The notes under the pieces: model-generated
Databases searched by the model: none
Told to the model about the DNA's origin: nothing
Seen by the model: only the letters and a program-made list of their open reading frames with translations
NCBI GenBank assembly: GCA_025463005.1
Contig: JAOAPR010000056.1
Coordinates: forward strand, 1-38,014
DNA from: Bryobacterales bacterium
GTDB taxonomy: Bacteria; Acidobacteriota; Terriglobia; Bryobacterales; Bryobacteraceae
Direction: 5' to 3'
Length of the DNA: 38,014 bases
Position numbers and translations under genes: made by a program
Shown here: piece after piece, positions 1 through 38,014 of the stretch
How the letters are laid out: every line of letters starts with the position of its first letter
How positions within the stretch are numbered: position 1 is the first letter of the stretch

Positions 1-196
1 CCGGGTCCCAGCTAAGCGCCCACTGGCGCGCGGCGGCATTGATCGGCAGGCCGAGAAAATCGACCAGCTCCGGTCCCGGGCCGCGTTCCGCGTTGTCCTC
101 GTGAAACGTAGGTCCCCAAATGCCGGAGAGATCCAGTTGAGCAAAAGCAGGAACGACCAGAAAAACCGCTAGAGCGAATAGCAGAAAACGTTTCAT
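1..196 (-). CDS. Secreted protein of unknown function, 5' part only
   Basis: The first 65 codons are visible; the rest lies beyond the left edge. The start is the ATG at 196, preceded by a purine-rich stretch (GAGGCAAGGA). The product begins with a clear signal peptide (MKRFLLFALAVFLVVPAFAQ), so it is exported. The mature part starts LDLSGIWGPTFHED and continues with GPGPELVDFLGLPINAAAR. From memory, this D-L-S-G-x-W opening is common among secreted acidobacterial proteins of unknown function that often sit beside DUF6152 genes; no neighbour on that side can be seen here. It is divergent from the cyclodeaminase-like gene, with 47 bp between the two starts. No enzymatic function can be assigned. 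Confidence 0.75.
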   Translation of the reverse strand, partial: MKRFLLFALAVFLVVPAFAQLDLSGIWGPTFHEDNAERGPGPELVDFLGLPINAAARQWALSWDP

Positions 197-243
197 TCGG
201 TCCTTGCCTCTGGTACATTCTATGTGAAACCGGATCACAAAAA

Positions 244-759
244 ATGCCTCGATCGATTTGGGGGGAATCCCTTGCCTCTTTTTCTGACTCCGTCGCCGCC
301 ACCAGGCCCGCGCCCGCAGGCGTGGCTGCGGCTGCCGTCGCAGCGGAACTGGGAATGAGCCTGCTCATCAAGGCGTTGGCGATTACCGGCGGTCAAGGCG
401 AGTTGCTGGACGCCGCCCGTCGCGAATCAGCCCATCTACGGGGCGCCGCTGACGACGATATCGGAGCCGTCATGGAATATATGCGCGCTCGCGACGCGGG
501 TGCTCTGCGTCAGGCGATCGAAGCGCCGATGCGTGCGGCTCGTGCCGCCGTCGCCGGATTGGAATTGTGCGGGAAGGCTTCCGGCGCGGTGAAAGACTCA
601 CTCGCAGCCGATCGGTCAGTCGCGCAGGCCCTGCTGGCGGGTGCGCTGCGCGCGATTCTGGCGTGCATCGATGCTAATCTGCGGGGTCGCGAGGAGGAAC
701 ATCGCGACGCAGTTGCTGAGCGTCACGCGCTCGAGGAACGCGCTCGCACTTATTTATAA
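244..759 (+). CDS. Cyclodeaminase/cyclohydrolase family protein (FTCD C-terminal domain-like)
   Basis: A 171-residue, mostly helical, alanine-rich protein without a signal peptide, so cytoplasmic. The N-terminal GESLASFSDSVAA followed by PAPAGVAAAAVAAELG matches the family pattern in which a short helix leads to a G/A-rich segment (usually P-x-P-G-G-G-S) lining the folate pocket. The family includes formimidoyl-tetrahydrofolate cyclodeaminase and FchA-type methenyl-THF cyclohydrolase, which act in one-carbon metabolism. Here the usual glycine run is degenerate (PAPAGVAAA), and at 171 residues the protein is a little shorter than typical members (about 200), so activity is uncertain. The ATG at 244 has only a weak Shine-Dalgarno sequence (CCGGA). 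The next gene on the strand starts 36 bp after the stop with its own -10 element. The family call is fairly secure; the substrate is not. Confidence 0.7.
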   Translation: MPRSIWGESLASFSDSVAATRPAPAGVAAAAVAAELGMSLLIKALAITGGQGELLDAARRESAHLRGAADDDIGAVMEYMRARDAGALRQAIEAPMRAARAAVAGLELCGKASGAVKDSLAADRSVAQALLAGALRAILACIDANLRGREEEHRDAVAERHALEERARTYL

Positions 760-770
760 GAGCCCTGGTG

Positions 771-776
771 TATACT
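771..776 (+). promoter_or_regulatory. Probable -10 element (TATACT)
   Basis: TATACT lies 19 bp upstream of the ATG at 796, followed by a CGGAG Shine-Dalgarno, in the 36-bp gap after the cyclodeaminase-like gene. The -35 position (748-753, ACTTAT) is poor, so this is a guess based on the -10 alone. Confidence 0.4.
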
Positions 777-795
777 CGCCCTGAACGGAGTCTCC

Positions 796-1683
796 ATGCG
801 CACGATTTTTCCATTTATGTTGCTGGCCGCAACTGTTTTCGCCCAACTCTCGCCGACAGCAGCGTGGGCCACGCACGCCGCAAACGAATACCAGACGTAC
901 CCGAACGTAACGTATCTCACGATGGGCGACACGCAGCTCAAGATGGATATTTATCGCCGGCGGACGGCGGCGACTCCGCAGCCGACGCTGATCTACATGC
1001 ATGGCGGATTCTGGGTCGCGGGCAACAAGGAAGGCGCGATTCTGAACTTGCTGCCGTGGATGGAGATGGGCTGGAACGTGATCAACGTCGAATACCGGCT
1101 GGGGCCCAATACGCTTGCTCCCGGCGCGGTGGAGGATTGCTTCTGCGCGCTGCGCTACGTCGCCCAGCAGGCCATGATGTACAACGTGGATGTCAATCGC
1201 CTCGTGGTCACCGGCGAATCGGCGGGCGGGCACCTGGCGTTGTCTCTCGGCATCCTTCCAGAGAGCGAAGGATTCGACCGCGAATGTGCCGCCGTCACAC
1301 CCATGCCAAAGGTCGCGGCCGTGATCAACTGGTTCGGGATCACAGACGTCCCGGATGTGATCGACGGTCCGCATCGTGCCGCTGCGGCGGTGCGCTGGTT
1401 CGGCAGCATGCCCAACCGGATGGAAGTCGCCAAACGTGTGTCGCCGCTCACCTACGTGCGCACGGGTCTGCCGCCGATCCTGACCATCCATGGCGACGCG
1501 GATCCAACCGTGCCGTATCCGGAAGCGGTCCGGTTGCATGAAGCGCTGGCCAAGGTGAATGTGCCAAATCAACTGGTGACGATCAAGGGCGGCAAACACG
1601 GCGGCTTCACGCCGGAGGAGCGCGACCATATCTACCTGACGATACGGGAATTCCTGGCTAAAAACGGTCTGGGCCCGAAGTAG
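796..1683 (+). CDS. Secreted alpha/beta hydrolase (esterase/lipase, BD-FAE/HSL-like)
   Basis: A 295-residue hydrolase with an N-terminal signal peptide (MRTIFPFMLLAATVFAQ, cleavage near the ATHA segment), so probably periplasmic or secreted. The oxyanion-hole HGG is at residues 69-71 (YMHGGFWVAG), the nucleophile elbow is GESAGG with Ser142, a likely acid is Asp236 in HGDADPTVP, and the catalytic His is about residue 268 (GGKHGGF). This order and spacing fit the hormone-sensitive-lipase/carboxylesterase group that cuts small esters, including acetyl esters on plant polysaccharides. The start is the ATG at 796 with CGGAG upstream. Another open frame starting at 768 overlaps this gene but has no recognisable family and is taken as a shadow. 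The substrate cannot be read from sequence. Confidence 0.85.
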   Translation: MRTIFPFMLLAATVFAQLSPTAAWATHAANEYQTYPNVTYLTMGDTQLKMDIYRRRTAATPQPTLIYMHGGFWVAGNKEGAILNLLPWMEMGWNVINVEYRLGPNTLAPGAVEDCFCALRYVAQQAMMYNVDVNRLVVTGESAGGHLALSLGILPESEGFDRECAAVTPMPKVAAVINWFGITDVPDVIDGPHRAAAAVRWFGSMPNRMEVAKRVSPLTYVRTGLPPILTIHGDADPTVPYPEAVRLHEALAKVNVPNQLVTIKGGKHGGFTPEERDHIYLTIREFLAKNGLGPK

Positions 1684-1739
1684 TTTCTACGATTGTGGGA
1701 CCATGTGTGGGATACTCGTAAACCGCACGAGCTTCCGTT

Positions 1740-4190
1740 ATGTCTCAACCGCTCCCGGCCCCGCTCGCCGAAAATCCGCCCGCTGAATCGTCCTCATCAC
1801 GGTTTCTCCCGGTCCTGCTGATCTTGTTCTTCGGCAGCGGCTGTGCCGCCTTGATTTACGAGGTGGTTTGGTACCAGATGCTGCAACTGGCCATCGGCTC
1901 GACCACTATCTCGATGGGCGTGCTCCTGGCGACGTTCATGGGCGGGCTGTGTCTGGGCAGCATCGGACTGCCCCGCCTGCGCACGAACATGCATCCGTTG
2001 AAGGTATATGGGTTGATCGAGGCGGGGATCGCGGTGTTCGGCGTGCTGGTCTGGGTCGGCGTCCCGCTGATCGATCGCGTATACATCGCCGCCAACGGCG
2101 TGGGACTGCCGAATATGTTTCTGCGCGCGCTGGTGGCAGGAATCTGCCTGCTGCCGCCGACCGCGCTGATGGGCGCGTCGCTGCCGGCCGCGGCGAGATG
2201 GATCGAATCCACCCGCAGCGGCGTTTCCTGGTGGGGACTGCTGTACGGCACGAATACCGTCGGCGCGGTGTTCGGGTGTCTGCTGGCGGGTTTCTACCTG
2301 TTGAGGATGCATGGAGTGGGGGCGGCTACCTTGGCCGCTGTCGCGATCAACCTGATTGTCGCGGCGATCAGTTTCGTGCTGGCGGCACGAACTCCGGCGC
2401 GGAACCACATTCCTGACGCCGCCGAAGCGGCGGCAGACGGAGGCGGCCGCGGTTCGATCTACCTCACCATCGGGCTTTCAGGAGCGAGTGCCTTAGGGGC
2501 TGAAGTCGTCTGGACACGCCTGATGGGCATGATGCTGGGCTCAACCGTCTACGTCTTCTCGATCATCCTTGCGGTCTTTCTCATCGGATTAGCAATTGGT
2601 TCCACGGTGGGCGCCTGGATCTCGCGCACCGTGCGTCCGCGCCTGGCTCTGGGATGGTGCCAGATTCTGCTGACGGTCGGGATCGCGTGGACCGCGTACA
2701 TGATCGCGGGTTCGCTTCCCTACTGGCCGATCGATCCGCTGCTCAGCAGCAGCCCCTGGTTTACATTCCAGCTCGATATGGCGCGCTGCCTATGGGCGAT
2801 TCTGCCGCCGGCGCTCTTCTGGGGCGCGAGTTTCCCGCTGGCGCTGGCGACCGTTGCCGGCCCCGGTCAGGATCCCGGGAAGGTGGTTGGAAAGGTGTAT
2901 GCGGCCAATACCCTGGGTGCGATTGCAGGGGCGCTGTTGGTCAGCCTGATTCTGGTGCCGACCATCGGCACGCAGCAGTCCCAGCGGGTGCTGCTAGCGA
3001 TCGCCGCCATCAGCGCGTTCACGGCTCTTATGCCGTACGTGCGCGACCAGCGTTCGGTGGCGATTTCCGGACTGCTGGCCGCTTCCATGGTGCTTTCGAT
3101 GGTTCTGCTATTCGGCATCGGCGCGATTCCGGGCGAGCTGATCGCCTACGGCCGCCGGATGCCGATCAATACAGGCCAATCGACGATTCTCTACACTGCG
3201 GAGGGACGGAATTCGTCGGTTGCGATATCGCGATGGAACAGCGGCGAAGTCTATATCAACGTCAACGGGCACGTGGAGGCCACCACCGAGATCTACGACA
3301 TGAAGCTGCAGCGGATGGTGGGTCATCTGCCCGGTTTGCTGCATCCGAATCCGAAATCGGTCCTGGGTATCGGATTTGGTGCGGGCGTTTCGGCTGGAAC
3401 ATTCACCCGCTATCCCGGAATCGAGCACATCACCATTTGCGAAATCGAGCCGGTGATCCCGCCCACCTCCACGCGCTTTTTCGCGCGCCAGAACTACGAG
3501 GTCATGAACAACCCTCGCACCCGGATCGTGTACGACGATGCCAGGCACTACGTTCTGACCACGAAAAATAAGTACGACATCATCGCATCGGATCCTCTGG
3601 ACGTGTTCGCCAAGGGCACGGCGGCTCTGTATTCGAAGGAATACTTCGATGCGGTGAAGGCGCACCTGAATCCGGGCGGCTATTTTTCGCTGTACGTACC
3701 GCTCTATGAAAGCGACCTGCGCACAGTGAAAAGCGAGCTTGCGACATTCTTCGAATCCTTTCCGAACGCCACCGTGTGGGCCAACACGCGCAACGGGCAA
3801 GGTTACGACATGGTCTTCATGGGTCAGGCGGAGCCGCTGAAGATCAATGTCGACGAAGTGCAGCAAAGGCTCGACCGGCCGGATTATGCTCCCGTCGCAG
3901 AGTCGTTGCGCGAAGTGGGCGTGCCGTCGACGACCGCATTATTCGCCACGTATACGGGCCGCAAAGCCGATCTCGGGCAATGGTCCGCCGGCGCTGACAT
4001 AAACCGCGACAGTAATCTGCGGCTCTCCTATCTGGCTGGCTGGGGAATCAACTCACAACTAGCGGATGTGATCTATCGCGACATGCTCCGCTTTCGGCAA
4101 CCGCCCGCCGATGTTTTCACGGGATCGCCGCAGCTAGTCGAAGCGATTCTTGGCGCGCTCGAAGCGCCGGGCACCGGCCGGCAGCCGTAA
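1740..4190 (+). CDS. Fused membrane (MFS-like)/spermidine synthase-like protein
   Basis: An 816-residue inner-membrane protein. Roughly residues 20-470 hold many hydrophobic helices in two related halves: one begins ALIYEVVWYQMLQLAIGST, the other ALGAEVVWTRLMGMMLGST, and both continue into a glycine-rich G-L-x-L/I-G-S helix. This internal repeat is typical of fused MFS/spermidine synthase proteins. The C-terminal part (about 480-730) is a Rossmann methyltransferase-like aminopropyltransferase domain, with VLGIGFGAGVSAGTF as the nucleotide loop, ICEIEPV as the acidic strand, YDDARHY, and IIASDPLD near the usual catalytic aspartate. In classical SpeE this last motif is D-S-x-D-P; here the order differs, so polyamine synthesis is not assured. 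The family often occurs in bacteria without a proven substrate. A GATACT hexamer (1711-1716) may serve as its -10 box. Confidence 0.85.
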   Translation: MSQPLPAPLAENPPAESSSSRFLPVLLILFFGSGCAALIYEVVWYQMLQLAIGSTTISMGVLLATFMGGLCLGSIGLPRLRTNMHPLKVYGLIEAGIAVFGVLVWVGVPLIDRVYIAANGVGLPNMFLRALVAGICLLPPTALMGASLPAAARWIESTRSGVSWWGLLYGTNTVGAVFGCLLAGFYLLRMHGVGAATLAAVAINLIVAAISFVLAARTPARNHIPDAAEAAADGGGRGSIYLTIGLSGASALGAEVVWTRLMGMMLGSTVYVFSIILAVFLIGLAIGSTVGAWISRTVRPRLALGWCQILLTVGIAWTAYMIAGSLPYWPIDPLLSSSPWFTFQLDMARCLWAILPPALFWGASFPLALATVAGPGQDPGKVVGKVYAANTLGAIAGALLVSLILVPTIGTQQSQRVLLAIAAISAFTALMPYVRDQRSVAISGLLAASMVLSMVLLFGIGAIPGELIAYGRRMPINTGQSTILYTAEGRNSSVAISRWNSGEVYINVNGHVEATTEIYDMKLQRMVGHLPGLLHPNPKSVLGIGFGAGVSAGTFTRYPGIEHITICEIEPVIPPTSTRFFARQNYEVMNNPRTRIVYDDARHYVLTTKNKYDIIASDPLDVFAKGTAALYSKEYFDAVKAHLNPGGYFSLYVPLYESDLRTVKSELATFFESFPNATVWANTRNGQGYDMVFMGQAEPLKINVDEVQQRLDRPDYAPVAESLREVGVPSTTALFATYTGRKADLGQWSAGADINRDSNLRLSYLAGWGINSQLADVIYRDMLRFRQPPADVFTGSPQLVEAILGALEAPGTGRQP

Positions 4191-4221
4191 GAATTCGTAA
4201 TACCTCTCGAGACAACCCGCC

Positions 4222-4250
4222 TTGACCCTGTGCTTGCGCGGGAGTATGCT
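4222..4250 (+). promoter_or_regulatory. Sigma-70-type promoter of the first receptor gene
   Basis: TTGACC at 4222-4227 and TATGCT at 4245-4250 are separated by exactly 17 bp, close to the sigma-70 consensus. Transcription would start near 4257, giving a leader of about 67 nt before the ATG at 4324. The frame is open back to a TTG at 4222, but that TTG is the -35 box, so it is not a start codon. The same arrangement recurs before the next two genes. Confidence 0.75.
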
Positions 4251-4256
4251 CGTTAA

Positions 4257-4323
4257 GTTTTGGTTTTCTGAGAGGGGGGTCTCAGATTCCGAAGCAGTTC
4301 GGTTACTCCTAGGGGAGGTAACA
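4257..4323 (+). promoter_or_regulatory. Structured 5' leader of the first receptor gene
   Basis: This untranslated stretch can fold into three successive hairpins: TCTGAGA/TCTCAGA (4267-4286, loop of six G), CCGAA/TTCGG (4289-4302), and GTTACTCC paired with GGAG(G)TAAC (4302-4322). The last one buries the Shine-Dalgarno GGAGG (4314-4318) in its 3' arm, ending two bases before the ATG. The leader of the next paralogue (8118-8183) aligns with it: both have TTTGGTTTT, a G-run, TCTCAG, A-A-G-C, and end GGGGAGGTAAC. This suggests control of translation, by a ligand, a protein or RNA chaperoning. No known riboswitch class is recognised. Confidence 0.55.
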
Positions 4324-7300
4324 ATGCGCTCTTTTCTACTCTTTGCAGGTTCATTTGTATTCGCTCTGGCAATTCTTGGACAGAGCGACCGCGGAACCAT
4401 TACTGGAACGATTTCCGATCCCGCCGGCGCAGTTGTTGCAAGCGCCAAGGTAGAAGCGAAGAACATCGCGACTTCCGCCGTATATAGCGCTGCCAGCACG
4501 GACACCGGCAATTACACTCTCTCGCAGTTGCCGGCTGGGGACTACGAGCTTAACGTCGCCGTCCAAGGTTTTAAGAAATATGTCCGCCAAGGCATTACCG
4601 TTCAGGTGGCCGGCACGCTGCGCGTCGACGTGGTGCTCGAAGTCGGCGCGACAACCGAGTCCGTTACGGTTACCGAATCGACGCCGCTACTGAAGACTGA
4701 AAGCGGCGAGCTGAGCCATAACGTCAGTACCGATAAGCTCGATAATCTCCCCGCTATTACGCTTGGCTCAGGAACGTCCGTTGGCAACATTCGAAACCCG
4801 TTGCAGGCGATTACGCTACTGCCAGGCACTGCGTTCGCCACCGACAACACCCTCCGGGTGAACGGGATGCCTTCCAGTACATACTCCATCCGCATTGAAG
4901 GCCAGGATGCCACCAACGGCATTAGTCGCCAGTCAACGCAGGTAAATCAGGCAGGCCTGGACGCGATCCAGGAAGTGACGGTCCAGACCAGCAACTATGC
5001 GGCCGAGTTTGGGCAGGCGGGGGGCGGGTACTTCAACTACACGATGAAGTCGGGCACCAACCAGTTCCACGGCAGCGCGTACGACTATTTTGTAAACGAA
5101 GCGCTGAACGCCGGCACGCCCTTCACCGCCGGAACTGGAGACAAGAGCAATCAGCACCTGCGAAGCGCGCAGCGCCGGAACGATTATGGATTTACGTTCG
5201 GCGGTCCGATCAGGATACCGAAAGTCTACAACGGTCACGACAAGAGTTTCTTCTTCTTTAACTTTGAGCAGTTCCGGGAGTCGCAAACGGTGACCACCGG
5301 GTTGCAAAATGTCCCGACCCTGGCCTACCGTGCGGGAGACTTCAGCGCAGCTCAAGGGGCTCAGTTGACCATCGGCGGCCAGCCGGCTTCCGATGCCCTG
5401 GGCAACCCCCTCTTCCAGAACGCGGTTTACGACCCGAAAACGCAACGCGTCGCGCTCGATGGCTCCATCGTCCGGCTTCAGTATCCGGGAAACAAAATCC
5501 CCCTAACCGATATGGATCCGGTGGCGGCCAGGATTCAGGCGATGATCCCGCTGCCGACAAACAACGGGCTGATTAACAACTACGCGGTCCCGGCGTATAC
5601 CAACTTCCGGCACACCGAGATTCCGTCGATCAAGATCGACCACAACATCAGCTCGACCATCAAAGTGGCCGGGTATTACTCGGCGACGCGCACCTACTCG
5701 CCCCAAGCCGATGGCTACACGCAGGCGTTTACCAACGCATATCCGCAGGATACGCTGTCGCAAACCACTCGCATCAACTACGACCAGACCATTACACCGA
5801 CAGTCCTGCTGCATCTGGGCGCGGGTCTTCTTTACACGAACACAAACCAGCTAACGCCCCAGTTCGATCAAAGCACGCTCGGCTGGGGAGGCAACTTTAC
5901 CTATTCGCAAGCGTTCCCCTACATATCCTTCGGGAACGATGCAGCACGAGGCGGTTTCTCTCTCCCGGGGAATAACGCCACCGGCCAGGCGTTCCTTTTT
6001 GCGTATTACAAGGACATCAAGCCCACCTCGAACGCGAGCCTTACCTGGGTCAAGGGGAACCACACCATCAAGACGGGCGGGGAAGTGATCTTTGAGGGAA
6101 CTCCCGTTCAGAGTTATTCGCGCGCGCACGGTAATTTCACCTTTGCCGCGCAACAGTCGGGTAATCCCTGGGAGGAAGCCAGAGGTCTGAACTCCACCAC
6201 CGGATTAGGCTATGCCAGCTTCTTGCTGGGCAGGAACAGCGCGCTGCAACATTCCGCGGGCGCGAACGGCCGGCTGGGCGATCATTCCTCAGGGTTCTAC
6301 ATCCAGGACACCTGGAAGGTGACCCGCAAGCTGACGCTCGACTACGGACTGCGATACGACTACGTAACACTCTACAAAGAGGAATATGGCCGCATGCAGA
6401 ATGCCGCTCTCCATCTGCCGAATCCTGCTGCCGGCGGACGGCTGGGCACGGTAATCTACGAAGCCACGTGCAACTGCAGTTACAATCACAACTACCCGTG
6501 GGCTATCGGCCCGCGCCTGGGGGCCGCCTACCAGATCAACGCCAAGACTGTTCTTCGGGTCGGGGCGGGTCTGGCTTACGGAACCTCTCCCAACCAGCAA
6601 AACCTGGGGTATAGCATCGGGGACTTCTATACGGTTACAACACCGGGATATGGAGAAGCCGCGGATCTTCTGCGGGACGGGAATCCATATGCCCCCGGCA
6701 ACCGTTTTGGCAACGCCCCTATTTTTTGGCCGGATTTTCGTCCCAATTACCCCATCGAGGTTTCTCCGGGCTTGAGGCCGCCGACATCGCCGTTCATTTA
6801 CGTGGACCGGAACTCGGGACGTCCGCCGCGCATCCTTCAGTGGAGCATCGGGCTGCAGCGCGAGATCACACGCAACCTGGTGGTGGAAGCCGCGTATGTA
6901 GGGAACCGCGGCGTCTGGTGGACGGCGCCGGCGCTCTCCACTGAGAGCTACAACGCGCTCACGCCCGATATCCTGAGCGCCTATGGCCTGAACACCAATG
7001 TTGCGGCCGACCGCACACTGCTTACGACCCGCATCAACTCACCGGCCGTGATCTCGCGGTTCCCGTGGCTGGCGAATCCGAATAACGTCTATCCGGGATT
7101 CCCAGCGACCTCAAGCCTGAACCAGGCGCTGCGTCCGCAGCCGCAGTGGGGCACGCTCTCGCCCTTCCTGGGACCTCCTCTGGGAGATACCTGGTACGAT
7201 TCGCTGCAGGCCAAGGTGACCAAGCGCTTTTCCCACGGGCTGAGCGTGGATTCGGCCTTCACCTGGCAGAAAGAGCTGGCTCTGGGCGCAAACGCCGACA

Positions 7301-8049
7301 CGACGTACTTAACGCCCGCTCCAGCCCTCATCAGCGACGTGTTCAACCGGAACACCAACAAGCAGCTTTCGGCCTTCAGCCGGCCGTTGATGCTGGTGGT
7401 GTCGTTTAACTACACCACTCCCAGGATCGCGGCGGACGGAGCCGGAATGAAGGTGATGTCGTGGATGGCGCGGGACTGGATCGTCGCGGGATTACTCCGC
7501 TACCAGAGCGGGCAACTGATTCGAAGCCCCGCTTCCAACAATGGCTTCTTCGCGCAGACACTCCGCAACGCATTTGGAGTCTTTGGCGGAGGGAATACTT
7601 TCTGGAACCGGGTCCAGGGCCAGAATCTGTTTCTGGTGGATCCCAACTGCAAGTGCTTTGACCCGACCACGCAGCTCGTGCTGAATCCAGCAGCCTGGAC
7701 GGACGCTGCGCCGGGCCAGTTCGGGACGTCCGCCGCCTACTACGACAACTATCGCTGGCAGCGCCAGCCCGCAGAATCTCTGAGTTTAGGGAGAAACTTC
7801 CGCCTGTTCCGCGAAGGGATGAACTTCAACATCCGGGCGGAGTTCCAGAACGTTTTCAACCGCTTGTATCTGGCGAATCCTGCTCTAGTCAATGTCTCCG
7901 GCTTCAATCCGACGCCCTCTAGCCCGTCTGCTCCAACCGTTCGAAACGCAACCGGTGCTCTTTCGTCCGGCTATGGATTCGTGAACACGTTTAACGGGAA
8001 CGGATCGCAGCCGCGAAGCGGGCAGATCGTCGCCAGGATTACGTTCTAG
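4324..8049 (+). CDS. Oar-like TonB-dependent-receptor-type outer membrane protein (paralogue 1)
   Basis: A 1,241-residue outer-membrane protein. The signal peptide is MRSFLLFAGSFVFALAILGQ. A carboxypeptidase-regulatory-like beta-sandwich follows (about 21-105, with TGTISDPAGAVVASAKV and TGNYTLSQLPAGDYEL), then a plug-like segment (TESTPLLKTESGELSHNV, TLRVNGMPSSTYSIRIEGQD, GGGYFNYTMKSGTNQFHGS), and a long beta-barrel ending SGQIVARITF. The terminal Phe fits the BAM insertion signal. The ATG at 4324 is chosen because GGGGAGG precedes it and a promoter lies upstream; the frame stays open further 5'. Oar-like proteins are abundant in Acidobacteriota and are thought to import or bind large ligands with TonB, but substrates are mostly unknown. 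A close paralogue follows in tandem, and a third (frameshifted) lies at 16282-20030. Neighbouring SusD, TonB or ExbBD genes are absent. Confidence 0.9.
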   Translation: MRSFLLFAGSFVFALAILGQSDRGTITGTISDPAGAVVASAKVEAKNIATSAVYSAASTDTGNYTLSQLPAGDYELNVAVQGFKKYVRQGITVQVAGTLRVDVVLEVGATTESVTVTESTPLLKTESGELSHNVSTDKLDNLPAITLGSGTSVGNIRNPLQAITLLPGTAFATDNTLRVNGMPSSTYSIRIEGQDATNGISRQSTQVNQAGLDAIQEVTVQTSNYAAEFGQAGGGYFNYTMKSGTNQFHGSAYDYFVNEALNAGTPFTAGTGDKSNQHLRSAQRRNDYGFTFGGPIRIPKVYNGHDKSFFFFNFEQFRESQTVTTGLQNVPTLAYRAGDFSAAQGAQLTIGGQPASDALGNPLFQNAVYDPKTQRVALDGSIVRLQYPGNKIPLTDMDPVAARIQAMIPLPTNNGLINNYAVPAYTNFRHTEIPSIKIDHNISSTIKVAGYYSATRTYSPQADGYTQAFTNAYPQDTLSQTTRINYDQTITPTVLLHLGAGLLYTNTNQLTPQFDQSTLGWGGNFTYSQAFPYISFGNDAARGGFSLPGNNATGQAFLFAYYKDIKPTSNASLTWVKGNHTIKTGGEVIFEGTPVQSYSRAHGNFTFAAQQSGNPWEEARGLNSTTGLGYASFLLGRNSALQHSAGANGRLGDHSSGFYIQDTWKVTRKLTLDYGLRYDYVTLYKEEYGRMQNAALHLPNPAAGGRLGTVIYEATCNCSYNHNYPWAIGPRLGAAYQINAKTVLRVGAGLAYGTSPNQQNLGYSIGDFYTVTTPGYGEAADLLRDGNPYAPGNRFGNAPIFWPDFRPNYPIEVSPGLRPPTSPFIYVDRNSGRPPRILQWSIGLQREITRNLVVEAAYVGNRGVWWTAPALSTESYNALTPDILSAYGLNTNVAADRTLLTTRINSPAVISRFPWLANPNNVYPGFPATSSLNQALRPQPQWGTLSPFLGPPLGDTWYDSLQAKVTKRFSHGLSVDSAFTWQKELALGANADTTYLTPAPALISDVFNRNTNKQLSAFSRPLMLVVSFNYTTPRIAADGAGMKVMSWMARDWIVAGLLRYQSGQLIRSPASNNGFFAQTLRNAFGVFGGGNTFWNRVQGQNLFLVDPNCKCFDPTTQLVLNPAAWTDAAPGQFGTSAAYYDNYRWQRQPAESLSLGRNFRLFREGMNFNIRAEFQNVFNRLYLANPALVNVSGFNPTPSSPSAPTVRNATGALSSGYGFVNTFNGNGSQPRSGQIVARITF

Positions 8050-8081
8050 ATTCCGGCGGTTGGGATAGGGAAGCACCCGGC

Positions 8082-8110
8082 TTGACGTCGGTTTTTCGCG
8101 GGGGTAAACT
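8082..8110 (+). promoter_or_regulatory. Sigma-70-type promoter of the second receptor gene
   Basis: TTGACG (8082-8087) and TAAACT (8105-8110) are 17 bp apart. The -10 box sits within an inverted repeat, GGGGGT (8100-8105) and ACCCCC (8112-8117), that could be an operator or just G/C-rich flank. It is in the 134-bp gap between the two receptor genes, so the second gene can be transcribed independently of the first. Confidence 0.7.
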
Positions 8111-8117
8111 AACCCCC

Positions 8118-8183
8118 AGCTTTGGTTTTGTTGGGAAGGGGTTCTCAGCCCCAAAGCGAGTTGTTATCTGATGGGGAGGTAAC
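8118..8183 (+). promoter_or_regulatory. Structured 5' leader of the second receptor gene
   Basis: Related to the leader at 4257-4323. GCTTTGG (8119-8125) can pair with CCAAAGC (8151-8157), or alternatively GGGG (8138-8141) with CCCC (8149-8152): two mutually exclusive folds. A second helix pairs GTTATC (8163-8168) with GGTAAC (8178-8183), covering the 3' end of the Shine-Dalgarno GGGGAGG directly before the ATG at 8184. Compared with the first leader, the GTTAC/GTAAC pair becomes GTTAT/GTAAC with a G-U wobble, so pairing is kept despite the base change. Confidence 0.5.
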
Positions 8184-11100
8184 ATGCGTTCCTTACTACT
8201 TTCTGCAGCACTATTACTTTTTGCTCTTTCTACATTTGCGCAAAGCGATCGCGGTTCGATCACCGGGACGATTGCCGATCCGGCTGGAGCCGTCGTCGCA
8301 GGGGCGCAGGTGGAAGCGAAGAACGTCGATTCCGGTACGGTATACAACGTGGCCAGTACGAGCACGGGTAACTTTACCCTTGCCCAGTTGCCGACCGGAA
8401 ACTACGAACTGACTGTCACTGTCACAGGCTTCAAGAAGTTCGTTCGACAGAACATCGCCGTTCAAGTGGCCACCACCACCCGTGTGGACGTGGCGCTGCA
8501 AGTCGGCGCAACTTCCGATACGGTGACTGTTACGGAGTCCTCGCCTCTGCTGAAAACTGAGAGCGGGGAAGTCAGCCACAACTTCGAATCGGACCGGCTA
8601 AACAGTCTCCCGGTTATCAGTCTGGGGACCGCCACTGGGACGCTCGGCAACGTGCGGAACCCCTTGCAGGTGGTCAATCTGATGCCGGGAGCGGCGTTTG
8701 CCAACGATAATACGTTGCGAGTAAACGGCATGCCTTCCAGCACGCAGTCCATTCGCATTGAGGGCCAGGACGCCACCAACGGTATCTGGCGCCAGACCAA
8801 TCAGGACACGCAACCGAGCCTGGACGCAGTTCAGGAAGTGTCGGTTCAAACCAGCAACTATGCTGCGGAGTACGGTCAGGCCGGCGGCGGATACTTCAAC
8901 TTCACCATGAAGTCCGGCACCAATCAGTATCACGGCGGCGCATATGATTACTTTGTGAATGAAGCCTTGAACGCCGGAACCCCGTTCACCGATGCGAGCC
9001 TTACCAACAGCCTGAAGGCGGGACAGCACATTCGAAATCGGCAGCGCAAGAACGACTACGGATTCACTTTTGGCGGACCGATCAGGATCCCCAAGATCTA
9101 TGACGGTCACGATAAGAGCTTCTTCTTTTTCAACTTTGAGCAGTATCGTGAGGCCCTGAACGTTGGCACGGGAACTTCTACGGTACCGACTGCCGCCTAC
9201 CTGCAAGGCAACTTCGCCGGTGCGCTTGGGGCTCTTCTCCCTCTTACGGACCCGCTGGGCCGCCAGGTTTTCCAAAATGAAATCTTCGACCCGAAGTCGC
9301 AAACCACTGCGCCAGACGGCTCCCTCGTTCGCACTCCGTTCACGAATAATGCGATCCCCTTGACTTCCATTGACCCAGTGGCTGCGAAAGTTCAGGCGAT
9401 GCTTCCGCTAGCAACCAACCCCACGGCAAAAGTAAACAACTACATCATCCCGGGGTATCAAAATTTCCGGCACACTACGATTCCATCCTTTAAACTGGAC
9501 CACAACCTGAGTTCCGCGATCAAGTTGTCGATGTATTACTCCTATACGCACACGGCATCACCCAACGCCAACGGGTTCGCGCAGGTGTTTACCAGCGCGG
9601 AACCGTCGGATACCGAGTCGCGTACCACCCGCGTCAATTATGATCAGACCATTTCGCCGACGATGTTGCTGCACTTGGGCGCTGGTCTGCTGGCCACGAC
9701 TCGGCCCGCAATCCCTCCAACCTTCGACCAGGGCCAGTTCTGGGCTCCGAACCAGCAGTTCTATATCAACCAGTTTCCGAATATCGGGGGCTTGAACGAT
9801 GCCTTCAATGGCGGCACCAGCATTGGCCTTGGTTCGGCTTTCGGCGCCACCTTCGTGAAGGACCTGAAGCCTACTGGAAACGCCAGCCTCACTTGGGTAA
9901 AAGGCAACCACACGTTCAAGCTGGGCGGGGAAATGGTGATCGAGGGGATTCCCACGTTGAACACGTCCCGGGCTTCCGGTGTGATCACCTTCGCCCCCCA
10001 ACAGACTGGCGAACCCTGGGAGCTCGGCAAGAATCTGAACAACCTGACAACCGGCTTCGGCTACGCCAGCTTCTTCCTTGGCGCGGTTGGCGGGTTCAAT
10101 ATAACTCCTGTCGCAGAAACACGAATGGGCAACCATTCCTTCGCGATGTATCTCCAGGACACTTGGAAGGTTACTCGAAAGCTGACGCTCGACTACGGGT
10201 TGCGCTACGACTACCAAACCGAGCAGAAGGAACAGTACGGCCGCATGCAGAACGCCGCGTTTAATACGCCGAACCCAAATGCCGGCGGGCGCAACGGTAC
10301 AGTGATTTACGAAGGCGATGGCGGAGGCCGCTGCAACTGTAGGTTCCAGAGCAACTATCCGTATGCAATTGGGCCGCGGCTTGGAGTCGCCTATCAGATT
10401 AACGCCAAGACCGTGCTCCGTGCGGGCGCCGGCCTGGCTTACGGAACTTCGCCCAACAACGCCTTCCTTTCCTACAGCGTCAACGACTTCTATCCTGTGA
10501 CGCCTGCCTACGGCCAAGTAGTGAGCCAATTGAAGGACGGGAATCCGTATCAAGTGGGTAACCCCTTCGGCAACCCACCTTTCCACTATCCGGACTTTAC
10601 TCCCCATTTCCCGTTCGCGACCGCGCCTGGCGTGGTTCCGCCCGTATCAGTGTTCATCTCGATCGATCGCAATGGTGGCCGGCCTCCACGCATTTTCCAA
10701 TGGAGCTTCGGGCTGCAGCGGGAGGTTATGCGCGACCTAGTGGTTGAGGCCGCTTGGGTAGGGAATCGGGGAGCATGGTGGACGGCTCCGCTGCTCGCGA
10801 CGCAGAATTACAACGCACTGCAACCCGCGGACCTGGCGAAAATCGGTATCGATTTGACCAATCCCGCCGATCGGGCGCTCCTGACAGCTCCCATCGCTTC
10901 AGCGTTGGTGATCTCCAGGTTCCCGTATTTAGCGAATCCCAATAACGTCTACCCAGGATTCCCGAATAACCAGCAATTAATCCAGGCGCTCAAGCCTTAC
11001 CCGCAGTGGCTGGGAATCCCGCCTTTCCTAGGGCCGCCGCTCGGCGACACCTGGTACGATTCGCTCCAGGCTAAAGTAACCAAGCGCTACTCCCATGGAT

Positions 11101-11918
11101 TGGACGTCCAGGGCGCTTTCACCTGGCAGAAAGAACTGACGCGCGGGGTCAACTCCGATACATCTTACCTAACGCCGCAAGCGCCGCTGATCAATGACGT
11201 CTTCAACTACGCAACCGCCAAGCAGATCTCGGGTTTCAGCCGTCCTCTGCAGTTGATCATTTCCTTCAACTACACGACTCCGGGATTGAAAGGTGATGGC
11301 GCCACCATGAAAGCGTTATCGTGGGCTGCCCGCGACTGGACTGTCGGTAGCGTACTTCGTTATCAGAGTGGAGCGCTCCTTCGTATTCCCGCCTCCAACA
11401 ACCAATTGCTTACCCAGTTGGGCCGTGGGCCGGCGAATAATCCCGCCTTGTGGGGCGGCGGCGCTACTTTCGTAAACCGGGTTAACGGGGTGAGCCCGTT
11501 CCTCCAGGACCCCAACTGCCATTGCATCGATCCGACCCAGCAACTCGTGCTGAATCCGGCCGCTTGGCAAGACGTACCGGCAGGCCAATTTGGGGCCGGG
11601 GCTCCCTACTATAACGACTACCGGTGGCAGCGCCAGCCGCAGGAGGCGTTCAACGTTGGCCGGAACTTCCGGCTGGCCAAAGAAGGCAAGGTCAATCTCA
11701 ATGTCAGGGCGGAGTTCCAGAACATATTCAACCGGCTAACTCTATCCGCTCCCGGAGCGCCTCCAGCCGCCGGATCGAACGTCTCGAACATTGCTCAGCC
11801 AGTAGCCCACAACAATCCGGGCCAGGCGCTTTCCGCCGGGTTTGGATTCGCGAATACCTTTAACGGTGCCGGAACCAATCCTCGGTCGGGCCAGATCGTG
11901 GCGCGTATCACGTTCTGA
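8184..11918 (+). CDS. Oar-like TonB-dependent-receptor-type outer membrane protein (paralogue 2)
   Basis: A 1,244-residue protein colinear with the preceding receptor: signal peptide (MRSLLLSAALLLFALSTFAQ), regulatory-like beta-sandwich (SDRGSITGTIADPAGAVVAG), plug-like motifs (TLRVNGMPSSTQSIRIEGQD, GGGYFNFTMKSGTNQYHGG), and a barrel ending SGQIVARITF with the terminal Phe. The two are clearly the product of a tandem duplication, including promoter and leader. They differ most in presumed surface-loop segments (for example after LLHLGAGLL, and in the C-terminal 300 residues), so ligand range may differ. The start at the ATG of 8184 follows GGGGAGGTAAC. The gene downstream has a separate promoter. 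The ligand is unknown; export of substrates or an adhesive role cannot be excluded. Confidence 0.9.
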   Translation: MRSLLLSAALLLFALSTFAQSDRGSITGTIADPAGAVVAGAQVEAKNVDSGTVYNVASTSTGNFTLAQLPTGNYELTVTVTGFKKFVRQNIAVQVATTTRVDVALQVGATSDTVTVTESSPLLKTESGEVSHNFESDRLNSLPVISLGTATGTLGNVRNPLQVVNLMPGAAFANDNTLRVNGMPSSTQSIRIEGQDATNGIWRQTNQDTQPSLDAVQEVSVQTSNYAAEYGQAGGGYFNFTMKSGTNQYHGGAYDYFVNEALNAGTPFTDASLTNSLKAGQHIRNRQRKNDYGFTFGGPIRIPKIYDGHDKSFFFFNFEQYREALNVGTGTSTVPTAAYLQGNFAGALGALLPLTDPLGRQVFQNEIFDPKSQTTAPDGSLVRTPFTNNAIPLTSIDPVAAKVQAMLPLATNPTAKVNNYIIPGYQNFRHTTIPSFKLDHNLSSAIKLSMYYSYTHTASPNANGFAQVFTSAEPSDTESRTTRVNYDQTISPTMLLHLGAGLLATTRPAIPPTFDQGQFWAPNQQFYINQFPNIGGLNDAFNGGTSIGLGSAFGATFVKDLKPTGNASLTWVKGNHTFKLGGEMVIEGIPTLNTSRASGVITFAPQQTGEPWELGKNLNNLTTGFGYASFFLGAVGGFNITPVAETRMGNHSFAMYLQDTWKVTRKLTLDYGLRYDYQTEQKEQYGRMQNAAFNTPNPNAGGRNGTVIYEGDGGGRCNCRFQSNYPYAIGPRLGVAYQINAKTVLRAGAGLAYGTSPNNAFLSYSVNDFYPVTPAYGQVVSQLKDGNPYQVGNPFGNPPFHYPDFTPHFPFATAPGVVPPVSVFISIDRNGGRPPRIFQWSFGLQREVMRDLVVEAAWVGNRGAWWTAPLLATQNYNALQPADLAKIGIDLTNPADRALLTAPIASALVISRFPYLANPNNVYPGFPNNQQLIQALKPYPQWLGIPPFLGPPLGDTWYDSLQAKVTKRYSHGLDVQGAFTWQKELTRGVNSDTSYLTPQAPLINDVFNYATAKQISGFSRPLQLIISFNYTTPGLKGDGATMKALSWAARDWTVGSVLRYQSGALLRIPASNNQLLTQLGRGPANNPALWGGGATFVNRVNGVSPFLQDPNCHCIDPTQQLVLNPAAWQDVPAGQFGAGAPYYNDYRWQRQPQEAFNVGRNFRLAKEGKVNLNVRAEFQNIFNRLTLSAPGAPPAAGSNVSNIAQPVAHNNPGQALSAGFGFANTFNGAGTNPRSGQIVARITF

Positions 11919-11945
11919 GTTTATTTCGAGCGTGTTTTCGGACGT

Positions 11946-11974
11946 TTGACGCTGCCGGTGGGCGGTGATAACGT
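11946..11974 (+). promoter_or_regulatory. Sigma-70-type promoter of the molybdenum hydroxylase gene
   Basis: TTGACG (11946-11951) and TAACGT (11969-11974) with a 17-bp spacer, in the 75-bp gap after the second receptor gene. The expected transcript start near 11981 is just ahead of the Shine-Dalgarno GGAGG (11984-11988). The in-frame TTG at 11946 is the -35 element, which rules it out as a start codon. Confidence 0.6.
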
Positions 11975-11993
11975 CGGTAGAGCTGGAGGCGTT

Positions 11994-14189
11994 ATGAAAA
12001 CCACCACTCGTATCGATCGCCGGTCATTTCTTCGCGTAACGTCGGTGGCCGGCGGCGGAATGCTGCTCGGTCTCTACACGAAGCCTCTCAGCTCCCAGGC
12101 GCAAGGCCAAGCAGCCGCGCCGCTAAAGGCTGACGCGTTTATCCGCATCGGGGCCGATGGGTCGGTCACGATCATGGCCAAGAATCCCGAAGTCGGCCAG
12201 GGCGTCAAGACCCACCTGCCGATGATCATCGCGGATGAACTGGACGTCGATTGGAAGGACGTCAAAATACAGCAGGCCGATCTCGATCAGGCCAAGTACG
12301 GACCGCAATCCGCCGGCGGCAGCAATTCGACGCCGACTAATTGGGATCCGCTGCGGCTGGTGGGCGCGACCGGACGGCAGATGATGCTCACTGCGGCCGC
12401 GCAGACCTGGAACGTGCCGGAATCGGAATGTTCGACGGCTTCGGGTAAGGTTACACACCGGCCGAGCAACCGGACGGCAGGCTACGGCGCGCTGGCAGCG
12501 AAGGCTGCCACGTTGCCCCCGCCCGATCCAAAGTCGGTGAAGCTCAAGGATGCCAAGGATTACAAAATTATCGGCCAGCCTTTGGTCGGTGTCGATGTAG
12601 CCGCGATTGTCACCGGAAAACCGATCTTCAGCATCGATTTCACCGTTCCCGGAATGCTCTACGCGGTGTTCGAAAAGTGTCCCGTATTCGGCGGCAAGGC
12701 GAAGAGCGCAAATCTGGACGTCATCAAGGCGATGCCGGGAGTCCGCCACGCGTTCATCGTGGAAGGCGGGACGCAGCTCACGGGTTTACTCTCTGGAGTT
12801 GCGATTGTCGCCGATACCTGGTGGCAGGCGCGCACGGCTCGCCAGAAGCTTCAGGTGGTATGGGATGAGGGTCCTACTGCGACGCAATCCACGATCGGGT
12901 TTGCCCAAAAGGCCGACGAACTGTCGAAACAGCCTCCAGGATTCGCATTGCGAAACGACGGAAATGCCGACAGCGCGCTTGCGGGCGCTGCGAAAGTCGT
13001 CGAGGCGGCCTACTCGTATCCGTTTATTTCGCACGCGCCGCTGGAGCCGGAGAACACCGTCGCCCATTTCAAGGACGGCAAGCTCGAGATCTGGGCGCCC
13101 AGCCAAACCCCGGCAGCGGGGCTTCAGGTCGTCACGCAGACTCTCGGATTGCAGAACAGCGACGTCGTGTTCCACCAGGTGCGCGGCGGGGGCGGTTTTG
13201 GTCGACGGCTGACCAACGACTACGCGGTCGAGGCAGCTTGGATCGCCAAGCAGGTCGGAGTGCCGGTGAAGCTCCTGTGGACTCGCGAAGACGACATGGC
13301 GCACGATTTCTATCGTCCCGGCGGTTTCCACTATTTGAAGGGTGGCGTGGATGGTTCGGGGAAGCTGGTCGCCTGGCGCAATCACTATGTGAGCTTTGGT
13401 GAAGGCCAGCGGTTCGCGCCGCAGGCGAATATCAACCAGAATGAATTTCCTGCCACGTTCGTGCCAAACTTTTCTTTCCAGTCGAGCCTGATGCCGCTAG
13501 GCGTGCCGACGGGCGCGATGCGCGCGCCGCGCAGCAACGGATTTTGCTTCGTCTTCCAGTCCTTCGTCGACGAACTGGCGCACGCCGCCGGGAAAGATCC
13601 TTTGCAATTCCGGATCGACCTGGTGGGAGCTACGCGCGTGGGGACCGCCGCGGACGCCGACTTAGATGGCTCGCGAATGCGCGGGGTTTTGGAGCTGGTT
13701 CGCGAGAAATCCGGCTGGGGCAAGAAGAACCTTTCGAAGGGTCGCGCGCTGGGCGTGGCATTCCAATTCGCGCACCGCGGTTATTTCGCCGAAGTAGTCG
13801 ACCTGACCGTCGACGCCAACAGCAAGGTGAAGGTCAACAAAGTCTGGGTGGCGGCGGACATCGGCCGCCATATCATCAATCCGAGCAACGCCGAGAATCA
13901 GGTGCAGGGGTCGGTGATTGAGGCGCTGAGCAGCGTGATGTCGTGGGAGATCACGATCGAGCGCGGCCGGGCGATGCAGGCCAACTTCGATAAGTATCCG
14001 CCGGTGCGAATTTCACAAGCGCCGCCTGAGATCGAGGTGCACTGGCTGAAGTCGGACAACCCTCCTACGGGACTGGGCGAGCCCGCCGTGCCCGCGATCC
14101 TGCCGGCGGTGACGAACGCCATCTTCGTCGCAACCACTAAACGGATCCGCTCACTGCCGCTAGCGAAGCACGGATTTAGCTGGGCGTAA
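11994..14189 (+). CDS. Xanthine dehydrogenase-family molybdopterin-binding subunit (IorB-like), Tat-exported
   Basis: A 731-residue large subunit of a molybdenum hydroxylase. A twin-arginine signal ([15 protein letters not shown], residues about 8-22) predicts folded export to the periplasm. Family motifs in order are: [39 protein letters not shown] (Moco-binding glycine loop), [20 protein letters not shown], and [17 protein letters not shown], whose Glu corresponds to the conserved active-site glutamate. It resembles isoquinoline 1-oxidoreductase beta and periplasmic aldehyde dehydrogenase (PaoC) subunits, which hydroxylate N-heterocycles or oxidise aldehydes. Such enzymes need a small 2Fe-2S subunit and usually a cytochrome; neither is next to it. 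The start at 11994 has GGAGG upstream and keeps the Tat motif near the N-terminus. The gene is convergent with the PQQ dehydrogenase, 11 bp away. The substrate is unknown. Confidence 0.88.
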
Positions 14190-14200
14190 TTTCGGCAGCG

Positions 14201-16213
14201 CTAATTATTTGCCGGCAGCGCGAAAGCGACCAGTTCGGCGTTATATCCCTGGCCGCTGATCGCGACAACAATGTACTGCTTGCCGTTGAGCATGTAGGTC
14301 ATCGGCGATCCGCTCTGTGGAGCCGGAATGTACACCTTGCCGGCATCCTTGCCACTAGCCTTGTCGTAAGCCCTCAGATACGCCCCGCGACGGCCGTCGG
14401 CCATCGTGACCACGCCTTTTTCGCCGGCGACGAGCAGAGTTTTGGTGACCAGCGTTCCCGCCTGACCGGGCCGCCCCGTGCGCGGGATGTTCATGCCCTG
14501 GAGCGCCGGATGATTCCGAATATTGTCCGGAGTGTCACCGTGCGCCACCTGCCACAGGATCTCACCCTTGTTGAGGTCGATCGCCGTGATGCGCCCGTAG
14601 GGCGGTTTGAGCAGCGGCAATCCCTGAACGGTCAGTCCACCGCCCGGACCCCCTGCGGCGGGAGCTGCCGCGCCGCCGCGACCACCCGAGGCAGCCGAGG
14701 GCGCCGGAGGCGGCTCTGGACCGCGCGCCTGACCCGAGATATAGTTCATATCTGATCGCGTCCCGCCGGGAACTAATCCGATCGCGGTGACCGTGGTTTG
14801 TGAAGAGACGTACGCGACGTGCGTCTCAGGATCGTACGACCCTCCCGGCCAGTTCGATCCGCCGCCCGCGGTCGCCGCTGTCAGAGTCGCCAGCGGGCCG
14901 TCAAAACTGCTGACGACTCCCGGTGTAAACATCGGCCCGATTTTGTAGCGCGAAACCAGTTTGACGGCCTCTGCGCGAAGCTGCGGCGTGAAATCGATCA
15001 GATCGTTGATCGAGATGCCCTGCAGATCGTAGGCCGGCGGTTTGGTCGGGAACGGTTGCGTGGGCGAATACCATTCGCCCGGAACATTTCCTTTTTCGAC
15101 CGGCTTCTCGACGATGGGCCAGATGGGCTCGCCCGTCTCGCGGTTCAGAACGTACATGAACGCCTGTTTGGTGGGCTGGGCCACGGCTTTCACGGTGCGG
15201 CCGTTGATGGTGATGTCGGCCAGGATCGGCGGGCACGGATTATCCATGTCCCAAATGCCGTGGTGAATGTACTGGTAGTGCCACTTGCGTGCGCCGGTCT
15301 TAAGATCCACCGCTACGATGCTCTCGCCAAACAATCCTGCGCCCGGACGATGGCCGCCGTAGTAGTCGCCGGTGGGCATCTCGACGCCGATGTAGGCCAA
15401 GCCGAGCTGCTCGTCGATCGACATTTGTCCCCACGCGCCGGTGTTGCCGGTATAAGCCCAGGAATCCTGTTCCCAGGTGTTCAGCCCGAACTCGCCGGGC
15501 TTGGGAATGGTGTGGAAGATCCACAGGCGCTTGCCGGTGCGGGCGTCATAGCCGCGCACATAACCCTTCACGTTGGTCTTGCTAACCGGGACACCTCCGG
15601 GCTTGTGAGCGGCTCCCACGACCACCGTGTTGCCGGCGACGAGCGGCGCCGAGTGCAATCCGATATCTGGGCTGAGCGGATCGATCTCCTGATCGTCGTC
15701 TGCTTTGAGATCCACCATGCCGTTCTTTCCGAAAGCGGGAATGCGGATGCCGGTCTTGGCGTCGAGCGCCACCATCTGATAGCCCGGAGTGACGTAGATA
15801 ATGCGCTCCTCGCGGCCATCGGTCCAGTACGCCAGGCCGCGTCCGGAAAGCTGCCGGGGTGCGGCGGTTCCGCGCTGGCCTTCGTTCTCGCCGTGGACCC
15901 ACAGCAGCTCACCAGTGGCCCCATCCAGCGCGACTACTGAGCGTCGAGTTCCGGCAGTCGAGTAAAGTACGCCTTTGACCATCAGCGGCGTGCCTTCCAG
16001 ATTGGCTTCCGGCTTGGGGCCGAGATTATCGGTCTTGAAGCGCCACGCGACTTCCAGCTTGTCGAAATTAGCGGCGCTGATCTGGTCGAGCGCGGAGTAG
16101 CGGGTATTCCCGAGATCGCCGCCATAGGTCGGCCATTCTCCGTTTTTCGCTCCCGTCTGCGCCAGAAGGGATGACCCCGCCAAGAGCAAGCACGCTAACA
16201 ATGTTCGATTCAT
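14201..16213 (-). CDS. PQQ-dependent dehydrogenase (quinoprotein, no haem domain)
   Basis: A 670-residue exported quinoprotein. The signal peptide (MNRTLLACLLLAGSSLLAQ) is followed by GEWPTYGGDLGNTRYSALDQ, the usual opening of PQQ glucose/alcohol dehydrogenase propellers. Repeated propeller-blade motifs include VALDGATGELLWVHGE, VALDAKTGIRIPAFG, GYDARTGKRLWIFH, VDLKTGARKWHYQ and AIDLNKGEILWQVAHGD. No C-x-x-C-H is present, so electrons must go to a separate carrier. A Pro/Gly/Ala-rich insert (about residues 545-575) interrupts the propeller. The enzyme would oxidise alcohols or sugars in the periplasm. The ATG at 16213 has GAGGAGA in front and a TATAAT box 22 bp upstream; the frame is open further 5', but that part overlaps the end of the receptor gene. 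Cofactor synthesis genes (pqq) are not in the window. Confidence 0.85.
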   Translation of the reverse strand: MNRTLLACLLLAGSSLLAQTGAKNGEWPTYGGDLGNTRYSALDQISAANFDKLEVAWRFKTDNLGPKPEANLEGTPLMVKGVLYSTAGTRRSVVALDGATGELLWVHGENEGQRGTAAPRQLSGRGLAYWTDGREERIIYVTPGYQMVALDAKTGIRIPAFGKNGMVDLKADDDQEIDPLSPDIGLHSAPLVAGNTVVVGAAHKPGGVPVSKTNVKGYVRGYDARTGKRLWIFHTIPKPGEFGLNTWEQDSWAYTGNTGAWGQMSIDEQLGLAYIGVEMPTGDYYGGHRPGAGLFGESIVAVDLKTGARKWHYQYIHHGIWDMDNPCPPILADITINGRTVKAVAQPTKQAFMYVLNRETGEPIWPIVEKPVEKGNVPGEWYSPTQPFPTKPPAYDLQGISINDLIDFTPQLRAEAVKLVSRYKIGPMFTPGVVSSFDGPLATLTAATAGGGSNWPGGSYDPETHVAYVSSQTTVTAIGLVPGGTRSDMNYISGQARGPEPPPAPSAASGGRGGAAAPAAGGPGGGLTVQGLPLLKPPYGRITAIDLNKGEILWQVAHGDTPDNIRNHPALQGMNIPRTGRPGQAGTLVTKTLLVAGEKGVVTMADGRRGAYLRAYDKASGKDAGKVYIPAPQSGSPMTYMLNGKQYIVVAISGQGYNAELVAFALPANN

Positions 16214-16235
16214 GGATCTCCTCGTTCGTCGATAG

Positions 16236-16264
16236 ATTATATACGCGCGGAGTGACAAACTCCA
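16236..16264 (-). promoter_or_regulatory. Promoter candidate for the PQQ dehydrogenase gene
   Basis: On the minus strand a perfect TATAAT occupies 16241-16236, with a weak -35 (TGGAGT, 16264-16259) 17 bp away. Transcription would start near 16229, leaving a short leader with GAGGAGA before the ATG at 16213. It lies in the 68-bp gap after the receptor pseudogene. Confidence 0.5.
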
Positions 16265-16281
16265 TGCCCACGGGATCCGGC

Positions 16282-19200
16282 TTAGAACTGCAGGCGGGCG
16301 ACGATTTGGCCGGAGCGCTGTCCGCTGGTGCCGCTCAGAGGATTGATCGTTCCGAAGCCGCCCGTAAACTGGCCCAAAGCATTTTGCGTCGGCGCCGCGG
16401 TGAAGCTTCCGATCGTTACGGGGGCAAGGCCGGTCCCTCCATAGCGCAGGCGGTTGAAGGCGTTGCTCCATTCCGCACGGATCTGCAGATTAATCGTCTC
16501 CGTCATCCGGAAATTCCGGCTGAAGCTCACGTTCTCCTGCGGCTGGCGAATGCCACGGAAGTAGCGAATGGCGGTGGCCTGGTTAGCGGCCCACTGACCG
16601 TCTGGCACGGGCTGCCATGCGTTCTTGTTCAGGACGATGGTCTTGGTCGGGTCAAAACAATGGCAGTTGATATCGATAGGGTCGTTGTGATGAACCCCAC
16701 CGAGATCCGTCCAGTCCGTGGACCAAATCGATTGTCCCGATAATAGCTGAGCCGGCCCAGGGCCACGGCCGAGATAGTTGCTGATGGGATCGACAGCGGC
16801 CGAGGTAGGAAGTGCGAGCGCTGCGGCGCTCTGGTATTGAACGTACCAGCCCATTCCCCAATCACTAACGATCGCTGAGATAATTTTTGCGAGGCGGAGC
16901 TTGGGAACAGTGTATTCGGCGGAGAGTCGTAACTGATGCGGGTAATCATTCGGCGACAGAGTTTTTCCCAGACCGTAATTAAAGACGTCCGGCTCATTCA
17001 TCTCCTGCAACGTCTTGGAGAAGGTGTAATTCGCATTCAGCGATAGCCCGTGGGACAGCCGCTTGGTTACGACGAGCTGCAGGGCATCGTACCAGGTCTT
17101 TCCCAACGGAGAGTTACCTGGTGCAATCGCGTTGTTGTACTGCGGGAAGGCGCGGATAATCTGGCGCGGCGTCTGGCCCTGATCGTAATTCGGATAGGGC
17201 AGGAAGACCCTACGCGAGGCCAACAACGATAGGTCGGCCGCGCTGAGATTTCTCCAGGGAGTTGTGAGCAGACGTTTGTCGGTAGAATTTCCGATGGTGA
17301 ATCCGTACCGCGCCAATAAAGCGTCGGAGATGTCATTAAAGCCCGGCGTGGCCTGCTGCCCTAGGCCGGGTGACCACCACACTCCCCTACTGCCTACATA
17401 GGATGCTTCAACAATCAGGTTGCGCCCAATCTCGCGCTGGAGGCCGAGGCTGAATTGAACCTGCCTGGCTGGTCGTCCGGCGTTCGGGTCCAAATATGCC
17501 GGTGCAGTCGCGACCGCATTTAGAGGCAGCCCGACGTTCGCGTCAAATCGCGGCCACTGCGGCGTCACGTAAGTCGGGATGCCATCTTTCAACTGGAAAA
17601 GCCACTGACCGAACGCCGGCGATCCACCAGTGGCCGTGTTGCTGGCCGAACCAGCGACGCCCGGAGTCGCCGTGTATACGATTCCGAGCCCCCCGCGCAG
17701 CACAGTCTTCGAGTTGATCTGGAATGCTGCACCCAGCCTCGGTCCGACGGCGAAAGGATAGCTCTTGGCAAATGCGCAATTGCAGGTCGCCTCGAAGATC
17801 GATCCTCCCGGGTGACCGGCTGCGGAAGAATTAGGAATGGTCGGATTGAAGTTCGCGTTCCGGCCGTACTGCTCCTTGGCGTAGGTGCCATAGTCCCACC
17901 GGATACCGTAATCCACGGTGAGCTTGCGAGTAATTTTCCAGCTGTCCTGGGTGAACACGCCCCATTGCCACTTGGAGGTCCTGATATCGGCGGGGACGGC
18001 TAGGGTCACTCCCGTAACATCTCCCAGCAGGTAATCGGCGAACGGGAACCCCGTGCTGCCTTGCGATGTAGTCAGACCGGTGAGAGAGATTTGCGAGGTC
18101 GCTCCGTTGGCTCCAAACACATAGGAGCCAGCGGTGTTGGTGAAGGTTTGCGTCGGATACTCTTCGTAGCGAGCCTCCATTCCAGCTTTGTGGGTATGGC
18201 TTCCTTTGACCCAGCTCAAGTTGAAGTTCGCGGAGGGCCGATGTTCAGTCCCGGCTGAGCTCTGGACGCCGCCCGCTGGCCCGAGACTGGACATGCCGCC
18301 GGTCGCCTGGGCGCACGCGAAGAACGGCGCCGTTCCGCACTGGCACTGAAATTCGGGAAATTGCGATTCACCGTAGCGCCCTGTAGTCCCAACGACGCTA
18401 GCGCGTTATAGTCCACGACCGGAGCATCGTCAGAGCTGTTATTGGCCGAATAACCCACGCCGAAGTGCAGCAGCAGCGACGGAGTCAGGGTGTGGTCGTA
18501 ATTACCGCGAATTGTCGGCGAGTAGACGAACGTGCCGCGTGCCGGATCGATCGGCAGGGGCAAGCCCACCGAATTGCCGTTCGGGAACGGGAACTGTGAC
18601 TCCGTAACCGTGCGGCCGTAATAGAAAGCCAGGTGACCTTTGGAGCTGAGTTGATGGTCCATCTTAAGGGATGGGATTTGCGAGGTACGATGACTCAGCC
18701 ACGGGTTCTGGTAGTTGTTGCCGAGTTGGCCGGATGCTGCGTTCGGTCCGGTAGGGCCGGGGACCAGCGCCAGGATCTTCGCCGAGACGGGGTCAATTGA
18801 CTGGAGCGGGATCTTGTTACCCGGAAACTGCGTACGAACAACGATACTCGCGCCGGGAGTGCAAAAAGAGCTCAGCGCAGAATTGCAAATTACGCTCTGA
18901 GTGCTCGCAGGGTCGTAAATCGCGCCAGACACGACCTTGTTTCCGAGCGGATCGATATAATCCTTGCCACCGACTTGAACGAAGCGCGGGCCAGCGGCTG
19001 TTCCGGATCCAGTGATGACCTCCGTAAAGTCGCCGTTCCGATATTGCGGCGTGGGAACTGTCCCGGTCGTGCTGGTAACGTGCAGGTTTTCCCTGTACTG
19101 CTCAAAGTTGAAGAAGAAGAATGTTTTGTTCTCGCCGTCGTAGATTTTCGGGATCCGGACGGGCCCGCCCAGTGTCCCGCCGTAATCGAACCTTCGCTGC

Positions 19201-20030
19201 GTCGATTTCAGACCGGTGTACGGTTGCGACGCGTTCATGATTTCGTTGACGGCGTAGTTGTACAGGCTGCCGTGATACTGGTTGGTACCCGACTTCATCG
19301 TGATATTGAAGATGCCGCCGCCGACCGTGCCGAATTCGGCTGCGTAGTTGCTGGTCTGCACTGCTACCTCCTGAATGGCGTCGACGCTCGGCTGGGTCTG
19401 GTGCGTGGAGGCCACCAGTGTGCCCAGATTGCCGGCCGTCTGGCCTTCTACGCGGATCTGTTCGGTATTGTTCGGTGCGCCATTGACGACCAGGGCGTTG
19501 CTCGCTGTGTACTGTGTTCCAGGAATGAGCTGCGTCAGCGAGAAAGGATCGCGGAATCCGGAGCTCGACGAGTTCAGTCCGCCGCCGTTGACGCCCAGAA
19601 TCGGAAGGTTGTTGAGTTGTTTGATGGTGACGTTGTGAGCGAGCTCGCTGTTTTCAGTCTTCAGCAGGGTCGCCTCGGAGGTGACCGTTACGGCTTCCGT
19701 GGCCGAACCCACTTCGAGCGGAATGTCGATTCGCATCACTTGCGCCGCGGATAGAGTAAGGATCCGCCGGCTATATTTTTTGAAGCCCCGCACTATCGCG
19801 GTCAGCTCGTATCGCCCGATCGGGACCTGGGTGACCGTGAAGTTTCCCGTATCCGTCGAAACCGCTCGGTACACCACTCCGGTCTCCGTATTCTTGACTT
19901 CAATAGCAGCGTTCGCCACCACGGCTCTTGTTGGATCTGTGACCACGCCCGTGATCGTACCGTTGCCGGTTTGTGCCGAAACTATTCCGAGCAGAATAAG
20001 AACGCACAATAAGCCTACAGCTAAACGCAT
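16282..20030 (-). pseudogene. Oar-like outer membrane receptor gene with a one-base frameshift (paralogue 3)
   Basis: Two adjacent frames together encode a protein like the receptors at 4324 and 8184. The 5' piece (from the ATG at 20030, GGGGA upstream) has a signal peptide (MRLAVGLLCVLILLGIVSAQ), the regulatory-like domain and the plug, and is homologous up to VNRNFPNF, codon 561. From there the frame turns into an Arg/Pro/Ala-rich run and stops at 18216, while the neighbouring frame takes over with QCQCGTAPFFACAQATGG and continues to ANFNLSWVKGSHTHKAG and the barrel end SGQIVARLQF. Restoring one missing base at about 18347-18348 gives a single frame of 1,249 residues, matching its paralogues (1,241 and 1,244). 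No slippery heptamer is visible. The cause may be a recent mutation or a base-calling error; both pieces otherwise look intact. Its leader is unlike those of the tandem pair. Confidence 0.85.
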
Positions 20031-20041
20031 GCGTGGATTCC

Positions 20042-20055
20042 CCAAATATATTTGG
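20042..20055. promoter_or_regulatory. Perfect 14-bp palindrome before the third receptor gene
   Basis: CCAAATATATTTGG is a perfect palindrome whose edge touches the Shine-Dalgarno (GGGGA) of the minus-strand ATG at 20030. An adjoining GGCC-N5-GGCC inverted repeat lies just upstream on that strand (20053-20066 region). It may bind a dimeric regulator or form an RNA hairpin; only position and symmetry support this. Confidence 0.35.
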
Positions 20056-20177
20056 CCGAAATGGCCTACTTGGGCGGATATTACTGCACGACGGCAAATA
20101 CCGGCCTAGGAGTGATTTCTACGACGTCTGCGCGTCAACCTAATTGTATGCAAAATAGCAGCAGCAGTATTCAGGGC

Positions 20178-20567
20178 TTATTGGGGCTGCTCGTTGGGGT
20201 TCGATCCGCCGAGGAACAATCGTTTGCCGTCCGCGAACGTGATGTTCGAGCCGTTGGCCCGATTCTCACCGTTCTTGGCTTGATACCCTTCGACGATCAC
20301 CACCGTTCCCTTCTCGAGCGACTGCTTGGTGAAGCCCCGGCGCAGCAGAATGTTGGGGGTGCCGCCCTCCACCATCCAGCTGGTGATCTTGCCATCCGGA
20401 CCTTTGACGTCGATGTGGATCCAGGCGTGCGGGTTGATCCATTCCATCTTGGTGACGGTTCCCTCAAGTTTGACGGGCTTCTTAATGTCGAACTCCGCGG
20501 CGAAGGAGTGGTGTGCCCAAGTAGGAACCGCGAGCAGGAACGCGCACATTAATGCTGTAACTCTCAT
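20178..20567 (-). CDS. DUF6152 family secreted protein
   Basis: A 129-residue exported protein: signal peptide MRVTALMCAFLLAVPTWA, then the family hallmark HHSFAAEFD at the mature N-terminus, followed by KLEGTVTKMEWINPHAWIHI and VEGGTPNILLRRGF, as in DUF6152. The domain is a small OB/beta-barrel-like fold of unknown function, common in Acidobacteriota and some Proteobacteria. The paired histidines at the mature N-terminus and the conserved N-P-H could bind a metal, but that is a guess. Its ATG overlaps the TGA of the upstream gene (ATGA, 20564-20567), so the two are almost certainly co-transcribed and translationally coupled. Confidence 0.9.
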   Translation of the reverse strand: MRVTALMCAFLLAVPTWAHHSFAAEFDIKKPVKLEGTVTKMEWINPHAWIHIDVKGPDGKITSWMVEGGTPNILLRRGFTKQSLEKGTVVIVEGYQAKNGENRANGSNITFADGKRLFLGGSNPNEQPQ

Positions 20568-21634
20568 TGCCCCCTCTTTTCTTCCGCGCGCGCTCCAGTC
20601 AGCGCGTTGTACATGTAGTAGTTCCCCTCGTGGCAGGCGTACTCATACAGGCGATACTCGGCGTCGCGCTTCAGGGGGAACTGGACGGTCCACGGCTTGG
20701 TCCAGGTTTTCGGATCCTCGATGGTGACGCGGTACTCGAGCGTATTCGCATCCGTTCGCGTGAAGCGTTCGACGACGCGGGCGGCATCGCTGACGGTCGC
20801 GTTGTTGATCTGGGTCTGGTCGTTGAAGTTGGTGGTCTCCACCACCAGGGTGTTGCCCTCCCAGTGCCCGCGCGAATCGCCTATCCAGCTTCGGATAGCG
20901 GACGCGGTATGCGGGCGCCCGATCGGAATGACACGCGTTTCATGGATCATTTCATTACGAAGCACGACCGTCCCAGGGGCCTGAAGGATTTGATTGCCGT
21001 CGTTGTAGGTGGAGGGCAGAATCGACCCGAGCAGCCCGCGCGTGATGCAGCGGTCCCACAAGCTCTCGTCTTCCCAGGAATCGTGACAGCCGCCCGCGGT
21101 GCGGGTGCAGGGCCGTGCGCGTTTCGGCGCTGCGCGATCCGCCGCAGCTTTCTGCGCCTCGGGCGTCAACGGCGGAATCCGTCCATCCGGCGGATCCACC
21201 ACGAGCGAAGCTTGCCGGTTGGGCTTGCCGCGATCGTCCCAATAAAGCGGAGGGCCGATGCTCACACCGTTCGAGCACGTGGTCTGCGTGTTGCCCAAGC
21301 CGCCGCGGGTCGGATCGCAGCGGGTGACTTCGTTGACCGTCTCCTGAGTATCAACGTCCGCTTGCTTCTTCGAACGCTCCACCCTTTGCGCGAACTCCTG
21401 ATCGGTCAGCACTGCTCGTGTGCCGAGGCTGGGATCGCGCTGCAGCGGCGTGCCGACCATGTCGGTCCCGGGCCAGACCCCTTGCAGGTCCGGATCGCCC
21501 CAAGGTGTCTTAGGCGGGGTCCAGGACTTCGCGGCAGCCGCGGCAGGCTTGGCCTTGGCTGGCGTAGGGGGAGCTTGGCTTTGGCCCGGCGTGGCCAAAA
21601 TAAGCGTCATCAAGAAGGGATACAGGAGTCGCAA
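20564..21634 (-). CDS. Conserved secreted acidobacterial protein, partner of DUF6152 protein
   Basis: A 356-residue protein with a signal peptide (MRLLYPFLMTLILATPGQSQ), an Ala/Pro/Lys-rich linker, then TPWGDPDLQGVWPGTDMVG. This G-x-P-D-L-x-G-x-W opening and the later RGLLGSILPSTYNDGNQI and GNTLVVETTNFND recur in secreted acidobacterial proteins of unknown function that typically precede DUF6152 genes (from memory). Four cysteines around CTRTAGGCHD and RCDP could form disulfides in the periplasm. The chosen start is a TTG at 21634, which gives a full signal peptide; an ATG eight codons later would leave a short one. It is divergent from the GH105-type gene. No catalytic motif is recognised and no function is proposed. 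Confidence 0.75.
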   Translation of the reverse strand: MRLLYPFLMTLILATPGQSQAPPTPAKAKPAAAAAKSWTPPKTPWGDPDLQGVWPGTDMVGTPLQRDPSLGTRAVLTDQEFAQRVERSKKQADVDTQETVNEVTRCDPTRGGLGNTQTTCSNGVSIGPPLYWDDRGKPNRQASLVVDPPDGRIPPLTPEAQKAAADRAAPKRARPCTRTAGGCHDSWEDESLWDRCITRGLLGSILPSTYNDGNQILQAPGTVVLRNEMIHETRVIPIGRPHTASAIRSWIGDSRGHWEGNTLVVETTNFNDQTQINNATVSDAARVVERFTRTDANTLEYRVTIEDPKTWTKPWTVQFPLKRDAEYRLYEYACHEGNYYMYNALTGARAEEKRGQ

Positions 21635-21666
21635 CGCAATTCATCATACATTCGGTTTTCCGCGAA

Positions 21667-21694
21667 TTCAACCAACTGCGAACAGCAGTACAAT
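21667..21694 (+). promoter_or_regulatory. Promoter candidate for the GH105-type gene
   Basis: TTCAAC (21667-21672) and TACAAT (21689-21694), spacer 16 bp, within the 100-bp divergent gap before the ATG at 21735. It is plausible but not decisive. Confidence 0.35.
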
Positions 21695-21734
21695 CTACCT
21701 CAGGCCTTGTGTGTTACGGATTGCCCCCGACCGG

Positions 21735-23249
21735 ATGAACGCTCGCGTCCTATACACGCTAATTCTTCTCGGCTTTCCCCTCGCAGGAGCTGAACACAGG
21801 ATCATAGGCCTGAGCCCCGGCGGAAAGCCACTCGAAGCCCTGGTAGTGACCGGAGCTCCTCCCACTTCGCCCATCGTGATGCTGATCGGGGGGCTCAAGG
21901 GCGGCATCGAGTCCCGGAAAATGGTTTCCGAGGCGGTGCGGGGTTTTGAATCCGATCAGGGGAGTCGCCACCGGGTCAATCTGCTGGCGATTCCTCTGGC
22001 GAATCCTGACAAGAGTCCGCTGGTCTTTCCGCCCACCGGCGTCGCCTATCGGGAAAACGCCGAGTCGCACGTGCTGTGGCGCTGGATCGCGCTGCAGGCT
22101 CCGGATCTGGTCCTGATCGTCGGAGCAGGCGACGCGGGCCTAGCGCAGGCGCTTTCGACAAACGCGGTCGCGGGAGTCGGCCGCATTCCGGCGCGGGTGA
22201 TCATCACTGCTCGTCCGACCACGCTTCTGTCGTTGCCTCGCCAGATTCCGCCTTCGGAGGCGCATCTTGAGATGAACCGGCGCCGGGCGCGCTCACCTCA
22301 GCTGTTAGCCGAGGAATTGGGGAAATACTTCGGGCACGATTTCAATCAGCTCACCTATATCCCCGGAATCGCGTTGATCGCGCAAATGCGGCTGGGACAC
22401 CTGGCGGATGTTGAGAAGCTTGCGGCACCCTATCTGGATCCGTCCAGGAACGTTCTGAACCGGGCGAATTCGCTGACGCTGGCCGGGCACCTGGTGTTCG
22501 CCGAACTGGCGGAACGCGGCGATCAGGAGTCTGCCCAGCGCTACGCCGAACTGGTCCGCAAGGCCGCCGATCTGGGATTCACCGAATCGGGTGAGATGCG
22601 CGAGTCAATGCCCTTCCATGACGAGATGTCGGATTCTGTGTTCATGGCGACGCCCCTGGTGGTCCGGGCCGGTAAGCTGACAGGCGAACGAAAATACTTC
22701 GATCTGGCCGCGCGCCATTTTGCGTTCATGCAAAAGCTGGTGCTGAGGCAGGATGGCTTATATCGCCACTCGCCTCTGACCGAAGCGGCCTGGGGACGCG
22801 GAAACGCGTTTCCGGCGTTGGGCCTGGCGCTGGCGCTCTCCGATTTTCCAAAGGATCATCCGGCGTACCCGCGGATGCTGGCCGAGTTCCAGCGGCACAT
22901 GCTGGTACTGGCGCGATTCCAGGATGAAGACGGCATGTGGCGCGAAGTGATCGACCAACCCGGATCGTACGCTGAAACGTCGGCTACGTCGATGATCGGA
23001 ATCGCGATGCTGCGCGGGATCCGCAACGGCTGGCTGGACGCCGCAAAGTATCAGCCTCGAGTCAATCGGGCGTGGTACGCGGTATTGGCGCGCGTGGGAA
23101 AAGAAGGCCAGCTTGTGGATGTGTGCGAGTCCACCAACAAGCAGAAGACGTTGGAGGATTACCTGCACCGCGCGGCGATTCTGGGGCCGGATCCGCGCGG
23201 CGGCGCCATGGCGATGCTATTCGCGACAGAGATGGGAGGGTTACAGTAG
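21735..23249 (+). CDS. Secreted GH105-type (unsaturated glucuronyl hydrolase-like) protein with degenerate M14-like N-terminal domain
   Basis: A 504-residue exported protein with a signal peptide of about 19 residues (MNARVLYTLILLGFPLAGA). Residues 240-500 fit the alpha/alpha-barrel of GH105/GH88 enzymes, which release unsaturated uronic acids from oligosaccharides left by polysaccharide lyases: MSDSVFMATP with Asp300 as probable catalytic residue, WGRGNAFPALGLA at 353-365 and ETSATSM at 414-420. Residues 20-210 resemble an M14 carboxypeptidase/succinylglutamate-desuccinylase fold (GLSPGGKPLEAL, IGGLKGGIES, IPLANPDKSP, ESHVLWRWIA, PDLVLIVG). Both zinc sites look lost: K55 stands where G-G-x-H-G-x-E has His, and V-L-I-V-G replaces the strand with the third His. 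The ATG at 21735 is used because it gives the signal peptide; the Shine-Dalgarno is weak. The next gene follows after 4 bp. Confidence 0.75.
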   Translation: MNARVLYTLILLGFPLAGAEHRIIGLSPGGKPLEALVVTGAPPTSPIVMLIGGLKGGIESRKMVSEAVRGFESDQGSRHRVNLLAIPLANPDKSPLVFPPTGVAYRENAESHVLWRWIALQAPDLVLIVGAGDAGLAQALSTNAVAGVGRIPARVIITARPTTLLSLPRQIPPSEAHLEMNRRRARSPQLLAEELGKYFGHDFNQLTYIPGIALIAQMRLGHLADVEKLAAPYLDPSRNVLNRANSLTLAGHLVFAELAERGDQESAQRYAELVRKAADLGFTESGEMRESMPFHDEMSDSVFMATPLVVRAGKLTGERKYFDLAARHFAFMQKLVLRQDGLYRHSPLTEAAWGRGNAFPALGLALALSDFPKDHPAYPRMLAEFQRHMLVLARFQDEDGMWREVIDQPGSYAETSATSMIGIAMLRGIRNGWLDAAKYQPRVNRAWYAVLARVGKEGQLVDVCESTNKQKTLEDYLHRAAILGPDPRGGAMAMLFATEMGGLQ

Positions 23250-23253
23250 ATCC

Positions 23254-23613
23254 ATGAAACAGATAGCGCTGTTACTGGCTGTGTTCTTGTTCGGCGTACT
23301 CTTCGCGCAACAGAAGGCGGAGCCGCAACTGCACGTAGTCACCTACGTCGACGTGTATCCGAATTTCGCGGCGGATACGACCAAACTGCTGCAGCAGTTC
23401 GCTGCCGACAATCGTAAAGACTCCGGGTTCGTGCGTTTCGACGCCCTGCGCGACGTTTCACGCGCGAACCACTTCGCCATCGTTGAAGTCTGGCAGAGCC
23501 GGCAAGCCTATGACGCGCATCTGACGGCTGCCCATAGCAAGAGCTTTCGGGACCAGCTCCAACCGTGGCTCGGCAGCCCGTTCGACGAGCGCTTGTACAA
23601 TAGCCTGCCGTAG
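23254..23613 (+). CDS. Exported antibiotic-biosynthesis-monooxygenase-like (ABM) protein
   Basis: A 119-residue protein: signal peptide MKQIALLLAVFLFGVLFAQ followed by a single dimeric alpha-beta-barrel domain. The pattern LHVVTYVDVYPNF, ADTTKLLQQFAADNRKDSGFVRF, FAIVEVWQSRQAYDAHLTAAH is that of the ABM/YgiN-like putative quinol monooxygenases, which act on quinols or quinones without cofactors; others in the fold degrade haem or have no known activity. The signal peptide puts it outside the cytoplasm, which is less usual for the family. It starts 4 bp after the GH105-type gene and shares its transcript. Function is not proven by sequence. Confidence 0.75.
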   Translation: MKQIALLLAVFLFGVLFAQQKAEPQLHVVTYVDVYPNFAADTTKLLQQFAADNRKDSGFVRFDALRDVSRANHFAIVEVWQSRQAYDAHLTAAHSKSFRDQLQPWLGSPFDERLYNSLP

Positions 23614-23658
23614 CCGCTCTCTGCCGTTCGCGGTTCGGTTTCACTGAACCACGAGCGG
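23614..23658. terminator. Stem-loop between convergent genes
   Basis: CCGCTC (23614-23619) pairs with GAGCGG (23653-23658), and an inner GGTTC (23632-23636) with GAACC (23646-23650). It lies directly after the stop of the ABM gene and before the 3' end of the tannase-family gene, where a two-way terminator is expected. There is no clear T-run and the bulge is asymmetric, so the call is weak. Confidence 0.3.
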
Positions 23659-23670
23659 TCGCGAGTGGCC

Positions 23671-25230
23671 CTATGGAACCTTCGGCAGCGCGCAAACGAA
23701 ATTATCGGCCTGATCCGTGCTGCCCGCGCCCTTCCACTGGGCCTCCTGCGGATAGGGGCACAGCGGACGCGTGCGATCTACAACGCCGTTGCTCGCGTGC
23801 GAAGCCACGATGCGATCTGGCGGGGTGCTCTTGTCAGTCCATTTTTCCAGCGCGCTGAGCGCGTCGAACGTATTGGGGCCGGGGCCGCCGTTGCAGTGAT
23901 ACATCCCGGGCACCATGAACAGGCGATAGAAGCTGGTGGTCTCACTTAAGCCGCGGCCGCCCCGGTCCATGAACTGGATCACGCTCTGGTAGTAGTTGAT
24001 GCTGTTGAGCGGCGAAATATCCGGATCGCTCCAGCCGTGGTATTGGATGAGCTTGCCGCCATTGGCCTGAAAGGCGCGCAGATCCGGATTGATGTTGTTG
24101 ATGATCGGACCCATTTTGTTATCCAGGAAATCGACGTCGCTGTCGAGGCCCTGGACGCGATCGAAGCGGAAGGTCCGGAAGTCCCAATCGGGATTTTCAA
24201 AGACGATATTTTTGAGCGCCGGGAACCCCAGCGACATGTGCGATCCGCGGCCGGGGTCGGTTCCCGTGATCCACGTGCTCCACCCTCCCTGGCCCGCCTC
24301 GCCGCCCGGCATGATGCCGGGGAAGATCTGGTCCCCATCCGAAGTTCGCGCGCCCTGGTAGATCTTCCTGACCGCTTCCACCTGCGTCTGTGTAAGGCAG
24401 TTCGGGGCGTCGCCGCTCTTGCATAGCAGCACGGAAGGATCGAAATGGCAGCGCCGCGGATCGTTCAGAATCCCGTCCCTAATGCCGTCCAGTGCGTCGC
24501 AGGCTGCGTACACCGCATCGCCGATGATCTGCGTCTTGGTGGCGGGAATGTAGCTGGCGGGATCGGTGAGCGTGGCCTGCGCGATCCACAGATGGCCGCC
24601 GGCGTAAAGACGGGTCCAATAATTTGCAGGATCGCCGGCGATGATGCCGTCGTAGTCGCGAGGGTAACGCTGCGCTTCCGTAAGCGCTTCGAGGCCTCCT
24701 TGCGAGCAGCCGCTGAAATAGGAATGCTCGGGAGCGGCGCTATAGAAAGCTCTAATGATGGCCTTGTCGGCTTGCGTGGTCACGTGCACCGCACGATGCG
24801 CGAAGTCGATCACGCGCTGCATGTGTCCTTGCGCCCAGTGTCCGTCGTTGTCGGCGACGTGGCCCGTGTCGGTACTGCTGGCCGCGTAGCCGCGCCGCAG
24901 CGGGTCGACCATCGCGCTGTAATTGATGGTCCCGGCCAGCCCGCCGTTGCCTGCCGTCAGCAGTTTCCGATTCCATGTCGCGGGCATCCAGAGCTCGAAA
25001 TGAACTTCCGGCGTGATGGTGCCGGCCACACGGCAAAATGCGGGAACACTAACCGCCGCGCGGGTCGACGGCGGCGTGAATGATCCCGCCGCAATACTTT
25101 GGGCGAGAGTAATCGTGACGCCGGGAAGGCTGAGTGAGCCCAGCCGCTCGCAGGGCTGCTGCGCAGCGAGTGGCAAAGTGATCGCGGCAAACAGGGCCGC
25201 AGACGGGAGTGATCTATGCCATAAAGCCAT
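23671..25230 (-). CDS. Tannase/feruloyl esterase family protein, secreted
   Basis: A 519-residue exported esterase. The signal peptide ends near LAAQQPC. The tannase-family triad is visible: Ser176 in the GCSQGG elbow, Asp402 in YHGWSDPDISP, and His445 in VPGMYHCNGG. Cys175 and Cys446 flank the Ser and His and would form the disulfide of the family's C-S/D/H-C signature. The loop DALDGIRDGIL (245-255) matches the calcium-binding site of fungal FaeB-type enzymes. Such enzymes cut ester links to gallic, ferulic or related phenolic acids, or the terephthalate ester in MHETase; the actual substrate here is open. The ATG at 25230 has no Shine-Dalgarno, and a -10 box (TAGAAT, 25242-25237) sits six bases before it, which suggests a leaderless transcript. 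It is divergent from the methyltransferase gene. Confidence 0.88.
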   Translation of the reverse strand: MALWHRSLPSAALFAAITLPLAAQQPCERLGSLSLPGVTITLAQSIAAGSFTPPSTRAAVSVPAFCRVAGTITPEVHFELWMPATWNRKLLTAGNGGLAGTINYSAMVDPLRRGYAASSTDTGHVADNDGHWAQGHMQRVIDFAHRAVHVTTQADKAIIRAFYSAAPEHSYFSGCSQGGLEALTEAQRYPRDYDGIIAGDPANYWTRLYAGGHLWIAQATLTDPASYIPATKTQIIGDAVYAACDALDGIRDGILNDPRRCHFDPSVLLCKSGDAPNCLTQTQVEAVRKIYQGARTSDGDQIFPGIMPGGEAGQGGWSTWITGTDPGRGSHMSLGFPALKNIVFENPDWDFRTFRFDRVQGLDSDVDFLDNKMGPIINNINPDLRAFQANGGKLIQYHGWSDPDISPLNSINYYQSVIQFMDRGGRGLSETTSFYRLFMVPGMYHCNGGPGPNTFDALSALEKWTDKSTPPDRIVASHASNGVVDRTRPLCPYPQEAQWKGAGSTDQADNFVCALPKVP

Positions 25231-25236
25231 AGGGCG

Positions 25237-25242
25237 ATTCTA
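25237..25242 (-). promoter_or_regulatory. -10 element placed for a leaderless transcript (TAGAAT)
   Basis: TAGAAT reads 25242-25237 on the minus strand, and only six bases (CGCCCT) separate it from the ATG of the tannase-family gene. A start of transcription at or next to the A of ATG would follow. The -35 region is poor (CACATA at 17 bp). Confidence 0.4.
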
Positions 25243-25318
25243 CTGCTTCGGAAGTAATATATGTGGGTGGGATTTTGATGGCACGCTTCGAGACTGCAAA
25301 ACGGCTGGAGGTGCGTTG

Positions 25319-26140
25319 ATGGCTGCCCCTGAATATGTCCTGGGATACTCAGAGCAGGAACAGAAACGCCTCATGAAGCAGGCGTCTATCCTTCGAGGAT
25401 GGACGGAACGCTTCTTCCGCGCGGCCGGACTCGCCAAGGGAATGCGCGTGCTTGATCTGGGCTGCGGCATGGGCGACGTTTCCTTGCTGGCAGCCGATAT
25501 GGTGGGCCCGGCGGGCGAAGTCCTGGGCGTCGACCGGGATGCTGCTGCACTCGGTCTAGCCCGCGAACGCGCTGCGCAGAATGGCTGTGCGGGTTATATC
25601 AGCTTCCAACAGAACAATCTGGAAGAAATCCGGCCCGGCGAGCTGTTTGACGCGGTCGTGGGTCGATATGTACTGCTTTACCAAGCCGATCCCGCCGCTA
25701 CGCTGCGTCATGTGGCGTCAATGGTGCGGCCGGGCGGGCGTTTGATCTTTCACGAGCTCGATTTCGGCACAGTCGTACCGCCCTGGCCGGAAGCGCCGCT
25801 GTGGATGGAGGTGTACTCGATCATGAGCGAAGCGTTCCGGCGCGGCGGCAATCCGCCGGATTTTGGCAGGCGGCTGGCGCGCACATTTCTGGATGCCGGT
25901 CTCCCCTGGCCGACGATCCAAGCTGAAATTCCTGTCGGAGGCGAGCCGGGCTCCTATGTCTATGGCTGGGTCGCTGACACCGTCCGCAGCCTGATCCCGC
26001 GCATCGAGCAGCTCGGCCTGTCGACCGCCGCCGAACTGCAGATTGAGACGCTGGCAGCCCGAATGGAAGCAGAAGCAGTGGCGCTAGGGGCGCAGTTGAT
26101 CGGTCCAACGCAATTCGGGGCTTGGGTTGTCAAGCCCTGA
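25319..26140 (+). CDS. Class I SAM-dependent methyltransferase (UbiE-like)
   Basis: A 273-residue cytoplasmic protein. The SAM-binding motif I is RVLDLGCGMGDVSLL (residues 43-57), followed by the acidic strand GEVLGVDRD, the motif near FQQNNLEEI, and the post-core strand MVRPGGRLIFHELDFG. The C-terminal half carries family-variable helices (GNPPDFGRRLARTFLDAGL) that resemble small-molecule methyltransferases of the UbiE/arsenite-methyltransferase group, so the acceptor is unknown. The ATG at 25319 is chosen for the strong GGAGG seven bases upstream; the frame is open much further 5', but that part runs through the tannase-family gene on the other strand. A 7-bp hairpin (26118-26137) is formed by its last codons. 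Confidence 0.8.
   Translation: MAAPEYVLGYSEQEQKRLMKQASILRGWTERFFRAAGLAKGMRVLDLGCGMGDVSLLAADMVGPAGEVLGVDRDAAALGLARERAAQNGCAGYISFQQNNLEEIRPGELFDAVVGRYVLLYQADPAATLRHVASMVRPGGRLIFHELDFGTVVPPWPEAPLWMEVYSIMSEAFRRGGNPPDFGRRLARTFLDAGLPWPTIQAEIPVGGEPGSYVYGWVADTVRSLIPRIEQLGLSTAAELQIETLAARMEAEAVALGAQLIGPTQFGAWVVKP
26118..26137 (+). terminator. Hairpin at the 3' end of the methyltransferase gene
   Basis: GGGCTTG (26118-26124) and CAAGCCC (26131-26137) form a perfect 7-bp stem with a 6-nt loop ending right at the stop codon. No T-run follows, so it may only slow polymerase or protect the 3' end. Confidence 0.25.
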
Positions 26141-26209
26141 CCGATCAAACGCGGGGCACTACTTCGTTTTGCTTACGATGTGTTCTCACGGGTGTTCGGC
26201 GCTTGCCGG

Positions 26210-27220
26210 TTACCGCCGCCGCCCGCCGCCGCGAACAATCACGCCACGCGGGCCCGAACGGAATACGAAGCTCGCTCCAAAGGCCGGACCGTAACCGTAA
26301 TAATATCCGCCGTAAGGATAGTAATAGGGAGAGTAGAACGGGTCGTAGTAGCCGTAGCCACCGCCATAGTAGCCGTAAGGCGCCGGCGGCGCGACAGCCC
26401 GTTGTACCGGCTGCGGTGCGCCATAACCCGGCTGTTGCCCCCGGTAATCCGGCTGCTGCCCCCGGTAATCCGGCTGCTGCGTTCGATAGTCCTGCTGCCG
26501 GACCGATTGGAATGCGCCTCCAGAGCGATCGGTCGCGATCGCGACCGTATCTACCAAGCGGAACGTGAGAATCGATTCCTGATGAATCTCGGTAGCATGC
26601 GCTCGCGTCGCCATCACGCCTATGGCACCCGCCACGGCTCCCGCGATCGCGCCGACGCCCGCTCCAAATCCGCCGCCCGCGATAGCCCCGATACCCGCCC
26701 CGGCGGCGGTTGTTCCAAGCACCACACCGGCATCGCGGCCGTTCGCTTTCCCGCGCTCGTATTCCATAAGCTGCGTCCGGATGGGCACCTGCTGCCCGTC
26801 GGCCAAACTAAGCTCCGTCAGCTCAAGACGAAGGCGAGATGTTCCTCCTCCGTGCTCCGCATCCACCGCCTCCGCAACTCGTCCGGCAACGTTCTGCCCG
26901 GGTTGCGCGATTACCAAGCCGTTCGCCACCAGCGGCCGAGTGAGCGTAGCGCTGAAAAAGTCGCCCGGCTGGTTGCGATCGCTCGAAAGCTTCTCATTGA
27001 CGCGAACCGCTATCAGGGTTCCCGCGGAAAGAATCACTTCGGAACGTGCGTAACTCGGAGCCGGCGCCGGCTGCGCATTCTGCACAGGCGGGGCCTGGTT
27101 GACCGAATACGCCTGATCGCCCGAAGAGCTTCCAAATTTCCTCCATCCTCCCGAGTCCTGCCCAAACGCTGCGGGAACAACGCCCAGGACGGAAAATATG
27201 ATTGCTGTACTTCGAAACAT
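26210..27220 (-). CDS. Secreted glycine-zipper, Tyr/Gly-rich protein of unknown function
   Basis: A 336-residue protein in four parts: a signal peptide (MFRSTAIIFSVLGVVPAAFG); a beta-rich segment (about 60-155: LSAGTLIAVRVNEKLSSDRN, PGDFFSATLTRPL, VAGRVAEAVD), reminiscent of the TrbI/VirB10-type or BON-like barrel seen in other acidobacterial envelope proteins; a glycine zipper (165-201: AGAGIGAIAGGGFGAG, AIAGAVAGAIG) able to enter a membrane; and a low-complexity tail with Gln-Gln-Pro-Asp-Tyr-Arg-Gly repeats (about 242-267), a Tyr/Gly/Pro-rich run and a basic end GGGRRR. The start at the ATG of 27220 has AAGGTGAG upstream. An outer-membrane or cell-surface structural role is likely, but nothing in the sequence proves it. 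It is convergent with the methyltransferase gene. Confidence 0.75.
   Translation of the reverse strand: MFRSTAIIFSVLGVVPAAFGQDSGGWRKFGSSSGDQAYSVNQAPPVQNAQPAPAPSYARSEVILSAGTLIAVRVNEKLSSDRNQPGDFFSATLTRPLVANGLVIAQPGQNVAGRVAEAVDAEHGGGTSRLRLELTELSLADGQQVPIRTQLMEYERGKANGRDAGVVLGTTAAGAGIGAIAGGGFGAGVGAIAGAVAGAIGVMATRAHATEIHQESILTFRLVDTVAIATDRSGGAFQSVRQQDYRTQQPDYRGQQPDYRGQQPGYGAPQPVQRAVAPPAPYGYYGGGYGYYDPFYSPYYYPYGGYYYGYGPAFGASFVFRSGPRGVIVRGGGRRR
26438..26479. repeat. 21-bp tandem repeat in the glycine-zipper gene
   Basis: Two exact copies of a 21-bp unit (26438-26458 and 26459-26479), each with CCCCCGGTAATCCGG followed by CTGCTG, flanked by partly matching copies. They encode the Q-Q-P-D-Y-R-G heptapeptide repeat. 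Copy number may vary between strains. Confidence 0.85.
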
Positions 27221-27322
27221 AGCTCACCTTCTAACCGCCGATAGCTGCATGTTTGCTTCCACACCTAAGTAGTTGAAAGATGAAGGATTGCCTGCAGGGG
27301 TCCGCGGCCGAAATTCGCCAGC

Positions 27323-27340
27323 CTGGTGGATTTCAACCAG
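27323..27340 (-). terminator. Weak stem-loop after the amidase gene
   Basis: On the minus strand CTGGT and ACCAG (5 bp, 8-nt loop) follow the amidase stop codon by a few bases. There is no T-run. It is the only visible candidate for the end of the three-gene operon. The rest of the 123-bp gap (27221-27343) shows nothing definite. Confidence 0.2.
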
Positions 27341-27343
27341 TAC

Positions 27344-28807
27344 CTAAGCCAGGAAGGGCCGTCGCCGATGCCACTCGGTCTTTTGCTCGTAGGCGTAAGC
27401 CAGCGCGAGCACGGTCGTTTCGGCGAACGGTGCGCCCACGATCTGCATGCCGATCGGCAGGCCGGCGCTGGTGAATCCGCACGGAATGGAGATCGCCGGA
27501 AGTCCGAAGACATCGAACGGCGCGTTGTTATTGCGTCCAGGGTTATTCCCCGCGCCTTCGATCAAGCCGGGCGGGTTCACAGATGTCGGTAATACCAGCA
27601 GTTCCACGTTTGCGAACACCGTGCGGATCTCACGACGCAGCAGATCCACTTTTCTCCGGGCTTGCGCGTAATCCGAGCCCTTTACCTCCGCGCCTTGCTG
27701 GAGGCTTCGCCGCACAGCCGGCTGATATTTCTCCGGGGTCTTGGTGAACCACGGTGCATGATACGCATACGCCTCGGGTCCCCAGATCTGGGCGGGATTG
27801 CCCGATTCCGGCAGCGCTACATCGGTCAAGCCGCCGGTTAACCCGCGCAGCACACCGATTGCGGCGTGGACCGAGTTGCCGACCTCCGGATGCAGCCCCT
27901 CAAAGAACGCAGAGGGCCGGCCCAGGCGCAGCTTGAACGTCGGCATCTTGAGCGCACGCGTGTAATCGGGAACCGGCGCGTCCACGGTTGTCGGATCCAG
28001 CGGATCGTATCCGGCGATCACGTTAAGTATCAGGGCCGCGTCCTCTACCGTTTTGCATATGGGCCCGATATGATCGAGGGTCCAGGAGAGCGGAATCACG
28101 CCACGAAGGCTGGCGCGCCCGTAGGTCGGCTTCAGCCCGACGATGCCGCAATTCCCCGCCGGGCTGCGGATGGATCCGGCCGTATCGGTGCCGAGCGAGC
28201 CGAAACAGAGATCGGCGGCCACGGCCGCGGCGGGACCGCTCGAAGATCCGCCAGGAGAATGATCGAGTCCCCAGGGATTGTGGACGGTTCCGAAATGCGT
28301 CACCGTCGGGTTCCCGCCGTAAGCGAACTCCACCAGGTTCAGCTTGCCCAGGAGGATCGCGCCGGCCTTCTTCAGTCTCCGGGCCACTTCCGCGTCTTCG
28401 GTCGGAACGCGATCTTTGAAAAGTTCGCTTCCCCCCGTGGTCCGTACGCCTGCGGTATCGATATTGTCTTTTAGTCCAATCGGGATTCCGTGCAAAGGCC
28501 CGCGCCATTTGCCGCGACGGATTTCATCCTCCGCAGTGCGCGCATCCGCGAGCGCCTGCTCGGCGATGACAGTGATGAACGCGTTGAGCTTGGAATTATA
28601 GGCTTGGATCCGATCGAGACAAGCCTGCGTCAGCTCGACCGGGCTGACGGCCTTCGACCGGAGCAGATCGGACGCCTGCCGGATGGTCAGTTTCGCGAGT
28701 TCGCGCGATTGCGCAGCCGCGGGTTTTATGGCCCAAGCGGCAGCCGACGCGGCCAGCATCTCTCTACGCGTGATACGGCGCGTGATACTGCGGGTAATCC
28801 CCGCCAC
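27344..28807 (-). CDS. Exported amidase (amidase signature family, GatA-like)
   Basis: A 487-residue amidase-signature enzyme with the Ser-cisSer-Lys triad: Lys113 in IPIGLKDNIDTAG, the cis-Ser in HSPGGSSSGPAAA (about 188-190) and the nucleophile about Ser212 in GTDTAGSIRSPAG. The N-terminus has a twin-arginine-like signal (RRITRREMLAASAAAWA), so the enzyme is exported rather than being the cytoplasmic GatA of tRNA amidation. The start is taken as the GTG at 28807: GGAGA (28819-28815) lies seven bases ahead, it begins 4 bp after the PQQ gene's stop, and it keeps the whole Tat signal; the frame is open another 25 codons inside the upstream gene. It is the last gene of the CHRD-quinoprotein-amidase operon. 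It hydrolyses some amide; the substrate is unknown. Confidence 0.85.
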   Translation of the reverse strand: MAGITRSITRRITRREMLAASAAAWAIKPAAAQSRELAKLTIRQASDLLRSKAVSPVELTQACLDRIQAYNSKLNAFITVIAEQALADARTAEDEIRRGKWRGPLHGIPIGLKDNIDTAGVRTTGGSELFKDRVPTEDAEVARRLKKAGAILLGKLNLVEFAYGGNPTVTHFGTVHNPWGLDHSPGGSSSGPAAAVAADLCFGSLGTDTAGSIRSPAGNCGIVGLKPTYGRASLRGVIPLSWTLDHIGPICKTVEDAALILNVIAGYDPLDPTTVDAPVPDYTRALKMPTFKLRLGRPSAFFEGLHPEVGNSVHAAIGVLRGLTGGLTDVALPESGNPAQIWGPEAYAYHAPWFTKTPEKYQPAVRRSLQQGAEVKGSDYAQARRKVDLLRREIRTVFANVELLVLPTSVNPPGLIEGAGNNPGRNNNAPFDVFGLPAISIPCGFTSAGLPIGMQIVGAPFAETTVLALAYAYEQKTEWHRRRPFLA

Positions 28808-28811
28808 CGGC

Positions 28812-30986
28812 TTATCTCCGGTCGGGCAGCGCGAACACGTACAGCGCGTTCCCGTAGGACGGATAGTGCACTTCGGGAGCAAGCACGCCCGGCACCATCC
28901 GCGGGCTGCCGCCGCCCAATCCAGAGGAGATGGCGATGTACTGTTTTCCGCCCACGCTGAAAGTCAACGGGAAGCCTTGCACGGATGTCGCCAGGCGAGT
29001 CTCCCACAGAACTTTTCCGGTCTTAACATCCACCGCCCGGAAGTAGCGATCCATATCGCCCACAAACGCAACGCCTCCGGCGGTAGAAAGAATCGCCGTC
29101 ATGAACGGCGAGCGCTGTTCGAGCTTCCAGTTCTCTTTGAGCGTCCGGACGTCATACGCCGCGAACTTCCCGATGTTGCCATTGCTGCCGGGCATCTCGA
29201 AGAATCGCCGCGCTGCGCCGCCGCCGCTGCCGCCGCCTTCCACCAGGTCGATTTTCTGCGGATTCATTTCCTGGCAGCTCTGCGCCACCGGAATCAGGAT
29301 CTGGTTGGTCGGTTGGTTGTAGCTCATGGCGTGCCAGTTGTGACCACCTTCAGAAGTCGGGCAGTCCTGCACCCACTCGCCGATCTGATTTTCGACGATG
29401 TCGTTGCGGAAGTGCGGCTCGCCGGTCTTCGGATCGATGGAATCGTAGACGTTCTGAAAAACGGTTTCTTTGTGGCCGGCGTACTTGCCGGTCTTTCGGT
29501 CCAGCTTCCAGAGAATCCCATCTTTGCCGGCGCTGAAAACGTACTTCTGGCCGTTGTCGTCGACCAAGACTCGCTCGAACACCTCGTCGAGGTCGAGTGT
29601 TTCCCCGGGAGCATGATTGAACCACCAGGCGAGCTTGCCGGTATCGATATCCAGAGCGACGGTCGAGTTGGCGTAGTTCGTTGCGCCGTTGCCCGAACCT
29701 CGGCTCGCGCGCATCCAGGGCTTGGCCTGCGCGACGCCCCAGTAAGTGAGGTTCAGATCGAGATCGACGCTGCCAGTGATCCACGTATCACCACCTGCGC
29801 GGAACAGATCCGACAATTTTCCCCAGGAGTCGCCGCCCGGATCGGCACTCTTCGCGATGGTGTAGAACTTCCACACCAGCTTGCCGGTCTGCGCGTCGTA
29901 AGCGCTGATGAAGCACTTCTCCTCGCGATACTGGTCGCACAAGCCGCCGCCCAGACCCTGGATCAATTTGCCCTTCGCGATAATCGGTCCGCTGCTGGTG
30001 CTATAGGTGCCGTTGGTGCGGTCGCCGATCAGCGTATCCCAGACGTTCTTGCCGGTGCGCGCGTCCAGCGCGAAGATGTGCGCCTGCCCAGTGGTCACGT
30101 AGACCTTGTCGTCATAGATCGCCAGGCCGCGCTGCGAGTTTCCCGCTGCGGTTTCGCCGATGCGGTTCTCCCAGATGAGCTCTCCGGTCTTGGCGTCCAG
30201 CGCCTGCACGATATTGCCGGGATTGTTGATGAACATGGTCCCGTTGTGGACCACCGGAGCGGGCTGATTGGTGCCCTCATTCATGGCCCAGGTCCAGACC
30301 AGGCGCAGATCCTGCACGTTGTTCGCGGTGATCTGGTTCAGGGTGCTGAAGTTGTTGGCGTGATAATCATGCCGGATCATGAGCCAATCGCTGGGATCCG
30401 GATTGCGCATCATCGCGTCGGTAACCGGAGTGTAGTTCTTCACGGTTCCCGCGACCATCAGCCCGCGGGGTGCCGGCGCAGCCGCCTGGGCTCCACGACC
30501 TCCCGCAGCGGGGGCAGCTTGCTTGCCTTGCTGCTTGCCCTGTTTCCCTTGTCCGCCGCCTTGAACTTGTGCGACCACCTGGCCGGTCGCTACCGTACGA
30601 ATGACCACGGTCGAGTTCGCGGTGAGCGCCTGGTTTCCGGCCCGCGCGCTGTTCGATTGCAGAATAAATGCGGCGATATTCAGATAGTTCTGCTCGCCGA
30701 GCCCGCCAGGATTATTGGGAGGCATCGCGCCCTCCATGAAACCGACCAGGTCGGCCACCGTGCGGTTCCCCCAACTGCTGGTGAACGGAAGACCGCCCAG
30801 CGGCAGAGCATTACCGATTCCCGAGAGATCGGCGGCGTGGCAGCCGGAGCAGTTCGCCTGATAGGCTGTGCGGCCGGCGTCGGCCTGTTGCGCCGTGAAG
30901 GGTCCAGCGGCGTTTTGTTGACCGGCAAGCTGAAGAACACCATAGAGAGCGGCGAACAGGAATATGAGGATGAGAAGTTTCTTCAT
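28812..30986 (-). CDS. PQQ-dependent dehydrogenase with N-terminal cytochrome c domain
   Basis: A 724-residue exported quinohaemoprotein. After a signal peptide ([20 protein letters not shown]) comes a cytochrome c domain with haem motif CSGCH (residues 46-50) and a likely Met ligand in [13 protein letters not shown] Gln/Lys/Gly/Ala-rich linker (about 148-182) leads to an eight-bladed PQQ propeller: [72 protein letters not shown] (the Asp near the active-site position of type I alcohol dehydrogenases), and [14 protein letters not shown]. The haem lies N-terminal, whereas type II quinohaemoprotein alcohol dehydrogenases carry it C-terminally. The vicinal Cys-Cys disulfide of methanol dehydrogenase is not seen. 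It probably oxidises an alcohol or aldehyde in the periplasm and passes electrons through its own haem. The start is 12 bp after the CHRD gene. Confidence 0.88.
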
Positions 30987-30998
30987 GAGAGCGATTTC

Positions 30999-31451
30999 CT
31001 AATGTTGAAGCCAGCCCCACAGCGTGCCGTCCGTGGGTTTTTCCGTATAGATCTGGACGTAAATTCCGCCCTTTTTCAGGTTCTGGAGTTGTTGCGGATC
31101 CAGATCGGCCGATCCGCTGATGGTACCGTTCATCGATTTCGTGATCGTGAGGTCCGCGAAAGCCGGTCCGCGCACGCCGGCTACGATCCCGTTGTGCAGC
31201 TTGGCTGAAACGGCATTCGTACGCAGCCCTTCGAAGGTTCCGTTCACGGTAAGTTTCGTCCCCGAAAGTGTCGCGGTGACCGAACCGACGCCGGCCAAAT
31301 CGGGCCGCGTTTTGGCATCGGCAGGCAGGGCGGAGAGCCGCGTTTTATAGGTGTCGCCGCTTTGTGCCGCACTCGGAAGTCCGAACCATCCCACTCCTAA
31401 GCCCACCAACAGGGCTGCAGCGAACCGCAAACACACTATTTTCCGCATCAT
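30999..31451 (-). CDS. CHRD domain-containing secreted protein
   Basis: A 150-residue exported protein. A signal peptide ends near LPSAAQSGDTY. The remainder matches the CHRD domain: YKTRLSALP, GVGSVTATLSGTKLTVNGTF, AKLHNGIVAGVRGPAFADL (the conserved His-x-Gly and Gly-Pro region) and GGIYVQIYTEKPTDG. CHRD domains occur in chordin and in many bacterial secreted proteins, with no established biochemical role. The ATG at 31451 has GGAGG at a 6-nt spacing and a TATGCT box at 31481-31476. It heads the operon with the haem-quinoprotein and the amidase, which hints at an accessory or binding role for those enzymes, but that is only context. Confidence 0.85.
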   Translation of the reverse strand: MMRKIVCLRFAAALLVGLGVGWFGLPSAAQSGDTYKTRLSALPADAKTRPDLAGVGSVTATLSGTKLTVNGTFEGLRTNAVSAKLHNGIVAGVRGPAFADLTITKSMNGTISGSADLDPQQLQNLKKGGIYVQIYTEKPTDGTLWGWLQH

Positions 31452-31475
31452 TGTTTACCTCCGTGGCCGGGGGTC

Positions 31476-31481
31476 AGCATA
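31476..31481 (-). promoter_or_regulatory. -10 element of the CHRD-quinoprotein-amidase operon (TATGCT)
   Basis: TATGCT reads 31481-31476 on the minus strand, predicting a leader of about 18 nt that includes GGAGG before the ATG at 31451. The same hexamer is the -10 of the receptor gene at 4245. The -35 area, at the 3' end of mtgA, is only weakly TTG-like. Confidence 0.45.
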
Positions 31482-31490
31482 TCACAATTT

Positions 31491-32177
31491 CTACCAACCC
31501 AATAGTCGCATCCGGTCTTGAATGATGGCGCTGTACTGATTCATCCGCTCCGGCCTGCGCCGCCGCGGTGAAGGCAAAATCGCCGCGAGCCGAGTCGCCT
31601 GTTCCCGGCTGAGCGCCGCGGCCGAGGTGCGATAGTGATACACCGCCGCAGCCTCTGCCCCATACACGCCCGGGCCCCACTCGATCACGTTGAGATACAA
31701 CTCCAGTACGCGATTTCGCCCCAGAATCATCACCGCCATGGGCGCCAGAGTGTATTCGAATGCTTTGCGGACTGGATTGCGATGCGTCGTGAAGAACAGG
31801 TTCTTGACGAGCTGCTGGGGGATGGTCGATGCGCCCCGGGTCACTTCGCCCGAGTCGGCGCTATCCTCGATGACCTGGCGAACCTGGCCCCAATCGATCC
31901 CATAGTGCCGGTAGAAGTTGCCGTCCTCGGCCGCGATCACCGCGTGCTGGAGCTGCGTCGAGATGCGGCGAAGCGGTACGAAGGTGTACCGTTTCTTGTA
32001 CGCACCACGCGCGAAGATCGACTCGACCCGCCGCTGGATCTGGACGCCGGTGGTGGGCGGATCGATATAGCGCAGCGCCAGCAGGGCGGCACCCCACAAG
32101 ACATGCAATCCGACGACAAAAAGCACGGCCGCGGCGATCCATCGCGCCCAGCGCGGACGGGGCTTGGGTTTGCGCAT
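31491..32177 (-). CDS. mtgA: Monofunctional biosynthetic peptidoglycan transglycosylase
   Basis: A 228-residue GT51 enzyme that polymerises lipid II into glycan strands at the inner membrane. A short basic cytoplasmic end (MRKPKPRPRWARW) and one membrane helix (about 14-35) precede the catalytic domain. Glu84 in VIAAEDGNFYRHYGIDW is the catalytic acid/base; GASTIPQQLVKNLFF and NRVLELYLNVIEWGPGVYG are the other GT51 motifs. There is no transpeptidase domain, so it is MtgA rather than a class A PBP. The start is uncertain: the frame is open 74 codons upstream, but that would run into the divergent gene. The ATG at 32177 gives the usual MtgA length and membrane topology; a Lys/Pro-rich extension from a GTG or TTG just upstream is possible. 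Confidence 0.9.
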   Translation of the reverse strand: MRKPKPRPRWARWIAAAVLFVVGLHVLWGAALLALRYIDPPTTGVQIQRRVESIFARGAYKKRYTFVPLRRISTQLQHAVIAAEDGNFYRHYGIDWGQVRQVIEDSADSGEVTRGASTIPQQLVKNLFFTTHRNPVRKAFEYTLAPMAVMILGRNRVLELYLNVIEWGPGVYGAEAAAVYHYRTSAAALSREQATRLAAILPSPRRRRPERMNQYSAIIQDRMRLLGW

Positions 32178-32184
32178 CTTTCTC

Positions 32185-32215
32185 GATTTGGGCTTCACGC
32201 TTGATTTGGGCTTCA
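32185..32215. repeat. Two 13-bp direct repeats before mtgA
   Basis: GATTTGGGCTTCA occurs at 32185-32197 and 32203-32215, period 18 bp, in the divergent gap between mtgA and the TIGR03437 gene. It may be a binding site pair or part of a Lys/Pro-rich N-terminal extension of MtgA (K-P-K-S repeats), depending on the true mtgA start. Confidence 0.6.
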
Positions 32216-32255
32216 AGAAATCAGTATTGCGCAGCCACCCATTGTGCAGATGACG

Positions 32256-32284
32256 TTGCGCGGACCTTCGGTAGCGGTTAGACT
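32256..32284 (+). promoter_or_regulatory. Promoter candidate for the TIGR03437 protein gene
   Basis: TTGCGC (32256-32261) and TAGACT (32279-32284) with a 17-bp spacer predict a leader of about 17 nt before the ATG at 32308. An in-frame TTG at 32284 overlaps the -10 box and is therefore not the start. Confidence 0.45.
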
Positions 32285-32307
32285 TGAACACATTCGAGTA
32301 CAAGACC

Positions 32308-34032
32308 ATGAGCCGACGACCATACTTCTTGCTGTTCGTGTCTCTTGCTCTGTTCTGGAGTGACGCACCACGGCTCCAGGCCCAGCCCACTCCCTTCACG
32401 TCCTTGCAGCCAGGTTATACGCAGGAGGTCTTCGGAGCGGCCACCATTCCAAACATCATGGGGGGCGTCGCTTTTGCGCCTGATGGCGACGTTTGGACAA
32501 AAGGCTGTGGCTCAACCGCCGGAGCTCTGCGTTTCGATCTCGCTCGCTCGGTCACAGTAAACGGAACGAGCATTCATCCGCTACAGGCGGGTCTGTCAGT
32601 TACCACTGCCGTCGGATGCGGCTTGACGAATCATCCCGACGGCCGTTTGTATCTGAACACGAGCTCGGGAGCCCAGCGCATCGACGCAGACACAGGCGCT
32701 GTCTTGGGCATCATCGGCCCCCCCGGTAACCTCTACGGCATTACGGTGGATCCTCAAACCAGCCGCCTGGTATATGCCCCAGCGACTTGCACGGGAACCA
32801 CGACCTGCACGCTGGTGAGCGTCGATCCATCCAGCGGCAACACCCAGAATCTCGCCACATTCACCGCCGCGGCCAGTCTCGAATACGTGGATGGAGTCAC
32901 CTTCGATCCCACCGGCAACTTTATCCTCGTGGCCGGGCGCACGGGCGTTTACCCAACGGATACGCCGTACCTGTATCTGCTGAACCGGAATGGCACGCTG
33001 GTGCGGCAGCTTCCAGCCGATCGTTTCCCCGATGGAGTGGCTTTTCATACGACCCCCTTCTACTTCGTGACCAATAACAACGACGGTTCGGTCAGTCGCT
33101 TTGACTTTCCGGGCGATGATCTCCGCCAGGTCCCGGTACAGACCGTAGTCGCGAGTGGCGGTTTCCGCGGCGACCTGACCGCAGTGGGAACCGACGGCTG
33201 TTATTACGTCACGCAGGCGGGAACACGCTATTCCACTGGCGTTACTACTGGCGAGAACAGCGTGGTCCGGATTTGTTCGACTACTGGTAACTTTACGCCC
33301 CCGCCCGGCGTGGGCCCCTTGGTAGCCAACGCTTTCGGCGACATCCCACTGATCGCACCGAACACCTGGGTGTCGCTCAAGGGATCAAACCTGTCACCCG
33401 CCGGCGATACGCGCATCTGGAAGGACCCGGACTTTGTGAACAACCAATTGCCGACTCGACTGGACGGCGTCGGCGTTACCGTGAATGGCAAGAACGCCTA
33501 CGTGTACTACATCAGTCCGACTCAGGTGAACATTCTCACGCCGCCCGACGCCTTGACTGGGCCGGTCCAGGTCCAGCTCACCAACGGTACAACCAGCTAC
33601 ATTTCCACCGTTCAGGCCCAGCCGCAGTCGTTATCGTTCTTCGAGTTTGTGTCGTCCGCGGGGCGCCGCTACGTGTACGGGAGGCACCTGGCCGACAACA
33701 CCATCATCGGCCCCACTACGCTCTTTACCGGGCTCACGACGCCAGTGAAGCCGGGAGAGACCATCTACGTTGCCGGAAACGGGTTTGGACCAACCGATGC
33801 GCCCGTGGTAAGCGGCGCGTTCACCCAGTCCGGAACGCTGCCTAAGCCGTGGCCTGTAGTGCAAATCGGCGGTGTCCCCGCTACGGTCTTATTTGCCGGC
33901 TTGGTATCGCCCGGCACCTACATTTTCAACCTCGTCTTGCCGGCGAGTCTGCCGGATGGCGATCTCGCCCTGACCGCAACCTACAACGGGTTGAGCATTC
34001 AGCCCAACCTGTTCATCACCGTACAGCACTAA
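32308..34032 (+). CDS. Secreted beta-propeller-like protein with C-terminal TIGR03437 domain
   Basis: A 574-residue exported protein. A signal peptide (MSRRPYFLLFVSLALFW to about LQAQ) is followed by a beta-rich region with propeller-like repeats (GVAFAPDGDVW, GRLYLNTSSGAQRIDADTG, GITVDPQTSRLVYAP, GVTFDPTGNFILVAGR, GVAFHTTPFYFVTNN), akin to NHL/SMP-30-type propellers. From about residue 345 to the end lies the TIGR03437 domain: IAPNTWVSLKGSNLSPAG, VTVNGKNAYVYYISPTQVNI, VKPGETIYVAGNGFGPTD, AGLVSPGTYIFNLVLPASL. That domain is typical of Solibacter-type acidobacteria, where it ends many large secreted proteins, perhaps as an anchoring or sorting module. Ligand and role are unknown. The short-chain dehydrogenase gene begins 10 bp after the stop. 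Confidence 0.85.
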   Translation: MSRRPYFLLFVSLALFWSDAPRLQAQPTPFTSLQPGYTQEVFGAATIPNIMGGVAFAPDGDVWTKGCGSTAGALRFDLARSVTVNGTSIHPLQAGLSVTTAVGCGLTNHPDGRLYLNTSSGAQRIDADTGAVLGIIGPPGNLYGITVDPQTSRLVYAPATCTGTTTCTLVSVDPSSGNTQNLATFTAAASLEYVDGVTFDPTGNFILVAGRTGVYPTDTPYLYLLNRNGTLVRQLPADRFPDGVAFHTTPFYFVTNNNDGSVSRFDFPGDDLRQVPVQTVVASGGFRGDLTAVGTDGCYYVTQAGTRYSTGVTTGENSVVRICSTTGNFTPPPGVGPLVANAFGDIPLIAPNTWVSLKGSNLSPAGDTRIWKDPDFVNNQLPTRLDGVGVTVNGKNAYVYYISPTQVNILTPPDALTGPVQVQLTNGTTSYISTVQAQPQSLSFFEFVSSAGRRYVYGRHLADNTIIGPTTLFTGLTTPVKPGETIYVAGNGFGPTDAPVVSGAFTQSGTLPKPWPVVQIGGVPATVLFAGLVSPGTYIFNLVLPASLPDGDLALTATYNGLSIQPNLFITVQH

Positions 34033-34042
34033 ACCAACGGAC

Positions 34043-34747
34043 ATGAACTTAAACAATACAGTCGCGCTCGTCACTGGAGGAAGCTCGGGTATCGGTCGCG
34101 GCATCGCCCAGAGCCTGATCCATAGTGGTGCGCGGGTTGCCATTACCGGACGAGACAAGAAAAAGCTGGACGAAGCTGCGCAAGCGCTGGGAGCGCATCC
34201 CATCCAGGCCGATGTATCCAAGGAAACGGACGTCCAGCGCACCATGCGCGAGGTCCTGGAAAAATTCGGCGATCTCGACATCCTGGTCAATAATGCCGGC
34301 GTGGGTTCCTTCAAGAAGCTGGTGGATTTTGATCTGGCGAGCTTCGAGCGCACCTTCGCTACCAATGTCACCGGAGCGATGCTGATGGCGCGTGAGGCGG
34401 CCAAGCATTTCATTTCCCGCAATCGCGGGAATATAGTGAATATCGGGTCGACTGCGTCGCATCGTGGCGCGCCCAATGGCACGGCCTACTATGCCAGCAA
34501 ATTCGCGCTGCGAGGGATGACGGAGTGCTGGCGTCAAGAACTGCGCAAGAACAATATTCGCGTGTTCCTGGTGAACCCCAGCGAAGTGATTACCAGCTTC
34601 GGCGCGGCCGCCGGTTTCGAGCAGAAAGACAACCCCAGCAAGCTGCGGCCGGAAGACATCGCACAGGCGGTGAAGTCGGTGCTCGAAATGGAAGATCGCG
34701 GATTCGTCATCGAGCTCACAGTCTTCGCCACCAATCCTGCCGATTAA
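34043..34747 (+). CDS. Short-chain dehydrogenase/reductase (SDR family)
   Basis: A 234-residue classical SDR: NAD(P)-binding TGGSSGIGRG (11-20), NNAG at 83-86, catalytic Ser about 136 (IVNIGSTAS), and YxxxK with Tyr149 and Lys153 (AYYASK). The basic residues after the first strand (GRDKKK) favour NADP(H). It is cytoplasmic, of usual length, and resembles FabG-like 3-ketoacyl reductases, with a C-terminal segment (RPEDIAQAVKSVLEMEDRGF) typical of the group. The gene lies 10 bp after the TIGR03437 gene with no strong Shine-Dalgarno, so it may depend on readthrough or coupling. The substrate is unknown. Confidence 0.9.
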   Translation: MNLNNTVALVTGGSSGIGRGIAQSLIHSGARVAITGRDKKKLDEAAQALGAHPIQADVSKETDVQRTMREVLEKFGDLDILVNNAGVGSFKKLVDFDLASFERTFATNVTGAMLMAREAAKHFISRNRGNIVNIGSTASHRGAPNGTAYYASKFALRGMTECWRQELRKNNIRVFLVNPSEVITSFGAAAGFEQKDNPSKLRPEDIAQAVKSVLEMEDRGFVIELTVFATNPAD

Positions 34748-34748
34748 G

Positions 34749-34827
34749 CACGTGGCGCACGCACTCTTGCGTGCCGTGTCGAGACTCCTCTCGACACCTG
34801 TTCACGCGCAAGATATTGCGCGGACAG
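34749..34827. repeat. Intergenic run of three hairpins (REP/BIME-like)
   Basis: Between the SDR and the transketolase-like gene, three perfect or near-perfect stem-loops follow each other: GCACGCA-CTCT-TGCGTGC (34757-34774, with an outer CACG/CGTG), GTGTCGAG-ACTCCT-CTCGACAC (34776-34797), and CGCGCAA-GATA-TTGCGCG (34805-34822, with outer CTGT/ACAG). This density is typical of repetitive extragenic palindromes rather than one terminator. No second copy is seen in the window. Confidence 0.6.
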
Positions 34828-34847
34828 TCCACTAGCGTTTCCTGTGG

Positions 34848-34853
34848 GATAAT
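34848..34853 (+). promoter_or_regulatory. -10-like box close to the transketolase-like start (GATAAT)
   Basis: GATAAT lies nine bases before the ATG at 34863. No Shine-Dalgarno is visible, which fits a nearly leaderless mRNA. No good -35 at 16-18 bp. Confidence 0.35.
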
Positions 34854-34862
34854 GCCAATTCC

Positions 34863-37382
34863 ATGGCCACGACCACACTTTCACCACTAGAGCGCCTCAC
34901 GTCGCCCTATGACCGCGAACGCTTGGAAGACGTCGGGTTCATGACGTGCATGACCCTGGTGCTGCTGGGGAACTATTCCCAGACCGGCCATTTCGGCGGA
35001 CCCCTTGCATATACGCCCTATAACGTCGCGATCCACCTGGCGGGGCCCGAACTGGGCGGACTGCGCTGGGATTATCGCCGCCCCAAACATCCTTATTGCG
35101 ACAAGTTCATGCTCGCGGGCGGGCACTGCATCCCCACTTGCTACGCCCTGTGGATGATCATGGGCCAAGCTCTGGCCCGCAAGTACGAAGCCACCGGCCA
35201 CAAGCGCTACTTCGCCGATCCCCACGTTGCGATTCTGCCGATTGACGCCCTCGGGTTCCGGCGCGGCGCTGGCGCGATGAAGACCCTGCTGCAGGATCAT
35301 GGCCTGGCCGATCTACCGCTGTTCGCGCAAGCCAAGGCGCGCGGCATTAAGGCGCTGGCCGGCCATGCCGAAACTACTGACGTCACCAATGATGTGAACG
35401 GTGGGCCGTCCGGCATCGGCATCGCTACAGCAGCCGGAAAAGCCGCGTTTTGGGACGTCGTAGGCGCGTCGATCGAAGCGCCCAAGGTGATCGCGTTCGA
35501 AGGCGAATTCGCCATGACCGAAGGTCACGCCCAGGAGCTCAAGACGCAGGCCCTGGCATTGAAGGTCGGAAAACGCCTGCGAGTCATGATCTCCGACAAT
35601 AATTCGGGCATCGATGACGCGCTCATCGGCGGCGTGGTTGACGCGAAGTACGAGGCGTACCGGCTCATAGACCAGTGGACCTCGTATGGGTGGAACGTGT
35701 TCGCCATGGACGACGGCAACGACTACGACCAGGTCGTAGCGGCGCTCAATACCATGGAGCACTGGGATGGGAAGGATCGCCGCCCAATGGTGGTGATCGG
35801 TCAGACAACCAAGGGCTACTGGCCGGCGGCCACAGGTCGCAAAATCCCCGAGGACATCGAGCAGGTGGTGGGGTTCCCCAGCCATCCTTACGCGATGAAG
35901 ATGAACTCTGAATACTTCATCGCTCTGGCCCAGACCTTCGAGAAGCGCTACGGCGTCACCTTCCAGGGCATTCGCGATGGCGCGCCCAAGGACACGCGCG
36001 AGCGCCTGATCCAGTACAAAACCAACCTGGACATCGCGATGTCGGTGCTCGAGCGAAACGGTCTGGGAGACTGGTTGGCGGATCGTCTGGTCGAGATCGG
36101 CGACACGCTCAAGGACGATCTGCCGCTGCGCATCGATGTCAAACACGATCCATTTCTCGACGAGCGCCTGCGAGTGAAGAATCTTCCCGAGGAGCCGCAA
36201 AAGGTGGCCGTCAAGAATGCGATCTCAGGTGCTGAAAAGCAAGTGAACATCGCGCTGTTCCGCAAGCCCGGCGAGGTGGCCGGCACGCGGCGCTGCATCT
36301 CGGAAGTCGTCAAGTGGATGAACTACGTCACTGGGAATCGGTTCCTGACCATCGCCGCCGATCTTTCCGAATCCATCAACCTGGAGCACGGTAACTTATG
36401 GGGCCACTATGATCCGGAATCGAATCCGCTGGGCACTCGCCTCAAGGCCGCGATCCAGGAGGCTGGGAACGTTTCGACCGCCATCGGCTTGACCGGGCAG
36501 AACGCGTCTCTCGATCCCGAAAAGTTCGCGGGCGTGTGGGCTATCAGCGGCACGTATGGGGCGTTTACTCCCCTCATGTACACGCCGGCGCGCGTGTGGA
36601 GCCAGCAGAATCAGGACAGCAAGTTCCGCATGGGAGTTCTGCATATCCTGGTGGCGCATTCCGGGCCGGAGACCGCGGCCGACGGGCGAACGCATTTCGG
36701 AATCTTCGCGCCGCAGGTGTGGAAGCTGTTTCCGCGCGGGCAGACCATTCACTTGAATTTCTGGGATTACAACGACGTGGCTCCGGCTTACTTTGCGGCG
36801 GCCGAGATCGCCGCACGCGAAGCGAAAGTCGGCATCATCACACTCGAAGTAGCGCGCCCGGATTTCCCGGTCGCCGACCGCACCAAGTTCGCGGATACCG
36901 ATCTTCGGGCGGCGGCCAAAGGTTTTTACGTGATCCGCGATTTCGCGCCCGGTAAACCCCGCCATGGGTACGTCGTCACGCAGGGATCGAGCTCCACCGT
37001 GAACCTGGTGAGCACGCTGCCGAAGCTCGAGGAAGCCGGGATTAACGTCAAGGTGATCGCGGCGATCAGCGAGGAACTGTTCGATCGCCAGCCCGAGGCA
37101 TATCGGAAATCCGTCTTGCCGGCGGAGGCGTACTACGATCTGATGGTGGTCAGCACCGGCACACGTCGCGTGTGGCCTTTGCGCGATGTGGGCCCGCTGA
37201 CGGACCAGTATTCGCTCACCTCCGACTGGGATAACCAGTGGCTTACCGGCGGCCTGGAGGCGGACGTGATCGCGGAGGCGCACCTCGATGGTAAATCGAT
37301 CTTTGCCGGCATCCAGCGATTCGCCGCGGAGCGCGACCAGCGCCTGAAACGCCAAACGGAACTGCTGGGGGGCGGACTTTAG
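34863..37382 (+). CDS. Transketolase-like thiamine-diphosphate enzyme
   Basis: An 839-residue cytoplasmic protein, longer than ordinary transketolase (about 660). The N-terminal part shows TGHFGGPLAYTPY (residues 41-53), like the S-G-H-P-G-x-P-L-G of transketolases, and LAGGHCIPTCYALW, the second His motif. The diphosphate/metal site is FEGEFAMTEGHAQE (212-225) with SDNNSGI at 244-250, corresponding to G-D-G-x-x-x-E-G and its Asn. The pyrimidine domain covers the middle (for example TRRCISEVVKWMNYV, IAADLSESINLEHG, GVLHILVAHSGPETAADGR), and the C-terminal domain follows (LEEAGINVKVIAAI). The changed N-terminal motif and extra length put it outside the TktA group; relation to the pyruvate dehydrogenase E1 (AceE) type is possible. 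The stop codon is inside a tandem palindrome. Confidence 0.8.
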   Translation: MATTTLSPLERLTSPYDRERLEDVGFMTCMTLVLLGNYSQTGHFGGPLAYTPYNVAIHLAGPELGGLRWDYRRPKHPYCDKFMLAGGHCIPTCYALWMIMGQALARKYEATGHKRYFADPHVAILPIDALGFRRGAGAMKTLLQDHGLADLPLFAQAKARGIKALAGHAETTDVTNDVNGGPSGIGIATAAGKAAFWDVVGASIEAPKVIAFEGEFAMTEGHAQELKTQALALKVGKRLRVMISDNNSGIDDALIGGVVDAKYEAYRLIDQWTSYGWNVFAMDDGNDYDQVVAALNTMEHWDGKDRRPMVVIGQTTKGYWPAATGRKIPEDIEQVVGFPSHPYAMKMNSEYFIALAQTFEKRYGVTFQGIRDGAPKDTRERLIQYKTNLDIAMSVLERNGLGDWLADRLVEIGDTLKDDLPLRIDVKHDPFLDERLRVKNLPEEPQKVAVKNAISGAEKQVNIALFRKPGEVAGTRRCISEVVKWMNYVTGNRFLTIAADLSESINLEHGNLWGHYDPESNPLGTRLKAAIQEAGNVSTAIGLTGQNASLDPEKFAGVWAISGTYGAFTPLMYTPARVWSQQNQDSKFRMGVLHILVAHSGPETAADGRTHFGIFAPQVWKLFPRGQTIHLNFWDYNDVAPAYFAAAEIAAREAKVGIITLEVARPDFPVADRTKFADTDLRAAAKGFYVIRDFAPGKPRHGYVVTQGSSSTVNLVSTLPKLEEAGINVKVIAAISEELFDRQPEAYRKSVLPAEAYYDLMVVSTGTRRVWPLRDVGPLTDQYSLTSDWDNQWLTGGLEADVIAEAHLDGKSIFAGIQRFAAERDQRLKRQTELLGGGL

Positions 37383-37405
37383 TCCGCGCGGGGCTTTAGC
37401 CCCGC
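37372..37405. repeat. Tandem palindromes with TTTA loops over two convergent stop codons
   Basis: GCGGAC-TTTA-GTCCGC (37372-37387) and GCGGGGC-TTTA-GCCCCGC (37388-37405) stand end to end with the same design: G/C-rich stem and TTTA loop. The loop of the first holds TAG on the plus strand and TAA on the minus strand, which are the stops of the transketolase-like gene and the dehydratase-like gene. It probably also acts as a two-way terminator. Confidence 0.8.
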
Positions 37406-38014
37406 TTCCGCCGTCATCGCCAGATTGCCCGCCGCGTCTTTCGCCCACAACCGGACCGTTTCACCGTCCGGCTTCCCGCACACAACGAACGGCGCCGTAT
37501 CGAACAGCGGGCTGACCGCCCGGAAGCTGAATCGCGCGATCGTCGACGTTGCGTTTGCATCCATGTGATGCCGCCGCAGCAAGTCCATCAACAGGGTCGC
37601 GATCAGGGGCCCGTGAACGACTAAGCCCGGATATCCTTCGACCTCGGTCGCATAGCGCCGGTCATAGTGGATCCGATGCGCGTTAAAAGTCAGCGCGGAG
37701 TATCGGAACAGCAACACGTCATCGGCGCGGATGGTCCGTTCCCAAGTCGCATCCGCGGGCGCGGGCTGCGCAGGAGCAGCAGGCCCGTGATCCCGATAGA
37801 CGATATCGTGCTCCTCGGCCACCGCCAATCCAGAGTCATTGGAAATTTCGTGCCGGACCACCACGAACACCAGCGGCCCGCTGCGTCCGGCCTTTTCCTT
37901 GATATCAACGACGCGAGTAGCGCGCGTAATCTTGTCGCCCATGCGTAATGGCTGATGGAACTCGAACCGGCTTCCGGCCCACATGCGCCGCGGCAACGGG
38001 ACCGGCGGCAGCAA
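37379..38014 (-). CDS. MaoC/FAS1-like acyl-CoA dehydratase, 3' part (mesaconyl-C4-CoA hydratase/HTD2-like)
   Basis: 211 residues are visible and the gene runs off the right edge; the TTG at the border is probably not the true start, since the first residues (PVPLPRRMWAGSRFEFHQPL) already match the interior of the family. Two hot-dog halves can be followed: LRMGDKITRATRVVDIKEKA with VFVVVRHEI in the first, and FRYSALTFNAHRIHYDRRYA then EGYPGLVVHGPLIATLLMDL in the second, where the conserved N-x-H-x-I-H-x-D and HGP form the active site. Family members hydrate or dehydrate acyl-CoA thioesters. The last residues (GLKPRAD) are encoded by the palindromic repeat, and the stop overlaps the convergent transketolase-like gene by 4 bp. 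Confidence 0.82.
   Translation of the reverse strand: MLPPVPLPRRMWAGSRFEFHQPLRMGDKITRATRVVDIKEKAGRSGPLVFVVVRHEISNDSGLAVAEEHDIVYRDHGPAAPAQPAPADATWERTIRADDVLLFRYSALTFNAHRIHYDRRYATEVEGYPGLVVHGPLIATLLMDLLRRHHMDANATSTIARFSFRAVSPLFDTAPFVVCGKPDGETVRLWAKDAAGNLAMTAEAGLKPRAD

Follow-up and report, generated by a model that had tools for sequence, protein, structure and literature searches.

Two adjacent genes of a soil acidobacterium, W1 and W2, both encode large outer-membrane proteins, and a first-pass annotation had described their leaders as one foldable element that pairs with the Shine-Dalgarno (SD) sequence. The locus raises the question of whether these leaders carry an RNA that acts on the receptor messages and, if so, at which step. 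The features are collected in Table 1; the window is the whole stretch of 38,014 nucleotides analyzed. We take both receptors to be Oar-like, a name taken over from that annotation. A separate promoter is predicted for each gene, and the sigma70-like promoter ahead of each leader makes A4256 and A8118 the probable transcription starts. In one cluster of 12 leaders inspected by eye, 11 have an AG whose A lies 6 to 9 nt past the -10 element, the twelfth, L242, being without AG at that position. The leaders at 4257-4323 and 8118-8183 lie where they had been placed, can be aligned, and are homologous. The third paralogue does lack the element, as claimed: the matches of model R2 in the window are the two leaders only. 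Of the models used, R1 derives from the W2 sequence only and R2 from an alignment of four sequences to R1.

Table 1. Features of the W1/W2 receptor locus, with positions counted from the first letter of the window
Feature	Position	Strand	Description	Basis
W1 promoter	4222-4250	+	sigma70-like, TTGACC-17-TATGCT	1 found vs shuffle mean 0.0
W1 5' leader	4256-4323	+	start A4256 = +6 from -10	promoter position and AG start by eye; start inferred
W1 two-tier 5'-terminal hairpin	4257-4295	+	loop GGGGGG 4274-4279	predicted fold, leader z -3.06
W1 outer helix	4257-4263 / 4289-4295	+	GTTTTGG / CCGAAGC	predicted fold
W1 inner helix	4267-4273 / 4280-4286	+	TCTGAGA / TCTCAGA	predicted fold
W1 possible RBS helix	4302-4322	+	GTTACTCC with GGA and GTAAC	predicted fold
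W1 gene	4324-8049	+	Oar-like outer-membrane receptor, 1241 aa	PF13620 + PF25183
W2 promoter	8082-8110	+	sigma70-like, TTGACG-17-TAAACT	1 found vs shuffle mean 0.0
W2 5' leader	8118-8183	+	start A8118 = +8 from -10	promoter position and same AG start; start inferred
W2 two-tier 5'-terminal hairpin	8119-8157	+	loop GGGG	predicted fold, leader z -3.26
W2 outer helix	8119-8125 / 8151-8157	+	GCTTTGG / CCAAAGC	predicted fold
W2 inner helix	8130-8137 / 8142-8149	+		predicted fold
W2 possible RBS helix	8162-8184	+	TGTTATCT with AGGTAACA, SD GGGG in loop	predicted fold
W2 gene	8184-11918	+	Oar-like outer-membrane receptor, 1244 aa	PF13620 + PF25183
Third paralogue	ATG ~20030	-		

The two leaders share the same predicted fold, a two-tier hairpin comprised of a 7-bp outer helix, a 7-8-bp inner helix, and a G-run loop, which begins ~1 nt past the predicted start in both and, if that start is right, would leave few unpaired 5' bases. 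An upstream hairpin had been reported in both leaders and is present, but it is not built from different sequence as was stated, since both leaders carry both helices and one tier had been seen in each. Folded from the predicted start to the ATG, both leaders are more stable than their shuffles (2 of 200 as stable for W1, 0 of 200 for W2), and in folding z among 99 related leaders W1 ranks first, G20b (a copy in congener G020) second, and W2 ninth, a stability unusual for the family. The 126-nt stretches from 4255 and 8115, which include coding sequence, have no excess stability (z 0.22 and -0.77, respectively), and stability relative to shuffles depends on the chosen ends of the folded stretch. 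When 3 to 120 nt of the gene are included in the fold, the pairing probability of the hairpin at both 15 and 37 °C is at least 0.98 for W1 and 1.00 for W2, and the W1/W2 hairpin is predicted to fold independently of the SD and the coding region. In the coding contexts modelled, the corresponding hairpin of G20b forms with a probability of at least 0.82 and that of G20a, the other copy in the congener, with 0 to 0.56.

At less than even confidence, our leading reading is that the leader is a promoter-plus-5'-UTR block passed down within one clade of Oar-like receptor genes, and that its hairpin is most likely a 5'-terminal stem-loop mRNA stabilizer. The hairpin would keep the 5' terminus out of reach of end-dependent decay, would fold as its own insulated domain ahead of a strong SD, and would thereby prolong the life of the long receptor mRNA, as in Escherichia coli ompA, whose 5' UTR is such a stabilizer (Emory 1992 and Arnold 1998, as cited in passages of PMC3997798 and PMC7509114). 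As in ompA, the W1/W2 hairpin sits at the predicted 5' end, apart from the SD, on the mRNA of an outer-membrane protein; unlike ompA, the element is found in few paralogues of one genus, and the likeness is one of placement, not of sequence comparison. The leader is thus perhaps a young, lineage-restricted member of the ompA kind, with a hairpin that may protect or tag the message. The promoters that place the start at the hairpin and the high folding-z ranks of W1, G20b, and W2 favor a stabilizer, as do the common fold, its rarity among neutral mutants, its persistence in W1 and W2 with coding sequence present, and the nature of both genes as large outer-membrane proteins with predicted promoters of their own.

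The first-pass annotation had instead proposed that a helix over the ribosome-binding site (RBS) switches receptor translation in the manner of a riboswitch, thermometer, or attenuator, which we rate the least probable of the readings weighed here. The GGTAAC adjoining the ATG can indeed pair with GTTACTCC (4302-4309) and GTTATC (8163-8168), and the helix is predicted in the W1, W2, and G20a leaders folded alone, persisting in G20a in most coding contexts. The exact helix adjoining the ATG is rare in 100 shuffles (W1 2%, W2 0%, G20a 4%); the three leaders share descent, so their helices are not independent. Also in line with such a switch, L120 (the leader of L061, a further genome of the genus) carries GUUGUC/GGCAAC in the corresponding position, an A-U pair having become G-C, and SD-region pairing is slightly high over 112 leaders from an earlier set of 135 (16% at rank ≤0.1, mean rank 0.47). 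Against it, SD-region pairing in W1 and W2 falls below that of most of 60 shuffles, 85% and 97% of which, respectively, are at least as high, and this also argues against identity as an SD-sequestering switch. In these two leaders the helix moreover largely disappears once enough coding sequence is added: pairing of the spacer is 0.62-0.75 with 3 or 30 nt and at most 0.19 with 60 or 120 nt in W1, and 1.00 with 3 nt and at most 0.18 with 30, 60, or 120 nt in W2. The conserved 5' segment occurs in five leaders, two of which (G20b and G14) have only 3 or 4 RBS-helix pairs (3 in G20b). Over 171 related leaders the helices occur at about chance, with at least 5 pairs in 55 (46.6 expected), at least 7 in 12 (10.5 expected), and at least 8 in 7 (4.9 expected). 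Ribosome-site closure as the regulating step is therefore not supported, and as a family feature it was rejected on the shuffles, the 171-leader frequency, and the loss with coding sequence, with small excesses remaining. When a G-rich leader is folded with its coding sequence left off, an apparent SD-closing helix can result.

The leader of the outer-membrane receptor chuA contains a FourU RNA thermometer (as described in part of PMC9002310), and the W1/W2 leaders resemble it as structured leaders of outer-membrane receptor mRNAs with a possible RBS-side helix. Unlike in chuA, the predicted folds of the leaders leave both UUUU runs unpaired with the SD, which argues against a FourU thermometer, and the modelled 5' hairpin is the same at 15 and 37 °C. 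A hairpin followed by a U-run, as in a transcription attenuator, was not found, and the three terminator-like sites in 4150-4350 and 8010-8210 all lie upstream of the predicted starts, none past the hairpin. No Rfam 15 covariance model matched in the window at the gathering score, and a permissive search gave one weak match in 4150-4450, on the opposite strand and inside the gene (E 3.2), and none in 8020-8300, in agreement with the earlier statement that no known riboswitch class was recognized. Structured RNAs from Acidobacteria include Acido-1 (RF01686), Acido-Lenti-1 (RF01687), and Solibacter-1, all marked "n" under cis-regulatory in the table of PMC2864571. Neither Acido-1, Acido-Lenti-1, nor any other Rfam family matches in the window; Solibacter-1 has no Rfam accession in that table and lies outside the Rfam comparison.

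The congener G020 has two homologous copies of the leader (G20a and G20b) and has kept the receptor gene order. W1 and W2 are 63% identical to each other and closer to their own G020 orthologues (69% and 83%, respectively), indicating that the similarity extends beyond a recent duplicate pair. The protein tree covered 36 of ~87 long proteins and was built without G20b, G20c, and G14, whose kept copies are short. G20b folds like W1 and W2 but with a different inner stem (UGCGA/UCGUA); G20a keeps the letters of the element, yet its hairpin forms poorly. The element is absent from G20c (the W2 orthologue, 83% identical) and L004 (an orthologue of G20b, 82%) and is therefore dispensable, and no refolding into the hairpin was seen for the G14 copy (z -0.03) or the L061 leader (z 0.11). 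The absence from G20c and L004 and the poor folding of G14, L061, and G20a weigh against a stabilizer.

Model R1 finds W1 with an E of 6.9e-4 for its genome. With stricter filters, R2 matched in 6 of 237 family genomes at E≤1; two of these have good matches and a third, G014, a weak one, those in G000, G020, and G014 lying at receptor genes and the other three being L090-L092. Among 257 order genomes it matched G000, G020, and G014 only, at E≤0.1. Repeated permissively on 36 genomes, the search matched 6 of them, 13 times in all, at E≤5, and 78 sources (the window and 77 loci) gave 7 matches at E≤10; the R2 match in L113, on the other strand, was taken as chance. In a plain DNA search with the W1 promoter and leader plus the opening 77 nt of the gene, the W2 leader was not among the matches listed, so the letter similarity of the leaders is modest. 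The promoter spacer appears by eye to be conserved together with the RNA.

Shared ancestry without RNA function is a real possibility, though we lean away from it: leader and promoter would have been co-inherited by a few paralogues, with the hairpin a drifting and easily folded sequence of G-runs and T-runs. The rapid loss among orthologues, the poor folding of G14 and G20a, the small number of matching genomes, and the conserved spacer all fit this explanation, as does the lack of significant covariation. In the four sequences available for the covariation check, the score did not significantly exceed letter shuffles (reached by 81 of 500), with 4 pairs changed on both sides against a shuffle mean of 2.3 (matched by 78 of 500) and 90.1% paired cells against 86.4% (matched by 48 of 500). 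With the partners slid, at most 57.7% of cells paired. Counts on alignment A6 lean to the W2 structure because R1 and R2 derive from W2. The lack of significant covariation likewise weighs against a stabilizer. Set against shared ancestry alone are the outlying ranks of W1, G20b, and W2 among the 99 leaders and the stability that W1 and W2 have both kept through paired changes. Of simulated neutral mutants, 50 of 4000 from W1 were as stable as W2 and 48 of 4000 from W2 as stable as W1 (~1.2%), in a test that ignores indels and on a pair not chosen blind. The earlier suggestion of retained structure with changed sequence thus gains support for the 5' hairpin of W1/W2. Neutral mutants readily reached the stability of G20a (1300 and 1023 of 4000).

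The G-run is kept in the loops of W1, W2, G20a, and G20b (the loops being GGGGGG, AGGGGU, UGGGGU, and AGGGGU) while the inner stems differ, as might be expected of a landing site for a trans partner, whether a protein or a small RNA with C-rich loops. Such a small RNA, sX13 of Xanthomonas, represses mRNAs via 4G motifs near the start (according to portions of PMC3771888), and the W1/W2 leaders likewise have a G-run near the start, in the hairpin loop plus the SD. Unlike in the sX13 targets, G-run loops are not a clear trait of this receptor family, and we consider a trans partner unlikely. With dinucleotide shuffles, GGG falls in a loop in 14 of 68 leaders (5.3 expected), an excess that shrinks when G-runs are kept whole (14 of 56 against 8.5; without the W clade 10 of 50 against 7.4, sd 2.4), and GGG-in-loop was rejected as a family trait; pre-promoter stretches gave 7 of 43 against 4.9 with G-runs kept whole. 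More improbable still would be that the Oar-like receptor mRNAs of one acidobacterial genus have a new class of fast-evolving leader, in which the stem of a 5'-terminal hairpin drifts by compensation and the GGGG loop is read by a small RNA or protein that acts jointly on several paralogous receptors.

A second leader cluster (L021, L034, L172, L189, and L212) with a G-loop by eye was set aside, as the folds put GGG in a stem in four of five. A dyad across the -10 element (GGGGGT..ACCCCC in W2) is at chance, with at least 4 letters in 33 of 140 promoters against 32.0 expected. For the family surveys, 199 leaders were reduced to 174 (25 with <50% N-terminal identity dropped), to 140 (34 without a promoter score of 9 dropped), and to 99 (41 under 45 nt dropped), with start codons and promoters assigned by script. 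5' hairpins are not a family trait (mean z -0.30 for the 99 leaders against -0.13 for 87 pre-promoter stretches, p 0.17), which also counts against a stabilizer, and a structured 5' end is common to only a few of the receptor leaders examined. These acidobacteria have many Oar-like receptors, with 125 pieces matching W2 in this genome (some genes being several pieces), and predicted promoters of their own are common, found for 140 of the 174 related leaders examined against 10% of letter-shuffled upstreams.

When folded from the inferred transcription start (A4256 and A8118, respectively) to the ATG, the leaders of the tandem Oar-like receptor genes W1 and W2 adopt one common architecture. An outer 7-bp helix, a U-rich internal loop, an inner 7-/8-bp helix and a G-run loop follow one another, and a small helix around the Shine-Dalgarno (SD) sequence lies 3' of this two-tier hairpin and separate from it. 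The leader folds have z values of -3.06 (W1) and -3.26 (W2), with 2/200 and 0/200 shuffles equally stable; when 126-nt stretches reaching into the coding sequence are folded, their stability does not exceed that of shuffles (z 0.22 and -0.77, respectively). The result depends on the start site, which is itself inferred: moving the start 3 bases upstream alters the W2 fold because of an upstream CCC. Comparison of the W2 sequence with that of W1 shows U-A replaced by G-C, C-G by U-G and A-U by G-U in the inner helix and two wobble pairs altered in the outer helix, with pairing intact throughout. The first-pass annotation had described upstream hairpins built from different sequence; both leaders have the same two-tier fold, and two hairpins were seen because one tier was listed per leader.

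Receptor genes and predicted promoters in the window
Feature	Position	Description	Basis
W1	4324-8049	1241-aa outer-membrane receptor	PF13620 (carboxypeptidase-regulatory-like domain) + PF25183, beta-barrel
W2	8184-11918	1244-aa outer-membrane receptor	PF13620 (carboxypeptidase-regulatory-like domain) + PF25183, beta-barrel
W1 sigma70-like promoter	4222-4250	TTGACC-17-TATGCT	sequence scan
W2 sigma70-like promoter	8082-8110	TTGACG-17-TAAACT	sequence scan

Each 201-base stretch scanned for W1 and W2 contains one predicted promoter (shuffle mean 0.0). An own sigma70-like promoter is usual in the receptor family, being found for 140 of the 174 leaders whose N-terminal identity reaches 50%, compared with 10% of letter-shuffled upstreams, and the median distance from inferred transcription start to start codon is 57 nt among family leaders with a promoter.

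A DNA search with the W1 promoter, leader and first coding bases (61 genomes, own included; E ≤10) gave some match in 59 genomes, but outside the own genome only two were good, both in the congener G020 (E 3.5e-16 and 1.8e-13). The inner stems of its leader copies are UCCGGGA/UCUCAGA with one mismatch (G20a) and UGCGA/UCGUA (G20b). A weaker relative upstream of a receptor gene in genome G014, G14, retains the letters at the start and does not refold into the two-tier hairpin. Scans with the covariance model R2, built from four leaders, added no good copy from either the 237 genomes of the family or the 257 of the order (stricter filters). A low match (19.4 bits, E 0.19 in 78 sources), L120 (4944-5003, leader of L061), ends directly at the start codon of a receptor gene, but its 5' part is not folded as the hairpin (z 0.11). 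The third paralogue, as had been proposed, is without the element, its leader having no hairpin by R2 matches or sequence. W1 and W2 did not arise by recent duplication, and similarity is not limited to the pair: they are 63% identical, compared with 69% for W1 and G20a and 83% for W2 and its G020 orthologue G20c, and the order W1-W2-molybdopterin protein-PQQ dehydrogenase (window 4324-16471) is conserved in G020 (L051), the last two proteins being ~90% identical. The leader of G20c nevertheless differs from that of W2 despite orthology, and that of L004, the G20b orthologue, differs from that of G20b. In the tree, which is incomplete, the carriers W1, L094 (G20a) and W2 are interspersed with non-carriers within a single clade of 18 rows. 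G20b and G14 are placed with clade member L004 by identity only.

When the 99 leaders that have a promoter and are 45 nt or longer are ranked on the folding z of their first 44 nt, W1 comes 1st, G20b 2nd and W2 9th; as a set, these leaders are not significantly more folded than 87 pre-promoter stretches (mean z -0.30 versus -0.13, p 0.17). Under random substitutions equal in number to the observed changes (4000 trials per comparison), mutated W1 was as stable as the W2 hairpin in 50 trials and mutated W2 as stable as that of W1 in 48. The test is weaker toward G20b (340 from W1, 439 from W2) and G20a (1300 and 1023, respectively). In the four-sequence alignment, which was fitted to the structure, sliding the partner strand lowers pairing from 90.1% to at most 57.7%; letter shuffles matched the covariation score in 81/500 cases and the share of cells paired in 48/500, neither being significant. 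The proposal that structure is retained while sequence changes is supported for the 5' hairpin. Drift of a shared leader is a possible account, ranking close behind the mRNA-stabilising reading considered below.

A helix closing the ribosome site had also been proposed to regulate receptor translation, and this switch is unsupported. Over the 14 nt that precede the start codon, pairing averages 0.57 (W1) and 0.51 (W2), values equalled or exceeded by 85% and 97% of 60 SD-preserving shuffles. Helices ending at the start codon are near expectation in 171 leaders (at least 5 pairs, 55 versus 46.6; at least 7 pairs, 12 versus 10.5). At 37 C, spacer-leader pairing falls to 0.19 (W1) and 0.18 (W2) with 60 nt of coding sequence and to 0.00 and 0.03 with 120 nt, whereas the 5' hairpin stays at ≥0.99 with either. 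The G20b helix has 3 pairs at most. The putative helix is nevertheless predicted at 0.67 in W1 with 30 nt of coding sequence and persists in G20a (0.77 with 60 nt, 0.69 with 120 nt); the exact helices are individually rare in 100 shuffles (W1 2%, W2 0%, G20a 4%), L120 carries a paired change (GUUGUC/GGCAAC for GUUAUC/GGUAAC in W2), and SD-region pairing is slightly high over 112 leaders (16% at rank ≤0.1, mean rank 0.47).

A stable, insulated hairpin with which an outer-membrane protein mRNA begins, here at the inferred 5' end, and which precedes a strong SD has the anatomy of the ompA-type stabiliser (ompA work as cited in PMC3997798 and the review PMC7509114). Stabilisation of the mRNA by such a hairpin is tentatively the best single mechanism. 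The boldest and a less likely reading has the G-run loop recognised by a C-rich small RNA, as for sX13 of Xanthomonas (PMC3771888), but such loops are not clearly enriched across the rest of the family. No Rfam family matches the window or leaders, in agreement with the earlier view, in which no known riboswitch class was recognised; Solibacter-1, given no Rfam accession in the relevant passages of PMC2864571, lies outside this comparison. Among the papers listed by keyword searches of an open-access library, judged by titles and abstract openings, none dealt with the leaders of acidobacterial Oar-like genes. We regard the element as a lineage-restricted structured leader, real but modest.

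W2 has 125 matching pieces within its own genome, and its relatives, which come mostly from Terriglobia, Bryobacterales and other acidobacterial MAGs, mark the genome as acidobacterial. The record L145 bears the title Bordetella parapertussis MAG yet codes for an Oar-like protein with 44% identity to W2, a combination that points to mislabelling or mixing of the bin. A spermine-synthase-domain protein of 816 aa is encoded upstream of W1 (window 1740-4190, + strand); its relatives (48-51% identical) are downstream of Oar-like genes in the orthologous loci L052, L116 and L004. A terminator-like stem followed by TTTTT (window 8077-8091, + strand) shares bases with the -35 element from which W2 would be transcribed, and may mark where the W1 transcript ends. 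The third Oar-like paralogue (window 16282-20045, - strand) reads as two overlapping frames of 609 and 670 aa, the mark of either a frameshift in the gene or a faulty assembly, and a change of frame close to the end breaks G20c. A second leader set (L021, L034, L172, L189 and L212) joins the cluster by similarity, retaining the promoter spacer and AG start with hairpins of its own (z -2.97 for L172); the L034 and L172 leaders lie upstream of adjacent genes in G014.
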